Shown here: one piece after another, positions 1 through 64,000 of the stretch
Layout of the letters: every line of letters starts with the position of its first letter
How positions within the stretch are numbered: position 1 is the first letter of the stretch
Source of the DNA: a virus
DNA length: 64,000 nt
Reading direction: 5' to 3' (one strand)
IMG/VR virus record: IMGVR_UViG_3300032224_000723
Location: 62,001 to 126,000 of that record
Notes under the pieces: model-generated
The model's database searches: none
Seen by the model: only the letters and a program-made list of their open reading frames with translations
What the model was told of the DNA's origin: nothing
Program-made: the position numbers and the translations under genes

Positions 1-736
1 AGATGACAATATTGATATATTCCGTGAAGGTTTAGAATTAATTGCTAAAGATCCTGACCCATACGCTGTTCTAATGACCAGCCATTATCCAGAAAGTATT
101 AGAGCTGTTTCTTACTTTAACGGACAACCAGCCAGTTATAATTACTTAACTTATAACATGGAAAACAACGATGCCATTAGAGTTATGAAAAAAGAATACT
201 TTGAATGGTACTTGGATCAAGCTACTAATCCAGATCAATTTATTTTTAGAACTGAGCATTGGAACAACATTAGAATCCTACGCAATAAACTATACATCCC
301 CACTAAAGAGCAGTTTAGACACTTTGACGGATATCATCACGTACAAGTAGGACCAGACGTTTGCCCTCCATTGGAAATCCCCGCAGGATTCTTTGAAGGC
401 ATGACCATACGCTATGGATTTGATGATAGGCAAGCAGATGCAGTGAATATTAATCCCCAAGCCAAAGATTTATATACTGTTGATCCCGACAGGGGCACGG
501 ACTATAGATTTACTCTTGACACACTGCCTGCATTTTGGAAGCCTTACATCAAACAAGTTGTCTGCGCAGACAACATTGATGAAGAAAAAATGAATCAAGC
601 CTATGATACATACTTGTTGGAATTGACTAGGATTGACATTAATTGGCATCATGTGGGTGCAGTGTTTGACGATTCAAATTGGCCACCCGCACAGTGGCTC
701 AACAACCACACCAAAGCCTACGTATTTGAAGAATAA
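1..736 (+). CDS. Unknown phage protein, 5' end outside window
   Basis: The reading frame is open from base 2 and ends at TAA 734-736, so the gene begins before the window; the first internal ATG at 74 is probably not its start. About 244 residues are visible. The product is soluble, rich in aromatic and acidic residues, with no signal peptide or membrane segment in the visible part. I recognise no family motif. A promoter follows it, so it probably ends a transcription unit. Function is not assigned. Confidence 0.7.
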   Translation, partial: DDNIDIFREGLELIAKDPDPYAVLMTSHYPESIRAVSYFNGQPASYNYLTYNMENNDAIRVMKKEYFEWYLDQATNPDQFIFRTEHWNNIRILRNKLYIPTKEQFRHFDGYHHVQVGPDVCPPLEIPAGFFEGMTIRYGFDDRQADAVNINPQAKDLYTVDPDRGTDYRFTLDTLPAFWKPYIKQVVCADNIDEEKMNQAYDTYLLELTRIDINWHHVGAVFDDSNWPPAQWLNNHTKAYVFEE

Positions 737-741
737 TACAG

Positions 742-770
742 TTGCTTTTGTTTGGTATTTCACGTATAAT
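742..770 (+). promoter_or_regulatory. Sigma-70-like promoter upstream of the DsbA-like gene
   Basis: TTGCTT (742-747), a 17-bp spacer and a perfect TATAAT (765-770). The gap between genes is only 53 bases. An AGGAG-type ribosome site follows before the ATG at 790. It would drive the DsbA-like, membrane protein and DNA polymerase genes. Confidence 0.6.
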
Positions 771-789
771 AACTTTTTAGGAGATAACT

Positions 790-1056
790 ATGACTGACTA
801 TAATCGCAGTTTTAATGGCGATGCCAAAATTAAACTCACACAACTAATCAACGAAGGCATGCAAGTTCTTCAAGAAGTTGAAGACTTGAATGCAGGCCTT
901 AATGAAACAATTAAAGCAGTGGCAGAAGAACTTGAAATCAAACCTGCTACACTTAAAAAAGCAGTTAAGATTGCACACAAAGCCAAACTTGGCGAAACTA
1001 ATCGCGACCACGATGAACTAAACACTATTTTGGAAACAGTGGGCAAAACTCTTTGA
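790..1056 (+). CDS. dsbA: DsbA-like double-stranded DNA-binding protein (late-transcription type)
   Basis: A helical protein of 88 residues with alternating acidic and basic stretches. The central part (about residues 12-65) resembles the T4 DsbA family: an amphipathic segment, a segment reading ETIKAVAEELEIKPATLKKA, and a basic tail. In T4, DsbA binds dsDNA near late promoters and its gene lies among replication and late-transcription genes; here it sits directly ahead of the polymerase cluster. The start ATG 790 has an AGGAG-like site (778-784) and its own promoter. The family call rests on remembered resemblance, not a search; the alternative is an unrelated small helical DNA-binding protein. 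This is phage DsbA, not the disulfide oxidoreductase of the same name. Confidence 0.6.
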   Translation: MTDYNRSFNGDAKIKLTQLINEGMQVLQEVEDLNAGLNETIKAVAEELEIKPATLKKAVKIAHKAKLGETNRDHDELNTILETVGKTL

Positions 1057-1343
1057 ACGATATATTAAATGGTGTCTTTAACTGGATCAGAGAAGATTAC
1101 AAAAGCAATAGAATTCGTTTTTGTCTTGAGGTCCTTGCTTGGGCTATTTCTATTGGCTGTAGTATCACTATGGCACTCACCGTTCCAACACCACCTCTCC
1201 TCTATATGTACCCAGTGTGGATCACTGGTTGTGCTATATATGCTGGGTGTGCTTATAGTCGGCGTTCCTTTGGTATGCTTGCTAATTACATTCTTCTTAC
1301 CACAATCGACACAATCGGATTAATAAGGATGCTTATTGCATGA
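1053..1343 (+). CDS. Small integral membrane protein
   Basis: 96 residues. The TTG start at 1053 overlaps the upstream TGA (TTGA), a coupling arrangement that recurs in this window. Hydrophobic segments lie at about residues 24-44, 49-66 and 74-94, with positive residues between them, so two or three membrane helices are likely. The stop overlaps the polymerase ATG (ATGA at 1340-1343). A shorter ORF in another frame (1069-1323) is rejected because its composition is less protein-like and it lacks these couplings. A role as a transporter fragment or membrane anchor for replication cannot be decided. Confidence 0.6.
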   Translation: MNDILNGVFNWIREDYKSNRIRFCLEVLAWAISIGCSITMALTVPTPPLLYMYPVWITGCAIYAGCAYSRRSFGMLANYILLTTIDTIGLIRMLIA

Positions 1344-4003
1344 GTTATGTTGACGCACTATTTGATAGGCAAAAGGATCGAATTCACGTGGTAGAACGTG
1401 TTAATGGTGAACGTGTATACACAGAGTATCCTGTTAATTATATTTTTTATTATGATGACCCCAAGGGAAAACATCGTACTATCTATGGTACACCAGTAAC
1501 TAGATTTGCTACACGCAGTGGTAAAGAGTTTCAAAAAGAACTAAGACTACAAAACGGCAAACGCATATGGGAAAGTGATTTCAAGCCTGTATTCCGTTGT
1601 CTCGAAGAAAACTATTTAGGTGCAGAACCTCCTAAACTACACACAGCATTCTTTGACATTGAAGCCAACTTTGATCCCGAACGTGGCTTTGCACCTACTA
1701 ACGACCCATTTAATAACATCACTGCTATCAGTGTGTACTTGGACTGGCTAGACAAACTAATTACACTGGCTATCCCACCTAAGTCAATGAGCTGGGAAAC
1801 AGCAGAAGAAATCTGTGCTAAGTTTGAAAACTGTTTTATCTTCGAACGTGAAGAAGATATGCTAGATACATTCTTAAACCTAATAGATGATGCAGATATT
1901 ATAACTGGCTGGAACAGTGAAGGCTATGACATTCCCTATACAGTTGGTCGTATTACTCGTGTGCTGAGTAAAGACGACACACGTCGTATGTGTTTGTGGG
2001 GACAATTTCCCAAGCAAAGAGAATTTGAACGCTTTGGTGCAACCAATACAACATTTGATTTGATTGGTCGTGTGCATATGGACTATATGCAACTATATCG
2101 CAAATACACATATGAAGAACGCCATAGCTATAGTTTAGATGCTATTGGCGAATACGAACTTGATGAACGTAAAACACCTTATGAAGGTACGTTGGACCAG
2201 TTGTATAACAAAGACTTTGAAAAGTTTATTGTTTACAACAGACAAGATACTCGCTTGATAGCGAAACTGGATAAGAAACTTCGTTTCTTAGATTTGGCAA
2301 ATACCATTGCTCACGATAACACAGTGTTATTGCAGACAACAATGGGTGCCGTAGCAACTACTGAACAGGCAATTATCAATGAAGCACACAGTCAAGGATT
2401 GGTCGTACCTAACAGAAAAGGACGAGAGGAAGAAGTCGAATCGCAGGCAGCAGGTGCCTATGTTGCTTATCCCAAAAAAGGTATGCACAAATACATCGGA
2501 GCAATTGACATCAACTCGCTCTATCCCTCGGCTATTCGAGCCCTTAACATGGGACCAGAAACAATCATAGGACAACTACGTCCCATAATGACAGACAAAC
2601 TAATTGCAGAACGCATGTCAGCGGGATCTAGCTTTGCGGCTGCTTGGGAAGGTTTGTTTGGGTCATTGGAGTATGAAGCTATGATGGCTGGAGAAGTAGG
2701 CACAGAGTTAACTATAGACTGGGAAGCAGATGGCACCAGTGATGTATGCAGTGCCGCAGATGTATGGCGAATTATCTTTGACAGCAACAAACCATGGACT
2801 GTCAGCGCCAATGGTACAATCTTTACTTATGAAAAGAAAGGTATCATTCCTGGCTTGCTGGAACGTTGGTATGCTGAACGTAAGGAAATGCAAAAGAAGT
2901 TAAAGGAAAGCACAACACCCGAGGATCAAGAGTACTGGGATAAACGACAGCTGGTTAAGAAAATTAACTTGAACAGTTTGTATGGTGCTATTTTGAATCC
3001 AGGATGTCGCTTCTTTGATCACAGGATTGGACAAAGTACAACACTAACAGGACGTACTATTGCTAAACACATGGATGCTTTTGTTAATGAAGCAATCACT
3101 GGCAAGTATGATCACGTAGGTGATGCAATTATCTATGGTGACACCGACTCTGTGTACTTCAGTGCTTGGCCCATTGTTCAAGCAGATGTAGAAGCTGGGC
3201 GCATGGAATGGAACAAAGATGTTTGTATTCAAGTCTATAACAGCATTGCGGATCAAGTCAATGAATCGTTTCCTGCATTCATGGAACGTGCTTGTCATTG
3301 CCCCAGAGTCAATGGAGCAATTATCAAAGGCGGACGTGAACTGATTGCTACCAAAGGCTTGTTTATTAAAAAGAAACGCTATGCTGTACTGATCTTTGAC
3401 AAAGAGGGTAAGCGCAAAGATGTTAAAGGCAAACCTGGTGATGTAAAGGCCATGGGCTTGGACTTGAAGCGCAGTGATACTCCTAAGATTGTACAGGACT
3501 TCTTAAGTGAGATTTTGTTAGAAGTACTAACTGATGCCAAACGTGAAGATGTTATTGAGAAAATCAAAGAATTTAAAATTAAATTTCAAGAGCGGCCTGC
3601 TTGGGAAAAGGGTACACCCAAGCGTGTCAACAACTTGACCAAATACACAGCAGAAGAATCTAGACTGGGCAAAGCCAATATGCCAGGTCATGTACGTGCG
3701 GCAATGAATTGGAATAACTTGCGTAAGATGCATGGTGATAACTACAGCCTAGCTATTGTTGATGGTATGAAAACGATTGTTTGTAAACTAAAACAAAATC
3801 CTCTGGGTTATACATCCGTAGGCTACCCCACAGACGAAAGTCATATTCCAACTTGGTTTAAAGATTTACCATTTGATGATGGTATAATGGAAGAAACCAT
3901 TGTAGATCAAAAGGTAGAAAACTTGTTGGGTGTTCTAGACTGGAACATTGCTGAGAACACTAACATCAACAGCACATTTGATAGTTTGTTTAGTTTTGAA
4001 TAA
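1340..4003 (+). CDS. 43: Family B DNA polymerase, gp43 type
   Basis: An 887-residue replicative DNA polymerase with 3'-5' proofreading, close to T4 gp43 (898 aa). Exonuclease motif I is FFDIEAN (D106, E108), Exo II is the ITGWNSEGYDIPY stretch (about 189-201), and Exo III is YNRQDTR (about 299-305). Polymerase motif A is DINSLYPSAI (about 390), motif B is KINLNSLYGAI (about 541), and motif C is YGDTDSVYF (about 600) with both catalytic aspartates. A KKKRYA element follows near 680. The gene is one uninterrupted ORF with no intein or intron. Its ATG overlaps the upstream stop. It should work with the gp45-like clamp encoded at 6137, although a radical SAM gene and a methyltransferase gene separate them. 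Confidence 0.97.
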   Translation: MSYVDALFDRQKDRIHVVERVNGERVYTEYPVNYIFYYDDPKGKHRTIYGTPVTRFATRSGKEFQKELRLQNGKRIWESDFKPVFRCLEENYLGAEPPKLHTAFFDIEANFDPERGFAPTNDPFNNITAISVYLDWLDKLITLAIPPKSMSWETAEEICAKFENCFIFEREEDMLDTFLNLIDDADIITGWNSEGYDIPYTVGRITRVLSKDDTRRMCLWGQFPKQREFERFGATNTTFDLIGRVHMDYMQLYRKYTYEERHSYSLDAIGEYELDERKTPYEGTLDQLYNKDFEKFIVYNRQDTRLIAKLDKKLRFLDLANTIAHDNTVLLQTTMGAVATTEQAIINEAHSQGLVVPNRKGREEEVESQAAGAYVAYPKKGMHKYIGAIDINSLYPSAIRALNMGPETIIGQLRPIMTDKLIAERMSAGSSFAAAWEGLFGSLEYEAMMAGEVGTELTIDWEADGTSDVCSAADVWRIIFDSNKPWTVSANGTIFTYEKKGIIPGLLERWYAERKEMQKKLKESTTPEDQEYWDKRQLVKKINLNSLYGAILNPGCRFFDHRIGQSTTLTGRTIAKHMDAFVNEAITGKYDHVGDAIIYGDTDSVYFSAWPIVQADVEAGRMEWNKDVCIQVYNSIADQVNESFPAFMERACHCPRVNGAIIKGGRELIATKGLFIKKKRYAVLIFDKEGKRKDVKGKPGDVKAMGLDLKRSDTPKIVQDFLSEILLEVLTDAKREDVIEKIKEFKIKFQERPAWEKGTPKRVNNLTKYTAEESRLGKANMPGHVRAAMNWNNLRKMHGDNYSLAIVDGMKTIVCKLKQNPLGYTSVGYPTDESHIPTWFKDLPFDDGIMEETIVDQKVENLLGVLDWNIAENTNINSTFDSLFSFE

Positions 4004-5105
4004 AATTATACCGCTAATTAAGATCAATAACCCCGTCTATGCTGAAAGGAATCCTCTCAGCGAAAGTGATGTTGCAGACGATCACAAGTGGAACTATAAG
4101 CAAAGGTCAATGAACTTTGGCAAGGATTTAAATTTAAAAGGTCAGTATTGTTATCATCCGTTTAATACTATCACCATTGATAAATTTGGTGATGTTTACA
4201 CATGTATATGCCAAGCATGGTTGCCTGTTAGTATGGGCAAAATAACAGACTTTAATTCTTTCGAAGAAATTGTACAAAGTGTTCGAGCCCGAGAAATACA
4301 AGCCAGTATATTAGATGGAACTTACAAATATTGCGATGAAAATAGTTGTACTATTATTAAAGACGATCAATTGTCAAATAGCATAAGTCACAGAGTTGAT
4401 GTTATTGATTGGATTAATTTTGCATTAGATGATAGCTGTAATTTAACTTGTCCCAGTTGTCGAACTGAATTTAAATTTGTCAGTGAAGGCACTGAATACG
4501 ATTTAAGAATCAAAATAGTCAATCACTTAATTAAGTTAATAGAAAACTATGATTATAAACTTAAATTTACTTTAAGTGGAGATGGCGATCCGTTTGCTAG
4601 TTTGATATATCGACATTTTTTAACTAATTTAGAATTGACTAATAATAAAAATATTGAAATAGAAATAGTAACTAATGGTGTATTGGTAAAAGATCATTGG
4701 CATAAAATGGCCGGAGTCTACAACAACATTGTTAGATTTAAGGTTAGTTTTGATGCAGGCACTAAACAAGTATACGAAAAAATACGTCGTGGCGGGAGTT
4801 GGGAAAAACTTTTAGACAGTGCAAAATATATTGTAGATTGGAAAAAATCTAACAATTCAAAGTTAACTTTGGCTTCGAATTTTGTAGTACAAAATGATAA
4901 CTATACAGATATTCCTGCTTATGTAGAATTATGTGATGGGTTAGGGTTTGACGAAATAAACTTTCAAAAAATTGACAACTGGGGAACTTTTAAAAACTTT
5001 AAAGAACACGCAATATGGCAAGTTGATCACCCTAATCACCAAGATTTTTTAATACATCTGCAAAAAATAAATCTAAATAAAAAAGTAAATCTAAATAATT
5101 TATAA
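3996..5105 (+). CDS. Radical SAM protein with N-terminal twitch/SPASM-like cysteines
   Basis: About 369 residues if it starts at TTG 3996, inside the polymerase stop (TTGAATAA); the frame stays open upstream within the polymerase gene. The 4Fe-4S/SAM motif is CNLTCPSC (C148, C152, C155). Before the core lies a second cysteine set: C52, C70/C72, C113, C118, with CYHPF and a later GW/LPV segment. This layout (C-x17-C-x-C, then C-x4-C) is shared with the - strand protein at 50161-51222, as are the downstream FTLSGDGDPF-type glycine motif and the KIRRGG segment, so the two are paralogues. Family members use a 5'-deoxyadenosyl radical on peptides, sugars or small molecules. The substrate here is unknown. 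The next gene overlaps (TAATG). Confidence 0.85.
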   Translation: MNKIIPLIKINNPVYAERNPLSESDVADDHKWNYKQRSMNFGKDLNLKGQYCYHPFNTITIDKFGDVYTCICQAWLPVSMGKITDFNSFEEIVQSVRAREIQASILDGTYKYCDENSCTIIKDDQLSNSISHRVDVIDWINFALDDSCNLTCPSCRTEFKFVSEGTEYDLRIKIVNHLIKLIENYDYKLKFTLSGDGDPFASLIYRHFLTNLELTNNKNIEIEIVTNGVLVKDHWHKMAGVYNNIVRFKVSFDAGTKQVYEKIRRGGSWEKLLDSAKYIVDWKKSNNSKLTLASNFVVQNDNYTDIPAYVELCDGLGFDEINFQKIDNWGTFKNFKEHAIWQVDHPNHQDFLIHLQKINLNKKVNLNNL

Positions 5106-6091
5106 TGCAAATTAGTCAATTAATCAGCCTTAGGCACAAATTAGAAAAGTTGTTAGCGTTGTCTAATAGTGAGTTGTTGGACGTAGTAACTAAAGTGGTA
5201 TTTGACGTCGATGTAATAAGTAAGTCGATTTCTTTATTTCCGTTTACTGATCAAATTGATGCTAACATAATAGATGTAATCGACAATATATCAGCTATTA
5301 AATCTAATACAAATAACATTGATCATCTCATCCCCAAAGCTATAAAAGAAATTGACTTAGAAATTACCAAACTAGCAAAACCATATTATCAGAGTGGTTA
5401 CATTGTAAACGATGCTCCAGCACCAATGCCTGTTACTACAGATAATGAGTATCTTGTAAGAATATTACCTATTGATGATGGATCTAGGAATATGATAATA
5501 AATGTAGTCAGGGGCTACACTGACTGGCAGTATCCTACACTAGAGATTGGTCCTGGCAACGGGGATTGGACTGAGCATTTAATTGCAGGCGATCCTTTGT
5601 ATATTGCCGATACACGTCAAGTATATATTGATGCTACTTTAAGTAGGTTCAACGACATTTATAGAAGAAGAATGCGGCCTTATATTGTTAAAGAGGGCCT
5701 TGGGGAAAATTACGCAAACTTATCTGAATTACCACAAAATCAGTTTGGATTTGTTTTTGCATGGAATGTTTTTAACTATTTTCCTTTAGTTGAAATGACT
5801 TCTTATTTGCGCGAATCGTTTAAGGTACTGAGACCTGGTGGTGTAATGATGTTTAGTTACAACAACTGTGACATGCCCATTTGTGCATACAATGTAGAAG
5901 TTGGATATAAAAGTTGGATGACAAAAAATTTATTAATCGACACTTGCACAAACTTAGGATTTGAAATTATCAATACTCAGTCAGTAGCCGGTGCAGAAGA
6001 AGTTCATTGGATTGAAATTAAAAAACCTGGCAAACTAAGAACGGTAAAAGCACATCAAGCATTAGGTAAAATTTTACCCATTGGCTCTTGA
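5105..6091 (+). CDS. SAM-dependent methyltransferase with N-terminal helical region
   Basis: 328 residues. Residues 1-100 are helical, probably a coiled-coil or linker. A Rossmann methyltransferase domain follows at about 130-310: motif I is LEIGPGNGDW, an acidic residue (ADTRQ) follows strand 2, then FAWNVFNYF and the LRPGGVMMFSY motif typical of class I enzymes. The ATG overlaps the upstream radical SAM stop, so the two are coupled and may act on the same molecule. The acceptor is unknown. The position between the polymerase and clamp genes is unusual for T4-like phages. Confidence 0.8.
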   Translation: MQISQLISLRHKLEKLLALSNSELLDVVTKVVFDVDVISKSISLFPFTDQIDANIIDVIDNISAIKSNTNNIDHLIPKAIKEIDLEITKLAKPYYQSGYIVNDAPAPMPVTTDNEYLVRILPIDDGSRNMIINVVRGYTDWQYPTLEIGPGNGDWTEHLIAGDPLYIADTRQVYIDATLSRFNDIYRRRMRPYIVKEGLGENYANLSELPQNQFGFVFAWNVFNYFPLVEMTSYLRESFKVLRPGGVMMFSYNNCDMPICAYNVEVGYKSWMTKNLLIDTCTNLGFEIINTQSVAGAEEVHWIEIKKPGKLRTVKAHQALGKILPIGS

Positions 6092-6116
6092 AAAACCTAA
6101 ATAAAACATGTATAAT
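6088..6116 (+). promoter_or_regulatory. Sigma-70-like promoter of the sliding clamp gene
   Basis: TTGAAA (6088-6093), a 17-bp spacer and TATAAT (6111-6116). A GGAG ribosome site lies at 6128-6131, ahead of ATG 6137. The -35 element overlaps the end of the methyltransferase gene. Confidence 0.6.
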
Positions 6117-6136
6117 ACAATATCATTGGAGAAAAT

Positions 6137-6880
6137 ATGAAAGATCATTTACAGGACATCGTACAACATACTCATGGACTTGGGGTCATTGACCTTGTTA
6201 AAATCACAGGCACTGAACAGGAAACTACTTTAGAAGCCATCGACCAAGTAAATCGCACGGTTATCGTTAAAGCTAAATTTAATGGTGTTGTGTCTGACTT
6301 TATTGGCACATTTGGTATGCCTAATTTGGGTAAACTAAACACAATTCTTAACATTCCAGAATACAAGGAAGATGCTAAGATTACAGTAACACAACGAGCC
6401 AATGCCACCGGCGTTAACGAGCCCGACGGCATTCACTTTGAGAATAAAGTAGGCGACTTTAAAAACGATTATCGTTTAATGGGTTCTGGTATTGTTGAAG
6501 CACAACTAAAAACTAGCCGCATGGTTAAAGAAATTAAGTGGAGTGTTGAATTCCAGCCCAGCGCAGTTAGCATTCAGCGTTTAAAATTCCAAGCCAGTGC
6601 CAACAGCGAAGAAACAAATTTTGTTGCTAAAACAGAAAATGGAGACTTAAAGTTTTTCTTCGGTGACCATAGCAGTCATGCTGGTGATTTTGTTTTCCAC
6701 GCAGGTGTTAACGGGACATTGAGTAAAGCATACCGTTGGCCTGTTAGTGTTGTTATCAGCATTTTGAGCTTGCCTGGTGACAAGACATTTAAGATCAGTG
6801 GTGATGACGGTTTAATTGAAATTGCCGTCAACAGTGGTATTGCTGAATATCGTTATTTGTTACCTGCGCAGACAAAATAA
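6137..6880 (+). CDS. 45: Sliding clamp, gp45-like DNA polymerase processivity factor
   Basis: 247 residues, close to T4 gp45 (228 aa). The sequence matches the T4 clamp family in overall pattern: an N-terminal LGVIDLVKITG-type strand, a central GTFGMPNLGKLNTILN segment, and a C-terminal half rich in KISGDDGLIEIAV-like beta strands. T4 clamps form trimeric rings that tether gp43 and also activate late transcription. The gene has its own promoter and ribosome site. Its TAA overlaps the next ATG (TAATG at 6878-6882), coupling it to a sulfotransferase. The clamp-loader genes 44 and 62 are not seen in this window. Confidence 0.85.
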   Translation: MKDHLQDIVQHTHGLGVIDLVKITGTEQETTLEAIDQVNRTVIVKAKFNGVVSDFIGTFGMPNLGKLNTILNIPEYKEDAKITVTQRANATGVNEPDGIHFENKVGDFKNDYRLMGSGIVEAQLKTSRMVKEIKWSVEFQPSAVSIQRLKFQASANSEETNFVAKTENGDLKFFFGDHSSHAGDFVFHAGVNGTLSKAYRWPVSVVISILSLPGDKTFKISGDDGLIEIAVNSGIAEYRYLLPAQTK

Positions 6881-7572
6881 TGCCCAGGATACATGCTCCT
6901 CATTATGAGTATTGGATTCACAAAGGACATACATTTGGCCAATGTTTACATGGACCAGTTGGATCATCCGGATATTCTAATTACATACCAATACCTAAAT
7001 GTGGGAGCACCTGGGTTAATATCGTACTGTTTCATAGTTTAAATTGGCAAGTAGGTAACATCTATACAGATCCAGGTTTAGGTGAGCCTGGTGGGCTGGG
7101 GCTAAGCCACAATAGAAATTTAGTAGTATTGAGAGAACCTATTGAAAGATGGCTGTCAGGTATTGCTGAATACAGTTACAGATATCATGATCGAGATTTT
7201 ATAAACAATTTAAACAAACAAACATTAGATTTGATTTTTGATAGAGTAGCACTAGACGACCACACAGAAAAGCAAGTATACTACTGTCATGGATTACATC
7301 GATATCGGAGTTTATTTTTTCGTTGTGACTCGACATTAATTGAATTGTTTACGCAGTTCCTTACCAGTAACGGTGTAGACATAGATACCAGCAAAATACC
7401 GCCCGCTAATGTAACAGCAACAGATCAATATAAATTATCAATCAAAGAAACATTCCGTAATATCATAGAGAACGATATAAAATATAAAAACAAGTTAATA
7501 GATTATTTCAAAGCAGACTTTGATCTAATAGACAGCATAAATTTTTACCCACTAGACAATGAGAATAGATAA
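6880..7572 (+). CDS. PAPS-dependent sulfotransferase-like protein
   Basis: 230 residues. The 5'-phosphosulfate loop PIPKCGSTW (about 37-45) and the 3'-phosphate signature LREPIERWLSG (84-94) are the two hallmarks of PAPS sulfotransferases, best matching the carbohydrate sulfotransferase type. It should transfer sulfate from PAPS to a sugar or other hydroxyl or amine acceptor in the cytoplasm. It is coupled to the clamp gene upstream and overlaps the DpdA-like gene downstream by 14 nt. Either the sulfated product belongs with the glycan genes further right, or the gene is a cargo insertion among replication genes. No PAPS-making enzyme is visible, so PAPS would come from the host. Confidence 0.75.
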   Translation: MPRIHAPHYEYWIHKGHTFGQCLHGPVGSSGYSNYIPIPKCGSTWVNIVLFHSLNWQVGNIYTDPGLGEPGGLGLSHNRNLVVLREPIERWLSGIAEYSYRYHDRDFINNLNKQTLDLIFDRVALDDHTEKQVYYCHGLHRYRSLFFRCDSTLIELFTQFLTSNGVDIDTSKIPPANVTATDQYKLSIKETFRNIIENDIKYKNKLIDYFKADFDLIDSINFYPLDNENR

Positions 7573-9112
7573 CTTAACCAATAAACAAAGCGACTATGCA
7601 GTGTTCTTACCTGCACTAAGTAGCTTCTATGGCACTTACGTAGGCAAGCAACGACATGATCCTAATTTCATAGATAAAAACCGTATACCTGCAGACTTTG
7701 AAAACGGCATCGAAGGTATGAATTGGCTTAATGCAGATGCCGCATACTTTCCTTATAAGTGGACATTGTACAGTGCAGGGCATGCGAATCTAGATGTAAA
7801 CAAATTTGATGCCAAAGAAGATATGATTCGCAATCGCGACCCAAATACATTTATGTTGGGCGACAGCGGCGGATTTCAAATTGGTAAAGGTATATGGGAA
7901 GGCGATTGGAAGGATCCTAATTGTCCCAAGGCTGCTAAAAAACGAGCGCAAGTGCTGAGTTGGTTAGATGCATATTCAGATCGCGGAATGATCCTTGACA
8001 TTCCTGCGTGGGTCACACGCAGTCCTGCAGGCAGACGTGCTACTGGTATTACCACATATCAAGAAGCCGTAGATGCCACATACATCAACAATGAATACTT
8101 TATGAAGAATCGCACAGGTCGTTGCAAATTCTTAAATGTATTACAAGGCGACAATCATACTGATGCAGACGATTGGTATGACCGTATGAAGAAGTATTGT
8201 GATCCCAAACAGTATGCACAGCCTTTTGAAGGTTGGGCCATGGGAGGCCAAAATATGTGTGACATACATCTAGTGTTACGCAGACTAGTAGCACTACGTT
8301 TTGATGGATTGTTGGAATCTGGATTACATGATTGGATGCACTTTCTTGGTACAAGTAAATTAGAATGGGCTACATTGTTAACAGATATACAACGTGCAAT
8401 TCGCAAACATCACAATCCTACATTTACAATTAGCTTTGATTGTGCTAGCCCATTCCTTGCCACAGCCAATGGACAAATTTATTACGATGTGACCACTGAA
8501 GATAGAACTAAGTGGAGCTATCGTATGCAAGGTAGTGTAGATGATAAAAAATATGCCGCTGATACACGTAACTTTGGTGATGTATTGATGCAGGACAAAA
8601 TATTTGATTCGTTCTTACAAAGTCCTATTAGCGAGCGTATGCAAATCAAAGATGTTTGTGTGTACAAGCCTGGAGATCTAAATAAAATTGGTAAAGAAGG
8701 CAAAACATCATGGGATAGCTTTAGTTATGCATTGCAAATGGGCCATAATGTTTGGACACATATTCACGCAGTTCAGGAAGCAAATAGACAGTGTGATGCA
8801 GGTAAGTATCCAGAAATGTTAGTAGCAACAACTACAGACAAGAAAACATTCCGTCGTTACGATAGGAACTTTTTTAGAGATATTGTTGATGACATTTTTG
8901 CTACCAGTGACAGAGGCAAGGCTGAAGAACTAATTGAGCATTACAATAGATATTGGCTAAGTATTATTGGTACTCGAGGCGCAACAGGCAAAAAGACTTT
9001 TAACACCAGCACAGTGTTTAATGCATTGTTTGAACAAGATGCGCCCGAGGAACATCATATTGATGACAGCGGTTTAGATGAATCTAAATTAGACATTTTG
9101 GAGGCTGAATAA
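7559..9112 (+). CDS. dpdA: DpdA-like tRNA-guanine transglycosylase family protein (7-deazaguanine insertion into DNA)
   Basis: 517 residues. The nucleophile/base-pocket motif LGDSGGFQIG (D102, GGFQ 104-107) is diagnostic of the TGT superfamily. It is followed by an ILDIPAW aspartate region near 158, LNVLQGDNHTD near 195 and WAMGGQN near 227, the counterparts of the TGT QG and GG(I/L) segments. The CxCxxC zinc site of bacterial TGT is not seen, and the protein is longer than bacterial Tgt (about 375 aa). DpdA enzymes exchange guanine in DNA for preQ0 or related bases. FolE, QueD-like and QueE-like genes in the same window favour this over a tRNA role. It overlaps the sulfotransferase gene by 14 nt. 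Confidence 0.8.
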   Translation: MRIDNLTNKQSDYAVFLPALSSFYGTYVGKQRHDPNFIDKNRIPADFENGIEGMNWLNADAAYFPYKWTLYSAGHANLDVNKFDAKEDMIRNRDPNTFMLGDSGGFQIGKGIWEGDWKDPNCPKAAKKRAQVLSWLDAYSDRGMILDIPAWVTRSPAGRRATGITTYQEAVDATYINNEYFMKNRTGRCKFLNVLQGDNHTDADDWYDRMKKYCDPKQYAQPFEGWAMGGQNMCDIHLVLRRLVALRFDGLLESGLHDWMHFLGTSKLEWATLLTDIQRAIRKHHNPTFTISFDCASPFLATANGQIYYDVTTEDRTKWSYRMQGSVDDKKYAADTRNFGDVLMQDKIFDSFLQSPISERMQIKDVCVYKPGDLNKIGKEGKTSWDSFSYALQMGHNVWTHIHAVQEANRQCDAGKYPEMLVATTTDKKTFRRYDRNFFRDIVDDIFATSDRGKAEELIEHYNRYWLSIIGTRGATGKKTFNTSTVFNALFEQDAPEEHHIDDSGLDESKLDILEAE

Positions 9113-9113
9113 G

Positions 9114-9323
9114 ATGTATGAAAATAGAATTGCACATTTGAAAGAAAGTCATCGTGTATTGGATGAGAAAATTACTCTACACGAAAAGGAACACCCACAT
9201 TCTGAAAGCATGCTAGTGCAGGATTGGAAAAAGCAAAAGCTCATGCTCAAAGACGAAATACGAAAAATGGAACGTCTTCAATGGGAACATGATCACGAAA
9301 CTGTAGATCTTGACGATCATTGA
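9114..9323 (+). CDS. YdcH/DUF465-like small coiled-coil protein
   Basis: 69 residues, wholly helical and highly charged. The pattern RIAHLKESHRVLDEKI, then a short loop, then KKQKLMLKDEIRKM matches the YdcH (DUF465) family of short helical hairpins, whose function is unknown. It starts 1 nt after the dpdA-like stop, so it is probably co-translated. Confidence 0.65.
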   Translation: MYENRIAHLKESHRVLDEKITLHEKEHPHSESMLVQDWKKQKLMLKDEIRKMERLQWEHDHETVDLDDH

Positions 9324-9339
9324 CTGAATGTGCTATAAT
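9310..9339 (+). promoter_or_regulatory. Promoter giving a probable leaderless transcript
   Basis: TTGACG (9310-9315), an 18-bp spacer and an extended -10 TGC-TATAAT (9334-9339). The expected transcription start, about 7 nt past the -10, falls at 9346, the A of the next ATG. No ribosome site fits between them. Confidence 0.5.
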
Positions 9340-9345
9340 TAGCAC

Positions 9346-9462
9346 ATGACTTACATTGTAAATATAACAGGCGAGATTAGATTGCCTTACGAACCCGGCT
9401 TATTGGAATGGTTACAACAACGGTACCCATACAGTAAATATCATTTAGAAGAAAGCGAATAA
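9346..9462 (+). CDS. Small protein of 38 residues
   Basis: The ORF starts at ATG 9346 and ends TAA 9460-9462, one base before the next gene. The sequence (MTYIVNITGE... then a WLQQRYPYSKYH segment) has a balanced, protein-like composition. Support comes from exact packing between neighbours and a dedicated promoter whose start coincides with the ATG. Function unknown. Confidence 0.5.
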   Translation: MTYIVNITGEIRLPYEPGLLEWLQQRYPYSKYHLEESE

Positions 9463-9463
9463 C

Positions 9464-9742
9464 ATGACTGTAGAACAAGCAGGAAATTTTTTAATTGGAT
9501 CTATACTTGCAGGTTTGGGATTTTGTATAATTACCATTGCTATACTGGTGATTAATAACTTATTTCACAAATATTGGAAACCTGTTACTTGGGGAATTCT
9601 CCCCGAGTCAATGAGGGGGAACTATCGATTCCAACAACCACATGAATACGTAGAACCGCATGAGCCTGCTATGGGGCCGGTGTTGGATCCAAAAACTGGC
9701 AAACCTGTGGAACATCTATCAGACGACAAAGCTAAAAAATGA
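9464..9742 (+). CDS. Single-pass membrane protein
   Basis: 92 residues. One clear membrane helix spans about residues 8-32, followed by LFHKYWKP and a polar, proline-rich C-terminal tail ending in a lysine-rich segment. It probably sits in the inner membrane with the tail in the cytoplasm. It overlaps the next gene by 4 nt (ATGA). No family function is recognised. Confidence 0.6.
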   Translation: MTVEQAGNFLIGSILAGLGFCIITIAILVINNLFHKYWKPVTWGILPESMRGNYRFQQPHEYVEPHEPAMGPVLDPKTGKPVEHLSDDKAKK

Positions 9743-10620
9743 AAAGTCTTGTAATTGGTATGGGCATAGGACAGTTGTACAAAACTGTTCTATTAGAACT
9801 AGGACATACAGTGGTTACTGTAGATGCAGATCCTAAAAAAGGTGCAGACTTTTATGATTATGGGTTTGCGTTTGCCGCACACGGACACTTTGATACTGTA
9901 CACATTTGCACCCCAAATTACACACACATCAATCTAGCTAGACATGCTGCCATCCACGATGCTGGCATTGTATTTGTTGAAAAGCCTGGTGTAGAAAACA
10001 GTGGTATTTGGGCGCAACTTTGCGAGGACTTTCCCGGTACACGTTTTATGATGGTTAAAAACAATCAATGGCGTGACAACATAGCCGAATTAAAATCTTT
10101 AGCAGAATTGGCAAAGACAGTAAACTTAAACTGGATTAATAAAGATCGTGTGCCCAATCCAGGTACTTGGTTCACTACTAAACAATTAGCATTTGGTGGT
10201 GTTAGTAGAGACTTAATGCCACATTTGCTGAGTTTGTATATTGCATTGAACCCAATTTGGCGCACAGACAATGTTAATAAAATCGAAGCAGAAAGAAAAT
10301 GGCAACTCAATGAATTAACTACAACAGACTACGGACAAGTTAAAGCAGATGGTGTGTATGATGTTGATGATGTATGCTATATAACATTCACTGATAAATG
10401 GAACCTTACTGCTAATTGGCGTAGTATGGATCGGGATCAACGCAACATTGAATTTATTATGCCCGATGATACAGTTGAAACATTTGAGTTAGGACTATGC
10501 CCAGAGTATGCTTACAAAGAAATGATTCGCGATGCTGTGGCAAACCTAAATAATAATAAGTTCTGGAAAAATCAATACGACCAGGATATGTGGATTCATC
10601 AATTAATTGAAAACGTATGA
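9739..10620 (+). CDS. Gfo/Idh/MocA-like NAD(P)-dependent oxidoreductase
   Basis: 293 residues. An N-terminal Rossmann fold has the dinucleotide loop GMGIGQ (about 7-12) and a VDADP acidic strand end. The EKPG motif (about 84) is the family signature carrying the catalytic lysine region, followed by a mixed alpha/beta C-terminal domain. These enzymes oxidise or reduce sugars and sugar nucleotides; several work with DegT-type aminotransferases, which are also encoded here. It overlaps the dehydrogenase gene that follows (ATGA). The exact substrate is not inferable. Confidence 0.75.
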   Translation: MKSLVIGMGIGQLYKTVLLELGHTVVTVDADPKKGADFYDYGFAFAAHGHFDTVHICTPNYTHINLARHAAIHDAGIVFVEKPGVENSGIWAQLCEDFPGTRFMMVKNNQWRDNIAELKSLAELAKTVNLNWINKDRVPNPGTWFTTKQLAFGGVSRDLMPHLLSLYIALNPIWRTDNVNKIEAERKWQLNELTTTDYGQVKADGVYDVDDVCYITFTDKWNLTANWRSMDRDQRNIEFIMPDDTVETFELGLCPEYAYKEMIRDAVANLNNNKFWKNQYDQDMWIHQLIENV

Positions 10621-11525
10621 ATAGAATATTGGCAACTAATGGCGATGGCGCCTTTTATGAAACTACCTATGAGCGTCCTGTTTGTAGCGACAATGAAATA
10701 GGTGTTGTATCTATTATGACTGGTGTATGTCGCAGTGACATAGACATGATGCAAGGAAACTTTGGTCCATTGCCCCCACACATGCAAGGACACGAAGGAC
10801 TGGGTCAAGTAGTAGAAATTGGCAACAAAATTAAAGATGTTGCAATCGGAGACTTTGTTGCTACACGTGGTGAACCTGCTTATGCTGATCAATACAATGT
10901 ACGTCGCGAAGAATATGTCCCTGTGCCAGAAGCGCACCCCCGCTACATATTGGAACCTGTAGCCTGCGGCATTAACATTGTTTATCAAGCAGTACGTGAA
11001 ATTGCAGAACGTGCAGGTCCTGGACGTAGGCTATTAATTATCGGCAGTGGCTTTCTTGCTTGGGTTGCATACAATACTTTATTACTCAATCACTTAGACG
11101 ACTTTGAAATAACTGTAGTGGGTACCAGCAATAGAGAACTATGGGGCGATATACTAAAACCTATTCATCATGGCACCTATGATGTTGTTATCGACTTAGG
11201 TAGTAGAGCCACTGTGTTTACTGAAAACATTTTAAACAATGAAGCATTAGTTGTGTTTGGTGCACAGAAAACAGTTACTACAGATTTCAGTAACTTACTT
11301 TGGAAAGCCTGCACAATGATCTTTCCCAGTCCCAGAACTGATCGTTTTTATAGTTGTATGCGTGATGCCGCGTATTGGATTGAAAATGGCGACATCAATG
11401 TCGACAGTTTCTGGACAAAAGGCTATAACAGAGACACTGAATGGCAACAGGCCTTCAGCGATGGAATTAACCGACCCCATGCTTACAGCAGAGGGTACAT
11501 TAAATGGACAGACAATGTCAATTGA
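10617..11525 (+). CDS. Zinc-type alcohol/sugar dehydrogenase-like protein (MDR family)
   Basis: 302 residues. GVCRSDIDMMQG (about 38-49, with the zinc-ligand cysteine) and the MQGHEGLGQVVEIG element (about 59-72) are the catalytic-zinc signatures of medium-chain dehydrogenases. LLIIGSGFLAW (about 140-150) is the cofactor loop. No four-cysteine structural zinc lobe is seen, and the protein is shorter than typical members (about 340-350 aa). It is coupled with the Gfo/Idh/MocA-like gene, suggesting consecutive redox steps on a sugar or polyol. Confidence 0.7.
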   Translation: MNRILATNGDGAFYETTYERPVCSDNEIGVVSIMTGVCRSDIDMMQGNFGPLPPHMQGHEGLGQVVEIGNKIKDVAIGDFVATRGEPAYADQYNVRREEYVPVPEAHPRYILEPVACGINIVYQAVREIAERAGPGRRLLIIGSGFLAWVAYNTLLLNHLDDFEITVVGTSNRELWGDILKPIHHGTYDVVIDLGSRATVFTENILNNEALVVFGAQKTVTTDFSNLLWKACTMIFPSPRTDRFYSCMRDAAYWIENGDINVDSFWTKGYNRDTEWQQAFSDGINRPHAYSRGYIKWTDNVN

Positions 11526-12288
11526 GCCTCGTAGTAGAAACAGCAAATTACCAACTTGGCATCAAGGACAAAAATTTGCCGACTCTACCCTTGAATGGTT
11601 GTATCCCGACACAGAAGAAGCGTTTAATAAACTCTGTCAGGATCCCAAACATCAAAAGTATTTTGCCGAAAAAGGTTGGAACCAACCCGGCGCAATAACT
11701 TATAAATTTAACAATCAAGGCTTTAGATGTGACGACTTTGATGATGCTCCTTGTTTGGTTACATTAGGCTGTAGCTATACTTTGGGACTAGGATTGCCAA
11801 TCGCTGACATATGGCCCACTTTGGTAGGATCAGAATTGGTTTTAAAAGTAGTTAACCTAGCATGGAATGGATATTCAGCCGACAGTTGTTTTAGACTAGC
11901 TGAATATTGGTTACCAAAACTAAATCCAGCATTGGTGGTTATGTTTACACCACCACAAGATAGAATTGAAATATTAAACGAGACCGATACAGTAATATAC
12001 ACTCCTGCAATTTTTTCAAATGTATCCGATGTAGTCAGCGATAGATTTCTTACTGATTGGATGTTGTTTAGTGAAAACGGCAGATTAAATTCCACCAAAA
12101 ATAAACTGGCTTTACAAAAATTGTGTTATAATTTAAATGTACGTTGTCAAATATATGATGTATTTGATTTCGTAGCAGAACCTAAGGAAGTGGTTGAATA
12201 TGCAAGAGACTACATGCATATGGGACCAAAGGGGCACAAAATTTTAGCAGAAACTATTATTAAGGATTGGAAAACCAATGGCAATTGA
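11515..12288 (+). CDS. SGNH-hydrolase-like protein
   Basis: 257 residues from ATG 11515; the frame extends upstream but overlaps the dehydrogenase. A VTLGCSYTLGLGL motif (about 84-96) corresponds to SGNH block I with Ser following GC, and VNLAWNGYSAD supplies block II/III-like Gly and Asn. A late DYMHMGPKGHKILA segment holds a possible catalytic His. SGNH enzymes in sugar loci often add or remove acyl groups. This is one of three such proteins in the window (also 22877 and 44962), and they share little beyond the motifs. Confidence 0.65.
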   Translation: MSIEPRSRNSKLPTWHQGQKFADSTLEWLYPDTEEAFNKLCQDPKHQKYFAEKGWNQPGAITYKFNNQGFRCDDFDDAPCLVTLGCSYTLGLGLPIADIWPTLVGSELVLKVVNLAWNGYSADSCFRLAEYWLPKLNPALVVMFTPPQDRIEILNETDTVIYTPAIFSNVSDVVSDRFLTDWMLFSENGRLNSTKNKLALQKLCYNLNVRCQIYDVFDFVAEPKEVVEYARDYMHMGPKGHKILAETIIKDWKTNGN

Positions 12289-12817
12289 TACAAGTGGACG
12301 TCAACAAGTAGATTATTTTGTTGGCATTGAAGTAGAAAACACTGCAATGAAAGGCGAAAAGACTTTGTTTGTAGTAGGAGTTAAACCTGTAGACGAAATC
12401 ATTGAACTTGCAGAAAAACACGGTGTAAAACATTTATACTTCGGTACAAGCCAAAGTTTTCATCCACATAGTCCTTATGACTGGGCCGCATGGGATGACA
12501 TGATCAAACCTTTGTTGGTCAAAGACTATTGGGTTACACTGGACTTTGGTGTTGAATACTGTAAAGAAATTCACGAACAAGCATGGTGCGAATACAATAC
12601 GTTTATCCCCATGATCAGTGTTAAGATTCCTTACATTAAACTCTACAACTATAACGCCACAGTTAAAATTGATGACAACACTTGGGGCGACACTAATCCT
12701 GGTGTATGGTGCCACCCACTAAATGAACTACTGACCAGGAATGTATACACAGACTGGAAAGATTACACAGGAGATTTTCCTGTAACGCCAACACATAATG
12801 GAAGTGAAGAAGAATGA
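12278..12817 (+). CDS. Conserved-looking phage protein, unknown
   Basis: 179 residues. The pattern YFVGIEVENTAMKGEKTLFVVG, a DEIIELAEKHGVKHLYFG strand-helix unit and many aromatic residues suggest a compact alpha/beta protein. It overlaps the SGNH-like gene by 11 nt and the next gene by 4 nt. I recognise no catalytic motif. Confidence 0.6.
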   Translation: MAIDTSGRQQVDYFVGIEVENTAMKGEKTLFVVGVKPVDEIIELAEKHGVKHLYFGTSQSFHPHSPYDWAAWDDMIKPLLVKDYWVTLDFGVEYCKEIHEQAWCEYNTFIPMISVKIPYIKLYNYNATVKIDDNTWGDTNPGVWCHPLNELLTRNVYTDWKDYTGDFPVTPTHNGSEEE

Positions 12818-13248
12818 ATCAAGAACAAAGAGCAACTGTAGATAGAATTATGGAAGCAGCCGACCGTAAAATATGGGTACGTTTCCAAAAAGAAGGAATC
12901 CATAAATACCCAGCGGCACTAGAAGAAGCCCACTTAGCAGATGTTGCGTTCCTTGGTTATCCTCATCGTCATATTTTCCATTTCCGGGTGTGGATTGATG
13001 TGTTCCACAACGACCGGGACGTGGAGTTCATCCAATTCAAACGCTGGTGCGAATCGCTGTATAACGGTGACAATTCCGTTCTAGCATTGGACTACAAGTC
13101 TTGCGAAATGATTGCAGATGACTTGTATGTACAAATTGCTGCCAAATATCCAGAACGCACAGTATGGATCGAAGTCAGCGAAGACAGTGAAAATGGTGCG
13201 TTGATAAAATACGAATTAACAAAACCCTACAACTCAATCAAAATTTAA
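12814..13248 (+). CDS. Possible diverged PTPS/QueD-like (T-fold) protein
   Basis: 144 residues. The PHRHIFHFRVWIDVFHNDR segment followed by EFIQFKRW, and a later LDYKSCEMIADDLYVQI then VWIEVSED, resembles the strand-helix order and His/DF-LK/E-A spacing of 6-pyruvoyl-tetrahydropterin synthase-like proteins. The match is weak: the usual catalytic Cys and HGH motif are missing. Its first half also resembles the small protein at 32368 (FFKYRVWV...FIQIRNWC). It lies between sugar genes and folE. The alternative is a phage-specific family with no pterin link. Confidence 0.4.
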   Translation: MNQEQRATVDRIMEAADRKIWVRFQKEGIHKYPAALEEAHLADVAFLGYPHRHIFHFRVWIDVFHNDRDVEFIQFKRWCESLYNGDNSVLALDYKSCEMIADDLYVQIAAKYPERTVWIEVSEDSENGALIKYELTKPYNSIKI

Positions 13249-13262
13249 TCAGGAGAATAATA

Positions 13263-13466
13263 ATGGGACAACCTAAATGGGTAGAAAAATATCTGCGTAT
13301 GAAGCCCGAAGTCAATCAAATTTTTAACGACTTAGAAGGCTACAAAGATTACTGTAGACTTAACATGTTGAAGTTTGACGAAAAGGATTTGTATCGCAGT
13401 GAACAATACCGCAAGTACGAAAAATATCGTAACTGGTTAAACCGTCAAGCAGAAGCACACAGATAA
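13263..13466 (+). CDS. Small basic protein, unknown
   Basis: 67 residues, very rich in Lys, Arg and Tyr (segments YKDYCRLNMLKFDEKDLY and KYEKYRNWLNRQ). It is probably helical and could bind nucleic acid. An AGGAG site lies just ahead of ATG 13263. Its stop overlaps the next ATG (TAATG). Confidence 0.6.
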   Translation: MGQPKWVEKYLRMKPEVNQIFNDLEGYKDYCRLNMLKFDEKDLYRSEQYRKYEKYRNWLNRQAEAHR

Positions 13467-14560
13467 TGGCTAAGATTTGGTTAGTTGATTTAGAAGCAGT
13501 TGAAACTAGGTACACGGCTCAGTGGAAAAGCCATGTGCCTAAACTTTTACAAAAGGCAGGTCATGATGTTCAAATTATCTCTGGTCCTACGGACATTCCT
13601 AGCGCCACTACTCCTGGCGCCTTTCTTAATTTTGGCGGCACTAATATATACAAGTCTAGCCAAGTTGAGCAAATGGGGCGTCTATTTTGTAGCGGATCCG
13701 TTCATGCTGGCGACCATTTTGTTTTTACTGACGCTTGGCATCCAGGCATTATAAACTTAAAGTACATGAGTGAGTTGCTGGGTATTCCAGTAACTACACA
13801 TGGTTTTTGGCATGCTGGCAGCTATGACCCACAAGACTTCCTTGGACGCTTAGTTGGTGATAAACCTTGGGTCAGACATGCAGAGAAAAGTTACTTCTGG
13901 GCATTTGATCACAACTACTTTGCCACAGAGTTCCACGTTAAACTATTCATTGACGAATTGCTTATGGATGGTTACAAAGAAGAAAATCCTTGGTACGAGG
14001 AAGATTACGCTGACCGCTACAAAAGTGGCAAGATGGTAAAAACAGGTTGGCCCATGGAGTATATGGATGATGTACTAACTCCATATAAAGGCATGACTAA
14101 ACGTGACCTTATTGTATTCCCACATCGCATTGCTCCAGAAAAACAAGTAGAGATTTTTAGAGACTTAAAAGAACAACTACCACAATATGAGTTTGTTGTT
14201 TGTCAGGATCAAGAGCTTACTAAAAATGAATATCATAACTTGCTAGGCGAGGCCAAGATTGTGTTTAGTTGTAGTCTACAAGAAACTTTAGGCATTGGAT
14301 GTTATGAGGGTGCGCTAGTAGACGCTATTCCCATGGTGCCCAATAGACTAAGCTATGAAGAAATGTATGAGCCACAATTTAAATATCCCAGTATGTGGAC
14401 TATAGATTGGGATCACTACTTAGGTAATAGAACTGCGTTGCGTGATCATATTGTTAAAACTATGAGCAACTACAAATCGCAATTATCTAAATTAAAAACT
14501 CAAACACAAAATTTAACCAACAACTTCTTCAGCGCAAATGAGTTCCTCAAACGCCTTTGA
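13466..14560 (+). CDS. GT-B-fold glycosyltransferase-like protein (group 1/GT4 type)
   Basis: 364 residues. The C-terminal half carries the GT4-like layout: DLIVFPHRIAPEKQVEIF (a nucleotide-sugar strand with the EKQ element), then FVVCQDQELT, and ETLGIGCYEGALVDAIPMV, the E-x7-E donor-binding region of GT-B enzymes. The N-terminal half begins with a short-strand IWLVDLEAVETRY and an HGFWHAG loop that may bind acceptor. It is expected in the cytoplasm, moving a sugar to an unknown acceptor. It overlaps the half-length DegT gene by 23 nt, within the sugar gene block. Confidence 0.7.
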   Translation: MAKIWLVDLEAVETRYTAQWKSHVPKLLQKAGHDVQIISGPTDIPSATTPGAFLNFGGTNIYKSSQVEQMGRLFCSGSVHAGDHFVFTDAWHPGIINLKYMSELLGIPVTTHGFWHAGSYDPQDFLGRLVGDKPWVRHAEKSYFWAFDHNYFATEFHVKLFIDELLMDGYKEENPWYEEDYADRYKSGKMVKTGWPMEYMDDVLTPYKGMTKRDLIVFPHRIAPEKQVEIFRDLKEQLPQYEFVVCQDQELTKNEYHNLLGEAKIVFSCSLQETLGIGCYEGALVDAIPMVPNRLSYEEMYEPQFKYPSMWTIDWDHYLGNRTALRDHIVKTMSNYKSQLSKLKTQTQNLTNNFFSANEFLKRL

Positions 14561-15149
14561 TGTAATATTACAGTTTGAACAAGAACTAGCAGAGTTCACT
14601 GGAGCTCCGTATGCAATTATGACTGATTGTTGTACACACGCTATTGAACTGTGCATGAGACATGACCGTGTAGAGTTTTGTACATTCACTCCTTTTACAT
14701 ATCTAAGCATACCCATGCTCATGCACAAACTAGACATTGAGTATGCGTATGAAGAGGATGATCCTGCTCAATGGATCGGTGAGTATCGTTTTCTATCAAC
14801 TAGAATCTGGGATAGCGCACGTAGGCTAGAAAAGGATATGTATAAACAGGACCAGATACAATGTCTCAGCTTTGGACACGGCAAGCCTTTACAAATAGGT
14901 CGTGGTGGTGCTATACTATTAGATGACAAACAAGCGTATGAGGAAATAATTTTAATGCGTTATGATGGCCGCGACCTAAATAATATACCCTGGACAAAAC
15001 AACAAAAGTTTAAAGTTGGTTATCACTATAAACCCACTCCAGAGGAAGCGGAAGTCGGCATTAAACTATTGGAAGGTATTCGAGTTAATCAACCCAAACC
15101 CGAATATGTTGAATATGCAGACCTAAGACAAATTACTATTACGGATTAA
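14538..15149 (+). CDS. Half-length DegT/DnrJ/EryC1 aminotransferase-like protein
   Basis: 203 residues, against about 370 for full DegT enzymes such as the one at 41814. FEQELAEFTGAPYAIMTDCCTHAIEL matches the N-terminal DegT segment (phosphate-binding Cys/Thr-His region). SFGHGKPLQIGRGGAILLDD matches the PLP-lysine loop with the lysine retained (about residue 116). The C-terminal domain is reduced to about 60 residues, including a YHYKPTPEEAEVGIKLLEGI helix. It ends in TAA one base before folE, with no sign of a frameshift. It may be a compact active enzyme, or a non-catalytic PLP-binding relative. Confidence 0.65.
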   Translation: MSSSNAFDVILQFEQELAEFTGAPYAIMTDCCTHAIELCMRHDRVEFCTFTPFTYLSIPMLMHKLDIEYAYEEDDPAQWIGEYRFLSTRIWDSARRLEKDMYKQDQIQCLSFGHGKPLQIGRGGAILLDDKQAYEEIILMRYDGRDLNNIPWTKQQKFKVGYHYKPTPEEAEVGIKLLEGIRVNQPKPEYVEYADLRQITITD

Positions 15150-15150
15150 T

Positions 15151-15891
15151 ATGACAGAACCAGTATCAATAGATAACATAAACGACAAAGGTTATGAAAC
15201 AGGCTATTTAGGCGGCGCCATTCGTGCTAGAATGAAACGTGAAGGTAAACGTTTCTGGGCAGGCGACAACATTAGCGAATACGTCAAAGACGACTTTGAT
15301 AAAAACGAGCTTATTGAAGAAGCCACTCGAGCATTTGAAGGTGTGCTTGATGCATTACTTATTGATAGAGAAACAGATCCCAACAGCAAGGGCACAGCAC
15401 GCCGACTGGCCAAAATGTACTTTAACGAAATTATGGCAGGTAGATATGAACCAGCACCAGATGCAACAGCGTTTCCTAATGATAGTCAAGACCGTTATGA
15501 GGGTATGTTGGTGGTTAGGAGCGAGCTTCGCAGTATGTGTAGCCATCATCATCAGCCTGTGGCTGGTGTCGCTTATATTGGAATTATTGCCGCAAACAAG
15601 CTCATCGGATTGTCCAAGTACACACGTATTGCCCAATGGTGTGCTCGTAGAGGAACCCTACAGGAAGAACTGTGTAATGACATAGCCCGGGAAATTATGA
15701 AAGCCACAGACAGTGAAAGCGTTGGTGTTTATATTCAAGCAGTGCATGGTTGTTGCGAGAATCGAGGCATCATGGCACATAGTAGCTTAACACAAACTAC
15801 AGTACTAAAAGGTGCGTTTAACACTGACCCAGGTACGAAGAAGGAATTCTTCGACAACATCAAACTTCAACAAGATTTTGCACCACGTTAA
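15151..15891 (+). CDS. folE: GTP cyclohydrolase I
   Basis: 246 residues. GTP cyclohydrolase I turns GTP into 7,8-dihydroneopterin triphosphate, the first step to 7-deazaguanines (and folates). SMCSHHHQP supplies the zinc ligands (C130, H133, matching E. coli C110 and H113). LIGLSKYTRIAQWCARR is the family substrate segment, and VHGCCENRGI holds the third zinc ligand (C201, like C181). With QueD-like (20238), QueE-like (21360) and DpdA-like (7559) genes, a DNA-modification role is favoured over folate supply, though the phage also has ThyA and DHFR. The next gene has its own AAGGAG site. Confidence 0.93.
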   Translation: MTEPVSIDNINDKGYETGYLGGAIRARMKREGKRFWAGDNISEYVKDDFDKNELIEEATRAFEGVLDALLIDRETDPNSKGTARRLAKMYFNEIMAGRYEPAPDATAFPNDSQDRYEGMLVVRSELRSMCSHHHQPVAGVAYIGIIAANKLIGLSKYTRIAQWCARRGTLQEELCNDIAREIMKATDSESVGVYIQAVHGCCENRGIMAHSSLTQTTVLKGAFNTDPGTKKEFFDNIKLQQDFAPR

Positions 15892-15901
15892 GGAGAACAC
15901 T

Positions 15902-16114
15902 ATGGCAACAGCAAAAGCAGTAAAATCATTTGGCGACAAACTGATCAAGGTAAATGAGTCGTTTACAATCAACATGTACGACAACGGCTTCATGGTAGAA
16001 GCAGGTGGACGCAATAAGAAAGGCGATTATGTTAACGCTAAGATCTTGTGCAACACACTGGATGAAGTTGTTTCGCTTGTGCGTGAAGCATGCGAAATGG
16101 ATCGTGACGTTTAA
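15902..16114 (+). CDS. Small protein, unknown
   Basis: 70 residues from ATG 15902, chosen for the AAGGAG site 15891-15896; the frame is open further upstream into folE. The sequence begins MATAKAVKSFGDKLIKV and contains FTINMYDNGFMVEAGG, suggesting a small beta-rich domain, then a C-terminal acidic helix. No family is recognised. Confidence 0.6.
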   Translation: MATAKAVKSFGDKLIKVNESFTINMYDNGFMVEAGGRNKKGDYVNAKILCNTLDEVVSLVREACEMDRDV

Positions 16115-16123
16115 GGAACAATC

Positions 16124-16627
16124 ATGGCTATCTGGACTGTAAAAACACATTACAAAAAGAATGTTCAAGAAGTTGAGACTTATGTACAACGAGATGGCAA
16201 AGGTCGAGTAACTGTTACTAATGGTTTCCGTTGGGGGTCTTGGGAAGTCACTACCACAGATGACAATCCTCCCGAGTTTGAATTTGACTTTGTGCCAGGT
16301 GGTGATGGTGCCAAAGACAGCATCAACATGTTAGAGTGCGAGTACAACAATATTGAAAGCGTTGAACTACTCAGCATGGATGACGGTGGTTGCTGGTATG
16401 ACATTGAGATCGAAGGACTAGACGAAGAAGCTGAAGAAGAGATTCGTGAGTTCCTTGATGAAAACAGTCCTTATGAACTAGAAGACCGAGACGACGGTTG
16501 GCAGCAGGATGACAGTGCTTGGTGGATCTGGGGTCCGATTGAAATTCAAAACGAAGCAGGTGAAACTGTACGCATCATCTGTGCAGATGCAGACGGTAAT
16601 GTTGTAGACTTTAAGGACGAAGAATGA
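16124..16627 (+). CDS. Very acidic protein, unknown
   Basis: 167 residues with a long acidic run in the middle and C-terminal part (EEAEEEIREFLDEN, EDRDDGW) and many tryptophans. The N-terminal half looks beta-rich. Strong acidity could mean a DNA mimic or a calcium- or partner-binding protein, but no motif proves either. It overlaps the next gene by 4 nt (ATGA). Confidence 0.6.
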   Translation: MAIWTVKTHYKKNVQEVETYVQRDGKGRVTVTNGFRWGSWEVTTTDDNPPEFEFDFVPGGDGAKDSINMLECEYNNIESVELLSMDDGGCWYDIEIEGLDEEAEEEIREFLDENSPYELEDRDDGWQQDDSAWWIWGPIEIQNEAGETVRIICADADGNVVDFKDEE

Positions 16628-16911
16628 GACTTTTAAAGAGAATACAGTTTAGAATACGGTATTGGTTGTATGTCAAGTCGGGTTTGAAGAAGCGAGATGA
16701 AGACAATTGGTGGAGAGGTGCTTGTTATGCCAACACTCGCGCAGATGTTCGTGCGGGCATGATAGAAATGAAAGACTGGTATCCTTGGAAAGAAGAGTCT
16801 CAGTTCATACATCTTTATGCTTTACATGCGAAAGTTGAGTGGACTCGACACCTGCGACCTGAATGGACTTGGAAGCAAGCAAGTAAACGTGTAACAAACC
16901 CAAAATGGTAA
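16624..16911 (+). CDS. Small basic Trp-rich protein, unknown
   Basis: 95 residues, rich in Arg, Lys and Trp (RLLKRIQFRIRYWLY at the N-terminus, EWTWKQASKRV near the end). It could bind nucleic acid or a membrane surface. It is coupled to the acidic protein gene upstream; an acidic-basic partner pair is possible but unproven. Confidence 0.55.
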   Translation: MRLLKRIQFRIRYWLYVKSGLKKRDEDNWWRGACYANTRADVRAGMIEMKDWYPWKEESQFIHLYALHAKVEWTRHLRPEWTWKQASKRVTNPKW

Positions 16912-16935
16912 AGTAATCGATTTAAAGGACGAAGA

Positions 16936-17151
16936 ATGAAACCCGCAGACGCCGCTGGCAAAATACTGGACCGTGTAATGAACTTAAAAACTTATGTTGT
17001 TGAAGTTCAATTACCTGAAGAATTTGAATTCAATGGCAAAGTGCCATATGATTTGACAATTAAGGATGGAATTGTTAAAATAGAAATTCCTGCACTTAAT
17101 GAAAAAGAAGCCGCAGTCAAAGCTCGGCAGTTTTTAAATTCAAATTGGTAA
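16936..17151 (+). CDS. Small protein, unknown
   Basis: 71 residues with alternating strands (TYVVEVQLPEEFEFNGKVP, GIVKIEIPALNEKEA) and a C-terminal helix. A GGACGAAG ribosome-like site precedes ATG 16936. No family is recognised. It ends the folE-to-here group, just before a promoter. Confidence 0.55.
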   Translation: MKPADAAGKILDRVMNLKTYVVEVQLPEEFEFNGKVPYDLTIKDGIVKIEIPALNEKEAAVKARQFLNSNW

Positions 17152-17159
17152 AACGGAAC

Positions 17160-17188
17160 TTGACAAGTAAATAATTTTCAGTTATACT
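17160..17188 (+). promoter_or_regulatory. Strong sigma-70-like promoter of the ParB-like gene
   Basis: TTGACA (17160-17165), a 17-bp spacer and TATACT (17183-17188), in a 122-base intergenic stretch (17152-17273). The expected start is near 17195, exactly where a palindrome begins. The leader before ATG 17274 is about 80 nt and carries an AAGGAG site (17262-17267). Confidence 0.65.
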
Positions 17189-17194
17189 TGACTC

Positions 17195-17215
17195 ATACTT
17201 TGAAATTCAAAGTAT
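17195..17215 (+). promoter_or_regulatory. Perfect 21-bp palindrome at the transcription start (probable operator)
   Basis: Two 10-base arms, ATACTTTGAA and TTCAAAGTAT, are exact inverted repeats around one central A. The palindrome covers about +1 to +21 of the promoter at 17160-17188, a classic repressor position. The near-absent loop argues against an RNA hairpin terminator. The protein that binds it is unknown; the ParB-like product of the next gene is a candidate for self-control. Confidence 0.55.
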
Positions 17216-17273
17216 AAATCAAACTAGCCAATGCGAGATCAAGCAAAGGCTTTGACATTAACAAGGAGAAATT

Positions 17274-18296
17274 ATGTCACAAAAGCAAGACGCCTCAATG
17301 GCACCATTTGACCCCAGTGCAGGCAAAAAGACTCGAAAAGTTCCTTTGGTAGAAGTAGCCAAAGCAGTTAGTAAACGTATTGGTACTAAGATTGCTACCA
17401 AGACCAATGTTAATCCCCAGGACATTTTAAAATTTACTTGGGCACCATTAGAAAAAGTTTTTGTTAACTATGGGCGCCAACGTTATCCAGAACCAAAACA
17501 CCAACTAAAAGTTTTTAACAAGTGGAACATCCACTGTGTAACACCTTTACAGTGCCGTTATGATCCTGTAGAAGATCATTATTATGTTTCAGATGGTCAG
17601 CAACATGGCAGTGTTTGGGTCATGCAATATGGCCTACAAACAATGGTACCTGTGTTTTATGTAGAAAGCACAGATGAGAACATTGAAAGTGTACAACTGT
17701 TGGCGTTGAACACAGACAGTGAGCCAATGGCAAAATACTTTATTCATCAAACTGCTATTCAAACTGGCGATGTTGATGCCATTGCATTGGAGAAAAAGTT
17801 GACTGATGTAGACTGCTTCACTGCATATAAGAAAAAGACTCCAGGTGCTGTTACGCACATTAGTCACTTGTGGCAAGCACGTGATAGTTATGGTTTAGAT
17901 GATTTGGGCGAAGTAGCTGGTGCAATGCGTCGATTCTGGCCTTTGGAAAAGATTGCTGAACCGACTATGTTGGGCTTCCTTAAATTAAAGGAAATCCTTG
18001 TGTTTGAAAAGCAGTATACCGAAGACTTGCTGACTGACATCATCAGTGAATGTAGCAATTACTTTAGCAGTGCCAAAGACATGCACTTGCATATCAATCA
18101 TGCTTTTGAAAAGACATATCCTACAAACTATAAAGGTATGGGCGTTAGAGAAAAGATTGCTTCAGGTATTATCAGCATTTATGAACAAGCCAAACCAGAC
18201 TTTGTGTCTGCTAAACCATTTGCAATTGATGTAAGCATCATGGCAGATGAAATTATTACAGACTTAGACGAAGTATTTGAAGATGAACTCGCATAA
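17274..18296 (+). CDS. ParB/Srx-like N-terminal domain protein
   Basis: 340 residues. The YYVSDGQQHGSVWVMQYG segment (about 102-119) matches the ParB-like DGxHR-x-A...G box with changed residues, preceded by a CRYDPV strand and followed by VPVFYVE. ParB-like domains bind NTPs or cleave DNA; here the central Arg is replaced, so nuclease or CTPase activity is uncertain. The rest (about 150-340) is helical with no helix-turn-helix that I can name. It has its own promoter, palindrome and ribosome site, and precedes an HNH endonuclease. Confidence 0.6.
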   Translation: MSQKQDASMAPFDPSAGKKTRKVPLVEVAKAVSKRIGTKIATKTNVNPQDILKFTWAPLEKVFVNYGRQRYPEPKHQLKVFNKWNIHCVTPLQCRYDPVEDHYYVSDGQQHGSVWVMQYGLQTMVPVFYVESTDENIESVQLLALNTDSEPMAKYFIHQTAIQTGDVDAIALEKKLTDVDCFTAYKKKTPGAVTHISHLWQARDSYGLDDLGEVAGAMRRFWPLEKIAEPTMLGFLKLKEILVFEKQYTEDLLTDIISECSNYFSSAKDMHLHINHAFEKTYPTNYKGMGVREKIASGIISIYEQAKPDFVSAKPFAIDVSIMADEIITDLDEVFEDELA

Positions 18297-18729
18297 GCTA
18301 TATCCAAAATATCTTCCTGGAACATATCACAGCCGTGATGTGTTCCAGCGTGTTGTGGAAACAAGGGATCTACGTATCCCTTGGGCTTACAAAAGTGCAG
18401 TCAAGTGGGGAGTAGATGCCGAAGAATTTTTAAAACTCTGTGGCCCTACTTGTAAATGTTGTGATAGCCCTTTGGATTATGGTGTTGGTAAAAACAATCA
18501 TGGCAAAAAGGACATAAACACACCCAGCACTGATCATATTGTTAGCCAACATGAAGGTAAACTTTTAGAGTGGACCAACGAACAAATCAATGACATTTCT
18601 AATTTTTGGATCATTTGTATGCGTTGCAATTTGCTTAAAAATAACAGCACTGCCGTAGATGCATTTCGATATCGAAGGATTGCAGATGTATTAGAAGCCA
18701 GATTAAATTTAATGGAGAAAAATAGTTGA
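18283..18729 (+). CDS. HNH endonuclease
   Basis: 148 residues from ATG 18283, overlapping the ParB-like gene by 14 nt. The zinc knuckle CKCC, the PSTDHIVSQHEG segment (the DH pair) and NFWIICMRCNLLKNN (Asn with CxxCN..K) form a complete HNH core with four zinc cysteines. It could be a homing-type or DNA-processing nuclease. Being coupled within an operon argues against a free-standing mobile insertion, but that possibility remains. Confidence 0.75.
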   Translation: MNSHKLYPKYLPGTYHSRDVFQRVVETRDLRIPWAYKSAVKWGVDAEEFLKLCGPTCKCCDSPLDYGVGKNNHGKKDINTPSTDHIVSQHEGKLLEWTNEQINDISNFWIICMRCNLLKNNSTAVDAFRYRRIADVLEARLNLMEKNS

Positions 18730-19073
18730 TTGGCACAATAAAAACAACTAGTAAGTATGTTGCAGTTACTGGTGGCCCAGCTGGCAACTATGTCAACAAC
18801 TCTAATTATATGGCTGTTGGACAGTTACAATATAACACTAACAATCAGCAATTAGAACTATACAATGGCAAAGACTGGCAACCCCTTAATCTAGGAACTT
18901 ACCATGTTGATTTAAATCCACATGCTGAAAAGATACTTGATTGGGCCGCTAAAAAAATGTCTGAAGAACAAGAGCTTAAAGCTCGAATGGAAAAATATTC
19001 AGGTCTCAAAGATGCTTACGAGCAATTTCAGATCATGGACGCACTAACAATAGAGGAAGAAAAAAATGTTTAA
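18726..19073 (+). CDS. Small protein with tail-fibre-like YNG..W motif
   Basis: 115 residues from TTG 18726, overlapping the HNH stop as TTGA. VGQLQYNTNNQQLELYNG followed by KDW resembles the short repeats seen in phage tail-fibre tips and collar proteins; the C-terminal half is a charged helix. It lies far from the structural genes. It may be a minor structural protein or a folding relic. Confidence 0.5.
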   Translation: MIGTIKTTSKYVAVTGGPAGNYVNNSNYMAVGQLQYNTNNQQLELYNGKDWQPLNLGTYHVDLNPHAEKILDWAAKKMSEEQELKARMEKYSGLKDAYEQFQIMDALTIEEEKNV

Positions 19074-19362
19074 AAGATGGTTACGAAATTGGTTACTAAG
19101 TGACGAGACCGAAAAATCCCGTCGAGCGGAGAAATATTCTAACTCTGTCATCACCAGCGGCTCAACGTTCGACGCCGACGACCATCGTGTTAACACTTTA
19201 AGATTTAACGTCACTCCTGCAAGGGGAGGTATTGTACTTACAGTTAAACACTACGATCGCAAACGTGACGAAGATCATTGCACTGTCCATGTTCTACACG
19301 ATGGACAAGATCTAGCCAAGGATATTGGCGAAATTGTTAGTATGGAATTGTTGCGCTCATAA
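19066..19362 (+). CDS. Small protein, unknown
   Basis: 98 residues. The basic N-terminus (MFKRWLRNWLL) is followed by a probable beta-rich part (GIVLTVKHYDRKRDEDHCTVHVL). An AGAGGAAG site precedes ATG 19066, which overlaps the previous gene by 8 nt. It shares a KHYxR-type segment with the protein at 19818 (SKHYNRRGNEHVTTYV), so the two may be diverged paralogues. Confidence 0.6.
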   Translation: MFKRWLRNWLLSDETEKSRRAEKYSNSVITSGSTFDADDHRVNTLRFNVTPARGGIVLTVKHYDRKRDEDHCTVHVLHDGQDLAKDIGEIVSMELLRS

Positions 19363-19371
19363 GGAGTTGGC

Positions 19372-19821
19372 ATGTTACTTAACCTTTTAGATAAACTGGG
19401 CCGTCGACGTATTGTCATGGACCGAGTCAACAATGAACCGTATTTGGAACGTTACTACGTGTTCTTGAAAGATCGTACTTGGTTTCCATTTAATGTATTC
19501 ATACACAAGTTTCTTAAAAGTGATCCCGACGATGTACACGATCATCCTTGGCCCTACGCTACACTTATCTTAAAAGGCGGATATTGGGAATGGATTCCAC
19601 AGTTTAACAGTCTTGGACAGAAGGTCGGTGAAATAGCAACATGGCGTGGCGCTGGTCACTTTCGTATTTGTAAAGCCAATAGTTTTCATCGTATCGAACT
19701 TGATCCCAATGTAACTGCATGGACATTGTTTATGCCAGGTATTAAACAACGTGAATGGGGCTTTTTAAGTAAAGGCCGTTGGATACAGTGGCAAAAATAT
19801 TTGGAGCTTAGAACAAAATGA
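19372..19821 (+). CDS. Cupin-like protein
   Basis: 149 residues. DDVHDHPWPYATLILKGGYWE (about 57-77) and a second SFHRIELDP...WTLFMPG element are the two cupin-like metal and core motifs, with His residues placed to bind a metal. Small cupins of this kind include sugar epimerases/isomerases and dioxygenases. It has an AAGGAG site and overlaps the next gene by 4 nt. Confidence 0.65.
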   Translation: MLLNLLDKLGRRRIVMDRVNNEPYLERYYVFLKDRTWFPFNVFIHKFLKSDPDDVHDHPWPYATLILKGGYWEWIPQFNSLGQKVGEIATWRGAGHFRICKANSFHRIELDPNVTAWTLFMPGIKQREWGFLSKGRWIQWQKYLELRTK

Positions 19822-20159
19822 TTCAATTACCTCTAGGATGTACTGTTGTCTACGGCATTCGCATAGACATCGACAATTTATCAGCTGACATCATTGACTG
19901 GTATAAAACTGTTGGTGGTGTTATAACTGAAAGCAAACACTACAACCGTAGAGGTAACGAACACGTAACGACTTATGTACAATATGGTAAGTCAAAGAAA
20001 TGCCATTATCATCACAATGGTGGATCCAACGCTGTCAGACTTCATTTCCTCGGCGAGGATGCCAGTGTTGCTAGTATGTTCTTATTAAAGTTTATGGAAC
20101 ATGTAACTGATCACAATCTTAAGGAAGTAATGCACAGGATTGAGTACGATAAATACTAG
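19818..20159 (+). CDS. Small protein, unknown
   Basis: 113 residues, beta-rich, with an ITESKHYNRRGNEHVTTYVQ segment similar to part of the protein at 19066. A His-rich stretch (KCHYHHNGG) could bind a metal. Its ATG overlaps the cupin-like gene stop. It ends shortly before a promoter at about 20193. Confidence 0.55.
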   Translation: MIQLPLGCTVVYGIRIDIDNLSADIIDWYKTVGGVITESKHYNRRGNEHVTTYVQYGKSKKCHYHHNGGSNAVRLHFLGEDASVASMFLLKFMEHVTDHNLKEVMHRIEYDKY

Positions 20160-20192
20160 TTCAATCCAGCGGCCTCTGAGCATCATCCCGCT

Positions 20193-20221
20193 ATACAAAT
20201 TCTGCTGCCTATGCTATAATT
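20193..20221 (+). promoter_or_regulatory. Extended -10 promoter of the queD-like gene
   Basis: A weak -35 TATACA, a 17-bp spacer and a TGC-extended TATAAT ending at about 20221. An AGGAG site lies just before ATG 20238, so the leader is very short, about 10 nt. Confidence 0.5.
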
Positions 20222-20237
20222 AACATAGGAGAAAAGC

Positions 20238-20741
20238 ATGTCACTACAACCCGTATTATACAAATACACCAGCACTAAAGAATACCACGACGCATTTCCT
20301 TGCGCTTATCGTCAATGGCGAGCAGACAGTCATTGTAATTTGATACATGGCTATTCGTTTAGTATGAAATTTTACTTTGGTACAAATGATTTAGATGTTC
20401 GTAACTGGGCCGGCGACTATGGTGGACTTAAAGAACTTAAGAAGATACTGGAAGATCAATTTGACCATACATTGATTGTTGCACAAGATGATCCAGAGCT
20501 GGAGACATTTAAGTTGTTGCAAGAAAAGAACATGGCCAAGATTGTGGTACTGCCCAAACTAGGTTGCGAAGGACTTGCGGATCAACTCTACAAGTTTGTA
20601 AACGGTGTTTACATTCCTGACAACTGGGGTCCGGGCGAAGCAGAACGCTTATGGTGCTATCGTGTTGAGGTACGTGAGACACAGGCTAATATGGCATTCC
20701 GTGAAGGCCATCGTGAATGGAATGAGGACTTGTTTGCATGA
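20238..20741 (+). CDS. queD: QueD-like 6-carboxytetrahydropterin synthase (PTPS family)
   Basis: 167 residues. DSHCNLIHGYSFSMKFYF holds the Cys plus the His-x5-6-HG zinc motif of PTPS/QueD. DYGGLKELKKILEDQFDHTLI matches the DF..LK...LDH region, CEGLADQLYKFV the E..A segment, and VEVRETQANMA the catalytic Glu strand. QueD turns dihydroneopterin triphosphate, the FolE product, into 6-carboxytetrahydropterin for QueE. The gene has its own promoter and strong ribosome site, followed closely by the MazG-like and queE-like genes. A pure tetrahydropterin role is possible but less likely given QueE and DpdA. Confidence 0.82.
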   Translation: MSLQPVLYKYTSTKEYHDAFPCAYRQWRADSHCNLIHGYSFSMKFYFGTNDLDVRNWAGDYGGLKELKKILEDQFDHTLIVAQDDPELETFKLLQEKNMAKIVVLPKLGCEGLADQLYKFVNGVYIPDNWGPGEAERLWCYRVEVRETQANMAFREGHREWNEDLFA

Positions 20742-20862
20742 AACTATACAAACACAGCAACGGTAAACAAGTCTTTTCCCCGAGCATATCCCTAAAGGAT
20801 GGGAAGTTATGTTGAAGCCAACGACCTTTGAAATTGTATGGCGTAAGATTCGGAATAGATAA
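20738..20862 (+). pseudogene. 41-residue gene broken by a one-base loss in a C-run (or recoded)
   Basis: ATG 20738 overlaps the queD-like stop (ATGA), but the frame stops at TGA after 25 codons. A second frame begins in the CCCC run at about 20777-20780 and reads PEHIPKGWEVMLKPTTFEIV to TAA 20860-20862, exactly overlapping the next ATG. Adding one C joins the two frames into a 41-residue protein. The tight fit at both ends supports a real gene. A sequencing error, recent decay and frameshift translation are all possible. Confidence 0.5.
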
Positions 20863-21098
20863 TGACGCCAGAGCAACAGATCAAACTCGTTGAAGAACGG
20901 GCACGATTGCAAATAGAAGCCGCCGAAGCTGATCGAGATTATGCACTAGGTTTAGCAGCCGCGGCTCACTTGGAATTGATACAGGCCATAAAGTATGGAT
21001 TCAATCCCAAGTCCGCACACAGTACATTAATTAGTATTGGTAAGTTGAGCCCAAGACTAAATGCAATACGAGAAAAGATGTTGAGAGACAAAGAATGA
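20862..21098 (+). CDS. Small helical protein, unknown
   Basis: 78 residues, mostly one long charged helix (EQQIKLVEERARLQIEAAEA), then a shorter GFNPKSAHSTLISIGK part. It overlaps the preceding stop (TAATG) and the next gene by 4 nt. No family is recognised. Confidence 0.6.
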   Translation: MTPEQQIKLVEERARLQIEAAEADRDYALGLAAAAHLELIQAIKYGFNPKSAHSTLISIGKLSPRLNAIREKMLRDKE

Positions 21099-21367
21099 AT
21101 TCAAAAATAGAAGAAGCATTAGGTATACTGCAAGAAGAATGTGCAGAAGTTATTGTAGAAGTCAGCAAGTGCCGTAGGTTTGGTATTGACAGCGTACACT
21201 ACAAAACTGGCATCGAACACTCCAAAATGCTTGAGTTGGAAGTAGGAGATGTGTTAGCATTAATAGATATTCTTGTTGAGCAAGGCGTTTTAAATACAGC
21301 AGTATTAGACATTGCCAAAGCAAACAAAAAAGAAAAACTTAAACAGTGGTCAAAAATTTATGAGTAA
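21095..21367 (+). CDS. MazG-like nucleotide pyrophosphohydrolase
   Basis: 90 residues with the MazG metal-binding layout: QEECAEVIVEVSKCRRFG (EExxE-like) and LELEVGDVLALIDIL (ExxD), then a C-terminal KKEKLKQWSKIY helix. MazG-type enzymes remove pyrophosphate from NTPs or dNTPs; phage versions tune nucleotide pools or alarmones. It overlaps the queE-like gene by 8 nt. The substrate is not predictable. Confidence 0.7.
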   Translation: MNSKIEEALGILQEECAEVIVEVSKCRRFGIDSVHYKTGIEHSKMLELEVGDVLALIDILVEQGVLNTAVLDIAKANKKEKLKQWSKIYE

Positions 21368-22217
21368 ACTTAAAATATCAGAATTGTTTTACAGCGCACA
21401 AGGCGAAGGTCGCTTTGTTGGTGTTCCCAGTGTGTTTCTACGCACGTACGGATGTAACTTTAAATGTGCAGGCTTTGGCTGCAAGCCCGGCGAACTCAGC
21501 ACAGAAGCAGATGAAGTAGCAAAGAACATTCATTTGTATAAAACATTTGAAGAACTACCTTTGGTCAATACCGGCTGTGACAGCTATGCTAGTTGGCATC
21601 CTGCATTTAAAGATCTAAGTCACACATATGACATTGATGAGATTGTTGTAAAAATGTTGGCCTTAACTCCCAATGGACGTTGGGTACAAAACAACGGCAA
21701 CGATGTACACTTAGTTATCACAGGTGGCGAACCTTTGCTAGGTTGGCAACGCAGTTATGAAGAACTACTAAGTCATCCCGGACTTGAAGATATTCGTAAC
21801 ATTACATTTGAAACTAATGGTACACAACCACTCAGTGACAAATTCAAAGCATTCTTAGATGAATGGTATACTCCTGATAAAGAAATCACATTCAGTGTGA
21901 GTCCCAAGTTAATTGCCAGCGGTGAGATGTGGAATGATGCTATCAAGCCAGAAGTTGTAATTGACTATCAAAGATATGGTCATACTTACTTGAAGTTTGT
22001 AGTAGAACATGCGGCACATTTTGATGAGGTAGACAATGCTGTGCGTGAATATAGACGTGCAGGATTTGAAATGACTGTGTTTGTTATGCCGCAAGGTGGT
22101 GTTGTAACTCCTTATGAAAAAAATCGTGTTAATGTTGCTAACTGGGCATTGGCCAGAGGTTATAACTATAGTCCACGGCTACACGTCGACTTGTGGGGCA
22201 ATGGCTGGGGTAAGTAA
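21360..22217 (+). CDS. queE: QueE-like 7-carboxy-7-deazaguanine synthase (radical SAM)
   Basis: 285 residues from ATG 21360, which overlaps the MazG-like gene end; an upstream in-frame extension is rejected. Typical QueE opening: ISELFYSAQGEGRFVGVPSVF then LRTYGCNFKC. The cysteines read C32-x3-C36-x4-C41, not the usual CxxxCxxC, and another Cys follows in NTGCDSY (C73), which may be the true third ligand. VITGGEPLLGW is the GGEP motif, and FSVSPKL is a QueE feature. It would convert 6-carboxytetrahydropterin to CDG, the base precursor for DpdA. An NrdG-like activase is less likely because the GEGRFVGVPSVF substrate segment is present. Confidence 0.8.
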   Translation: MSKLKISELFYSAQGEGRFVGVPSVFLRTYGCNFKCAGFGCKPGELSTEADEVAKNIHLYKTFEELPLVNTGCDSYASWHPAFKDLSHTYDIDEIVVKMLALTPNGRWVQNNGNDVHLVITGGEPLLGWQRSYEELLSHPGLEDIRNITFETNGTQPLSDKFKAFLDEWYTPDKEITFSVSPKLIASGEMWNDAIKPEVVIDYQRYGHTYLKFVVEHAAHFDEVDNAVREYRRAGFEMTVFVMPQGGVVTPYEKNRVNVANWALARGYNYSPRLHVDLWGNGWGK

Positions 22218-22489
22218 TGTTTGGCACTAATTACAACGAACACAGAGTATCCATGGGATATCCTGAAAAGAATCAACAAGAAGCCGACGATTGGTTTTAT
22301 CGCCGTTGTCTCGGAGCAGAACTTAAATTTTGTTTATGGCCTAGGCGTTGTGATATAAGTAATAAACTTATTTGGTTTAAGTATGGATATAGATTAATTG
22401 CTATATTGACTGGTCCAGGCGACGATGTTGTTGAAACTCGGTGGCACGATAAGATTGAACATATAATTTGGCAATTAAAAAGGAATTAA
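22217..22489 (+). CDS. Small protein, unknown
   Basis: 90 residues, rich in Trp, Tyr and Arg, with a central LIWFKYGYRLIAILTG segment. Its ATG overlaps the queE-like stop (TAATG), so it is co-translated with the deazaguanine genes. No QueC-like ATP-pyrophosphatase motif is seen in it. Confidence 0.6.
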   Translation: MFGTNYNEHRVSMGYPEKNQQEADDWFYRRCLGAELKFCLWPRRCDISNKLIWFKYGYRLIAILTGPGDDVVETRWHDKIEHIIWQLKRN

Positions 22490-22490
22490 A

Positions 22491-22880
22491 ATGGGACTAT
22501 TTGATAGATTTAAAAAACAACCAGAGCCTGCTCCAGTGGTTAAAGAACCCAAAGTCAAAGCACCTAAGGTAGAAAAGACCGCTAAAGAAATTGCTACAGA
22601 AAAAGGCGAGCCTTGGATAGACTGTGTGACCATTGACCTTGATCCTGAAAACATTGGTGCAGGAGCATTTGAATTAGATTGGAACGAATTTTTTATTGCT
22701 AAACTTATACGCAGTGGGTATCAAGGCAAAGACGATGCAGCCATTGTGGATCGTTGGTTCCAGGATGTTTGTAGAAATGTTGTGTTGGAAACATTTGAAC
22801 AATACGAAGCCAATAATCCAAGACCCACAACTGGTATTCAACGTAAAAAATTAGACGACGGGCGTACAGAAGTATCATGA
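22491..22880 (+). CDS. Small protein with basic, proline-rich N-terminus, unknown
   Basis: 129 residues. The first 40 residues are a KQPEPAPVVKEPKVKAPKV-type flexible tail. The rest reads as an acidic alpha/beta domain (CVTIDLDPENIGAGAFELDW). It may be an adaptor. An AGG site precedes ATG 22491. It overlaps the next gene by 4 nt. Confidence 0.6.
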   Translation: MGLFDRFKKQPEPAPVVKEPKVKAPKVEKTAKEIATEKGEPWIDCVTIDLDPENIGAGAFELDWNEFFIAKLIRSGYQGKDDAAIVDRWFQDVCRNVVLETFEQYEANNPRPTTGIQRKKLDDGRTEVS

Positions 22881-23539
22881 AGTTGTATGTAAACGGCGAT
22901 AGTCACAGTGCTGGGTTTGATGCTGGAGGTCCTGACTTCAGCTATGGCCGCTATATCGCCGATGCATTAGGATGGGATTTTGTTTGTGATGCAACACCGG
23001 CTTGTAGTAACCCCAGTATTATACGAAAAACTGTCGACTACCTAGAACGCGGCTCGCTACCAGATTTTATAATCATAGGTTGGAGTACCTGGGAACGGGA
23101 AACATGGTGGGGGGCGGATGGTAAGCCTTATCATGTTACTGCATCGGGACTAGATTCCTTACCCGAAGATTTGCATGACCGTTATAAAAAATGGGTTATT
23201 GAATCTAACGAAGATTATTTCCAACAACAAAAAGAAAGTTTGAATCACGAATTAATTTGGGCACAGCATCAAAGATTCGTAAGACTTGGTATTCCGCATT
23301 TATTCTTTAACTGCTACAGTCAATTTTTCTACACAGACGTTTATAAAAAACCAAAATATCCGTGGGGAGATTGTTATGTGGATCCCTACAGCCAAAATAT
23401 GACTTACTATTATTGGTTAGAACAACACGGATACAAGCCCTCCAATCCAGAGTATTTCCATTATGGTGCAGATGGCCAAAAAGCATGGGCTGATTTCCTT
23501 TTACCAAAAGTTCAAAAACTATTGACAAATAAACTATAA
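22877..23539 (+). CDS. SGNH-like hydrolase or related protein
   Basis: 220 residues. LYVNGDSHSAG (block I GDSxS, about 3-13), a PDFIIIGWSTWERE central strand, and a late HYGADGQKAWADFL segment with a candidate catalytic His give an SGNH-type plan. Many aromatic residues suggest carbohydrate contact. It lies between the deazaguanine genes and the 5' nuclease, with a 4-nt overlap upstream and a downstream promoter inside its 3' end. Confidence 0.6.
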   Translation: MKLYVNGDSHSAGFDAGGPDFSYGRYIADALGWDFVCDATPACSNPSIIRKTVDYLERGSLPDFIIIGWSTWERETWWGADGKPYHVTASGLDSLPEDLHDRYKKWVIESNEDYFQQQKESLNHELIWAQHQRFVRLGIPHLFFNCYSQFFYTDVYKKPKYPWGDCYVDPYSQNMTYYYWLEQHGYKPSNPEYFHYGADGQKAWADFLLPKVQKLLTNKL

Positions 23540-23550
23540 TATGCTATTAT
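23522..23550 (+). promoter_or_regulatory. Promoter of the 5' nuclease gene, probably leaderless
   Basis: TTGACA (23522-23527), a 17-bp spacer and TGC-extended TATTAT (23545-23550). The next bases are TATGGC, then ATG at 23557, the position expected for transcription start. The downstream ATGGCAT-like sequence recurs in other promoters of the window. Confidence 0.55.
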
Positions 23551-23556
23551 TATGGC

Positions 23557-24546
23557 ATGAGATACTTAATCGTTGATACCGCTAACACATTCTTCCGTGC
23601 CCGTCACAGTGCCCATCGCCAAAGCGATACATGGGACAGATTGGGATTTGCCATTCATGTTACACTGGCCAGCGTAAACAAAGCATGGCGTGATCAAAAA
23701 GCAGATCATGTTGTATTCTGTTTAGAAGGTCGTAGCTGGCGCAAGGACTACTATGAACCCTACAAAAAGAATCGCTCAGTGGCAAGAGCTGCTCAAACTG
23801 AGGCCGAACAAGAAGAAGATCGCCTCTTCTGGTCCGCATTCGACGACCTCAAAACATTCCTCACAGACAGAACAAATTGTACTGTTCTCCAGCACGGACA
23901 GTTGGAAGCAGATGACTTGGTGGCAGGATGGATCCAAAGTCACCCTCAGGATCACCACACCATTGTAAGTTCAGACACAGACTTCCATCAACTGCTTAGT
24001 GCTAATGTAAATCAATATAACGGCATTGCGGATGAACTGCATACATTGGAAGGTATACTTGACAAGAAAGGCAAGTTAGTTATTGATAAGAAAACTAAAG
24101 AGCCCAAGAAGATTCCCGACCCTAGCTGGATCTTGTTTGAAAAATGTATGCGCGGTGACCCCACTGACAATGTGTTCAGTGCTTATCCAGGTGTGCGTAC
24201 TAAAGGTAGCAAGAACAAAGTGGGTTTGGAAGAAGCCTATGCAGATAGAGCCAAGCAAGGATTTTCGTGGAACAATCTCATGCTCCAACGTTGGACAGAC
24301 CACAATGGTGTCGAACATCGTGTGTTGGATGACTATGAACGTAATCGTACATTGGTAGACTTGTCTGCACAGCCAGACAATATCAAAGCCGTTATTGCAG
24401 AAACTATTGCTGCCAACAGTGTAGCAAAGAATCGTCCAATGATTGGCGCTCAGTTCTTAAAGTTTTGTGGCAAATATGAACTGAATAGACTAAGTGAAAA
24501 TGCCACAAGTTTTAGTGATTTTTTAAGTAAAGGATACACACAATGA
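23557..24546 (+). CDS. rnh: 5'-3' exonuclease/RNase H, T4 Rnh-like (FEN/PIN fold)
   Basis: 329 residues, close to T4 RNase H (305 aa). Acidic metal-binding motifs in order: YLIVDTANTFFRARH (D7), GQLEADDLVAGW, VSSDTDFHQLL and CMRGDPTDNV, all typical of flap endonuclease/5' nucleases. KKNRSVARA supplies basic residues for the arch. In T4 this enzyme removes Okazaki primers. The ATG at 23557 has no clear ribosome site and coincides with the predicted transcription start. It overlaps the next gene by 4 nt. Confidence 0.85.
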   Translation: MRYLIVDTANTFFRARHSAHRQSDTWDRLGFAIHVTLASVNKAWRDQKADHVVFCLEGRSWRKDYYEPYKKNRSVARAAQTEAEQEEDRLFWSAFDDLKTFLTDRTNCTVLQHGQLEADDLVAGWIQSHPQDHHTIVSSDTDFHQLLSANVNQYNGIADELHTLEGILDKKGKLVIDKKTKEPKKIPDPSWILFEKCMRGDPTDNVFSAYPGVRTKGSKNKVGLEEAYADRAKQGFSWNNLMLQRWTDHNGVEHRVLDDYERNRTLVDLSAQPDNIKAVIAETIAANSVAKNRPMIGAQFLKFCGKYELNRLSENATSFSDFLSKGYTQ

Positions 24547-25064
24547 TTGAAATGAAAGAATTTTTTGAATTAGTAGGATACAAAATTACCGAGGGCAGTG
24601 ACTATGGGTGGGAATGTTACGGTCCTAATAGCCATAGGCTTAGTGCGTGGAATGGAAAACACAGTGACGGTGGATGGAGTGCTGATATTGTGTTCAGTAC
24701 TAAAAGCCAAAAAGTCTATGAAGTAACAGTATGTGATATGGCTAACGATCGTGCTTACCGTATGATTAATCCCAAGTTTTTGGACAAGCATAACAAAGAA
24801 GCCGAACGGCGATCAGTGTCAGCTAATCAAGCGTGGGATGATATCAACTACACTGACCTTGAAGTGGACTCCGACTTTTTAGAAAAAGCTCGGGCTATTA
24901 TAGCAGGACAAGACTATGACACTCGTGTACAAATTGAAGTTGATTTTTCAGATGAAGAATTGCTACACTATATGAAAATTGCACACGAACGTGACATAAC
25001 ATTCAATCAACTAATCGAAGAAAGTCTACGTCATGTTATCAAGGAACACGGTGTAGAAGTTTGA
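24543..25064 (+). CDS. Unknown protein with ribbon-helix-helix-like C-terminus
   Basis: 173 residues. The N-terminal part is a beta-rich domain (YGWECYGPNSHRLSAW, WSADIVFSTKSQKVYEVTV). The last 45 residues, RVQIEVDFSDEELLHYMKIA then DITFNQLIEESLRHVI, look like a short strand followed by two helices, as in ribbon-helix-helix DNA-binding domains. It might be a repressor or replication accessory. The ATG overlaps the nuclease stop. Confidence 0.55.
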   Translation: MIEMKEFFELVGYKITEGSDYGWECYGPNSHRLSAWNGKHSDGGWSADIVFSTKSQKVYEVTVCDMANDRAYRMINPKFLDKHNKEAERRSVSANQAWDDINYTDLEVDSDFLEKARAIIAGQDYDTRVQIEVDFSDEELLHYMKIAHERDITFNQLIEESLRHVIKEHGVEV

Positions 25065-25065
25065 T

Positions 25066-25263
25066 ATGGATATAACAAATATCAAAGATATTAAAATTAA
25101 CTTTAATCGAGGATCGTGGGACCCGAGAACACAAAGTATTGTGTTGAGCTATGATCCCAATTCTCAGTGCGGATTTAGTATGAAATTAGTTCCTGTGTAT
25201 GTCGAAACTTCAGTGGATAACACGGATCTAGCCAAAGAAGTATTAAGGAAATTCACTAAATGA
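25066..25263 (+). CDS. Small protein, unknown
   Basis: 65 residues, mostly beta strands (IKINFNRGSW, SIVLSYDPNSQCGFSM, VPVYVET), then a helix. It is packed 1 nt after the previous gene and overlaps the next by 4 nt. No family is recognised. Confidence 0.55.
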   Translation: MDITNIKDIKINFNRGSWDPRTQSIVLSYDPNSQCGFSMKLVPVYVETSVDNTDLAKEVLRKFTK

Positions 25264-25577
25264 ACTTTGTGATGTGGTTGCTTAAACGAATCAAGACCAG
25301 CTTGGGTTGGCAAAGTCTTTGGGTCAGTGACTATCGTCATGCTATTTTGCACGACAAAGGTTACAGTATATTTTTAACCCTGGGCATTGGATTCATTTAT
25401 GTTGTGACTGTGGGGTGGGTATGTATCCATTTTATTGACCAAACCGAAACAGCACAAAATACTGTAGTAGGTTTGATAGCGTCAGTTGCAGTGTTCTATG
25501 TATATCATTGGATAATGGCCTTGCATGAAGTTTATGAAAAAGAGAAACAAAACATGTGGGAGATATTAAAGCAATGA
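25260..25577 (+). CDS. Two-helix membrane protein
   Basis: 105 residues. Two hydrophobic helices lie at about residues 37-59 (YSIFLTLGIGFIYVVTVGWV region) and 70-88 (NTVVGLIASVAVFYVYH). The basic N-terminus is probably cytoplasmic, and a charged C-terminal helix follows. Its stop overlaps the next ATG. Confidence 0.6.
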   Translation: MNFVMWLLKRIKTSLGWQSLWVSDYRHAILHDKGYSIFLTLGIGFIYVVTVGWVCIHFIDQTETAQNTVVGLIASVAVFYVYHWIMALHEVYEKEKQNMWEILKQ

Positions 25578-25771
25578 CCATTGAAGATTTAGAACATATT
25601 TTTAAACCTCAGATTGATGAGGGTACAACTAGTTTGTATTTCATGTTGATTGACAGCGACCACCGAGTAATTATGCGCCAAGAGTCGAATGAAATCCAAA
25701 CGCTTTTATCGTTGTTAGATAACTTTGAATACGCCGGATCTGAAGGTCGTATGCCTAGATTTGTAAAATAA
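25574..25771 (+). CDS. Small protein, unknown
   Basis: 65 residues from ATG 25574 (ATGA overlap); an upstream in-frame GTG-type start would overlap the membrane protein more. The sequence begins MTIEDLEHIFKPQIDEG and contains a LYFMLIDSDHRVIM strand pair. Function unknown. Confidence 0.55.
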   Translation: MTIEDLEHIFKPQIDEGTTSLYFMLIDSDHRVIMRQESNEIQTLLSLLDNFEYAGSEGRMPRFVK

Positions 25772-25826
25772 CTGTATGCTAAACAGCACTCTAAGGCGTT
25801 ATATATGTACACACTAGGAGTCATAT

Positions 25827-25964
25827 ATGACACGAGATATCATTAATCAAGTTAGAGAGATGTTAGACAGACATTTGGACGTAGTTGAAATTGCCAGTAA
25901 ATTGAATTTAGATTTAGACACAGTAAGAATAGCCGCAGACATTATTAAAGAACTTATTACCTAG
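25827..25964 (+). CDS. 45-residue helix-turn-helix-like protein
   Basis: ATG 25827 follows an AGGAG site (25817-25821). The second half, VVEIASKLNLDLDTVRIAAD, has the helix-turn-helix spacing of small sigma- or MarR-like elements: a helix, a turn, then a recognition helix. At 45 residues it could only be a minimal DNA-binding regulator or a partner-binding peptide. Confidence 0.5.
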   Translation: MTRDIINQVREMLDRHLDVVEIASKLNLDLDTVRIAADIIKELIT

Positions 25965-25965
25965 C

Positions 25966-26189
25966 ATGTTTAAAACTCATATCAGCACTATTAAAACTAT
26001 CCGTCAAGGTGACGATGACTTTATGCTCAACGACGGAATGATTATAAGCCCAGAGCTGGTTTTGAGATTAGTACAAAATGCCCCGACGGATATAAAAGAG
26101 TCATACAAGAAGCTATCGACATGGGCTGGCTCAAACCTGTAGCACACTTGCATGATCATGAATATATGTGGGACAAATTAAAAGGTTAA
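25966..26189 (+). pseudogene. Small gene split by a one-base loss in a C-run (or recoded)
   Basis: ATG 25966 starts 1 nt after the previous stop and reads MFKTHISTIKTIRQGDDDFM, then LNDGMIISP. The original frame then runs into TAG. From the CCC at about 26049-26051 another frame reads RAGFEISTKCPDGYKRVI and on to GWLKPVAHLHDHEYMWDKLKG with TAA 26187-26189. One added C would join both into a single protein of about 74 residues whose join ISPRAGFEI reads naturally. The same kind of C-run break occurs at about 20777. Function unknown. Confidence 0.55.
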
Positions 26190-26191
26190 CT

Positions 26192-26377
26192 ATGAATAGA
26201 AACATTGAACAACGCATGACGGAAATAATGAAGCCTATAGATCAATCTATACAGTTAACCGACGACGAGAATGACATGTTGATGTTGGCCTGTGCCATGC
26301 TACAACGTGTAACAGAAATATTTGATAAAACTCTTGGCGAAGAAGGTCGTCGTCAAATGTTTAAGGATCATGCATGA
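26192..26377 (+). CDS. Small helical protein, unknown
   Basis: 61 residues from ATG 26192, with an AAAAGG site in front; an earlier in-frame GTG (26168) is less likely. It has two acidic helices (QRMTEIMKPIDQSIQ and DENDMLMLACAMLQRVTEIF). It overlaps the next gene (ATGA). Confidence 0.55.
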   Translation: MNRNIEQRMTEIMKPIDQSIQLTDDENDMLMLACAMLQRVTEIFDKTLGEEGRRQMFKDHA

Positions 26378-26553
26378 AACCTTTTAGGTCTTGGTTAGAA
26401 GATTTATGGCGTGTTAATTGTGATGAGCACGACGGTTATAAAGAACCACGCTATACCTTGCAAGAATATTTTGCTAAGTACAAGTGGTGGTTGCGTAGAG
26501 AATATAGACATCAACAAACTTTGAAAGAATCAAATGACAGAACTAATAGCTAA
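26374..26553 (+). CDS. 59-residue basic Trp/Tyr-rich protein
   Basis: ATG 26374 overlaps the preceding stop, and TAA is at 26551-26553. The sequence MKPFRSWLEDLWRVNCDEHD... ending in YKWWLRREYRHQQTLKESN is rich in Arg, Trp and Tyr, like other small proteins here. It overlaps the next gene by 20 nt. Coding support is from spacing and composition only. Confidence 0.45.
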   Translation: MKPFRSWLEDLWRVNCDEHDGYKEPRYTLQEYFAKYKWWLRREYRHQQTLKESNDRTNS

Positions 26554-27019
26554 ACCAGTTATTAAAAATAAGTTTTGGATTGTAGAATCTGAAGGCACAA
26601 AAGTTGCCACAATCCAAGCAGTGGAGGACGGCGGATTTGTTTATGTACACGACGAAGAACGCCAACGATTTCCTTCAATTAAATTATTAAGCAAAGAACA
26701 CAATATTGTGTTTGATGCTACCACAGTTAAAAAAGAAAAAGCAGTGGTAGAACTACATGAGGTATATGGATACCCTGTGACTAAAACCAACAAAGCATGG
26801 AACACAATGTGGGATGTCAAGCATCAGTTTCCTGTATACACTAAGACCAGTAAAAGTAAAAGTTACTACTGTGCGGGTTATTACATTATTAAATTCAACA
26901 ACGGGTGGGTTAAAAGCCATTGCCCCAAATTTATTACACTGAATCGTTATGAATTTAAGGGACCATTCAAAACCAAAGCCGAAGTACAAGAGCAGTTGAG
27001 GTTAGCAAATGGAAAATAA
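26534..27019 (+). CDS. Unknown beta-rich basic protein
   Basis: 161 residues, rich in Lys and beta-forming residues (KNKFWIVESEGTKVATIQAV, YYCAGYYIIKFNNGWVKSH). The C-terminal FKGPFKTKAEVQEQLRLA segment looks like the end of a small alpha/beta domain. It overlaps the next gene by 11 nt. No family is recognised. Confidence 0.6.
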   Translation: MTELIAKPVIKNKFWIVESEGTKVATIQAVEDGGFVYVHDEERQRFPSIKLLSKEHNIVFDATTVKKEKAVVELHEVYGYPVTKTNKAWNTMWDVKHQFPVYTKTSKSKSYYCAGYYIIKFNNGWVKSHCPKFITLNRYEFKGPFKTKAEVQEQLRLANGK

Positions 27020-27230
27020 TTTAACCATTCACTTAAAAATGTTTAATGACAAAGTTAAACTAATGAACTCTAGTAACAGTAAGCAGTTGATCTTATCTGC
27101 CACAGAAGCACGTAATTTGCATGCGGATTTGTTTGATTTACTTAATCATTGTGCCACTTTAAGCCAAGAAATCAGCCGCAAGGGTCAAGAACAAGTTGTC
27201 AATGTTGCAATGGATGGCGGCGGCTTTTAA
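27009..27230 (+). CDS. Small protein, unknown
   Basis: 73 residues. A strand pair (NNLTIHLKMFNDKVKLM) is followed by an ATEARNLHADLFDLLNHC helix and a glycine end (VAMDGGGF). It is coupled to the preceding gene. Function unknown. Confidence 0.55.
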   Translation: MENNLTIHLKMFNDKVKLMNSSNSKQLILSATEARNLHADLFDLLNHCATLSQEISRKGQEQVVNVAMDGGGF

Positions 27231-27276
27231 TAATATACGCAGATAAATATAATAAATACAACAGTCAATTAAGAGT

Positions 27277-27564
27277 ATGAGCAGACCTAAACCAAAAGTG
27301 TTAGTAGAACACGTTAACAAAACAAACTATAAGACAGAACAAGTCTTGAGTAGCGAAGGTATATGGGCTGTATTTTACGATAATCAACCTGTTAATTTAA
27401 AGTCCAGCAACATGCTGGTCAGCTATCCTGGTCCTAAGTATAAGAAAACTAGTTTTAGCAATCCAGGTCATGCTATCAATTTAGCCAAGAAGCTCAATAC
27501 CCTATTCAAGACTGATTTGTTTACTGTGGTGTTATTGAAAAGTGGCGACAGAATCTACCCCTAA
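27277..27564 (+). CDS. Small basic protein, unknown
   Basis: 95 residues, basic (PKPKVLVEHVNKTNYKTEQV; SYPGPKYKKTSFSNPGHAI), with beta-strand character. The AT-rich 46 bases before it contain a TATAAT (27248-27253) with a poor -35, so a weak promoter is possible. It overlaps the radical SAM gene by 23 nt. Confidence 0.55.
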   Translation: MSRPKPKVLVEHVNKTNYKTEQVLSSEGIWAVFYDNQPVNLKSSNMLVSYPGPKYKKTSFSNPGHAINLAKKLNTLFKTDLFTVVLLKSGDRIYP

Positions 27565-28750
27565 TCGTTCCCCTACTTACTGTGTGATGCCACACATAAA
27601 TCTTGCCATGCAAAACAATGGTGATGTATGTGTGTGCAATAAGAACACTGAAAGTTTCAAAGACGGTAAACATAATTTACTCCATATTCACAAAGACGGC
27701 CTTGCTAAAATATGGAACAGCCACACTAGAAAAATGATAGCCGCAGGTTTGGATCACGGCAAACGTTTACCTGGGTGTCAAGCATGCTGGAATGACGAAG
27801 ATGCTGGCGTTGAGTCCAATAGACAAAGGTTCAACAAAGTATTTGCCGATGTTAAACCTAGTAAAGCACAACCTAAAGTTTTAATTATTAAACCAGGCAA
27901 TGTGTGTAATTTAGGTTGTAGGATGTGCAATCCAGCAACTAGTACAAGTATGTATCAAGACTTTTATAAATTAGACACTGATAGAAAATCATTTTCTGGT
28001 ACATTAAAAGATTACACAAATCAATTTGAACTTATACGAGAAGGCTTTAGTAAAGACAATAACTTGGTGTGGCCTGTTCTTAAAGAATGGACCAACGAAC
28101 TAATATTCATTGACATCTACGGCGGAGAGCCTATGTTGGCTCCCACCATATGGGAAGTGTTGGAACACAGTGTTCAAAATGGCTCCAGCAAAAACACAAG
28201 TATAGAATTTCATACCAATTGTACAATATGGAATGAAAAATACATCAACCTATTACCAGCATTTAAATCTGTTGACATAGGCATCAGCATAGATCATCAT
28301 GAACATAAACAGTTATCATATATTCGTCATGGCGTTGATGCAGAAACACTACTTACTAATTTAGAGAAGTATAAGCAGTTAGAACTAGAAAACTCCTCTA
28401 TTAATCTTCATATCACATTAACAGTAACTCCCTATAATGTTTGGGATTTAGATTTAATAGTTGATGAATTAGAAGCACACATGCCGGTGGCTATCAATGT
28501 TGTATATCTACCAGAACTATTAGACATACGGCACTTACCTATTCCTATCAAACAAAAATTAATTTCAAAATTTGAATCCAATCACAAATTAACAAAAATA
28601 GTACAGTTACTCAATCATACTATTCCTGGGTGTGATGTATATTGGCCTAAGTTTTGTGAAGAATTCCGTATACTAGATAAAATACGCAATCAAAGTTTTG
28701 CAGAGTGTTTTCCAGAATACTACAAAGAATTAGAACCTTATATTGTTTAA
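27542..28750 (+). CDS. Radical SAM protein with N-terminal twitch/SPASM-like cysteines
   Basis: About 402 residues with a GTG start at 27542. The radical SAM motif is CNLGCRMC (C122, C126, C129) and the glycine-rich IDIYGGEPMLAP follows near 198. Before the core lies the auxiliary cysteine pattern: C14 with VMPHINLAMQNNGDVCVC (C30, C32), an IWNS helix, and CQAC (C79, C82). It ends in the LDKIRNQSFAECFPE signature shared with other radical SAM proteins here. It resembles the - strand group from 48353-58496 but stands alone on the + strand. A small unknown gene follows. Substrate unknown. Confidence 0.85.
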   Translation: MATESTPNRSPTYCVMPHINLAMQNNGDVCVCNKNTESFKDGKHNLLHIHKDGLAKIWNSHTRKMIAAGLDHGKRLPGCQACWNDEDAGVESNRQRFNKVFADVKPSKAQPKVLIIKPGNVCNLGCRMCNPATSTSMYQDFYKLDTDRKSFSGTLKDYTNQFELIREGFSKDNNLVWPVLKEWTNELIFIDIYGGEPMLAPTIWEVLEHSVQNGSSKNTSIEFHTNCTIWNEKYINLLPAFKSVDIGISIDHHEHKQLSYIRHGVDAETLLTNLEKYKQLELENSSINLHITLTVTPYNVWDLDLIVDELEAHMPVAINVVYLPELLDIRHLPIPIKQKLISKFESNHKLTKIVQLLNHTIPGCDVYWPKFCEEFRILDKIRNQSFAECFPEYYKELEPYIV

Positions 28751-29120
28751 AGTGGGCAACATTCCAAAAAGATTTAAACAAAATCAACTGACTAAAGTGT
28801 TTGCGGAAATATTAGGCCAGCCCACACATTTGGTGCATTATCAATTATGGAACAATCCCACAGACAACACTAGTCTACGCCTAAGTCTGCAGGGCTATAC
28901 CCTGCTAAAGAAAAACGATGTTAAGAGCTACACGTTTGATCTCAGTGAACCATTGACCAACAAGAACCTGCTACAGTTGGAGCGATACTTTCCAGGCATG
29001 TACTTTTTATTTCGAGCACAGAAAATTACTGTATACGACGAACAAGAAGCTACCATGCTAACACTAATGGACAGCAACCTTAAAGAGTACTTGGACAACT
29101 TGGAAGAAAGTAATACCTAA
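28743..29120 (+). CDS. Small protein following a radical SAM gene
   Basis: 125 residues from TTG 28743 (8-nt overlap) or GTG 28752. It mixes basic and aromatic residues: PKRFKQNQLTKVFAEILGQ, then YFPGMYFLFRAQKITVYDEQ. It does not resemble the two partner proteins of the - strand cluster. Co-translation with the radical SAM gene makes it a candidate partner or substrate. Confidence 0.5.
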   Translation: MFKVGNIPKRFKQNQLTKVFAEILGQPTHLVHYQLWNNPTDNTSLRLSLQGYTLLKKNDVKSYTFDLSEPLTNKNLLQLERYFPGMYFLFRAQKITVYDEQEATMLTLMDSNLKEYLDNLEESNT

Positions 29121-29150
29121 GTACTAATACCCATTCACTCCGTAGGGTCA

Positions 29151-29179
29151 TTGACAATAAATCCAAATTCCTATATAAT
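29151..29179 (+). promoter_or_regulatory. Sigma-70-like promoter
   Basis: A perfect TTGACA (29151-29156), a 17-bp spacer and a perfect TATAAT (29174-29179), then TATGGCAT at the start region. An AGGAG site (29201-29205) precedes ATG 29212. It shares GACAATAAATCCAA with the promoter at 31146. Confidence 0.7.
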
Positions 29180-29211
29180 TATGGCATACGTTAACAACAA
29201 AGGAGTTGAAA

Positions 29212-29496
29212 ATGGAAAAACTTACAGATATTCAGCAGGTCAATTCTGCAATTATGTTTGGTAACTTTACAGACACTGAACTGACCAGCATACTCAGTGC
29301 CGTACAGTATGCCAAGGCTCAACTCCGCAAAGAAAAAATCCGCTCATTTAGAGTTGGTGACAATGTCAAGTTTACCAGCACCAAACGTGGTGTGGTTGTA
29401 AACGGAACGGTACGCAAGGTAGCTATTAAGTATGTCACAGTAGACACAGGACAAACCCTGTGGAGAGTTCCCGCTAACATGTTGGAGGCAGTATAA
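29212..29496 (+). CDS. Small protein with SH3/KOW-like C-terminus, unknown
   Basis: 94 residues from ATG 29212, 6 nt after the AGGAG site; an in-frame TTG at 29206 is rejected as it overlaps that site. The first half is helical (TELTSILSAVQYAKAQLRKE). The second half, FRVGDNVKFTSTKRGVVVNG then VRKVAIKYVTVD, has the beta-barrel look of small nucleic-acid-binding domains. Its stop overlaps the next ATG (TAATG). Confidence 0.6.
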   Translation: MEKLTDIQQVNSAIMFGNFTDTELTSILSAVQYAKAQLRKEKIRSFRVGDNVKFTSTKRGVVVNGTVRKVAIKYVTVDTGQTLWRVPANMLEAV

Positions 29497-29711
29497 TGCA
29501 AGAATGGGTCCTAATTATATCTTTGTTCACCCCTGGTGGTGACTTTATGGATAAACGTCACATTGTCCTTCCGGACCAACAAGCCTGCCAACGGGCTAAA
29601 ATGGACGTTGAAACCGCAGAAAATCCCATGAGTGTTAAAGTTAAAACTTTATGTGTAACTAAAGCTCACTGGACTGGCCAAAAGCCCATGCGTAATGTCC
29701 CTATGGATTGA
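29496..29711 (+). CDS. Small protein, unknown, possible N-terminal hydrophobic segment
   Basis: 71 residues with a hydrophobic start (MQEWVLIISLFTPGGDF), then a Cys-containing helix (DQQACQRAKMDVETA) and a late Cys (VKTLCV). The hydrophobic stretch is short for a membrane helix; a secreted or membrane-edge protein is possible. It is coupled to the previous gene. Confidence 0.5.
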   Translation: MQEWVLIISLFTPGGDFMDKRHIVLPDQQACQRAKMDVETAENPMSVKVKTLCVTKAHWTGQKPMRNVPMD

Positions 29712-29730
29712 AGTAGTACTAAGGTAGTAC

Positions 29731-29759
29731 TTGTCCATAATTCGAATATTTGCTATAAT
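29731..29759 (+). promoter_or_regulatory. Promoter, first copy of a repeated cassette
   Basis: TTGTCC (29731-29736), a 17-bp spacer and TGC-extended TATAAT (29754-29759), then AATGGCAT. The upstream bases carry AGTACT twice around AAGGT (in 29711-29731). A second closely related cassette lies at 30266-30294. Confidence 0.6.
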
Positions 29760-29767
29760 AATGGCAT
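29746..29767 (+). repeat. 22-bp direct repeat covering promoter -10 and start (copy 1)
   Basis: The 22 bases from ATATTTGC through TATAAT to ATGGCAT are identical at 29746-29767 and 30281-30302. Bases around them are also similar (CGAA/CGGA just upstream; GTAATACC/GTAGTACT further up; AAAAAGGAGTT downstream). The copies are about 535 bp apart, each in front of a different gene. Confidence 0.75.
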
Positions 29768-29789
29768 GTTAAGCAAAAAGGAGTTGAAG

Positions 29790-30062
29790 ATGAAAGCACT
29801 GACAGTATTGATTGACCAAGAAAATAAATGGTCCAGTATTTTTAATCCTAAGTTTGTGGCACACGAAGTCGCCACTGCCCATGGGCGCGAACGTGTAGCA
29901 AAAATGATTGACGCTAAACTCAGTCCAGAAAACCTGAGCTGTGATGGCGAGCTACCCCGTGCAGAAGTCGCCCGCCGTTATCGTGCGCTGACCACAGCCG
30001 CTAAAGATCTAATCAAGTTGGATCCCAGCGTGGCTCAGTTTATGTACGAATTCTCAGAATAA
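29790..30062 (+). CDS. Small protein, unknown
   Basis: 90 residues from ATG 29790, with an AAAAGGAG site 6-9 nt upstream; an in-frame ATG at 29766 lies ahead of that site and is rejected. It is mainly helical with Trp near the N-terminus (LIDQENKWSSIFNPKFVAHE) and ends EFSE. Function unknown. It has a dedicated promoter. Confidence 0.6.
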   Translation: MKALTVLIDQENKWSSIFNPKFVAHEVATAHGRERVAKMIDAKLSPENLSCDGELPRAEVARRYRALTTAAKDLIKLDPSVAQFMYEFSE

Positions 30063-30072
30063 GGAGTTAAAA

Positions 30073-30258
30073 ATGGATAAAGCAGTCATTTATCTTGTGC
30101 TGATTGTTGCAATTATTGCCTTTGGCCCATTGTGTTCAATATGGGCGCTGAATACACTGTTTCCAGTGTTGGCAATTCCCTACACCTTTGATACTTGGCT
30201 AGCAGTGATCCTGCTGGGCGGAGTAGTTAATAGCCGTTCATTTAGAAGTAATACCTAA
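30073..30258 (+). CDS. Small two-helix membrane protein
   Basis: 61 residues. Two hydrophobic helices lie at about 5-27 (VIYLVLIVAIIAFGPLC) and 30-53, with a short polar tail. An AAGGAG site is at 30061-30066. It may act in lysis control or superinfection exclusion, but no motif shows this. Confidence 0.6.
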   Translation: MDKAVIYLVLIVAIIAFGPLCSIWALNTLFPVLAIPYTFDTWLAVILLGGVVNSRSFRSNT

Positions 30259-30265
30259 GTAGTAC

Positions 30266-30294
30266 TTGCTCGAAATTCGGATATTTGCTATAAT
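30266..30294 (+). promoter_or_regulatory. Promoter, second copy of a repeated cassette
   Basis: TTGCTC (30266-30271), a 17-bp spacer and TGC-extended TATAAT (30289-30294), then AATGGCAT. It has the same 22-bp core as the promoter at 29731-29759. AAAAAGGAG precedes ATG 30325. Confidence 0.6.
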
Positions 30295-30302
30295 AATGGC
30301 AT
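30281..30302 (+). repeat. 22-bp direct repeat covering promoter -10 and start (copy 2)
   Basis: Second copy of the element at 29746-29767, identical over 22 bases. See that entry for the flanking similarity. Confidence 0.75.
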
Positions 30303-30324
30303 ACAAAGCAAAAAGGAGTTAGAG

Positions 30325-30663
30325 ATGATTAAGGTCAACAGTCGTTTAAGTACAAATGGTCAAGGTTACTGGTCCAACAAGGCTAAGACAGTGACCGTAA
30401 CAGGGTTGGATCTGGCTTATGTAAATGAAGAAGGCGACTTTGGCGAGCTTCGTGTGTATTTTGACACAGATACATGGGACGTAGACGCAGATGGTCTTAT
30501 CTACACCGACAAGCAATTCAGATCTGACTTGAAAACATTGTTAGCTAGACTGGACTTGGGCACTGATGTTAGTTATTCAGAACAAGGTATGCAAGGCGAT
30601 AATTATGTTAGCTTCGATGTTGGAGCTGATTTCATCAATTCATTCAAATTAGTTTTGCAATAA
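30325..30663 (+). CDS. Small beta-rich protein, unknown
   Basis: 112 residues: KVNSRLSTNGQGYWSNKAKT, then a strand-rich part (ELRVYFDTDTWDVDADGLIY) and a YVSFDVGADFINSF end. Acidic overall. Ribosome site AAAAAGGAG. Function unknown. Confidence 0.6.
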   Translation: MIKVNSRLSTNGQGYWSNKAKTVTVTGLDLAYVNEEGDFGELRVYFDTDTWDVDADGLIYTDKQFRSDLKTLLARLDLGTDVSYSEQGMQGDNYVSFDVGADFINSFKLVLQ

Positions 30664-30674
30664 AAGGAGCAACA

Positions 30675-31139
30675 ATGGGAACACGTAGCCGCATTGGTAT
30701 CATGCACGGTGACAAGGTCAAAAGCATTTATTGTCATTGGGATGGTTATCTGGAACACAATGGTCGCATTTTGTTTGACCACTACGACAGCGCCAAAACA
30801 AATATGTTGGTAGCACTGGGCGACATGTCGAGTCTGCGTCCTGAGCTTGGTGAAAAACATGCATTCAGCAAATTAGATCCCATTGGTAATGAAGTCCGAG
30901 AGCACAATGAAGACTGGTGTACATTTTACGGACGCGATCGTGGCGAGAAGGATGTAGAGTACAAAGTGGCTCACACCTTTGAAGAATTTTTGGGCCAATG
31001 CTACGACTCGGCCGCTGAGTACTACTACATCATGAAGGATGGTGTTTGGTATTGTGGTGACACTTATGGCTCTACCCCATTAAGCACACAATTAACAGTT
31101 TTGGCTGAAGCACTGGCGTTAGATGAGGCTGTGGCATAA
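30675..31139 (+). CDS. Conserved-looking phage protein with GTRSRIGI/HWDGY motif
   Basis: 154 residues. MGTRSRIGIMHGDKVKSIYC, then HWDGYLEHNGRIL, a GDMSSL loop and YGRDRGEKD form a recognisable pattern found in many phage small proteins of unknown function. Conserved His, Asp and Arg residues suggest an enzyme, but no reaction is known to me. An AAAGGAG site precedes the ATG. Confidence 0.6.
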   Translation: MGTRSRIGIMHGDKVKSIYCHWDGYLEHNGRILFDHYDSAKTNMLVALGDMSSLRPELGEKHAFSKLDPIGNEVREHNEDWCTFYGRDRGEKDVEYKVAHTFEEFLGQCYDSAAEYYYIMKDGVWYCGDTYGSTPLSTQLTVLAEALALDEAVA

Positions 31140-31145
31140 TAACTA

Positions 31146-31174
31146 CAGACAATAAATCCAAGATTTTGTATAAT
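31146..31174 (+). promoter_or_regulatory. Promoter of the MoxR-like gene
   Basis: CAGACA (31146-31151), a 17-bp spacer and a perfect TATAAT (31169-31174). It shares a 14-bp GACAATAAATCCAA block with the promoter at 29151. An AAAGGAG site precedes ATG 31200. Confidence 0.55.
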
Positions 31175-31199
31175 ATAGTTTTTAACAAAGGAGTTTGAG

Positions 31200-32309
31200 A
31201 TGGCTAAAGAGATGATGACAGAGCACCGTACGGTGACCAGTGAAACTGCTCGACGTGTAATCGTCAAGTGTTTTAAGAAACAACGACCTGCTTTCCTGTG
31301 GGGTCCTCCAGGCATTGGTAAAAGTGAAGTTGTAGACAGTATTGCCAAGGACCTTGGCGGTGCTATGATTGATTTGCGTCTTGCACAGATGGAACCCACG
31401 GATTTACGTGGCATTCCATATTTTAATAAAGACTTGGGTTTAATGGATTGGGCGGCTCCCATTGACTTGCCCGATGAAGAATTTGCAAGCCAGTATCCTA
31501 TTGTGGTGCTGTTCTTAGATGAAATGAACTCAGCGGCTCCTAGTATTAAGGCAGCGGCTTATCAGCTGATTTTGAATCGCCGTATTGGCAAATATAAACT
31601 GCCCGACAATGTGGTAGTTATTGCGGCTGGTAATCGTGAGTCAGACAAAGGTGTTACTTATCGTATGCCTGCTCCGTTGGCTAATCGTTTTGTTCACTTG
31701 GAAATGCGAGTGGATCATGCTAGCTGGGAGACATGGGCTACTATTAATCGTATCCACACAGACGTGGTAGGTTACATTGGCTTTGCTAAACAAGACTTGT
31801 ATGACTTTGACCCACGTTCAAGCTCACGCTCGTTTGCTACACCACGTAGCTGGACCTTTGTCAGCGAACTGTTGGAAGACAACGATGTCAGCGACAGCGA
31901 CTTGACTGACTTGATCTCAGGTGCAGTTGGTGAAGGTGTTGCAGTTAAGTTTATGGCACACCGCAAGGTTGCAGGTCAATTGCCTAAGCCAGAAGCAATT
32001 TTGGCAGGTACTGTTAAAGAGTTGAAGATTAAAGAAATCTCAGCTATGTACAGTTTGGTGATTGGTATGTGCTATGAGTTGAAGGATCAAACTGACAAGT
32101 TGGGTGGCAAGCCTAATGAAGCATGGCACGGCATGGCAGATAACTTCTTCAAGTTTATGATGGATAACTTTACTACTGAGTTGACTGTTATGGGTGCTCG
32201 TACTGCATTGACTACTTATAACTTGCCCTTTGTACCTGGCAAGTTGAAGAACTTCGACGAGTTCCATAAGCGTTTCGGCAAGTACATTGTTGCCGCGGCA
32301 CAGAAGTAA
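31200..32309 (+). CDS. MoxR-type AAA+ ATPase
   Basis: 369 residues. Walker A is GPPGIGKS (35-42), Walker B LFLDEMNSA (about 104-112), and sensor 1 VVIAAGNRES. The MPAPLANRFVHLEM segment supplies the arginine-finger region of the MoxR group. MoxR ATPases work with VWA-domain proteins to remodel or activate target complexes. A VWA protein is encoded at 32722, with one small gene and a promoter between them. The C-terminal third is helical and specific to this protein. Both genes have their own promoters and ribosome sites. Confidence 0.85.
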   Translation: MAKEMMTEHRTVTSETARRVIVKCFKKQRPAFLWGPPGIGKSEVVDSIAKDLGGAMIDLRLAQMEPTDLRGIPYFNKDLGLMDWAAPIDLPDEEFASQYPIVVLFLDEMNSAAPSIKAAAYQLILNRRIGKYKLPDNVVVIAAGNRESDKGVTYRMPAPLANRFVHLEMRVDHASWETWATINRIHTDVVGYIGFAKQDLYDFDPRSSSRSFATPRSWTFVSELLEDNDVSDSDLTDLISGAVGEGVAVKFMAHRKVAGQLPKPEAILAGTVKELKIKEISAMYSLVIGMCYELKDQTDKLGGKPNEAWHGMADNFFKFMMDNFTTELTVMGARTALTTYNLPFVPGKLKNFDEFHKRFGKYIVAAAQK

Positions 32310-32367
32310 TTAGTTTAGGGGGCAGGGCTTTGTAACTCCTTTCAACCGTAAGTCCCCCATTTATATC

Positions 32368-32655
32368 ATGGCTTTAAAATTAGAACCTTTAGACGGTCGC
32401 CACAGTGGCAAGATCTTTTTCAAATACCGTGTATGGGTATATGGTCCTGACAGAATTCGAGACTTTATTCAAATACGTAACTGGTGTTGGGAAGTGTGGG
32501 GACCGAGCTGTGAACGTGACGACCATATGCTGTCATACAACAACCCAGAAGTAGAAAATAATCTGCATTGGGCATGGCATACATATGAACGCTCACGTTA
32601 TATCTATTTGGTCAATGACCAAGCACTGGCATTTTTCAAACTCAAATGGTTGTAA
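32368..32655 (+). CDS. Small Trp-rich protein, unknown
   Basis: 95 residues: FFKYRVWVYGPDRIRDFIQI, then RNWCWEVWGPS and a C-terminal DQALAFFKLKWL. The first part resembles the protein at 12814 (RVWIDV...FIQFKRWC), and the last part resembles the end of the protein at 34029 (DATAFALKW). It lies between the MoxR and VWA genes. There is no clear ribosome site before the ATG; 32310-32367 holds G-rich and C-rich runs (TAGGGGGC and AGTCCCCC) that could pair weakly. Confidence 0.5.
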   Translation: MALKLEPLDGRHSGKIFFKYRVWVYGPDRIRDFIQIRNWCWEVWGPSCERDDHMLSYNNPEVENNLHWAWHTYERSRYIYLVNDQALAFFKLKWL

Positions 32656-32669
32656 CAACAAAGTGTTAC

Positions 32670-32698
32670 TCGACAATAATTCATTCTTGTGCTATAAT
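32670..32698 (+). promoter_or_regulatory. Promoter of the VWA gene
   Basis: TCGACA (32670-32675), a 17-bp spacer and TGC-extended TATAAT (32693-32698). An AAGGAA site precedes ATG 32722. Confidence 0.6.
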
Positions 32699-32721
32699 AT
32701 ATACACTAACAAGGAACAAAG

Positions 32722-34026
32722 ATGACTACAACAAATTCAGCAGACAAGCGTAATCCCAAAGCAAATGGTGGTCGCTTAACAGAGAACACAGATCCCACAT
32801 TGGATCGAACTGTACGTGAAAAATTAATTACTGCCCGCATTGGCTTGCTATTGCGGGCTCCTTTCTTTGGTAACCTTGCTACTCGCTTAGAGTTGGTTAA
32901 TGCGGACAGTTGGTTACCCACTGCGGCTACAGATGGTCGTAAGTTTTACTATAACACAGAGTTTGTCAATAAACTCAAACCCAAAGAAGTTGAATTCTTG
33001 TTTGGGCACGAAGTCCTGCACAATGTCTATGACCACATTGGACGCACCGGCGACTTCCGTGACCGTAGACTGTTTAATTGTGCCGCTGACTTTTGTGTCA
33101 ACGCAGACTTGATTGAACACAAAATTGGTGACAAGATTACTCCATGTTTGTATGATGCAAAGTACAAAGGTTGGAGTGCTGAAGAAGTTTACGATGATCT
33201 GTACGAAAAAGCAGACAAGATTGACATCAGTGACTTACTGGACCAAATGCTGGACGAGCACATGGATGGTGATGGCGACAGTGACGGTGATGGCGACGGC
33301 GATGAAAAAGACGGCAAGGGTAAAGGTCGCGGTCCCAAGTTGACTGAAGAAGAAAAGCGTCAGATCCGAGACGAGATTCGCGAAGCATTGTTGCAGGCAG
33401 CACAGGCCACTGGCGCAGGTAACTTGCCCATGGGTGTTAAACGTCTTATCAAAGACTTGACCAAGCCTGTTGTTAACTGGCGTGAACTGTTGGAACAACA
33501 AATCCAAAGCACTGTTAAAGATGACTTTAGCTGGATGCGTCCTAATCGTCGTAGCTGGCACTTGGATGCTGTGATGCCTGGCATGAAGCCCGGTACACAG
33601 ATCGACGTATGCGTAGCAATTGACACTTCAGGTTCTATCAGTGAACAAGACTTAAAAGACTTTCTAAGTGAAGTTAAAGGCATCATGGAGAGCTATGATG
33701 AGTATCGTGTACGTGTAATTACATGGGACACTGAAGTTTACAATCCCGAAGAGTTTACCAGTGACAACATGGCAGACATTGCTGAGTATGTGCCTGGTGG
33801 CGGTGGTGGTACTGACCCGCATTGTGTGTGGGAATGGTTGAAGGAAAACGACATCGAGCCTAAGAAGCTGATTATGTTTACTGACTACTGTTTCTTTGGT
33901 TGGGATCCTAAGTCCGTTGAAGACTACTGCGACACTGTTTGGGTTATCAAAGGCAATCCAGATGTTGAACCTGAGTTTGGTGTTTGGGCTCACTACGAAC
34001 AAGCCAAAAAAGAAGCCAAAGCGTAA
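32722..34026 (+). CDS. VWA-domain protein with HExxH metallopeptidase-like motif
   Basis: 434 residues. The N-terminal domain has FLFGHEVLHNVYDH (HExxH at 96-100), a zinc protease signature. Residues about 165-215 are a very acidic/basic low-complexity linker (DGDGDSDGDGDGDEKDGKGK). The C-terminal VWA domain carries a MIDAS motif VAIDTSGSIS (about 298-307) and a GGGGGTDP loop. This architecture matches the VWA-like/DUF2201 family paired with MoxR ATPases. The pair could assemble or cut a host or phage complex. Its own promoter and AAGGAA site precede the ATG. Confidence 0.75.
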   Translation: MTTTNSADKRNPKANGGRLTENTDPTLDRTVREKLITARIGLLLRAPFFGNLATRLELVNADSWLPTAATDGRKFYYNTEFVNKLKPKEVEFLFGHEVLHNVYDHIGRTGDFRDRRLFNCAADFCVNADLIEHKIGDKITPCLYDAKYKGWSAEEVYDDLYEKADKIDISDLLDQMLDEHMDGDGDSDGDGDGDEKDGKGKGRGPKLTEEEKRQIRDEIREALLQAAQATGAGNLPMGVKRLIKDLTKPVVNWRELLEQQIQSTVKDDFSWMRPNRRSWHLDAVMPGMKPGTQIDVCVAIDTSGSISEQDLKDFLSEVKGIMESYDEYRVRVITWDTEVYNPEEFTSDNMADIAEYVPGGGGGTDPHCVWEWLKENDIEPKKLIMFTDYCFFGWDPKSVEDYCDTVWVIKGNPDVEPEFGVWAHYEQAKKEAKA

Positions 34027-34028
34027 GT

Positions 34029-34283
34029 GTGCAAAATAACTTAGAAGACGAGTTGATCCGCCGGCATAGTCAAGAGTTTGCGGATCAACTTGACTTTGAA
34101 GTAATGCATGAGCTATTTGAATGGACTCGGCTAGAAAGATCACCATGGGTGACAGAGCAAGAATTCCTGGATTTTAAAAAATGGTTAAAGGAGTCATGCA
34201 TGGGAAAATATGCGGGTAAGCAGGGTGTTTGGTTCTTTGAGCTAGAAGAAGATGCCACAGCATTTGCTCTTAAATGGTGTTAA
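34029..34283 (+). CDS. Small acidic protein, unknown
   Basis: 84 residues from GTG 34029, 3 nt after the VWA stop; the frame is open further upstream inside that gene. It is mostly acidic helices (EDELIRRHSQEFADQLDFEV) and ends EEDATAFALKW, a C-terminal motif shared with the protein at 32368. The two may be members of one MoxR/VWA-linked family. Confidence 0.5.
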   Translation: MQNNLEDELIRRHSQEFADQLDFEVMHELFEWTRLERSPWVTEQEFLDFKKWLKESCMGKYAGKQGVWFFELEEDATAFALKWC

Positions 34284-34292
34284 CTGTATAAT
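34264..34292 (+). promoter_or_regulatory. Promoter giving a probable leaderless transcript
   Basis: TTGCTC (34264-34269), a 17-bp spacer and TATAAT (34287-34292). The ATG of the next gene is at 34298, where transcription would start. The -35 lies inside the upstream gene. No ribosome site is possible in the 5-base gap. Confidence 0.45.
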
Positions 34293-34297
34293 GTACT

Positions 34298-34588
34298 ATG
34301 AGTAACGAACAAGCAAAATTTATCAATTCAAGACGTCGTCACAAAAATGACGTAGCAGTGGCAAGGCAAATGAAGATTGCCAAGGCCGCTGGCATGACAG
34401 TTAAAGAGCCGCACAAGCTGGTTAAACATCATGCCATGGACTGTGGTAATCCTCATTGTTTTTTATGCGGTAATCCACGTAAAACACATAAAGATAAACT
34501 GACACAGCAAGAAAAACGCCTGTTCCAAGATATAGAGCAAGTGCGTGACAAACATAGCAATGGACTAACACCTAATGATCAATCTTAA
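34298..34588 (+). CDS. Small protein with CxxxxC..C zinc-knuckle-like motif
   Basis: 96 residues. CGNPHCFLCGNPRK holds three cysteines plus His in zinc-binding spacing. The rest is basic (INSRRRHKNDVAVARQMKIA) with helical ends. It probably binds nucleic acid or a protein through zinc. The ATG coincides with the predicted transcription start. It overlaps the next gene by 14 nt. Confidence 0.6.
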   Translation: MSNEQAKFINSRRRHKNDVAVARQMKIAKAAGMTVKEPHKLVKHHAMDCGNPHCFLCGNPRKTHKDKLTQQEKRLFQDIEQVRDKHSNGLTPNDQS

Positions 34589-34865
34589 CTTTACTATCTC
34601 TAATCCATGGAGCAGTCGATGGGATATTCTTTGGAACAAAAGTAAATTCATTGGCAAGAATTACTACAGAAATAAGGCCGTGGAATTCAATGGCTATCGT
34701 ACCAATCACATCATCAACGTAGATTTTAATTTCAAGCCTGTGGGTGATCATGGGGGTGCTAGGATCATGCTTGGTGTATTTGGGTTTGATGTTGAACTAC
34801 ACTTCTACGATACCCGCCACTGGGACTATGACACCAACACTTGGGAGACATATAATGGACACTGA
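34575..34865 (+). CDS. Small aromatic-rich protein, unknown
   Basis: 96 residues, rich in Trp, Tyr, Phe and Asn (WSSRWDILWNKSKFIGKNYY; ELHFYDTRHWDYDTNTWE). It is probably a compact beta-sheet protein. It is coupled on both sides by overlaps. Function unknown. Confidence 0.55.
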   Translation: MINLNFTISNPWSSRWDILWNKSKFIGKNYYRNKAVEFNGYRTNHIINVDFNFKPVGDHGGARIMLGVFGFDVELHFYDTRHWDYDTNTWETYNGH

Positions 34866-35013
34866 TATGAAATGGTATGCGATTGTTATGATTTTTATTA
34901 TTGGTTTACCTATGGCTGGCCTAGCTCTCAAAGAGTACCAACTGAGCCAATGCCGTATTGAAGCTATCAAGGTAGGTATGGACACAGACAAGATTTTGCA
35001 AGTGTGCAAATAA
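34855..35013 (+). CDS. Small single-pass membrane protein
   Basis: 52 residues from ATG 34855 (overlap 11 nt). One membrane helix, WYAIVMIFIIGLPMAGLA (about 7-24), is followed by a charged tail with two cysteines. A longer in-frame version starting at 34744 would overlap the upstream gene heavily and is rejected. Confidence 0.5.
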   Translation: MDTDMKWYAIVMIFIIGLPMAGLALKEYQLSQCRIEAIKVGMDTDKILQVCK

Positions 35014-35477
35014 TGGATAATAGTGCTAAAGGCCGTGACAGTTTTGATGCTACCACTGGTAATACATTGGTGCATTTTTTCAATCGTAATGTTACGCCTT
35101 ATGCCACTAGTACACTGGGACCTAAGTTTGATCTAGTGCCTGTTGAAAGCCAAAAAGACCTTATGGTCAATGCGGCACGTATGCATGCCCAACAAGAATA
35201 CGATCGTATCATGCAGTTGGTCACAGTGTTGCAACAACAAGCAGATGACATACGTAGGCGTTTGGATATCACAGACATGGTACGTGCTGCCAAATACGAG
35301 TTTCAAACCTATCATGGACAAATCTACTGGTTAGTACAGGACAACCGACACAACTGTACACGCCTAGTTCATACTGGTCCCACAGACTGGAACACTGGAG
35401 TTCCTGAAGGATATCAATATATTTGCCAAGTACAATGGCTAGGTGATTATACTTGGCAGGAAGTTAAAAATGACTAA
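35013..35477 (+). CDS. Unknown protein, helical centre
   Basis: 154 residues from ATG 35013 (TAATG overlap). A short polar N-terminus, a long helix (MQLVTVLQQQADDIRRRLDI) and a beta-rich aromatic C-terminal domain (YEFQTYHGQIYWLVQD, then QVQWLGDYTWQEV). It could form a coiled-coil dimer. The next gene overlaps by 8 nt. Confidence 0.6.
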   Translation: MDNSAKGRDSFDATTGNTLVHFFNRNVTPYATSTLGPKFDLVPVESQKDLMVNAARMHAQQEYDRIMQLVTVLQQQADDIRRRLDITDMVRAAKYEFQTYHGQIYWLVQDNRHNCTRLVHTGPTDWNTGVPEGYQYICQVQWLGDYTWQEVKND

Positions 35478-35934
35478 GAAAATCTTTTACGAAAAAGTTG
35501 GACGTAGGTATAAACCTGTGTTAGAAAACGACAACGAATTCTACGATGCATTGCCCCACGGTAATCATTTAATCATGTGTTATCCAGGCGGTCGTACCAC
35601 ACGCTACAACGTTGATCCTGCACTGGCACCTATGATTGCCGCAAGCCGTGTAGCTGAAGATCGCATGAGCGAAGCAGTTCGCCGAGCCAGTGAACTAAGG
35701 CCTCGCAACAAGCCTGTCACAGAAAACCAAAAAAAGGCATGGACTAATCTAAGCAAAGCCTTTGGTGATGAAATATACACTATGGAAATTGCCAGTGCCA
35801 GAGAGGTTGCAGAAGCTGGTATTAAAGCCATGCAAGAAGAAGCAGAAAAATTAATGACTCACGCAAGTGTGCGGGCCGCATACGAACAGTTTCTTTTTGT
35901 CTGTAAACTCTGCGCCGAAGAGAACAACGAGTAA
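35470..35934 (+). CDS. Unknown protein, mostly helical
   Basis: 154 residues from ATG 35470 (8-nt overlap, AGGAAG site); a longer in-frame start at 35443 is rejected. A short strand-rich start (KIFYEKVGRRYKPVLEN, then NHLIMCYPGGRTTRYN) is followed by long alanine- and glutamate-rich helices. Function unknown. Confidence 0.6.
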   Translation: MTKKIFYEKVGRRYKPVLENDNEFYDALPHGNHLIMCYPGGRTTRYNVDPALAPMIAASRVAEDRMSEAVRRASELRPRNKPVTENQKKAWTNLSKAFGDEIYTMEIASAREVAEAGIKAMQEEAEKLMTHASVRAAYEQFLFVCKLCAEENNE

Positions 35935-35941
35935 ATACGGT

Positions 35942-36163
35942 ATGACTACAAAATTCGAACAGTTGCTAGCAATATTTTTAGGTACCATAGTAGTATGGAC
36001 ATCGATACTATTTCTTTTGAGATATGAAAACGACGAAGAAGATGCAGACTATGAGTTAACTATCACCTACGACTGTAGAGCTGTTTTAAGTGAAAACAAA
36101 GACGAGGCTAACAAGTATCCTAAAGATATTAAAAATGAATGCCGTGAGTTAATGCACAATTAA
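35942..36163 (+). CDS. Small membrane protein with acidic tail
   Basis: 73 residues from ATG 35942. A membrane helix at about 8-26 (LLAIFLGTIVVWTSILFLL) is followed by an acidic tail with two cysteines (TYDCRAV, KNECREL) that could form a disulfide if outside. An in-frame upstream extension is rejected because it overlaps the previous gene. Confidence 0.55.
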   Translation: MTTKFEQLLAIFLGTIVVWTSILFLLRYENDEEDADYELTITYDCRAVLSENKDEANKYPKDIKNECRELMHN

Positions 36164-36164
36164 T

Positions 36165-36455
36165 ATGTTAAAAAACGGCGAAGTCAATCCTTTAAATGTA
36201 TTTGGTCTACGTAGACTAGAACACTGCCCTCCCCACTTTGCAAGAATCTGCTTTGATCTGCGAGTAGGAGAAAAAGCTATCTCGGACTGGGTTTGGGAAA
36301 ACCTCGAAGGTAGATTTTGGATGGGTGATCAGTACTACAAAACAGGATCAAACACAGTTATGCAGAAGTGTGTGGCATTCGAAGTTCCCAGCGAATCTAG
36401 CTACTTTGCACTATTCCTAGATCAAATCAATAAGTCAAGCTACGACGAATTCTAA
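36165..36455 (+). CDS. Small protein, unknown
   Basis: 96 residues: NPLNVFGLRRLEHCPPHFAR, then ICFDLRVGEKAISDWVWENL, GRFWMGDQYY and FALFLDQI. An alpha/beta pattern with two cysteines. It starts 1 nt after the previous stop. Function unknown. Confidence 0.55.
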   Translation: MLKNGEVNPLNVFGLRRLEHCPPHFARICFDLRVGEKAISDWVWENLEGRFWMGDQYYKTGSNTVMQKCVAFEVPSESSYFALFLDQINKSSYDEF

Positions 36456-36473
36456 AAATTTTTCTTCGATCTT

Positions 36474-36495
36474 ATACAAGGTTAAATATTTGTAT
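36474..36495 (+). promoter_or_regulatory. Inverted repeat next to a TATTAT box
   Basis: Arms ATACAA (36474-36479) and TTGTAT (36490-36495) flank 10 AT-rich bases, directly before TATTAT (36495-36500) and 20 nt before ATG 36515. It could be an operator over a weak promoter. The -35 region is poor, so this is tentative. Confidence 0.3.
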
Positions 36496-36514
36496 ATTAT
36501 TATCGGAGCTAAAA

Positions 36515-36748
36515 ATGACAGAAGAAACTACTGGTGAACAGGTACAACCTAATCTAGGGTTGAATGACTTAATCGTAGTATTACAAACACTGCAACTCGC
36601 AAGTAGCCGAGGTGCATTTAAGCCGGAAGAATTTACTACCATTGGCGGATGTTATGAAAGAATTTTTGCTTTCTTATCTGCCAGCGGAGCAATTAATCCG
36701 CCTGAACAAACGCCAGAGCAACCTGCCGCTGATTCAGTTCAACAATAA
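36515..36748 (+). CDS. Small protein with Pro/Gln-rich tail, unknown
   Basis: 77 residues. A helical core (LNDLIVVLQTLQLASSRGAF, then GCYERIFAFLSAS) lies between acidic, flexible ends (EETTGEQVQPN and PPEQTPEQPAADSVQQ). This form is common in phage proteins of unknown role. A GGAG site precedes the ATG. Confidence 0.6.
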   Translation: MTEETTGEQVQPNLGLNDLIVVLQTLQLASSRGAFKPEEFTTIGGCYERIFAFLSASGAINPPEQTPEQPAADSVQQ

Positions 36749-36759
36749 GGAAAATCAAA

Positions 36760-37431
36760 ATGATTAAACACGTAGGCAAACACAGTAACAAGAAATGTAT
36801 CATTCTTTGGAGGAAAGTTCCAAATGAAGATCATATGGCCCTGGTTGTATATCCAGACTTAATGGCACGTCACATTCATGACGATATTATGAAATATTTA
36901 GAATCTGATTCAGGACAACAATCCGACCAATTCAGTGACTACTTGTTCAGAGTCAATTTAAGTGATGGTGAAAATGCACTGACAAAACTTCATAAAGAAG
37001 GTATGATTAAAAAAGTACCGACAAATCAAGTTGTTGTTACTCCTAATAATAAGAGCACAGTCAGACTAGATGAACTTAATGGTATTCTAGACAAAATGGC
37101 CATGGGTGAGGAAGCTGTTAAAGAAATGGCCGAACTTGACTCTAAATCCGGACTACAAACTAAACGTAGTAATGTTAAAGAAGTAGGTGTGCCTAGAAAT
37201 AGTCGCAGTGCGCCAGCTGAAGTTGTTAATGAAAATATAAGTATTAATGATGTGTTGTCAGATGAACAGTTAGCCACTCAACGTCTAGCACAAGCACAGA
37301 AGATGCAAGCAGATGCTCGAGCACTATTAGCAGAAGCAGACCGCTTACAAAAAGAAGCAATGACATTAACCGGCTCAGACAAAGATGGCACAACAAAAAC
37401 CAAAAAAACCCGCCAAGCCAAAGCGGCTTAA
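36760..37431 (+). CDS. Unknown protein with long C-terminal helix and basic tail
   Basis: 223 residues. The N-terminal alpha/beta part, KKCIILWRKVPNEDHMALVV then YPDLMARHIHDDIMKYLES, is a pattern I recognise from many marine T4-like phages without known function. Residues about 160-210 form a long Ala/Gln/Glu helix (probable coiled coil) and the tail is lysine-rich. It may be a virion or nucleic-acid-binding protein. It overlaps the next gene by 47 nt. Confidence 0.65.
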   Translation: MIKHVGKHSNKKCIILWRKVPNEDHMALVVYPDLMARHIHDDIMKYLESDSGQQSDQFSDYLFRVNLSDGENALTKLHKEGMIKKVPTNQVVVTPNNKSTVRLDELNGILDKMAMGEEAVKEMAELDSKSGLQTKRSNVKEVGVPRNSRSAPAEVVNENISINDVLSDEQLATQRLAQAQKMQADARALLAEADRLQKEAMTLTGSDKDGTTKTKKTRQAKAA

Positions 37432-37723
37432 TCTTAACACAAAAACAGCTTGGCGAAATATTCTTAAAGACGTAGATAAACAAGAAGTACCAATACACGT
37501 TTTAGAAAAACTAATGGTATATCTCAAGGACGGCACACAGGTTACAGTTGACATTAAACGACTATTGGCCGAAGGTGCTGATCCTGACGAGATTGAATTG
37601 CATGTTGATCGTCGATTACAAGAATTAGATGCATATATAGACAATGTAGACTTTTTCGTAGATGTTGATCTAGTGCAACAAACAGTCCAACCTGAGACAG
37701 ACAAGATACTATCAAAATTATGA
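37385..37723 (+). CDS. Small protein with basic N-terminus, unknown
   Basis: 112 residues. A KPKKPAKPKRL N-terminus is followed by helices (TKTAWRNILKDVDKQEVPIH; ADPDEIELHVDRRLQELDAY). It starts inside the previous gene and overlaps the DHFR start (ATGA). It is probably conserved with the preceding gene as a pair. Function unknown. Confidence 0.55.
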   Translation: MAQQKPKKPAKPKRLNLNTKTAWRNILKDVDKQEVPIHVLEKLMVYLKDGTQVTVDIKRLLAEGADPDEIELHVDRRLQELDAYIDNVDFFVDVDLVQQTVQPETDKILSKL

Positions 37724-38226
37724 TCAAGGCAATATTTGCCGTAGACTACTGGGGAGGCATGGGGTTAAATGGTTCTTTACCGTGGCCCCATCACTCAGAG
37801 GATCTACAATACTTTAAAGAACAAACTGATGGGCAGGTAGTTGTAATGGGTCGCAGGACCTGGGACGATCCTAAGATGCCTAAGCCCTTACCCAATCGAA
37901 TTACATACGTTGCTACCAATAGACCATTATTCGGTTACAGCGGAGTAAAAACTATTCGTGGCGATTTAGAACAACAGGTTCTAAAAATCAAAGCCGCACA
38001 TCCCGACAAAATTGTATGGGTTATTGGTGGACCTGAAATTCTGCTAGCAACTAAAGGAGTAGTCGACGAAGCACATATTACACATTTCAAAAGCCAATAT
38101 AAAACCGATATTCAAATTGACTTAAGAAAATACTTGAGCTTGTTCCAAGCAACTGGTGCAGCACCTAGTTTGGATCGTAAGTGCAATTGGACCACTTACA
38201 AAAACATTGACATTTTCCGCGCTTAG
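37720..38226 (+). CDS. frd: Dihydrofolate reductase
   Basis: 168 residues. DHFR reduces dihydrofolate to tetrahydrofolate, restoring the ThyA cofactor. Signature segments: IKAIFAVDYWGGMGLNGSLPW (folate/NADPH site, aspartate replaced by His/Ser region further on), VVVMGRRTWDD (NADPH), NRITYVATN and VWVIGGPEIL. Size and order match phage frd. It lies 15 nt before thyA, as in T4 where frd and td are adjacent. It has an overlapping ATG with the gene before. Confidence 0.9.
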   Translation: MIKAIFAVDYWGGMGLNGSLPWPHHSEDLQYFKEQTDGQVVVMGRRTWDDPKMPKPLPNRITYVATNRPLFGYSGVKTIRGDLEQQVLKIKAAHPDKIVWVIGGPEILLATKGVVDEAHITHFKSQYKTDIQIDLRKYLSLFQATGAAPSLDRKCNWTTYKNIDIFRA

Positions 38227-38241
38227 TAGTAAACTAACACT

Positions 38242-39102
38242 ATGAAAACATATTTAGACGCAATGCAAGAAGTGCTGGCCAAAGGCACGGTTACTGAAGA
38301 CAGAACTGGTGTTGGTACTATTAGTTATTTTGGTATGCAACAACGCTATGACCTTAGTAAGGGATTTCCTGCGGTAACAACAAAGAAACTAGCATGGAAA
38401 AGTGTTGTGTCAGAATTACTATGGTTTATTGAGGGATCCGGCGACGAACGTAGACTACGTGAAATATTACATGGTAGCAGAGACTCTGAAAAAACCACTA
38501 TCTGGACCGCTAATGCTGAAGCAGACTACTGGAAACCTAAAGCTAAGTTTCCAGGAGACTTGGGTCGTGTTTACGGAGTACAGTGGAGACACTGGCGCCC
38601 AGGTAACGAGGAAGTTGATCAATTATTAGACCTAATCAACGGAATCAAAGCAGATCCACACGGACGACGACATATATTAACAGCGTGGAACCCAGGAGAG
38701 TTAAAATCTATGACCCTGCCACCGTGTCATTGCTTTGCCCAGTTTTATGTGCAACACAGATCAGGTGCAGAACGCGATGCACTGAGTTGCCAAATGTATC
38801 AACGTAGTTGCGACATGTTTCTTGGAGTCCCATTCAACATTGCAAGCTACAGTCTATTAACCCACATGATTGCACAAGTCTGTGACTTAGACGTAGGCGA
38901 GTTCGTTCACGTTCTTGGCGACGCCCATATATACTTGAATCATGTAGAGCAGGTAAATGAACAATTAAGACGTGAACCCTTGCCTGCTCCGCAACTATGG
39001 CTGAATCCTGACATTAAGGATATTACTAAGTTTACTATGTCCGATATTCGACTAGAGAATTATGTTAGTCACAATGCTATTCGAGCAGAGATGGCAGTAT
39101 GA
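38242..39102 (+). CDS. td: Thymidylate synthase
   Basis: 286 residues. ThyA methylates dUMP to dTMP. Signatures: DRTGVGTISYFG near the start, LPPCHC with catalytic C162, QRSCDMFLGVPFNIASYSLL (dUMP/folate binding) and HVLGDAHIYLNH. It looks like a normal ThyA and not a dUMP hydroxymethylase, though I cannot prove that by eye. T4 td has an intron, but this gene does not. It overlaps the next gene (ATGA). Confidence 0.93.
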   Translation: MKTYLDAMQEVLAKGTVTEDRTGVGTISYFGMQQRYDLSKGFPAVTTKKLAWKSVVSELLWFIEGSGDERRLREILHGSRDSEKTTIWTANAEADYWKPKAKFPGDLGRVYGVQWRHWRPGNEEVDQLLDLINGIKADPHGRRHILTAWNPGELKSMTLPPCHCFAQFYVQHRSGAERDALSCQMYQRSCDMFLGVPFNIASYSLLTHMIAQVCDLDVGEFVHVLGDAHIYLNHVEQVNEQLRREPLPAPQLWLNPDIKDITKFTMSDIRLENYVSHNAIRAEMAV

Positions 39103-40610
39103 CTTTTAATCAAAAAATTCTATGCGTCGGAAATGAAACAGAAGATACTGACATAAAAGTCAATCAACTATCTCAGGATCATAACACTGTTAATCACGGT
39201 GTCATAACTGATACAGTGGTTGTCCCAGTACACCCAGGATATTATCATACTACATTGGCAGACATCCAACCTGGTGGCATTGCACACATAGCTAAAAACT
39301 TCGACGAAATCATAATGTTGGATCAATCACCAGAATCGTATCCTCATTGGAAATCGTTTGTTGGTACTTTTAGGTTAATGTACGATCTAGAACAAACTGG
39401 AAACAAAGTTACATATAGAAACAATGAAGGTAATAAAGTTATTTCGTATTGGCATGACTTATTAAGAGAAAATAAAAGTGTTTGCTTTTATCCATTCTTA
39501 GGACTAATAGATAATCTTACATCTGCAGGAGTATGTCCTAAAAACTTTGACCCGTTTACAGACATAAACAGTATACATGATTGGCAAGTTGATGCCAAAT
39601 ATAATGTTATACGTAATAAAATGTTACGAGGAGAATTAGTCAATGAATGGTGTGAAGATTGCTACAGTCAAGAAAGTTTAGGTCAAGAAAGCACAAGACA
39701 ATTCGAAACACTTGAGTGGATGTCAAGATTAAATTTTAAATCAATTAACGATCTTGCTGACGTAGAATCACCTGCATACTATGAAATTCGCCCCAACAAC
39801 AAATGCAATGTCATGTGCAGAACTTGTGACAACGCTCGCAGTCACTTAATTGAAAAAGAATGGAAAACTATTAATATTCCATTACTGCATTATAAAGACG
39901 GAAATATAAAATTTGAGCACGTAGATTTTAACACAGTTAAAAGAATTTATGTTGGTGGGGGCGAACCAACAGTAATGGCAGAATTTTATGATTTCCTAAC
40001 TAAGTGTATCAAACAAAACCGCACTGATTTTGAACTTGTAATTGGTACAAATGGTATGAAGTTCAGTGATAAAATTATGGGACTCTTTAGTCATTTCAGT
40101 GATGTTTGTTTTTCTGTTAGTTTTGATGGCTATAAAAAAGTAGGCGACTATATTCGTTGGGGCACTGATTTTGACACAGTTGTTAAGAATTCGCACATGC
40201 TGTTGGCACAAGGACATAAAGTATCGCTACAAACTGTGTTTTCCATTTACAATTCAACTCGTATGCATGAGATTTTTGAATTTTACGATAGAGAATTTCC
40301 CACTTCAAGTCTACTAGTACAGTACGCTGGATTTGAGGAAGACATAATGAATCCATATAACAATCCTTGTCGAGAAATGGTAATAGAATCCATGTATAAA
40401 TGTATGCAAACAAAAGTCTATTACTCCAATGGCAGATCATGCAAAACACAAGTGGATGCTATGTTGGATTGGTATGAAAACAACTATCAATTTGATGTCA
40501 ATAAATTAAAAAAGTTTTTTGAGTTTAATGATAAAATTGATCGTCAAAGAAATAGTCTACTAGGTAATTACATACCCGAGCTTGAACAAGCAAGACATTT
40601 AATTAAATGA
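39099..40610 (+). CDS. Radical SAM protein with about 125-residue N-terminal extension
   Basis: 503 residues, the longest radical SAM protein here. Residues 1-125 form an extra alpha/beta domain (TVVVPVHPGYYHTTLADIQP, then FDEIIMLDQ) that lacks cysteine motifs. The auxiliary cysteines follow (C129, C146, C185, C188 in EWCEDC), then the core CNVMCRTC (C236, C240, C243), YVGGGEPTVM and a SFDGYKKVGDYIRWG segment. It ends with the NDKIDRQRNSLLGNYIPE signature shared by the group. It is coupled to thyA upstream and to a small gene, an epimerase and a DegT downstream, suggesting a sugar-related substrate. Confidence 0.85.
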   Translation: MTFNQKILCVGNETEDTDIKVNQLSQDHNTVNHGVITDTVVVPVHPGYYHTTLADIQPGGIAHIAKNFDEIIMLDQSPESYPHWKSFVGTFRLMYDLEQTGNKVTYRNNEGNKVISYWHDLLRENKSVCFYPFLGLIDNLTSAGVCPKNFDPFTDINSIHDWQVDAKYNVIRNKMLRGELVNEWCEDCYSQESLGQESTRQFETLEWMSRLNFKSINDLADVESPAYYEIRPNNKCNVMCRTCDNARSHLIEKEWKTINIPLLHYKDGNIKFEHVDFNTVKRIYVGGGEPTVMAEFYDFLTKCIKQNRTDFELVIGTNGMKFSDKIMGLFSHFSDVCFSVSFDGYKKVGDYIRWGTDFDTVVKNSHMLLAQGHKVSLQTVFSIYNSTRMHEIFEFYDREFPTSSLLVQYAGFEEDIMNPYNNPCREMVIESMYKCMQTKVYYSNGRSCKTQVDAMLDWYENNYQFDVNKLKKFFEFNDKIDRQRNSLLGNYIPELEQARHLIK

Positions 40611-40861
40611 AATTATTTGAAACAATGGTACTGCACGAATTTAATATGGGCGATGTAGAAGATCCGTATTTGTATGCGGCATTTCCTATTGGCGACTGGC
40701 AAAAGACAGAACAAGGTCAGTGGGTCATGGACAATGTTATCGGTGAGCCAACTTTTCACTGCATGCCAGATCCGCATCAATATGGGTACCGTGTAGTTAT
40801 TACTGGAGAGCTATCTCCAAAAAATCAAACTTACTATAATTTAAAATGGGGCATTAAATGA
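40607..40861 (+). CDS. Small protein, unknown
   Basis: 84 residues: TMVLHEFNMGDVEDPYLYAA, then GDWQKTEQGQWVMDN and a beta-rich HQYGYRVVITGEL end. It sits in a chain of ATGA overlaps between a radical SAM gene and an epimerase gene. Function unknown. Confidence 0.6.
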   Translation: MKLFETMVLHEFNMGDVEDPYLYAAFPIGDWQKTEQGQWVMDNVIGEPTFHCMPDPHQYGYRVVITGELSPKNQTYYNLKWGIK

Positions 40862-41832
40862 AATTTTTAGTAACTGGCGGTGCAGGCTTTATTGGCCACA
40901 ACGTAGTTAGACAATTAGAGCAACAAGGGCACGAATGCTTTGTATTAGATTGCATAACTAATTATGGGTTTGTGCCACAAGACGAGTTAACATATCTAGC
41001 ACGTGAACGTAAGCAACGTATGAAAGCTAATGTAGCACATATAGATCTACGTGATACTGAGGCTGTTATTAATTGGTTTAAAACTTTTAGTTTTAGAGCA
41101 GATGCCGTAATTCACCTTGCTAGTTTTCCTAGACAAAAAGTTGTAAGTCAAAATCCTGTTATGGCGTCAGAAGTTATGAGCACAGGACTAGTTAACTTGT
41201 TGGAACTTACTCGTCAACTTAAAATTCCTAAGTTTGTTTATATCAGCAGTAGCATGGTCTACGGAGATTTTGACAATGATGTCACAGAGAGTAGTCCGTG
41301 TAAGCCGCAAGGACAATACGGTATTATGAAATATATGGGAGAGAAACTTGTTGAAGATTATACTCGCCGTGGTTGTTTTAGCCACGTTATTATCCGCCCC
41401 AGTGCTGTTTATGGCGAATACGACGTCGAAGACCGCGTCGTGTCCAAATTCATGCTCGGAGCAATGCGTGGTGAAACATTAAAGATTAAAGGTGCCAATG
41501 AAGTTCTGGACTTTACATACGTAGAAGATACTGCACAAGGTATTGTGTTGGCTGCAACTAAAACAGAAGCTGACAATAAAATCTATAACATCACAAGAGC
41601 AGATACAAAACTATACACATTGTTAGATGCCGCAAATATTGCATTAAGCATTGCAGGCAAAGGCAGCATAGTTATACAAGACAAAGATGCCGACTTTCCC
41701 AGTCGCGGAAGATTAAGCATTGATAGGGCTGTTGCTGATTTAGGATACAAGCCCACTGTCAGCGTTGAAGAAGGTTTTAAACGCTATTACGAATGGTTTA
41801 AAAAGAGCGCATTTTGGCAGCAACGAATGTAA
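40858..41832 (+). CDS. NAD-dependent epimerase/dehydratase (extended SDR)
   Basis: 324 residues. FLVTGGAGFIGHNV (GxxGxxG), DLRDTEAV, SSSMVYGD and YGIMKYMGEKLVEDY (catalytic YxxxK) form a full extended SDR signature, and VIIRPSAVYGEYD follows. These act on nucleotide sugars such as UDP-glucose/galactose. Together with the coupled DegT aminotransferase (41814) it suggests synthesis of an amino sugar. The donor sugar cannot be read. Confidence 0.85.
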   Translation: MKFLVTGGAGFIGHNVVRQLEQQGHECFVLDCITNYGFVPQDELTYLARERKQRMKANVAHIDLRDTEAVINWFKTFSFRADAVIHLASFPRQKVVSQNPVMASEVMSTGLVNLLELTRQLKIPKFVYISSSMVYGDFDNDVTESSPCKPQGQYGIMKYMGEKLVEDYTRRGCFSHVIIRPSAVYGEYDVEDRVVSKFMLGAMRGETLKIKGANEVLDFTYVEDTAQGIVLAATKTEADNKIYNITRADTKLYTLLDAANIALSIAGKGSIVIQDKDADFPSRGRLSIDRAVADLGYKPTVSVEEGFKRYYEWFKKSAFWQQRM

Positions 41833-42923
41833 TTCCTTTCTTTGGTGTTAATCGCCAATATCAAAACTTACGTGAAGAACTATTAGAAGTAATAGATCAA
41901 GTATACAGTACTGGCCAAGTTCTAGACGGTAATTACACTAAAGAATTTGAAAGGCAAATTGCTGCCAGATGCCATAGACGTTATGCTGTGGCTGTGGGCA
42001 GTTGCACTCAAGCATTGATATTTGCCCAGCAAGTATTGTTCCAAGAACCCACAAAAATTCTAATACCCACTGTTAGTTTTGTTGCCACTATCAACAGTGT
42101 GTTACTAAATGGCAATACTCCTGTGTTTTGTGATGTAGATGATCAAGCACTGATGAATTTAGAAAGCGTGGACTATGCTATCAAAGGATCAGGTGTTGAC
42201 GGTATCATGTATGCTAACTTGTTTGGCAATACTGTGGACTACGATAGGTTTACCATGACTGCGGGATTCTTTAACAGTGATTTAAAAGTAATTGAAGATG
42301 CCGCTCAAAGTTTTGGTGCTAGCTACAAAGGTCAACCCAGTGGCAGTTTAGGTGACGTCAGTGTATTAAGTTTTGATCCCACTAAAAATTTAAACAACTA
42401 CGGATCGGGTGGCATGGTTTTAGTAGATGATTTGCCCACTGCTAAATTGTTGCGTGACTTACGTGACAATGGCAAAGAACTAAATCACGACAATCCTGGT
42501 ACTAACAGTAAGATGAGCGAAGCAGATTGTGCTCAAATGTTGGTTAAGTTAAAACATTTTGATGCTTGGCAGCGGCGCAGAACTGAAATTGCAGAATACT
42601 ATAACGCAGAGCTGTCTAATTACGTAGATACTCCAAAAACTACAACTGGCACGGTACATGCGTGGAGCAAGTATGTGATTAAAACTGCAGATAGATCTGC
42701 CCTTAAAGAACAATTAAGCAAACAAGGCATTGAAACAAAAGTAAACTATCACACACCATTGTATGATCTGCAGGTAGGATATTCTTACATTAACTATGCC
42801 ATGGACTTGTATAGAGAAGCCAGCGCATTTTGTGTTGAGTGTTTGTCATTGCCTATCTATCCCGAGATGACTGACACGGAAGTAGAACGTGTAGTTGATG
42901 CGATTATTTCGTATACCGCTTAA
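41814..42923 (+). CDS. DegT/DnrJ/EryC1 sugar aminotransferase
   Basis: 369 residues from TTG 41814; no ATG fits near the conserved start. IPFFGVNRQYQNL opens the fold; AVGSCTQALIFAQ is the phosphate-binding segment; VIEDAAQSFGASY holds the cofactor Asp-Ala-Ala; and SFDPTKNLNNYGSGGM holds the PLP lysine. These transfer an amino group to keto-sugar nucleotides. It overlaps the epimerase by 19 nt and the convergent glycosyltransferase-like gene by 20 nt. A half-length relative lies at 14538. Confidence 0.85.
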   Translation: MAATNVIPFFGVNRQYQNLREELLEVIDQVYSTGQVLDGNYTKEFERQIAARCHRRYAVAVGSCTQALIFAQQVLFQEPTKILIPTVSFVATINSVLLNGNTPVFCDVDDQALMNLESVDYAIKGSGVDGIMYANLFGNTVDYDRFTMTAGFFNSDLKVIEDAAQSFGASYKGQPSGSLGDVSVLSFDPTKNLNNYGSGGMVLVDDLPTAKLLRDLRDNGKELNHDNPGTNSKMSEADCAQMLVKLKHFDAWQRRRTEIAEYYNAELSNYVDTPKTTTGTVHAWSKYVIKTADRSALKEQLSKQGIETKVNYHTPLYDLQVGYSYINYAMDLYREASAFCVECLSLPIYPEMTDTEVERVVDAIISYTA

Positions 42924-44535
42924 AGTATTCCTGTAGCCAAGCCCATTCAAAAGTTAACATCAACGCATCATAGTCTCCGTTAACTGACTCATAATACTCC
43001 ACAGCATCTGCGGCTCCACGCAAACACCATTCAGCATAATCACCTTGAGCTTTGGTTAACCAAGTCTTAAGTCTATATTCTGTTTCTACATTAGGTTCAG
43101 TAACACTAAAATGTTTTAACTTAACGACTTCACGAAACGCAGTACGCCAAGTCATCCATGCACTTTGATTGAAGTGTGCAATGCCGCTAAGAATAGGCAC
43201 TACTTCATGTGCTTTGCTTAATGTAAAGTCTAATCCACTATCGATAGTTTCTAATACCAATCTCTTGTTATATGCAATCATAGCTTGATGTCCGTAGACT
43301 AATCCATTCACGGGATTCTTAGCATGGAAGATATAGTGTTTGGGTTCTTGGAAATAGTCTGGTTGCCAGTGCCAAGGAAAACTCCCACCCAAGACTTCCA
43401 ATTTGGCAAACACAGTTAAAAACCATGGAGTAGTACTAGCTTCGGCTGCTGCCTTGTAAGCATTAGCACGACCATTGACTCCGCGTATCCACTTAACATC
43501 TCTGTTGCTTTGGTATTCAGTGTTCTCAAACCATTTTTGTTCGTCAGGTTCTCCGTTGCTGATGTAGATAATATCCAGCTCTTTTTCAGTGAAATGTTGC
43601 TGTTCTTGGCTCTTAACGTAGGGATAATCGTATACTTGTGACTGCAAATGTGCCTTAATATCACGGGGTACTACACAGACAGCGTGACTACGTGTAAATG
43701 TCTCTACAGACCTGTCTTTTTCACTCCAAAGACAGGGTTGGTAATAAACAGTTAAATCAGACTGATTGGTAAACAGCGCATACGGGCCAGTAAATTCGAA
43801 TTTTTTAATTTCATCAACTAAGTTATCCGAATCATACTCACAGCGTGGCATGGAATGTCTCTCAACTCGCATGCGGTCACAGTAGTTGATTACATTAAAC
43901 CAATCCAACAACTCTAGTTCTGCCATTTGACGTTTAAATGATTCCACATGAATGTAAAACGTATCTCCACGTTTTTGATTGCCGCTGGGAAACACATGAA
44001 CCATTTCTTCTGTCCACTGGGCAGGATGCCAGGTAAAATCAAATGCCGCATAATCACATAGACTACTAATGATCCATACGTACTCTGTGGCGGCAAGATT
44101 TATTATGCGTTTGAATACGTTTAAGTGACTGTCAACATATCTAGTGGATTTTATATTGGACCAAGATTCTCTAAGTAATGCTAGATCAACTTGGCTTCCA
44201 GTATTCATAAAGTCCATGTAGAATATGTCTGTGGCTTGTGCTCTATTTACAATATCCTGTGCTTCAGTGTGCCAATGCCATTGATGTTCTTTAGTATGTT
44301 TAGGAACAAAATAAGTGCCACCATTATCTTGCCATTGACTGGCCCAAATATGTGTGTGCTCTGCTTCCCACGGCACAGGAACAAAGTCGAAGTCAAAGTC
44401 TGTGTAATCGTTTAAGCCGTTAACAAACCAACAGAACTTAGTGCGGCTCTGTGACTGTGCATCTACTAGGTCTCGAGCTGGACGTTCAAATGCAAATAAG
44501 TTGGGTTTTGGTCCTGTATAGAATACGTCAAACAT
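42904..44535 (-). CDS. Glycosyltransferase-like protein with internal repeats
   Basis: 543 residues. The C-terminal region (about 325-480) resembles the protein at 58490: LDIIYISNGEPDEQKWF, YIFHAKNPVNGLVYGHQAM and MTWRTAFREVVKL match its FLTYDEPKKEEFW, VFRWKARNHINGLMYGN and FQAWRAGFREGVKM. Its DxD (IDGDN there) is replaced by FAKLE. The N-terminal half has two or three copies of a degenerate unit, e.g. WFVNGLNDYTDFDFDFVPVP and WIISSLCDYAAFDFTWHPA, then YALFTNQSDLTVYYQ. It may be a non-catalytic or altered glycosyltransferase. It ends the - strand run. Confidence 0.6.
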   Translation of the reverse strand: MFDVFYTGPKPNLFAFERPARDLVDAQSQSRTKFCWFVNGLNDYTDFDFDFVPVPWEAEHTHIWASQWQDNGGTYFVPKHTKEHQWHWHTEAQDIVNRAQATDIFYMDFMNTGSQVDLALLRESWSNIKSTRYVDSHLNVFKRIINLAATEYVWIISSLCDYAAFDFTWHPAQWTEEMVHVFPSGNQKRGDTFYIHVESFKRQMAELELLDWFNVINYCDRMRVERHSMPRCEYDSDNLVDEIKKFEFTGPYALFTNQSDLTVYYQPCLWSEKDRSVETFTRSHAVCVVPRDIKAHLQSQVYDYPYVKSQEQQHFTEKELDIIYISNGEPDEQKWFENTEYQSNRDVKWIRGVNGRANAYKAAAEASTTPWFLTVFAKLEVLGGSFPWHWQPDYFQEPKHYIFHAKNPVNGLVYGHQAMIAYNKRLVLETIDSGLDFTLSKAHEVVPILSGIAHFNQSAWMTWRTAFREVVKLKHFSVTEPNVETEYRLKTWLTKAQGDYAEWCLRGAADAVEYYESVNGDYDALMLTFEWAWLQEYFKRYTK

Positions 44536-44980
44536 CTACTTGTTTTATATCAATGTTGCACTTTTTAAGAAAGTCTACTCCCGCCATGTCCCGATAACTA
44601 TTGCGATAGTATACGCTAGATATACCGCTTTGGTATATAAGTTTGGCACAATCCAAACAAGGAGCGTGAGTAATAAAAATACTAGCATCACTACCGCTTT
44701 GGCTTGATTTGGCCAGCTTTGCAATCGCATTGGATTCAGCATGTAATACCTCTTTTCTTGTTACTAATTCTTCTATCTTTGTTTGGGGGTGTCTAAAGAC
44801 GTATTCACAATTATTATCCCAACCACTGGGCATACCATTATAACCAATGCTAATGATTGTATCATCTTTAACTATAATAGCACCTACATGTAAACGTGTT
44901 GCTGTACTACATTCAGCAAATATCTCCGCTGTTTTCATGTATGCTTTAATGTGTTTTTCTTTTATGACCAATTTGTCCAT
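44528..44980 (-). CDS. cd: dCMP deaminase
   Basis: 150 residues. Deaminates dCMP to dUMP for ThyA. HAESNAIAKL (H80, E82) and HAPCLDCAKLI (C108, C111) are the zinc and catalytic motifs; LHVGAIIVKDDTIISIGYNG and GWDNNCEY are family features. Such enzymes are common in T4-like phages. Its location inside the - strand modification operon, away from td, is notable. It overlaps both neighbours. Confidence 0.9.
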   Translation of the reverse strand: MDKLVIKEKHIKAYMKTAEIFAECSTATRLHVGAIIVKDDTIISIGYNGMPSGWDNNCEYVFRHPQTKIEELVTRKEVLHAESNAIAKLAKSSQSGSDASIFITHAPCLDCAKLIYQSGISSVYYRNSYRDMAGVDFLKKCNIDIKQVDV

Positions 44981-45624
44981 TTATCTGTTAGTTGATGAAA
45001 TTTTGATAGATCTAGGTGTTTATCACCAGGCATATAATTATTAATCATTTCAACAAGTTGGTTTGCTAGTTCTTGATTGTTGTCTATGCTTAAATGATTT
45101 TCCCTAGAGTCATGGAACAAAGCAAATTCTTTAGCATTTATTTCATTTAAACTTATAGATGTCAAACTAGGCCAAACATTAATTCCCGCCAACGCAGATC
45201 TTTGACTCCATGTCCACGGAAAACAATGTAAGTTTACTATCTTTGTGTGTGCCCACCTAACGGTAATTTCTTCAAACCATTTTTTATGTGCCCAATGTAC
45301 AAAATCACTGTCGTGTATATATTTGAAATAAAGTGCGACGGCAAGTTCTATTTCATTATTTTTATTCAATTGAGAATGATTAATCTTACCAATTGTTTTA
45401 TTACTAGTCGGAATTCTGTCAGAGTTAGTATGTGCAAATATCACTGCTTCACAGTTTTCAATATCAGCCTCACTAACTGAATTTAAAAAACATTTTACAG
45501 CCCACCAAGGTTGACCACCGCCGCCATAACAGATTAAATTTAAATTTAATTGTTTAGCTACCATAGTTGGCCAAAATTGATAGTAAGTTGAGAAACTGTC
45601 ACCTAATACAATTAAATTTTTCAT
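44962..45624 (-). CDS. SGNH-like hydrolase or related protein
   Basis: 220 residues. LIVLGDSFSTYYQFWP (block I GDSFS) near the N-terminus, a YGGGGQPWWAVKCF glycine segment and a late ENHLSIDNNQELANQL with a candidate His. It may deacylate or acylate a sugar or act as a lipase-like enzyme. It overlaps NodU by one base and dCMP deaminase by 19 nt. Confidence 0.6.
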   Translation of the reverse strand: MKNLIVLGDSFSTYYQFWPTMVAKQLNLNLICYGGGGQPWWAVKCFLNSVSEADIENCEAVIFAHTNSDRIPTSNKTIGKINHSQLNKNNEIELAVALYFKYIHDSDFVHWAHKKWFEEITVRWAHTKIVNLHCFPWTWSQRSALAGINVWPSLTSISLNEINAKEFALFHDSRENHLSIDNNQELANQLVEMINNYMPGDKHLDLSKFHQLTDKWTNWS

Positions 45625-47147
45625 TAGCTAACTACCTTTATTCCATATAGAGTTTCAAATCTATCTGCATCTGCGCGGTCGTTGACCATAGGCTCACCGC
45701 GTATATTTAGACTAGTGTTCAACAACATAGGACAGCCAGTCATCACGTACCACTTCTCTAGTAGTTCTCTTATACCGCTACCGTCTTTGGCGACAGTTTG
45801 TACACGACTAGATCCATCAACATGCACAATAGCAGGAAATAAATTAGGTCGTTTACACCAAGCAACGGACTGCATGTAAGGACTAGTTTCCCATCCCTTG
45901 TGCATATCGAAATACTCGTCGGCTAATTCAGCCAATATCACAGGTGCAAAAGGTCTAAACTTTTGTCTACGTTTGATTTCGTTTACACGATCTTTGATAT
46001 CAGGACCACGCGGGTCTGCAAGTAAACTTCTATTGCCTAGCGCCCGCGGACCAAATTCTGCACGTCCACTCGCCACACCAACAATGCCAGTAGTGACGAG
46101 ATGGTCAAGGGCATCATTAACAGGATACCCACCAGGGATGTCATGACCCAAAAAAGCAGTAGTCCAATTAATACGCTGACCGTAAGCAAGGGCCGCGGCG
46201 CCAAGGCTACTGCCAGCATCACCAGGATTAGGCATAATCCATATATTATCATAATAATCTCCTAAGTTTCTATTTGCTAAACAATTTAGGGCAACACCGC
46301 CCATGTAAACAAGATTTGTACTCCAGTCAAAACTTTTGGACCGGCGTATAACATTATATATCAACTTTTCCACAATCTCTTGTGCGGCCCATGCCCAAGC
46401 TTCATTATCTATTCTCCAATTACTTGTAATTCCCGTGTGTAAATTATCTCTGAAAATAATTTCTTGGTCATCTTTGATATAAACTCTACTCAATATGTCT
46501 GGTAGTAACTCTGTAGTTTTTCCATATGCAGCCATACCCATAAGTATGTATTCTTCTTCGTTGGGTTTTAGGCCCACTTCTTTGGTTATTGCACTATAAA
46601 ATAATCCAATGCTGTGTGGATATTTTTGTCCCCACAATTTTTTATACTTTGCCTGTCCTTTTTTATTGTACTCTGCGCCCCAAATACTTATAGTATCCCA
46701 TTCGCCAATAGCATCGATGACAACTACTGTAGCACGATTGAACGGACTTGTTTGAAAGCCTGCGGATGCATGACTTAGATGATGATTATAACTACTAGTT
46801 GATATATTAGTTAAAGGTCGAATCTCATCAGTTACTTGTTTATTTTTTAATTCCGTATACCAACTACCAAGTTGTTTTCGTAAAGATTGTTCTACGGTCA
46901 ATGACTGCCACTGGATACCTTCGCCACTGTATAACCTACGTAGTTGTTTAGCCCATGGGCGTTCGTAGTATGCAATTTCATTAATATCAAATTTAGAAAT
47001 TTCTTCAATAAGTCCAGCACTGATATTGGCGTCATTCTTTACTTTGCTATAACGTTCGCTATGGCCAGCAAAAAGTATATCGCCATGGCGATTTATAACT
47101 GTAGCGGCTGCATCGTGAAATCCAGCCGAAATTCCTAATATATTCAT
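45624..47147 (-). CDS. NodU/CmcH-family O-carbamoyltransferase
   Basis: 507 residues. Transfers a carbamoyl group from carbamoyl phosphate, via ATP, to hydroxyls of sugars or antibiotics. ILGISAGFHDAAATVI, HHLSHASAGF (metal-binding His pairs), DAIGEWDTISIWG and GGVALNCLANRN lie in the Kae1-like domain; GRAEFGPRALGNRSLLADPR, RPFAPVIL, SPYMQ and MLLNTSLNIRGEPM lie in the C-terminal half. The order is complete and the length normal. Its ATG overlaps the stop of a 33-residue gene. Linked glycosyltransferases make a sugar acceptor likely. Confidence 0.92.
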   Translation of the reverse strand: MNILGISAGFHDAAATVINRHGDILFAGHSERYSKVKNDANISAGLIEEISKFDINEIAYYERPWAKQLRRLYSGEGIQWQSLTVEQSLRKQLGSWYTELKNKQVTDEIRPLTNISTSSYNHHLSHASAGFQTSPFNRATVVVIDAIGEWDTISIWGAEYNKKGQAKYKKLWGQKYPHSIGLFYSAITKEVGLKPNEEEYILMGMAAYGKTTELLPDILSRVYIKDDQEIIFRDNLHTGITSNWRIDNEAWAWAAQEIVEKLIYNVIRRSKSFDWSTNLVYMGGVALNCLANRNLGDYYDNIWIMPNPGDAGSSLGAAALAYGQRINWTTAFLGHDIPGGYPVNDALDHLVTTGIVGVASGRAEFGPRALGNRSLLADPRGPDIKDRVNEIKRRQKFRPFAPVILAELADEYFDMHKGWETSPYMQSVAWCKRPNLFPAIVHVDGSSRVQTVAKDGSGIRELLEKWYVMTGCPMLLNTSLNIRGEPMVNDRADADRFETLYGIKVVS

Positions 47148-47245
47148 TTATAGATAAATGGATCTCGTTTACGTAGTTCTTTTAGTTTTTTACGATATCG
47201 AATTTCTAATCGAATTCTGTTCCAAATGTTTCTTAACCAGTTCAT
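47144..47245 (-). CDS. 33-residue basic peptide
   Basis: ATG at 47245, stop overlapping the NodU start (ATGA). The sequence MNWLRNIWNRIRLEIRYRKK, followed by LKELRKRDPFIYK, is very basic and helical with Trp and Tyr. A GGA-containing ribosome site lies just upstream, inside the 3' end of the partner gene. It could bind a membrane or nucleic acid. Exact packing supports a real gene despite its size. Confidence 0.5.
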   Translation of the reverse strand: MNWLRNIWNRIRLEIRYRKKLKELRKRDPFIYK

Positions 47246-47250
47246 TGATT

Positions 47251-48378
47251 TTATCCTTCAGTAATATTTATAGTGCTACTGTAGTCATACCCCGGTTTCA
47301 TCATATCAATCTGCATTTGTTTGTATCCAGAATCAGCCCAACTATAATTAAACGTATTTGACACACCGTTAACTTCAATTTTATAGATGTCTAAGTGTGA
47401 ACCTAATATGTTCCATATAGTTTGATAGTCTTCAGTACCAAAACTCTCTTTTAACATAACTTGGCCAATTGGCAAATATCCTAAACTTAACTTAGGATCC
47501 ATTGGATCTCTTCCGTTGTCAATTAACCAATCATGAAATCTTTGTTGTTCTGTATTGTGCCAAGGCACTGGGCCACCGAGCTTAACATCGTTGCCCCATT
47601 CAACATCAAATTCCCCGCTATAATATTTTAGTTCAGTTATGGCTTCACATACTGTGTCTGTTAATTCTGGTGCACCTTCATCTCTAAAAACTTCAAATAG
47701 TGTTTTACCTATTTGTGTCCAATGCATATATACACCGCCTATTACACGATCATATCCATTTTGTAAAAATAACTGTCTATGATTATCTGTTAAATCAAAT
47801 CTAGGACTATTAATAAATGTTGTAATTTGACTGGGTCGTACCCAATAAGGAACTGTGGTTAATTTACGTTGGCTCAGTATTAAATTTTCTATTTCGTGAC
47901 AAATGTTATTCAATTGTCGTATTGCATATTTTGTTTCGTAGTCAGCACGACGATAGTAATCACTTAGATTCCAAACTGTGCCTTGCAACTGTTCAAAATG
48001 ATTGTGTAGTTTGTTCAACAATTCATGATTTGGTCCCAATGTACCCACATTAAATCCTTCTGTGGCTGTGTCAGGTGCTAATAAATTGTCGGGCTGTATA
48101 TCCAAATCAATTTGATAATCTGGAAAATAGTTATTGATTGTAACTACATGCATTTGCAATTCTGTGCATAGGTATTCTAAACTACGGGAAGTTTTTGGAA
48201 AACCCATAAAGCAAAAATTCTTTTCTAATAAATTATTAGACTGCAACAAACCTTTAAGTGCATGTGTCCAATCCCTTGCTAGTTCATTGTCTGCAGGTTG
48301 AATTACATAATCAATTTGATCGTTATAATTTAATGGATTACGTAGTACTACTTTAATTGATTGATTGCCACCACTCAT
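47251..48378 (-). CDS. Unknown protein, partner-type member 1, follows a radical SAM gene
   Basis: 375 residues. No known motif. It is homologous along its length to the 269-residue protein at 51219: VIGGVYMHWTQIGKTLFEVF (212-231) aligns with NIGDVKLQNPFVGHGPLQIF (157-176), and residues 258-306 align with 189-246 (including WLIDNGRDP/FFLKHDPG and GYLPIGQV/GYPVVGKV). Helical segments near 118-133 and 153-167 also match (LHNHF/LHKSV; LNNICHEIENLI/LVHELHYCLHLV). It overlaps the radical SAM gene 48353 by 26 nt, so the two are coupled. It may be the substrate carrier, scaffold or regulatory subunit. Confidence 0.7.
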   Translation of the reverse strand: MSGGNQSIKVVLRNPLNYNDQIDYVIQPADNELARDWTHALKGLLQSNNLLEKNFCFMGFPKTSRSLEYLCTELQMHVVTINNYFPDYQIDLDIQPDNLLAPDTATEGFNVGTLGPNHELLNKLHNHFEQLQGTVWNLSDYYRRADYETKYAIRQLNNICHEIENLILSQRKLTTVPYWVRPSQITTFINSPRFDLTDNHRQLFLQNGYDRVIGGVYMHWTQIGKTLFEVFRDEGAPELTDTVCEAITELKYYSGEFDVEWGNDVKLGGPVPWHNTEQQRFHDWLIDNGRDPMDPKLSLGYLPIGQVMLKESFGTEDYQTIWNILGSHLDIYKIEVNGVSNTFNYSWADSGYKQMQIDMMKPGYDYSSTINITEG

Positions 48379-49651
48379 ATACGTCCGGTCTTTGTTTTAG
48401 TATGTCCGCCATGGTATAAGTATCACCGCGGATCTTCTCTAATTGTAACACACGGGCTTTACCTTTTGCAAGACCTTTGGCATATTCATCAGGCCAAGAT
48501 TCAGCGAAAGTGGGTCTGGTTTTTAGCTGAACTAAGATATCCTGTAGGGCGTTGCCAGAAATCTTTAACTGGTCAATCATTTCGTCTACCCAAGGATGTA
48601 ATAGTTCCCGGGGTAGTGCTAACGGTGACATAACTATGTCCGGTGTAAAACTAAACACCACTTTTGCTAAAACATCTACATCTAACTCTTGTGCGAGTCT
48701 CCCAATATGTGCAACCTCGAACATTCCGGGCAAAGTGAGCGTAAAGTCAATTCGGACTTGACGACTGTGACGTCTGATTTTAAGTCCCTCACGGAAGTTT
48801 TCAAGCCACGTAGTATAGTCAAGGCCTGTTCTAATATATTCACCGATTGCGCCTGTTCCGTCGAGGCTTGCACATATCTGCCAATCCCGAAGCCTGCTAA
48901 GAATATCATTGTAAAGATTGATACCTTTATAATTAACCCTAGAAAGGTTAGTGTTGTATCGAGCATAAACATTTGGTCCGTCTCCCAATTCTATTATCCG
49001 TTTCATATAACGCCAATGTTGTTCGTACATTAAAGGTTCACCACCAACCCAATATACTTCTTCAACACGGTGTTCTTCGACGGCTTGACTAAACTCTGCC
49101 TCAATTTGTGTATCTTGAAACTGTTCAATCTGTTTTTTGATATCAGGCTGCATCCAATTATTCTTTGGATTATGCCAATTGATCATGTTGTGTTGGCGTT
49201 GCTCGCTTTCCCAAGCACTGCTTAACATGTCACCGCACATACGACATTTGAAATTACATAAGTTACTAAACCTATAATCCCAACTCACAGGCTTCATTGT
49301 AGTATAACCTGTAGTGTCTGTACTTGCGACTACTTCATTGTACTTATTCCCAAATAAACTATCAAAATAACTGCGGTAAACGGCAGTGTTTAAAAGTTTG
49401 TCATTACATACTTCACATTCAGGCAAAGTTTCACCTGCCATCATACGCCTACGCACAGACTTCATGTGTTCACTGTTCCAATGTTCGTCTAATGTGATAG
49501 GTATATATTTGCCAGTGCCAGCACTTGTGTCAATATACTGCTGAAAGTTTTGTGCAGGCTCTCTACTGGCGCAACACATTCTACGCTCAGTTTGTGGACT
49601 TAGATATGTATGGGTCCAAGGGGCCAAACATAGTGTATTAGGTTTTGTCAT
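48353..49651 (-). CDS. Radical SAM protein with N-terminal twitch/SPASM-like cysteines
   Basis: 432 residues. Auxiliary cysteine segment: CLAPWTHTYLSPQTERRMCC (C8, C26, C27), a HWNS helix, and ECEVC (C79, C82). Core CNFKCRMC (C132, C136, C139), YWVGGEPLMYEQHW, and a SLDGTGAIGEYIRTG motif. It ends with the LEKIRGDTYTMADILKQRP signature. It overlaps the oxygenase gene upstream and partner gene 1 downstream. Closest in layout to the proteins at 52021 and 53231. Confidence 0.88.
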   Translation of the reverse strand: MTKPNTLCLAPWTHTYLSPQTERRMCCASREPAQNFQQYIDTSAGTGKYIPITLDEHWNSEHMKSVRRRMMAGETLPECEVCNDKLLNTAVYRSYFDSLFGNKYNEVVASTDTTGYTTMKPVSWDYRFSNLCNFKCRMCGDMLSSAWESEQRQHNMINWHNPKNNWMQPDIKKQIEQFQDTQIEAEFSQAVEEHRVEEVYWVGGEPLMYEQHWRYMKRIIELGDGPNVYARYNTNLSRVNYKGINLYNDILSRLRDWQICASLDGTGAIGEYIRTGLDYTTWLENFREGLKIRRHSRQVRIDFTLTLPGMFEVAHIGRLAQELDVDVLAKVVFSFTPDIVMSPLALPRELLHPWVDEMIDQLKISGNALQDILVQLKTRPTFAESWPDEYAKGLAKGKARVLQLEKIRGDTYTMADILKQRPDVYEWWQSIN

Positions 49652-50156
49652 TGATCCAATTTATGTAAAGTGATTTTCGAATTATACCTGCAGGAACACT
49701 ACCAACCATTCCGTGAAATATTTTGTCGCTGTTTAACAATATTAATCCGGTGTTTTTCTTATAAGGAATTTTGAAACGGACACCTTCTTCATATTCTGTG
49801 CCGATTTCTAATTCCTCATCCCCTAAATAAATTATCATTACATTCTGTACACTTGGGGCATCATAATGAAAAGGATTAATATATCCTGGATGATCTCTCC
49901 ATAATTCCATTCCCCTAATCCTCGGTTTTTCAGTAACTGTGTGTATTATAAAAGATATCGAATCAAGTATACGATGGCGTAGGTCAGTGTTGTCACGAAT
50001 AAAACATACTTCTCTAGGATTATCACCGTTTGGTTGGCTTGGTCGAATCTGGTTACGAAAAAATGTATTACATCTATCAACTATGTCAGTTAATAGCACA
50101 GGATCAAATACATTTGATAATGCAAAGCCATTAGTTGATAAATTATTAATTTCCAT
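49638..50156 (-). CDS. 2-oxoglutarate/Fe(II)-dependent oxygenase-like protein
   Basis: 172 residues. FHYDAP gives the H-x-D iron ligands (H97, D99), KIFHGM the distal His (H148) and IIRKSLYINW the 2-oxoglutarate Arg (R160), on a jelly-roll framework (NVMIIYLGD, TGLILLNSD). Prolyl-hydroxylase-like enzymes of this kind hydroxylate peptides, sugars or small molecules. It sits between two radical SAM genes, with a 4-nt gap and a 14-nt overlap, so the same product may be hydroxylated as well as radically modified. Confidence 0.8.
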   Translation of the reverse strand: MEINNLSTNGFALSNVFDPVLLTDIVDRCNTFFRNQIRPSQPNGDNPREVCFIRDNTDLRHRILDSISFIIHTVTEKPRIRGMELWRDHPGYINPFHYDAPSVQNVMIIYLGDEELEIGTEYEEGVRFKIPYKKNTGLILLNSDKIFHGMVGSVPAGIIRKSLYINWINDKT

Positions 50157-50160
50157 TTGC

Positions 50161-51222
50161 TTATATACTTTGAAGAATGCCTAAATTATGATTTTTAAAT
50201 ATCGGATCTAACATGATTTCTTTTAATTCAGTATAATGAGGAGATTCTGGAATATGCACACACTGTTTAGAAAAATTGTGCCATGTGCCCCAGTCAGACA
50301 AATGAGAAAAGTTGGCATACATATTATAGTTTTCACATAAGTAAACAAATTCTTTCATTTCTTTATAATTAGAAATCTGAACTACAAAATTGCCTATCTT
50401 ATCTACATGATTCAATGATGACAAGTATCCTAAGTTTTCCAGCAAATTGTCCCATCGTCCCCCACGTCTAACTTTTTCGTAAGTTGTTTTGGTGGCTGCA
50501 TCTATACTAACTTCTATTTTCTTAATATTTGAAATAAAGTTTGTATCTAGTTCAGACAGTCGAGTTTTTAAAAATGATCCATTGGATCTAATATTAAATC
50601 TTATGTTTTTTAAGTGCTGGACTTGTTCAATGAAGAATAGATAAATTTTACTAACAAAAGGTTCACCGTTGGATCCTATCATGATATTAAATGTTTGGTC
50701 TTGCGCTGATCTAATCCACAATACTATTTTTTCAATCCATTTTTTTCTTACTTCGATATACTCTGAGGACGAATCCATTATCACCCTTTCTCTACAACTG
50801 GGGCAACTTAAATTACAACTCATATCAATTCCAACATTTAAAGTAATGCCATTAGCTTCGTTGATCATGTTTTGAATTTTTATCCCACATGAGTCAACTA
50901 CACAATATGTAAACTTTTTTTCTGTAATAGATTTTTGTATAGCCTGTGCTATTGGAGAATTAAAAACTTCTTCTATAGAATCGAATCCTTCAATAAGCCC
51001 CACTGGGTAAGGTAACCACCCATCACAGTTACACAAGAATATCCTACCTTTATGATCTAAATTTAAACTAGTCCAAGGTATTTTACAAGAATTTGCTATC
51101 CCTTGCTTGTCTGAAGGTAAGTTATGGACTTTTCTTATATACTCAAGATCATGATTGATGTTGCTAAGATAGCCATCTGGCATAGTTATCGTGGACCAAC
51201 TTCCTGCTGTGGGTTTCATCAT
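50161..51222 (-). CDS. Radical SAM protein, paralogue of the + strand protein at 3996
   Basis: 353 residues. Auxiliary cysteines C46 (CKIPWTSLNLDHKGR), C64/C66 (FLCNCDGW), C107 and C112; core CNLSCPSC (C136, C140, C143); IGSNGEPFVSK; and SIDAATKTTYEKVRRGG. This matches the 3996 protein motif for motif, including the C-x4-C spacing, and lacks the C-terminal D..R...P signature of the other group. It overlaps partner gene 2 (ATGA) upstream. Confidence 0.87.
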   Translation of the reverse strand: MMKPTAGSWSTITMPDGYLSNINHDLEYIRKVHNLPSDKQGIANSCKIPWTSLNLDHKGRIFLCNCDGWLPYPVGLIEGFDSIEEVFNSPIAQAIQKSITEKKFTYCVVDSCGIKIQNMINEANGITLNVGIDMSCNLSCPSCRERVIMDSSSEYIEVRKKWIEKIVLWIRSAQDQTFNIMIGSNGEPFVSKIYLFFIEQVQHLKNIRFNIRSNGSFLKTRLSELDTNFISNIKKIEVSIDAATKTTYEKVRRGGRWDNLLENLGYLSSLNHVDKIGNFVVQISNYKEMKEFVYLCENYNMYANFSHLSDWGTWHNFSKQCVHIPESPHYTELKEIMLDPIFKNHNLGILQSI

Positions 51223-52028
51223 TCAAATTCCAAACTATCAAATTCTAATTCTTTAATATTTAACACCACATGTAGATCATCTAGATTAGTAACTTTACCA
51301 ACAACAGGATATCCTGTGTAATGCAATATTTTTTCTGTCCCATGTAATTCAACAAACCCAGGATCGTGTTTTAAAAAGAAATCTAAAAGTTCATTGTGTT
51401 GGGTGAATGTACCGTAATTAGTTTGTGCTATATTGATACCTGGTTTAACCATGTCATGAAATTTACAAGTCTGTGTTATGTTAACCCCATCTTGTTCTTG
51501 AAAAATTTGTAATGGGCCGTGCCCCACAAAAGGATTTTGTAATTTAACATCCCCGATATTTAAATCATTTTTAAATTTAAAATCTAGGGGTAGACTAAAT
51601 CCTTCGTCGTTGAACCATTCTATTTGTAACCATGATCCTCTAGTAGATTGAATTCCGTTTTGAACTAGGTGTAAACAGTAATGCAACTCATGTACGAGAT
51701 AGTCATGCTTTGCAGGGATATCGTCAAAACCATAGCCGACTAATGTTTCTACACTTTTGTGTAATATCGGTGCAATATCATCATCAAAACCTGTATGTAA
51801 ATCCCACAGAGGGGATTCGAACTCCCATGTCCACTTGAATGCTTTTTTGGCCTTAACGATTAATTCTTTCATATACTTGTTAGTGTATTTTAGTGGGTCT
51901 CTGAATACAGGCGGGCTATGTGAATAATTTTCCTCAATTAATTTAAAATAATTATTTCCGACTTCTGAGTCTTCTATTTCTAATTTTAATGTTGGAGCAT
52001 TTCGAAATTGAACTAAAATTCTACTCAT
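51219..52028 (-). CDS. Unknown protein, partner-type member 2, follows a radical SAM gene
   Basis: 269 residues, no recognised motif. Homologous to the protein at 47251 (alignments given there) and in the same position: directly after a radical SAM gene, overlapping it by 8 nt. It has an internal HELHYCLHLVQNG helix, which contains HExxx but not a full HExxH protease motif, and many aromatic residues. It is likely a dedicated partner or substrate of the enzyme at 52021. Confidence 0.7.
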   Translation of the reverse strand: MSRILVQFRNAPTLKLEIEDSEVGNNYFKLIEENYSHSPPVFRDPLKYTNKYMKELIVKAKKAFKWTWEFESPLWDLHTGFDDDIAPILHKSVETLVGYGFDDIPAKHDYLVHELHYCLHLVQNGIQSTRGSWLQIEWFNDEGFSLPLDFKFKNDLNIGDVKLQNPFVGHGPLQIFQEQDGVNITQTCKFHDMVKPGINIAQTNYGTFTQHNELLDFFLKHDPGFVELHGTEKILHYTGYPVVGKVTNLDDLHVVLNIKELEFDSLEFE

Positions 52029-53244
52029 AACCCATAGCCTTTGCTATCTCTGGATGTGTATCCATAAAATTCTGCCGACGATATTCGTCTGCTTGTTTCA
52101 TTCGTCTTAAAAATTCTACCCCATCACTGCCTGGTCCATTTTCAATAAAGTTGATTAAATTATCTACTTCTTGTTGAAATTTATTAGATTTCCAAAACGT
52201 TAATTTTAATTTATTTAACACAAGTTCTTTTGCCTCAGGGGTCATATGTTGTATACTCATATGAGGAGGACTGTGTAGCATATTAAAGTAAATACTGCCA
52301 AACTTTTTAGTAATTGCCCACGACAACAATTCATCTAGATAGTAAACATTCTGAATGTTAACAGTAAAACAAAGTTGCGTAGTTATGTGACTTTGATTGG
52401 TATGCGCTGCCAATTGGAAGGAAGGCCAAGAAGCTTGGATCACTGCATCAATGTTTGCATTTGCTTCATCCCATTTTGCACCATATCGTTCATATTCAAA
52501 TCTGTTCCCAACATTGTCTATACTAAAGGCAATGTCAACTCGTTTAAATTTGCTCCAAATTTTAAAGAACTTGTTGGGACTAACTGTAGCATTAGTGTTG
52601 TAATGTATGTCAATATTTTCAGCGTACCCGTGTTCGCTTGCATACTCCAACAAATCCCAATGCTCTTGTATCAACCATGGCTCACCACCAGTAAACTCAA
52701 AGTATTTGATGTTGGGCAACAATGATTTTAAGTTTTCCCAGAACTCAGGACTTTCTTCAGGCCACGTTCCAGCCTTGAGCCACTTATATGCAATGTGCGA
52801 TTTTTTATCAGCACCTGGGGGCAAGTAATCCATTTCTTCTGCAGCCCACTTGCTACTTGACCATGAACCACAGATACGACATTTTAAATTACAGATATTA
52901 CCTAGTTTAAGATCAATGAACCATAACTGATCAGGAGTATCGTTTGCCCAATCGACTTCTGCGTATAGATCTTTTAATCGTATACGACTGTTAATTCGTT
53001 TGCTTATACGTCCAGCAGCTTCCTCATCCCAACATTGTTGACAAGTTGCAGGCTTTTCTCCAGCACGAAATTGTCTACGTAGATCCTGCATATACTCACT
53101 TTTATATGCATCCTCTAAGGTATTTTGTCTTAGATCAATAACAGGAATTTCTTCTCTTGCTAAACAGCAAGGGCGAGTAGTGCCCATGGGACTGGTTTCT
53201 ATACTAATCCATGGCAACATACAAATTGAATCAGGTAGGGTCAT
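52021..53244 (-). CDS. Radical SAM protein with N-terminal twitch/SPASM-like cysteines
   Basis: 407 residues. Auxiliary segment CMLPWISIETSPMGTTRPCC (C8, C26, C27) and CQQC (C68, C71); core CNLKCRIC (C118, C122, C125); YFEFTGGEPWLIQEHW; SIDNVGNRFEYERYG. It ends ADEYRRQNFMDTHPE, the shared terminal signature. It overlaps the next radical SAM gene by 14 nt upstream and partner gene 2 downstream. Confidence 0.88.
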   Translation of the reverse strand: MTLPDSICMLPWISIETSPMGTTRPCCLAREEIPVIDLRQNTLEDAYKSEYMQDLRRQFRAGEKPATCQQCWDEEAAGRISKRINSRIRLKDLYAEVDWANDTPDQLWFIDLKLGNICNLKCRICGSWSSSKWAAEEMDYLPPGADKKSHIAYKWLKAGTWPEESPEFWENLKSLLPNIKYFEFTGGEPWLIQEHWDLLEYASEHGYAENIDIHYNTNATVSPNKFFKIWSKFKRVDIAFSIDNVGNRFEYERYGAKWDEANANIDAVIQASWPSFQLAAHTNQSHITTQLCFTVNIQNVYYLDELLSWAITKKFGSIYFNMLHSPPHMSIQHMTPEAKELVLNKLKLTFWKSNKFQQEVDNLINFIENGPGSDGVEFLRRMKQADEYRRQNFMDTHPEIAKAMGYE

Positions 53245-54574
53245 AATCTTTTAATGGTTGTAGTTCTGTAAAAGTTGTCCAAAAGTCTTCATTACGTATT
53301 CTGTCTAAGTCTGCCACTTCTTTTTTAAATTTTGACCAGTGATATATTTGACTTTGATCGTTCATTAAGTTTAGTATGCTTTTAAATCCATTGGTAGCAC
53401 GTTTTAACGTATCCTGTGGTTCCAGCCAAGCAATGTGCTGTTCATATGCAGGCGTAATTGTTTGTTGTTTAAACCAGTCTGGGAATATATCTACCCTATA
53501 CCAATCAGGACTTTGACATATATTTACATTAAAGTCTTTGGCGTGAATCAATCCTTGTTCAGTCCATGCTTTATGGAAATCCAGCACATGAAGTACATTC
53601 ATCGCACTGATAGTTGCGCTGACATAAAAATCCACATGCGGTACTTGTTCCATCATACGACGTCGATTGTCTAGTGTTTGTGACCAATCTGTGCCTTTAC
53701 GTATTAATTCTGCACGTGGCCCCATGGCATCTAAACTAGCGCCTACACTTACATTTTTAAAATGTTTCCAATACTCAAATACGTGTTTGTCTTTAAATCT
53801 CAATTCACTGAAGTTTGTGTTATACTGTATGCGAACATCTGTTTTACCTGCTTCGATTAACTTCTCTAATAAGAAATAATGTTCCTTCATAATAAGAGGT
53901 TCGCCGCCTGCAAAATACACTTGTTCAAGATATGGTATATGCGGCATCATTTGTTCAATCATTGAATCTTCGTCGCCTGCTGTGTATTCTACACGGGCCA
54001 TGTCCCTGCCTAATACATCAGGTTTACGATCGTAGAGTTTAACATGGTCGTTGTACCAGTTACTGCTAAAGATAGGACCACAACTACGGCAACTAAAATT
54101 ACATAAGTTGCTAAATCTCACGTCCCAATATCTAATTTTAAAGTCTGGGTGTGTTCCATCAGGTTGTGTGTTATCCACTTCTTTGATATGATGACCGTAA
54201 TTACGATTACTATCGTATCGCATACTAAACGCACCATGTTGTTCCTGCTCATAGCACTTGTTACATTCTTTACAAGGTTTATCCTCAAGCATGTTTTGTC
54301 GCATTAAACGGTATGGCTCTTGATTCCATACTTGTTCCATAGTACTTTTACGTAAGTCACCTACAGGATGCCAGTAATCACTTAAACAGCACGGGTATGC
54401 ACGACCATCTGGAAAAGCATGCATGTGCATCCATGGTAACATACAAAACGATTTACTCTCGGTTAGTCGTTTCCATTGTGTATCTGTTAAATCGGACTTA
54501 TCAGCAAAATAAGGAGCACGTTGATTATAGTCGTAGCCCTTATTGTAAAAACCTTTTACGTCTTTATCTGTCAT
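53231..54574 (-). CDS. Radical SAM protein with N-terminal twitch/SPASM-like cysteines
   Basis: 447 residues. A 40-residue polar N-terminal extension precedes CMLPWMHMHAFPDGRAYPCC (C44, C62, C63) and CKECNKC (C101, C104, C107). Core CNFSCRSC (C158, C162, C165); YFAGGEPLIMKEHY; SLDAMGPRAELIRKG. End: LDRIRNEDFWTTFTELQP. The overall form is like typical phage twitch-domain radical SAM proteins. It overlaps both neighbouring radical SAM genes. Confidence 0.88.
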   Translation of the reverse strand: MTDKDVKGFYNKGYDYNQRAPYFADKSDLTDTQWKRLTESKSFCMLPWMHMHAFPDGRAYPCCLSDYWHPVGDLRKSTMEQVWNQEPYRLMRQNMLEDKPCKECNKCYEQEQHGAFSMRYDSNRNYGHHIKEVDNTQPDGTHPDFKIRYWDVRFSNLCNFSCRSCGPIFSSNWYNDHVKLYDRKPDVLGRDMARVEYTAGDEDSMIEQMMPHIPYLEQVYFAGGEPLIMKEHYFLLEKLIEAGKTDVRIQYNTNFSELRFKDKHVFEYWKHFKNVSVGASLDAMGPRAELIRKGTDWSQTLDNRRRMMEQVPHVDFYVSATISAMNVLHVLDFHKAWTEQGLIHAKDFNVNICQSPDWYRVDIFPDWFKQQTITPAYEQHIAWLEPQDTLKRATNGFKSILNLMNDQSQIYHWSKFKKEVADLDRIRNEDFWTTFTELQPLKDYDPT

Positions 54575-55950
54575 AATGTATTGTACCAGTTTGCGAGCGC
54601 AGGAAATGTTTCTGTAAAGTTTTTACCACGACGTTGATCATATTGCATGTAGAAGTTTTTAAAGTCACGTTGTAGCACAATTTGCGACATTGCTTCTTTG
54701 TGTGCTTCACTGACTTCACGAATATAGTCCAACAATCTTGTTAATTGATTCCATTCGTACTCATGCATTTCTGAGCCGTGCCTATAACTGTCAGCAAAGT
54801 CATTCAATTTGTTGTAATACATTGATCGGATATCTTCAGGAAATACAGTCAGTGATTGAAAACTAGGAAAGCGTAATATATTTAATGAAAAATTAATTGC
54901 ATCTTTTCCGTATTCACGTTTCCAATTCATAACCATTTCTAGGAAACTGTCCAGACTATCGAGACACAAAGCATTAATGGTACACATGACATGAAGCCCG
55001 CAAAATTTTCCGCTGTCCAGTAATCGTTCTACATTGTTGGCCCAGTCGTCGAATACAAGCCCGTCTCGAATATATTCTGCTTGTAGACTCATTGATTCGT
55101 TACTGGTGTACAAATCAACTTCAACACCATCAACTGCTGCCAACAATCTATCAATATCTACGTCTGTGCCTAGATTACTGTTAATGGCTAGTCGCGTCGT
55201 CGACTTGCCTTTATTGTTCTTAAACCACTCAATGAGGTTCCACGTGTGGGCGGACATGAGAGGTTCACCTCCTGTGATTCTAAGTTCTTTAAGGGTTCTA
55301 TGGAGGTCTGATTCCCACCATTTGAAGAATGCTTCCACATACGGATTAGTCTCACTGAATTTATAAAGTTGACTGCTATCATGAGTGTGAGTAAAATGGT
55401 TCCTACCGTCACTAACCAATCCTGTGTAGGATCCATTTTTTCTGATGTCATTAACCCAGGTACTACTAAATGCAGGGTTACAATAAGAACAAGCGAACTG
55501 GCAAGTGCGGTCAAAAGCAATTTCAAGAGTTTGAAGGTCGATGTCTGTCGTGGGGTCTGATTTGAATGCATGGTCTAAGTCCTCATCTGAATATATTACT
55601 GTTTTGTATACACGATCGCTAATAGGCACTGGCACATCTACACCAGTATATTTTGGATCTTTGTACATATCTTCAATCTTCCAGCAGTATTCACAACCAC
55701 TGGGACGTTCTCCTGCTTGCATTTGACTACGTTCAAATTTCTTTTTAGTAGTGTTATGCAGAGACTTGGGATTAAATTTAATTGCTTCAACATCAACTGC
55801 ATGTGGCAATGGATGATGGCAACTGGTTGTTTGCCCGCTGCCTAACCATATAGTGGCATTGTACCATTTTGCTCCGCAGAAACTTGCCGACTTAATGTCA
55901 ATGACTCTGCGTTTGTATTCTAAATCTGTTTCGTTGGGTAACCTAGCCAT
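54571..55950 (-). CDS. Radical SAM protein, subfamily with C-HHP/CW..ED segment
   Basis: 459 residues. Auxiliary cysteines C25, C44 (TTSCHHPLPHAVDVEAIKFN), C86 and C89 (GCEYCWKIED); core CQFACSYC (C150, C154, C157); LRITGGEPLMSAHTW. It ends YDQRRGKNFTETFPALANWY. It is closest to the protein at 57102 (same Hxx-P...D-AIK and CW..ED segments and RRG...TFP end). Only one cysteine sits at the position where other members have CC. It overlaps neighbours on both sides. Confidence 0.87.
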   Translation of the reverse strand: MARLPNETDLEYKRRVIDIKSASFCGAKWYNATIWLGSGQTTSCHHPLPHAVDVEAIKFNPKSLHNTTKKKFERSQMQAGERPSGCEYCWKIEDMYKDPKYTGVDVPVPISDRVYKTVIYSDEDLDHAFKSDPTTDIDLQTLEIAFDRTCQFACSYCNPAFSSTWVNDIRKNGSYTGLVSDGRNHFTHTHDSSQLYKFSETNPYVEAFFKWWESDLHRTLKELRITGGEPLMSAHTWNLIEWFKNNKGKSTTRLAINSNLGTDVDIDRLLAAVDGVEVDLYTSNESMSLQAEYIRDGLVFDDWANNVERLLDSGKFCGLHVMCTINALCLDSLDSFLEMVMNWKREYGKDAINFSLNILRFPSFQSLTVFPEDIRSMYYNKLNDFADSYRHGSEMHEYEWNQLTRLLDYIREVSEAHKEAMSQIVLQRDFKNFYMQYDQRRGKNFTETFPALANWYNTL

Positions 55951-57118
55951 TCACATGCTCCGACAATTTTGATAATGTTGTTTTCCAATTAATGTTTCTT
56001 AGCGAATCTATTTTTGTTAAATAATCTCTCCAGTCGTCACCACTTGTTATTCTTGCAGTTTCTAATTTAGAAATAATAGAATTTTTAATGTAAGCATAGT
56101 CATCCGAGATTGTTTGTAGATGATCTATAGCAGGTTGTTTTAATTCTTGGTCAATTGACTCTAAAGATAAAACATTCCCTCCGTAACTTTGGTCGCCCGC
56201 AAATGTTATGTATATCTCAATTGGATCTGTATTAGGTAATTCTGAGAAATGCGTGTTTTTCCAATCAATTATATCTTTTATATAAAACATATTAACCTTA
56301 CTAACTGTTACCCCTAATTGTAACCACATATTAGGAATCACCGAGTTTAAATTTCTAATGTTAAACATATTTTCTTGTACTTGAGACCATTTTGCCGGAT
56401 ATCTAATATATTCAAATTGATTACCTATTGCATCTATACTAAAATATATTTTTACTAATTTCGTTTTCTGCCATAGTTCTACGGCTTCATCTGTAGGAAA
56501 TACTGTGCCATTTGTATTATAACTCACCGTCACTTTACTTAGGTCACAACCTTGATGTTCCATCTCTTTTAAAACATTGACATGATCGTCTGTTAATAAC
56601 GGTTCACCTCCTTGAAAATGCAGTAGTTGAATTTTATTCAATGGCAAAGACTTGTATATTAAATTACCATTTCCAGACACTTTTACTTCACCACCTGTTA
56701 TAGGATATCCCAGTTTTTTATAATCAGGCTTCCATAACGAACTGTATCTAGGGCCGCAAGTAACACATTTTAAATTACAAACATTTTCACAATTATAAGA
56801 AAGACTTATTAATTCAACAGTATCATCTATGGTTATTTTATTTTGTTCAAATACCTTTTGTTGTCCTATTCTGTAGCTTTGTGTATTATGTTTTTCATGT
56901 ATTAAACATCTATTACATTCTGGCACAGTTTCAATTGAATTTCTTACATAATTTAAATAATCATTGTTATAGAAATCCACTACATCATAGGCATTATTAC
57001 TGAATACTTGATCACAACACATAGCAACAAGCGCAGATTGTTTATCAACTTTTTCAATATACAGACCTTTTTTATATAAAGGACAATCAATTTTTGTTTC
57101 GTTATGTTGTTTTAGCAT
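55943..57118 (-). CDS. Radical SAM protein with N-terminal twitch/SPASM-like cysteines
   Basis: 391 residues from ATG 57118, which lies within the previous gene's end; an in-frame start at 57145 would overlap more. It has C12, C34/C35 (VAMCC), CNRC (C68, C71) and core CNLKCVTC (C114, C118, C121); LLHFQGGEPLLTDDHV; SIDAIGNQFEYIRYP. End: IDSLRNINWKTTLSKL, a weaker version of the shared signature with the proline missing. Confidence 0.86.
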   Translation of the reverse strand: MLKQHNETKIDCPLYKKGLYIEKVDKQSALVAMCCDQVFSNNAYDVVDFYNNDYLNYVRNSIETVPECNRCLIHEKHNTQSYRIGQQKVFEQNKITIDDTVELISLSYNCENVCNLKCVTCGPRYSSLWKPDYKKLGYPITGGEVKVSGNGNLIYKSLPLNKIQLLHFQGGEPLLTDDHVNVLKEMEHQGCDLSKVTVSYNTNGTVFPTDEAVELWQKTKLVKIYFSIDAIGNQFEYIRYPAKWSQVQENMFNIRNLNSVIPNMWLQLGVTVSKVNMFYIKDIIDWKNTHFSELPNTDPIEIYITFAGDQSYGGNVLSLESIDQELKQPAIDHLQTISDDYAYIKNSIISKLETARITSGDDWRDYLTKIDSLRNINWKTTLSKLSEHVNG

Positions 57119-58496
57119 GATACTCACATTCTTTCCAAAAATCAATCATCTCTGGAAAGGTTCTTATAAAGCCAGTTCCCCTGCGCTTATCGTGTTCATT
57201 AAAGAACTTATAGAAATTAGCTTTTTGCATTTTAACATACTCTGGGTCCAAATTGCAACCTTCACGCATATAATCAATCACACGTTGTAGGCGTTGTGGT
57301 TCATAATCTTTAAATCCTTTAAAAGGCTTGTCTTCTGTTTCCAATTTACTAACCATAAACGCCCATGTTTCTTCTAATCGATCCACATAACTTTCAGGTA
57401 ACAACTGAACACTTTGCCATTCTGGATTACGAAGTATGGGAGTATCAAACCAAACACGTTGATATGTTTTGCTGTATATTTGTCTAAGTCCATGTATGCA
57501 ATTAATCAAATCGTGAAAACCTGTGACGTTCAAATTGTTCATGGTAATGATAAACGTCAAACTACTTCTATTAGGTACTTCATTTAAGAAACGATTAACA
57601 TTTTCCCAAAGACGTTCAAAGTTTAAACCGTCTCTTGCATATTCTGCTTTAAAGAATGTAGCATCTACACTAACATACTGCATAAAATGTTCCAAGTACT
57701 TAGGTTCGTTTGTGGTCAATTTTTTTACACAATCTAAATATTTTTCAAACAACTCAGGCTCAACACTAAAATTGCTAGTAACGTTTAGATGTAACTTAGG
57801 ACTAGGATTGGCCAATACATAATCAAATACACGATATGTATTTTTATCCATCAACGGTTCTCCGCCTGTCATCCTAAAATGTTCTAAGTTAGGATATAAT
57901 GTAGGCCACCATTCCCAAAATGCTTCTACATAGGGATTATACTCACGGGCAGGTATGAGGCGCCTGCGGCCAACAAAATGATCAGGAGCATTGTGAGGCA
58001 CCAAAGTAGGATATGCACCAAGTCTAGCAACTTCATCGGCCCATGAGCTGCTAAACTGTGGACTGCAATAGCTACACCGCAGATTGCAAGCGTGATTGAA
58101 ATTAACTTCAACATAACTAGGAATAACATTGTCTTCGAGTCCTGTACTATTTTTTATATTTTCAAAATCCACTGCGGCCCAAGGCTCACCGCTACGATAG
58201 TGACGGTCGCTTAGGTTACCTAAATCTTCTTGTGTCCAACAATAATTACATTCTTGTGGACGTTCGTTTTTTAACATCAACACACGTTGCTGTTTCTTAT
58301 GCTCAGTGTTATGTAAGGCTGCAGGAGTTAGTTTAATTGCATCAGCGTCAATTTGATGTAATGGAGGATGATAGCAACTGTTGTTTAGTCCTGTGGGTAA
58401 GTGTAGGCTTACCTGTTTCCATTTAGCCAAGCAAAGCGCGGGACCCAACTTAGATTTAGCATCTTCTGCGTCTGTTAGAAATACGCTTTTTACCAT
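57102..58496 (-). CDS. Radical SAM protein, subfamily with C-YHP/CW..ED segment
   Basis: 464 residues. C22, C41 (NNSCYHPPLHQIDADAIKL), C83 and C86 (ECNYCWTQED); core CNLRCSYC (C137, C141, C144); FRMTGGEPLMDKNTY; end HDKRRGTGFIRTFPEMIDFW. Its paralogue is at 54571, with one different radical SAM gene between them. First of the seven consecutive - strand radical SAM genes in the direction of transcription. It overlaps the glycosyltransferase-like gene by 7 nt. Confidence 0.88.
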   Translation of the reverse strand: MVKSVFLTDAEDAKSKLGPALCLAKWKQVSLHLPTGLNNSCYHPPLHQIDADAIKLTPAALHNTEHKKQQRVLMLKNERPQECNYCWTQEDLGNLSDRHYRSGEPWAAVDFENIKNSTGLEDNVIPSYVEVNFNHACNLRCSYCSPQFSSSWADEVARLGAYPTLVPHNAPDHFVGRRRLIPAREYNPYVEAFWEWWPTLYPNLEHFRMTGGEPLMDKNTYRVFDYVLANPSPKLHLNVTSNFSVEPELFEKYLDCVKKLTTNEPKYLEHFMQYVSVDATFFKAEYARDGLNFERLWENVNRFLNEVPNRSSLTFIITMNNLNVTGFHDLINCIHGLRQIYSKTYQRVWFDTPILRNPEWQSVQLLPESYVDRLEETWAFMVSKLETEDKPFKGFKDYEPQRLQRVIDYMREGCNLDPEYVKMQKANFYKFFNEHDKRRGTGFIRTFPEMIDFWKECEYHAKTT

Positions 58497-59416
58497 CCTT
58501 CAGCCTTACGAATAATTTCCATTTCTGACACTGTGGTGCCTAAATTCTTCTGTACTTTACTATAGTGATGTTTAAAGAAACGACTTTGCTCCGCTGTCAT
58601 ATCTACTATGGGCAATGCTAGCCTTTGTTGTAATGTTTGTCCTAAACTTACACAAGCAGATTCAGTGTCTCGTTGGAATGAACTCCATAATGATGCCAAT
58701 TGATCAAAGTCTTGCACTAATCGATAATCCCATTCACGTAGCATTGTAAGATATGTCCCTAGCCTTGCGCCATATATGGCCCAGAATCCGTTGTCAACAT
58801 CCATGCCTACACTTTGCCATATACACAAGTGATCGTAGTTTCTAGCATGTACTTTTTGTTCAAATTCTTGCAGGCTAGGTTTCTTGCCTCGGTCCAAGCA
58901 CATCTTAACACCTTCGCGGAATCCTGCTCTCCATGCCTGAAAGGGTGTGGCATTGGGATAAGTTGTGCTGTAACAATCATGCATAGGAACGTATAATGGA
59001 TCAAAGCAAAACTCAACCACAGTTTCATCTCTACCATCTGTGTTTTCATGTGTACGCATGTTGTTAACAAAGTCTTTGGTCCAGCAACTAAGTCCACCGT
59101 TGCCGTACATTAATCCATTAATGTGGTTACGTGCTTTCCAACGGAACACACAATCTTTGTTATTGTCATTTAATTTTAATTGTAGATTAAAAAACTCAGG
59201 GTCAGGTATGTTGTCACCATCAATTAATACAAACCTATCTGTGTCACTGGCTGCTGCCGCGGCTTTGTGTGCGGCATCACTGCCTTTAACACCATCTACA
59301 CGTTTGGCCCATGGAACCATATTTTGAATCTTAATCCAAAATTCTTCCTTTTTAGGTTCGTCATAAGTTAAAAATATGCAGTCAAGATCTGCAATGTCAA
59401 TTAGTTCTTCTGTCAT
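58490..59416 (-). CDS. GT-A-like glycosyltransferase
   Basis: 308 residues. CIFLTYDEPKKEEFWIKIQN opens the fold; RFVLIDGDNIPDPEFF carries a DxD-type metal/nucleotide-sugar motif (about 85-90); ARNHINGLMYGNGGLSCW and PFQAWRAGFREGVKM are shared with the larger protein at 42904, in which the DxD is lost. It likely transfers a sugar in the cytoplasm. It is coupled to the radical SAM series. Confidence 0.7.
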   Translation of the reverse strand: MTEELIDIADLDCIFLTYDEPKKEEFWIKIQNMVPWAKRVDGVKGSDAAHKAAAAASDTDRFVLIDGDNIPDPEFFNLQLKLNDNNKDCVFRWKARNHINGLMYGNGGLSCWTKDFVNNMRTHENTDGRDETVVEFCFDPLYVPMHDCYSTTYPNATPFQAWRAGFREGVKMCLDRGKKPSLQEFEQKVHARNYDHLCIWQSVGMDVDNGFWAIYGARLGTYLTMLREWDYRLVQDFDQLASLWSSFQRDTESACVSLGQTLQQRLALPIVDMTAEQSRFFKHHYSKVQKNLGTTVSEMEIIRKAEGW

Positions 59417-59750
59417 AATATTCTATATCTGGATATGTTTCATTTTCTTCGAGTAGCAATGCCGCATTATTTTTAACAACTCGGTAACCTTTATTACTTT
59501 TAATTAGACGTGAAACAAGTCCGTTATTTTGTACAATTTTTTCTAATACACCATTAACTACATGATACCTATAGTACATATCATATGTTTCTTTATCGAC
59601 CACAACATATTGGGTCGATTCTGGATGTTGTACCATAGTACACAAATAAATGTCACCCAATTCATTATAATGAAGACGATACTCTATGGGTTCATCCTCT
59701 GTTACAATCATTGAATTGAGTGCTTTAAGTAATTCCGATTCGCTGTTCAT
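59397..59750 (-). CDS. Small beta-rich protein, unknown
   Basis: 117 residues: acidic, with YRLHYNELGDIYLCTMVQH and QYVVVDKETYDMYYRYHVV strands and a VVKNNAALLLEEN end. No catalytic motif. It lies between two glycosyltransferase-like genes with overlaps on both sides and may be an accessory subunit. Confidence 0.6.
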   Translation of the reverse strand: MNSESELLKALNSMIVTEDEPIEYRLHYNELGDIYLCTMVQHPESTQYVVVDKETYDMYYRYHVVNGVLEKIVQNNGLVSRLIKSNKGYRVVKNNAALLLEENETYPDIEYYDRRTN

Positions 59751-60585
59751 AGTATTTAATTATTTCATCTGTGGCAAAATTTTTATCAAAATAATGCACT
59801 GGGTAGTATTGATTTAAATTGTTAACCCTAATAATATCACCGTCAAATTCCCCAATAACTGAATCAGCCCATGATCTATTTTCATCCAGCCCGTTTATGC
59901 TAGATTTCATATGTACAAAATTGATAAAATCTGCACTGGGAATCGTGCAATGTTCTCTGCCAATGACTTCAGTGACTATTGCGTACAATACATCAGTGCT
60001 GGGTTTATCTTCTCTACAGTTCTTTAAAATTTGATCTTTTATTTCTAGCCAATTCAATGTTAATTGTTTTGCAAGCACAAAAAAATCTACCGCTGTTTTA
60101 CTATATCTAAAGTACATTAATCCATTGTAGACATCAGGTAAATTGTTGTCATCAAACAACTGCCTATATGTTCTAACATTGGACATTTTTCCAAGATAAT
60201 TTTTACAGCCCGTACTTAGTACAATATCTTTTAATCTAAATGTATTCCACCAATGATCAATACTTCTACCAAACAACAAATCACTTTCCAACTTAATTGT
60301 TTCTTTAAAAGGTGTTAACCAAAATACCTGCCATTCATTCGATAACTTCCAGTTGCTGTCCGGATCATTATAATCATCAGTTAGTTCTATCACATAGTCA
60401 AACACTTGCCTATGTTGATCTGTTACTAGTTGTGCTGTTGATTTGTCTACGATAACTGCATACTCGGCTGAAGGTTGTGTTGATTTTATGTTCATTGCCT
60501 GCAGGTATGCAAGTTTGAGATAGTCCACAGATTCTGTGTTTTGTGCAAAGGTTACAAAACCTCGTTGTGATTTATGCTGACTCAT
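59725..60585 (-). CDS. Glycosyltransferase-like protein (GT-A type), paralogue of next gene
   Basis: 286 residues from ATG 60585, chosen because it aligns with the start of the paralogue at 60572; the frame extends 27 nt further upstream. RGFVTFAQNTESVDYLKLAY matches GVVVFAFNSTTVNYVKIAD in the paralogue, and TIKLESDLLFG stands where that protein has TTILLDCDYLVLD. The ESD/DCD element fits a GT-A metal-binding motif. The acceptor is unknown. Confidence 0.6.
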   Translation of the reverse strand: MSQHKSQRGFVTFAQNTESVDYLKLAYLQAMNIKSTQPSAEYAVIVDKSTAQLVTDQHRQVFDYVIELTDDYNDPDSNWKLSNEWQVFWLTPFKETIKLESDLLFGRSIDHWWNTFRLKDIVLSTGCKNYLGKMSNVRTYRQLFDDNNLPDVYNGLMYFRYSKTAVDFFVLAKQLTLNWLEIKDQILKNCREDKPSTDVLYAIVTEVIGREHCTIPSADFINFVHMKSSINGLDENRSWADSVIGEFDGDIIRVNNLNQYYPVHYFDKNFATDEIIKYYEQRIGIT

Positions 60586-61396
60586 TACAAAACCCATCAA
60601 CAAAATATTCAAAGTCTCTGCTAGATAAAAACTTTTTATCCATTATGTGTATGTTTTGTTTAGCAACTACATCTGCAGATTCTTTATGTCTTAGGATAAT
60701 AAAATTATTTTTAATTTCAATTGATTCAATCCCTTGATCGACGGTGAGCATGGACCATGGGATACCCCTATGCTCGTTTAGATCATATCCATTTAAAATT
60801 AAATTGGCCATAGCAAATGCATGATCATTTCTATATGACCCCACACAATTAAATAATATAGAGTAATAAAGATAATTCTGTTGAATTCTACCAATTAAAT
60901 CAAAGTATTGTTTAGATAGTTCAGATTTGTTAAACAGAACCACAGTCGCCCATACAAAGGGTAGACCTAGTGTACCCATGATTTGATACATTTCTTCTTT
61001 TGGTCTATGACTATTGTGCATTAATCTGTAATCAAATTGTTGATCCAATAGATTTAATAAAGAATTATCCAGTACCAAATAGTCGCAGTCAAGTAAGATA
61101 GTAGTGTCGTATGGACTTAGCTCATATGCAAGGTACCTATCAAAATTACGCCACTCAACTAGTTCTCCACTGGAGCTGTTTCTAAGATTCCCTGTTTGAC
61201 TATCAACTTTAATCACACGGTCATAATTAAATTTTGGGTCTGCGTTGATATCTGTTATTAATGTTATTGGCAGTTTTAAATTAGCATCAATTAGTCTACT
61301 AGATTGATCTGCTATCTTTACATAATTTACTGTTGTCGAGTTAAATGCAAATACAACTACACCTTTAGATTTTTCTAATTCTTTTGAGTTCGTCAT
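60572..61396 (-). CDS. Glycosyltransferase-like protein (GT-A type)
   Basis: 274 residues. VVVFAFNSTTVNYVKIAD, LPITLITDINADPKF, TTILLDCDYLVLD (DxD-like), and FVWATVVLFNKSE and NDHAFAMANLIL segments resemble glycosyltransferases acting on nucleotide sugars. Paralogue of the following gene (59725). It overlaps the small gene upstream by 32 nt. Its nearness to tail-fibre-like genes makes fibre glycosylation one option. Confidence 0.65.
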   Translation of the reverse strand: MTNSKELEKSKGVVVFAFNSTTVNYVKIADQSSRLIDANLKLPITLITDINADPKFNYDRVIKVDSQTGNLRNSSSGELVEWRNFDRYLAYELSPYDTTILLDCDYLVLDNSLLNLLDQQFDYRLMHNSHRPKEEMYQIMGTLGLPFVWATVVLFNKSELSKQYFDLIGRIQQNYLYYSILFNCVGSYRNDHAFAMANLILNGYDLNEHRGIPWSMLTVDQGIESIEIKNNFIILRHKESADVVAKQNIHIMDKKFLSSRDFEYFVDGFCNESA

Positions 61397-61682
61397 GTTG
61401 TTGATGCCAAGTGTTCATAACTTTTTGATAATGCTGTTGGGCTGTTACTAAAAATATTTGCCGATCGATTTCTATGGGATTCTGATAAACATCTTCAAGA
61501 TATAATATATCTAATGGCCATGTTGCAACAAAGGCCAATAGTTCTGGAGAAATTTTGAAAAGACCATTGTTGTATGGTAAATGCAGATCTGTTTGTATTT
61601 TTTCTCTGAGCAATCTTTTATTTGATTGGTAATCAGTTGCTTGCTTGACTTGAGCCACTAAGTTTTTTAGATCAGTATTCAT
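61365..61682 (-). CDS. Possible tail/fibre assembly chaperone-like protein
   Basis: 105 residues from ATG 61682. It is helical and charged, with ILYLEDVYQNPIEIDRQIFL, then AQQHYQKVMNTWHQQHDELK. This short form next to tail-fibre genes is seen among phage assembly chaperones, but the resemblance is loose. The ATG lies at the expected transcription start of a - strand promoter (61689-61717), so the message may be leaderless. It opens the long modification operon. Confidence 0.45.
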   Translation of the reverse strand: MNTDLKNLVAQVKQATDYQSNKRLLREKIQTDLHLPYNNGLFKISPELLAFVATWPLDILYLEDVYQNPIEIDRQIFLVTAQQHYQKVMNTWHQQHDELKRIRKI

Positions 61683-61688
61683 AGACAA

Positions 61689-61717
61689 ATAATAACATCT
61701 AATAGATCAAAAGTCAA
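61689..61717 (-). promoter_or_regulatory. Promoter of the - strand operon, probably leaderless
   Basis: Read on the - strand: TTGACT (61717-61712), a 17-bp spacer and TATTAT (61694-61689). Transcription would begin at about 61682, the A of the first ATG. It is the only clear promoter I see for the 18.8-kb run down to 42904. Confidence 0.6.
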
Positions 61718-61735
61718 TTGATTTAATCTACCAAA

Positions 61736-62674
61736 TTATGCAATAGTAACTGCACCCCAGGTATTGGCTAAGAATGTGGTTGCTGGATAAATTACATCAA
61801 CTCGATGGTTTAATGTAACATTAATTGATTGATTGAATGTGACTGCTTTTGCGGCACTGGTCAAATCCACACCAAAGGAAAAAATTGTGCCGTTGTCTGA
61901 GTTACTACCTTGCACTCCATTGGTTTTTCCATATAAAATTATGTTATCACCAGTATATGTATATGTTGTGGCAGTAATCTGTGTTAATGCAACGTTGGAA
62001 GTGGTTCTAACATAATACCCTGTGTTCTGCAACAAATCAGTATTTAATGTTCCGCCGGTGCCAGTTCTCGCTGTGCAATCTTGTGCTGATACGTTTTTAC
62101 TTCCTAAATTATTTACAGCCAAAGTAATCATGTCAGCGCCACGAGTAGTAGCGCCAGTGTTTGTACCACTGATAAACACAAAGTTTAAAGATCCCCCGGC
62201 GTTCCAAAAATATCTAGCTGCATCTGCATTGGCAAAGGTTGCTGTTCGAGTTAATTGAAATGTTACTGCGGCTGTTTGTGCAGGAATAGTGAATACTGGG
62301 CTAAAAGTGGCACCTGTAACTGTTGTGCCGGCTGCTGCTGATGACAACCGACTACCAAATGCCGTAGATAAGTTTCCGCTAATATCATTGGTAGCATTAA
62401 TAATACCCCCTGCGGTATATGTACCAATATTAGCAAATCCCGCACCACTTTGATGTTTACGTACAGTATTAACAGCATTAACTAATGTAGTCCACTGTGT
62501 AGCTGTTATGTCAGTTGCTCCCGCAACGTTTGCTATAGTACCTTGCCCATAACCTGCGTTACCTTTGCCAATTGAATATACTGTGTTTATTTGACCATTA
62601 ACATTGGCGGCGGTATTACCAGCAAGAAAGTTATAATCACTTGATTGTATAAGGCCGCCGGAAGAGTATGTCAT
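61736..62674 (-). CDS. Tail-fibre-like structural protein, tandem copy 2
   Basis: 312 residues of Gly/Ala/Thr/Asn-rich sequence typical of phage fibres. It starts MTYSSGGLIQSSDYNFLAGN and includes ATQWTTLVNAVNTVRKHQSG, GYYVRTTSNVALTQITATTY and a C-terminal ANTWGAVTIA. It is the same length as, and collinear with, the protein at 62684. A GGGG-containing ribosome site lies in the 9-base gap. Probably a virion surface protein. Confidence 0.7.
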   Translation of the reverse strand: MTYSSGGLIQSSDYNFLAGNTAANVNGQINTVYSIGKGNAGYGQGTIANVAGATDITATQWTTLVNAVNTVRKHQSGAGFANIGTYTAGGIINATNDISGNLSTAFGSRLSSAAAGTTVTGATFSPVFTIPAQTAAVTFQLTRTATFANADAARYFWNAGGSLNFVFISGTNTGATTRGADMITLAVNNLGSKNVSAQDCTARTGTGGTLNTDLLQNTGYYVRTTSNVALTQITATTYTYTGDNIILYGKTNGVQGSNSDNGTIFSFGVDLTSAAKAVTFNQSINVTLNHRVDVIYPATTFLANTWGAVTIA

Positions 62675-62683
62675 TTGGCCCCT

Positions 62684-63622
62684 TTATGCAATGGTAACTG
62701 CACCCCATGTATTGGCCAAAAATCCGCCAGCTGGGTATATAACATCAACCCTGTAGTTTAGTGTAACATCAACTTCTTGATTAAATGAGGATCCTCTGGC
62801 TCCAGTGGTTAAATCAACGCCAAAACTAACAACAGTTCCATTGTCTGCATTGGTGCCTTGTGCGCCGTTGGTTTTTGCATACAATTTAATGTTATCACCA
62901 GTATATGTGTATACTGTACTAGTTATATCTGTCAACGCCACATTACTGGTTGTTCTAACATAGTAGCCTGTATTTTGTAATAAGTCAGTGTTTAACGTAC
63001 CACCTGTACCAGTTCTTGCTGTACAGTCTTGCCCTGCTAGTTTTTTACTACCTAAATAATTAACAGCCAATGTAATTAAGTCAGCACTACGAGTGGTACT
63101 ATTATTATTGGTCCCGCTGATAAAAACAAAGTTTAATGCACCACCTGCATTAAAGAAATAACGGGCTCGGTCTGCACTGGCAAATGTTGCTGTTCGAGTT
63201 AGTTGGAATGTTTGTGATGAAGTTGTTGCAGCAAGAGTAAAATTTGAAGTATAAGTTGACCCAGTGGTAGTTGTTGTGGTATTGGCAGTTAATCGACTAC
63301 CGAATGCTGCGCTTAAATTTGATGCAAAATTGGTAGTGGCATTGACTAGTGTACCAGCAGTGTATGTACCTAAATTAGAAAATCCAGCACCACTTTGATG
63401 TTTACGTACAGTATTGAGAGCATTAACCAGTGTTGTCCATTGAGTTGCTGTTACAAGATTGGCGGCGGCTGTTACATTTGCTATTGCAGTTTGTCCGTAG
63501 CCTGCATTACCACTGCCTGTACTAAGTATGGTGTTGATTTGCCCATTTACGTTGGCCGTGCTACCACCAGCAAAATTATTATAGTCTGAAGCTTGAACTA
63601 AACTACCACTTGTATATGTCAT
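62684..63622 (-). CDS. Tail-fibre-like structural protein, tandem copy 1
   Basis: 312 residues, starting MTYTSGSLVQASDYNNFAGG. Shared with copy 2: NVNGQINT, GNAGYGQ, NTVRKHQSGAGF, a DCTARTGTGGTLNTDLL block, YTYTGDNI, RVDVIYPA and the last ten residues ANTWGAVTIA. Middle parts differ in Thr/Asn-rich loops. The tandem copies would allow recombination or mixed trimers. Confidence 0.7.
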   Translation of the reverse strand: MTYTSGSLVQASDYNNFAGGSTANVNGQINTILSTGSGNAGYGQTAIANVTAAANLVTATQWTTLVNALNTVRKHQSGAGFSNLGTYTAGTLVNATTNFASNLSAAFGSRLTANTTTTTTGSTYTSNFTLAATTSSQTFQLTRTATFASADRARYFFNAGGALNFVFISGTNNNSTTRSADLITLAVNYLGSKKLAGQDCTARTGTGGTLNTDLLQNTGYYVRTTSNVALTDITSTVYTYTGDNIKLYAKTNGAQGTNADNGTVVSFGVDLTTGARGSSFNQEVDVTLNYRVDVIYPAGGFLANTWGAVTIA

Positions 63623-63635
63623 TTTTTATTTCCAA

Positions 63636-64000
63636 TTAACTATTTAATTTAACAATAGCAGTTACTACACCTTCACCAATGGTTAATTTATCTTCTAAGC
63701 TGCGGCCAAGCACATTAAATGCTGTAATTTCTGATTTTGATCCTGCTCTTGCTAGGCCACTTCCTGCACTAACTAAACGGTCACCTTTTTTAATTTTGCC
63801 AATTACTCTAACTGGAACTCGACCGTTTACCGCAACCTGTGGGTGTGTGCTATTTGAACCAGCACTGCCGTTTAACAAGAATCCTGCATTAGTACTTATA
63901 ACGCCGAATACGTTTTCACTTAGTTCTTGATTTTCTATAGTTACTTCTGCACTTCCACCAATAGCCAAAACTGTTCCTGGAGAATAATCAGCATCTGCTT
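63636..64000 (-). CDS. Structural protein C-terminus, 5' end beyond window
   Basis: The frame stays open to base 64000, so the TTG at 63968 is internal. About 121 C-terminal residues are seen: YSPGTVLAIGGSAEVT, VFGVISTNAGFLLN, VAVNGRVPVRVIGKIKKGDR and LGRSLEDKLTIGEGVV. This is a fibre C-terminal beta domain common in marine phages. It belongs with the tail-fibre-like genes downstream. Confidence 0.65.
   Translation of the reverse strand, partial: ADADYSPGTVLAIGGSAEVTIENQELSENVFGVISTNAGFLLNGSAGSNSTHPQVAVNGRVPVRVIGKIKKGDRLVSAGSGLARAGSKSEITAFNVLGRSLEDKLTIGEGVVTAIVKLNS

Follow-up and report, generated by a model that had tools for sequence, protein, structure and literature searches.

T4-like phage genomes rich in radical SAM genes, and cassettes of such genes beside tail fibres, are already known from earlier papers. 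In pelagimyophages, radical SAM cassettes occur in the tail-fibre host-recognition cluster (PMC7029224). These T4-like myophages resemble the phage analysed here in that radical SAM and GT8 genes adjoin the tail fibres (a likeness taken from the published description), but there the cassettes are variable additions between two genomes, whereas here a core of fixed order is found in dozens of loci. TARA_ERS488813_N000010, a T4-like marine environmental genome, contains 12 radical SAM genes, a similar number as far as its description allows the two to be set side by side; the relevant passages of that paper treat Fe-S metabolism, and not operon structure, synteny or sugar genes (PMC5332604). Vibrio phages K566 and K567 carry three clustered, annotated radical SAM genes, distantly related (22-24% identity) to three of the genes discussed below (R4, R3 and R1), but they lack any match to R7, and no core gene is matched at more than 25% identity. 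A search of open-licence full texts for the subfamily name or the combination with a carbamoyltransferase yielded no description of the conserved core. Near-identical DNA was not found in phage records, and the phage lineage of the cassette, although large, has no representative in the culture-based records searched.

The DNA analysed (the window; 64,000 nt) corresponds to positions 62,001-126,000 of IMGVR_UViG_3300032224_000723. In agreement with the original prediction, it contains seven intact radical SAM ORFs with the CxxxCxxC motif (48353-58496), all on the minus strand, three further radical SAM genes on the plus strand, R8 (3996-5105), R9 (27542-28750) and R10 (39099-40610), and a QueE gene (about 21312-22217). 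The seven genes had been described as consecutive. This holds for R7 (57102-58496), R6 (55943-57145), R5 (54571-55950), R4 (53231-54574) and R3 (52021-53244), but the remainder is interrupted: R3 is followed by g269 (51219-52028), R2 (50161-51222), a gene encoding 172 aa (49638-50156) and R1 (48353-49651). They do form one overlapping operon, with spacings from -44 to +4. The R6 ORF uses a TTG start; the 390-aa form that was scanned ends at 57115.

All ten radical SAM proteins match, to some degree, both PF04055 and NF033640 (N_Twi_rSAM, 'twitch domain-containing radical SAM protein'), and the whole 157-kb contig has 13 PF04055 places, 12 of them with an NF033640 match. Eight proteins score 203-402 bits on NF033640 (curated cut-off 170 bits), with nearly the whole model covered: R1 (E=1.6e-86), R3 (E=1.6e-105), R4 (E=2.5e-120), R5 (E=1.7e-79), R6 (E=7.4e-60), R7 (E=7.7e-93), R9 (E=4.5e-76) and R10 (E=1.2e-60), the last with an additional domain at its N-terminus. 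At E-values of 1e-59 to 1e-120, chance matching is excluded for these members. The SPASM-like protein R2 (54 bits; PF13186 at residues 46-107) and R8 (50 bits) fall short of the cut-off; the two are mutual nearest relatives (31% identity). N-terminal cysteines precede the radical SAM core in all ten proteins, R2 and R8 included, as had been predicted. The classical SPASM/twitch arrangement, with the module C-terminal to the core, was not found in the phage proteins. The reversed order is not new, since most of these proteins belong to an NCBI subfamily (NF033640) of which it is typical. To our knowledge, no function or substrate has been assigned to any N_Twi_rSAM member.

An alignment of 30 sequences revealed four invariant N-terminal cysteines, C44, C62, C104 and C107, followed by C158, C162 and C165 (all in R4 numbering). 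The former align with the twitch residues Cys169, 187, 232 and 235 of BtrN (numbered as in chain 4m7s, by counting along the printed alignment). BtrN (4m7s/4m7t) was matched by a profile of the whole protein (E=1.8e-5) and by a twitch-only profile (E=0.0065); a family profile was required, as the twitch part used as a single-sequence PDB query gave no match. Both modules are four-Cys twitch modules, in which a CX17C segment aligns without gaps over the first two ligands and which end in CX2C. They differ in position, as the BtrN twitch is C-terminal to the core and the phage module N-terminal (a permuted order), and in size, BtrN being smaller and the phage enzymes carrying an extra C-terminal helical part. 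BtrN is the 2-deoxy-scyllo-inosamine dehydrogenase of the butirosin pathway; this pathway includes an aminotransferase, and an aminotransferase gene also lies close to the phage cassette. The auxiliary cluster of BtrN is ligated by four Cys, and the enzyme oxidises an aminocyclitol (PMC9012708). The original prediction had allowed for one or two extra clusters; four invariant cysteines with BtrN spacing fit a single auxiliary cluster and give no support to two. By analogy, from this common site and from the sugar genes that accompany the cassette, we infer that the phage enzymes may oxidise a sugar or cyclitol. The substrate argument draws on gene company and the twitch domain; as a counterpoint, peptide- and cofactor-acting enzymes also carry a twitch domain, in SPASM form.

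In the AlphaFold2 model of R4 (pLDDT 91.5), the C-terminal part is all helical. The Foldseek matches of this model were confined to the radical SAM core, with partial TM-scores of 0.3-0.5, and did not separate the classes: the sugar enzyme BlsE came up no more readily than the peptide enzymes anSME and CteB. R1 and R3 begin directly with the twitch module.

The operon exceeds the radical SAM stretch: minus-strand genes run from 63998, where the fibre-like genes lie, to 42904, with one gap of 103 bp and all others of 47 bp or less, and the run continues from fibre- and baseplate-type genes, likewise with short gaps. This position, 3′ of such genes on the same strand, suggests late expression. 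A fragment at 63636-63998 resembles a fibre end domain. It is followed by the paralogous fibre-like proteins F312b (62684-63622), which is probably structural as judged by its position and sequence and whose homologues adjoin the cassette in related contigs, and F312a (61736-62674; no Pfam match). Next come (i) g107 (61365-61688), a conserved small protein (49-74% identity in 54 loci), (ii) GT274 (60572-61396; 36-58% in 69 loci), a putative glycosyltransferase with invariant D103/D105 but no significant Pfam or (by profile) PDB match, and the weakest call of the set, (iii) GT295 (59725-60612), a glycogenin-like (GT8) glycosyltransferase whose profile matches glycogenin-1 (3v90, E=1.4e-4), (iv) g117 (59397-59750), another conserved small protein (28-58% in 89 loci), and (v) GT308 (58490-59416; 63-85% in 93 loci), a putative GT2-like glycosyltransferase, of whose family 7 of 16 members match PF13641 weakly (best E=0.011) and which gave no match in a PDB profile search.

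Two of the genes inserted among the radical SAM genes are of other kinds. The product of g269 (269 aa) has neither a Pfam nor a PHROG match, and in the first locus set its only homologue is in L021. The 172-aa protein, a variable insert and itself without a Pfam match, is a putative 2OG-Fe(II) oxygenase-like protein, as its homologue in L025 weakly matches PF03171 (E=0.024).

Downstream of R1 lies g375 (47251-48378), a conserved protein whose AlphaFold2 model (pLDDT 85.9) gave no PDB match with E<=0.001 in Foldseek. The following gene (45624-47147) encodes a NodU/TobZ-type carbamoyltransferase with both Pfam domains of the family above cut-off (PF02543, E=3.6e-34; PF16861, E=4.4e-48). The T4-type late promoter sequence TATAAATA, expected 6.5 times in the window, occurs once, at 47265-47272 on the minus strand; this copy precedes the carbamoyltransferase gene by about 120 bp and is suggestive only. 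The operon ends with an SGNH-like protein (44962-45624; family assigned by eye, no Pfam match), a type common as cargo of related loci (86 ORFs from 39 loci make up cargo cluster 0), a dCMP deaminase (44528-44980; PF00383, E=1.9e-20), which is a common passenger, and g543 (42904-44535), whose C-terminal half is GT308-like (hhalign of A5 against A8, probability 99%, E=2e-18). Beyond g543, on the plus strand and outside the operon, are genes for a DegT-family sugar aminotransferase (41814-42923; best NCBIfam match PseC, E=1e-48, under cut-off) and a nucleotide-sugar 4,6-dehydratase/epimerase-like SDR protein (40858-41832; TIGR01181, E=4e-36, under cut-off). No membrane segments were predicted in the operon products, which sets the operon apart from the Gtr-type O-antigen seroconversion cassette with its membrane flippase and membrane glycosyltransferases.

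Relatives of R1 were found in 541 stretches in IMG/VR. The gene order R7-R5-(R4)-R3-R1-g375 is kept in all 51 long loci compared (the set fetched with R1), and a carbamoyltransferase gene follows in 50 of them. R4 is near-invariant; nine of the 51 loci contain no R4 match at all, and an operon-wide requirement for R4 was rejected on this ground. R6 and R2 are rare inserts (1/51 and 2/51 loci, respectively), as is g269. Among the 39 loci with sequence past g543, 37 have the DegT aminotransferase and 33 the dehydratase/epimerase. The conservation of R1 and R4 is about that of the phage DNA polymerase. Such a fixed core accompanied by sugar genes supports the multi-step pathway proposed initially. 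The opposite possibility, random cargo without linkage, is excluded for the core genes R7, R5, R4, R3 and R1; R6, R2 and g269 do fit it.

A tandem series of this kind is not new: N_Twi arrays near carbamoyltransferase genes also exist in Bdellovibrionota chromosomes. The tandem arrays of these and other bacteria include one of seven N_Twi genes within 9.6 kb (G043:C7:90367-100008). Of 21 carbamoyltransferase places in bacteria, ten have an N_Twi gene no more than 10 kb away (about 1 expected). The bacterial arrays share with the phage cassette the subfamily and the tandem layout, and some have a carbamoyltransferase or a GT308 homologue nearby (in L085, GT308 homologues adjoin the N_Twi genes). 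They differ in being chromosomal, often on both strands, and in lacking the phage core order.

The cassette may constitute a soluble glycan-tailoring line that a lineage of uncultivated, T4-like jumbo phages encodes in its fibre module, with the product on the fibres, a reading that we consider evenly poised between right and wrong. The 4,6-dehydratase-like enzyme and the DegT aminotransferase would supply keto- and aminosugar precursors, and the GT8-like and GT2-like transferases would add the sugars. The invariant R7, R5, R3 and R1, usually together with R4, would differ in the position that they modify: the 5′-deoxyadenosyl radical would abstract hydrogen from a sugar carbon, and the leftover electron would pass to the N-terminal auxiliary [4Fe-4S] cluster to give a ketone, as in BtrN; alternatively, return of the hydrogen would give an epimer. 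The carbamoyltransferase would cap the sugar, while R6, R2, the 172-aa protein and the SGNH-like proteins could be exchangeable tailoring add-ons. The glycan acceptor would most likely be the tail fibres encoded by the same operon. The narrower proposal is that one conserved fibre glycan of this widespread lineage receives a different change from each of its four to five non-redundant radical enzymes. This would be a viral glycan tailored by radical SAM chemistry and the first function for N_Twi proteins; the proposal is tentative, and we lean somewhat against it.

The same sugar chemistry might serve the host surface instead, remodelling the O-chain or capsule so as to block superinfection or change the phage's own receptor. 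We regard this as unlikely, even though the tail-fibre host-recognition region of pelagimyophages, which gains radical SAM cassettes, also contains glycosyltransferases, mostly GT8, for which the authors propose O-chain modification (PMC7029224), and although inspection of their neighbours places the bacterial N_Twi arrays among apparent envelope-polysaccharide genes. The operon has neither a Gtr-like flippase nor a Gtr-like membrane glycosyltransferase, multi-pass proteins are nearly absent from related cassettes (at least two predicted membrane segments in just 5 of 893 ORFs from 88 loci), and the late expression that the gene position suggests also argues against a host-surface product.

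Action of the radical SAM enzymes on a peptide or protein, through RiPP-like epimerisation or cross-linking of the fibre, g107 or g117, is quite improbable. The operon does include these two small conserved genes, and sactipeptide, anSME and epimerase enzymes are among the SPASM/twitch enzymes of solved structure that Foldseek listed. However, neither the domain borders nor the predicted secondary structure made a RiPP recognition element apparent (some maturases have none), the company consists of sugar genes, including the carbamoyltransferase and the sugar aminotransferase, and it would be unusual for one short peptide to need four to five enzymes as different as these. That the product is small and diffusible or DNA-linked (a modified nucleobase or an inhibitor), the fibres being near only incidentally, is very improbable indeed: the queuosine-type genes of the window (QueE, QueD-like) are on the opposite strand, at a distance of over 20 kb, and the constant company of the cassette is sugar genes and fibres, although the fold neighbours include the radical SAM enzymes MoaA, viperin and QueE. 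Whichever product is made, it must matter to infection, since core genes (R1, R4) are conserved at about polymerase level in a large lineage. The N_Twi subfamily becomes a testable pathway: its partners are fixed, a chemistry of the auxiliary cluster can be expected, and there is a candidate class of substrate. If the fibre glycan is real, phages build chemically unusual sugars through radical chemistry, and the linked arrays of the predatory Bdellovibrionota may make related surface glycans.

The radical SAM genes of the window are, as predicted, diverged paralogues, with about 20-30% mutual identity. Orthologues from different loci are mostly 60-82% identical, and an origin of the seven genes by recent duplication within the phage was rejected on this comparison and on a tree. 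This tree, a quick one with long branches and unsure deep joins, separates the paralogues and places bacterial sequences in between; close bacterial neighbours were found for single phage groups only, R7 grouping with L077 and R4 lying near L092 and L062.

Seven minus-strand radical SAM ORFs, each with a CxxxCxxC motif and chained by short overlaps, were confirmed (R1 at 48353, R2 at 50161, R3 at 52021, R4 at 53231, R5 at 54571, R6 at 55943 and R7 at 57102). The original prediction described them as consecutive; five are in strict succession, but two other genes (51219-52028 and 49638-50156) break the series. The same-strand gene run is longer than first described, extending from fibre-like genes at 63998 down to 42904; a single gap, preceding the carbamoyltransferase gene (45624-47147; NodU/TobZ type), measures 103 bp, and no other exceeds 47 bp. 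By eye, baseplate- and fibre-type genes precede the operon on this strand. The whole 157-kb IMG/VR contig contains radical SAM family matches at 13 places.

Eight of the ten radical SAM proteins of the window pass the cut-off of the N_Twi_rSAM subfamily (NF033640), whose members carry an N-terminal twitch module; the remaining two, R2 and R8 (plus strand, 3996), are relatives of one another (31% identity). Where detectable, the SPASM domain (PF13186) maps to the N-terminus. The predicted auxiliary-before-core order is therefore real, but it is a trait of a known subfamily rather than a novelty. Across 30 aligned sequences that represent eight paralogue groups, the three core cysteines and C44, C62, C104 and C107 (R4 numbering) are invariant. 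The N-terminal part of the family profile aligns to the twitch domain of the butirosin-pathway dehydrogenase BtrN (whole-profile E=1.8e-5; E=0.0065 for its twitch part), and the four cysteines match BtrN residues 169, 187, 232 and 235 (numbers read off the printed alignment); in BtrN, however, this module is C-terminal. There, four cysteines ligate the auxiliary cluster, which is proposed to take up an electron during a two-electron oxidation (PMC9012708). As to whether one or two extra clusters are formed, this alignment points to one, and, by analogy with BtrN, to an oxidative or epimerising reaction. The predicted structure of R4 is confident (pLDDT 91.5).

R1 has 541 related stretches in IMG/VR, the best 80 of which were retrieved. 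The proposed neighbourhood comparison in related phages, performed on 51 loci with at least 20.5 kb around R1, revealed a fixed core: R7, R5, R3, R1 and g375 (a conserved protein gene, 47251-48378) occur in constant order in 51/51, a count that holds for R1 by construction (loci were retrieved via R1) and independently for the other genes, and that represents fewer than 51 independent observations, since related samples contributed some nearly identical loci. The carbamoyltransferase is present in 50/51 loci, R4 has left no trace in nine, and R6 and R2 are rare. Between the carbamoyltransferase and GT308 (58490-59416), 88 loci contain 4 to 8 radical SAM genes each, and whole records contain as many as 16 N_Twi matches, the number in a record of 356,865 bases. 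Among 39 loci reaching past g543 (42904-44535), 37 encode a DegT aminotransferase and 33 a dehydratase/epimerase on the opposite strand. A minus-strand family of about 390 aa recurs between GT308 and g543 (45 copies); it shares with other cargo a TEKxxKP...PF-like motif, by eye resembling some glycosyltransferases. A Pfam scan of related cargo proteins gave no convincing match.

Identity to the window phage is 74-82% for R1 and 69-79% for R4 (orthologues in 46 IMG/VR loci), compared with 76-86% for DNA polymerase in 16 records; by these values both enzymes are core genes of a phage lineage. Its polymerase shares 47-52% identity with those of Sinorhizobium phage Phosso and Agrobacterium phage Atu_ph07. 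In 50,697 annotated phage records, the core enzymes searched for have distant relatives (22-28%) only in a single-cell fragment and in Vibrio phages K566/K567, none of which has R7. Published precedents are pelagimyophages whose tail-fibre region carries radical SAM cassettes (PMC7029224) and a T4-like genome in which 12 radical SAM genes were noted (PMC5332604). In the literature searched, no description was found of the conserved core order, the sugar-gene partners, the BtrN-like auxiliary site or the bacterial linkage.

The gene company is of a glycan biosynthesis type: (i) GT295 (59725-60612, minus strand), glycogenin-like by profile match, (ii) GT308 and g543, which share a domain with a weak GT2 signal, (iii) the carbamoyltransferase, aminotransferase and dehydratase, and (iv) SGNH-like proteins, variable cargo in related loci. 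We give about an even chance to fibre-glycan tailoring, in which soluble enzymes would modify virion proteins in the cytoplasm; the lack of any predicted membrane segment in the operon products fits such a role. The same result disfavours a Gtr-type host-surface cassette. A host-surface glycan as the product is unlikely, peptide or protein modification slightly more so, and another small product very unlikely. The g375 gene always follows R1; its product shows many invariant positions, and its confidently predicted structure has no fold match in the PDB, which makes it a candidate for a new fold or new enzyme.

A genome scan for bacterial relatives yielded 39 loci, most of them in Bdellovibrionota. 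Two of these loci, on contigs of a gammaproteobacterial MAG (NZGL01000008.1) and a Pacearchaeota MAG (NZDU01000006.1), include fibre or cassette genes of the phage type and are apparently misbinned phage sequence. Other genomes contain up to 20 N_Twi genes each (e.g. seven in 9.6 kb). Very dense arrays on Bdellovibrionota-type chromosomes (G043:C7:90367-100008 and G044:C1:745513-774880) represent a bacterial system worth separate study. In 20 N_Twi-bearing genomes, 10 of 21 carbamoyltransferase places have, by our count, an N_Twi gene no more than 10 kb away, versus one expected by a generous estimate of chance (p about 1e-8, disregarding contig ends and gene clustering). In the tree, R1, R4, R5 and R7 each fall into a single group, as does R3 except for the archaeal-bin phage, and R7 has a bacterial sister. 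By these groupings the paralogues predate the phage radiation, the deep branching being unsure.

The plus strand also carries a 7-deazaguanine set (7559-22217), which may serve DNA modification. It includes QueD-like (20238) and QueE (about 21312-22217) genes and, by eye, a GTP cyclohydrolase-like ORF (15151) and a 517-aa ORF (7559) resembling tRNA-guanine transglycosylase/DpdA, with no match in the library searched. ATAAATA is strongly avoided on both strands of the window (5 found, 25 expected). TATAAATA occurs once across the two strands, where 6.5 copies are expected; this minus-strand copy (47265-47272) precedes the carbamoyltransferase and is a possible late-promoter signal.
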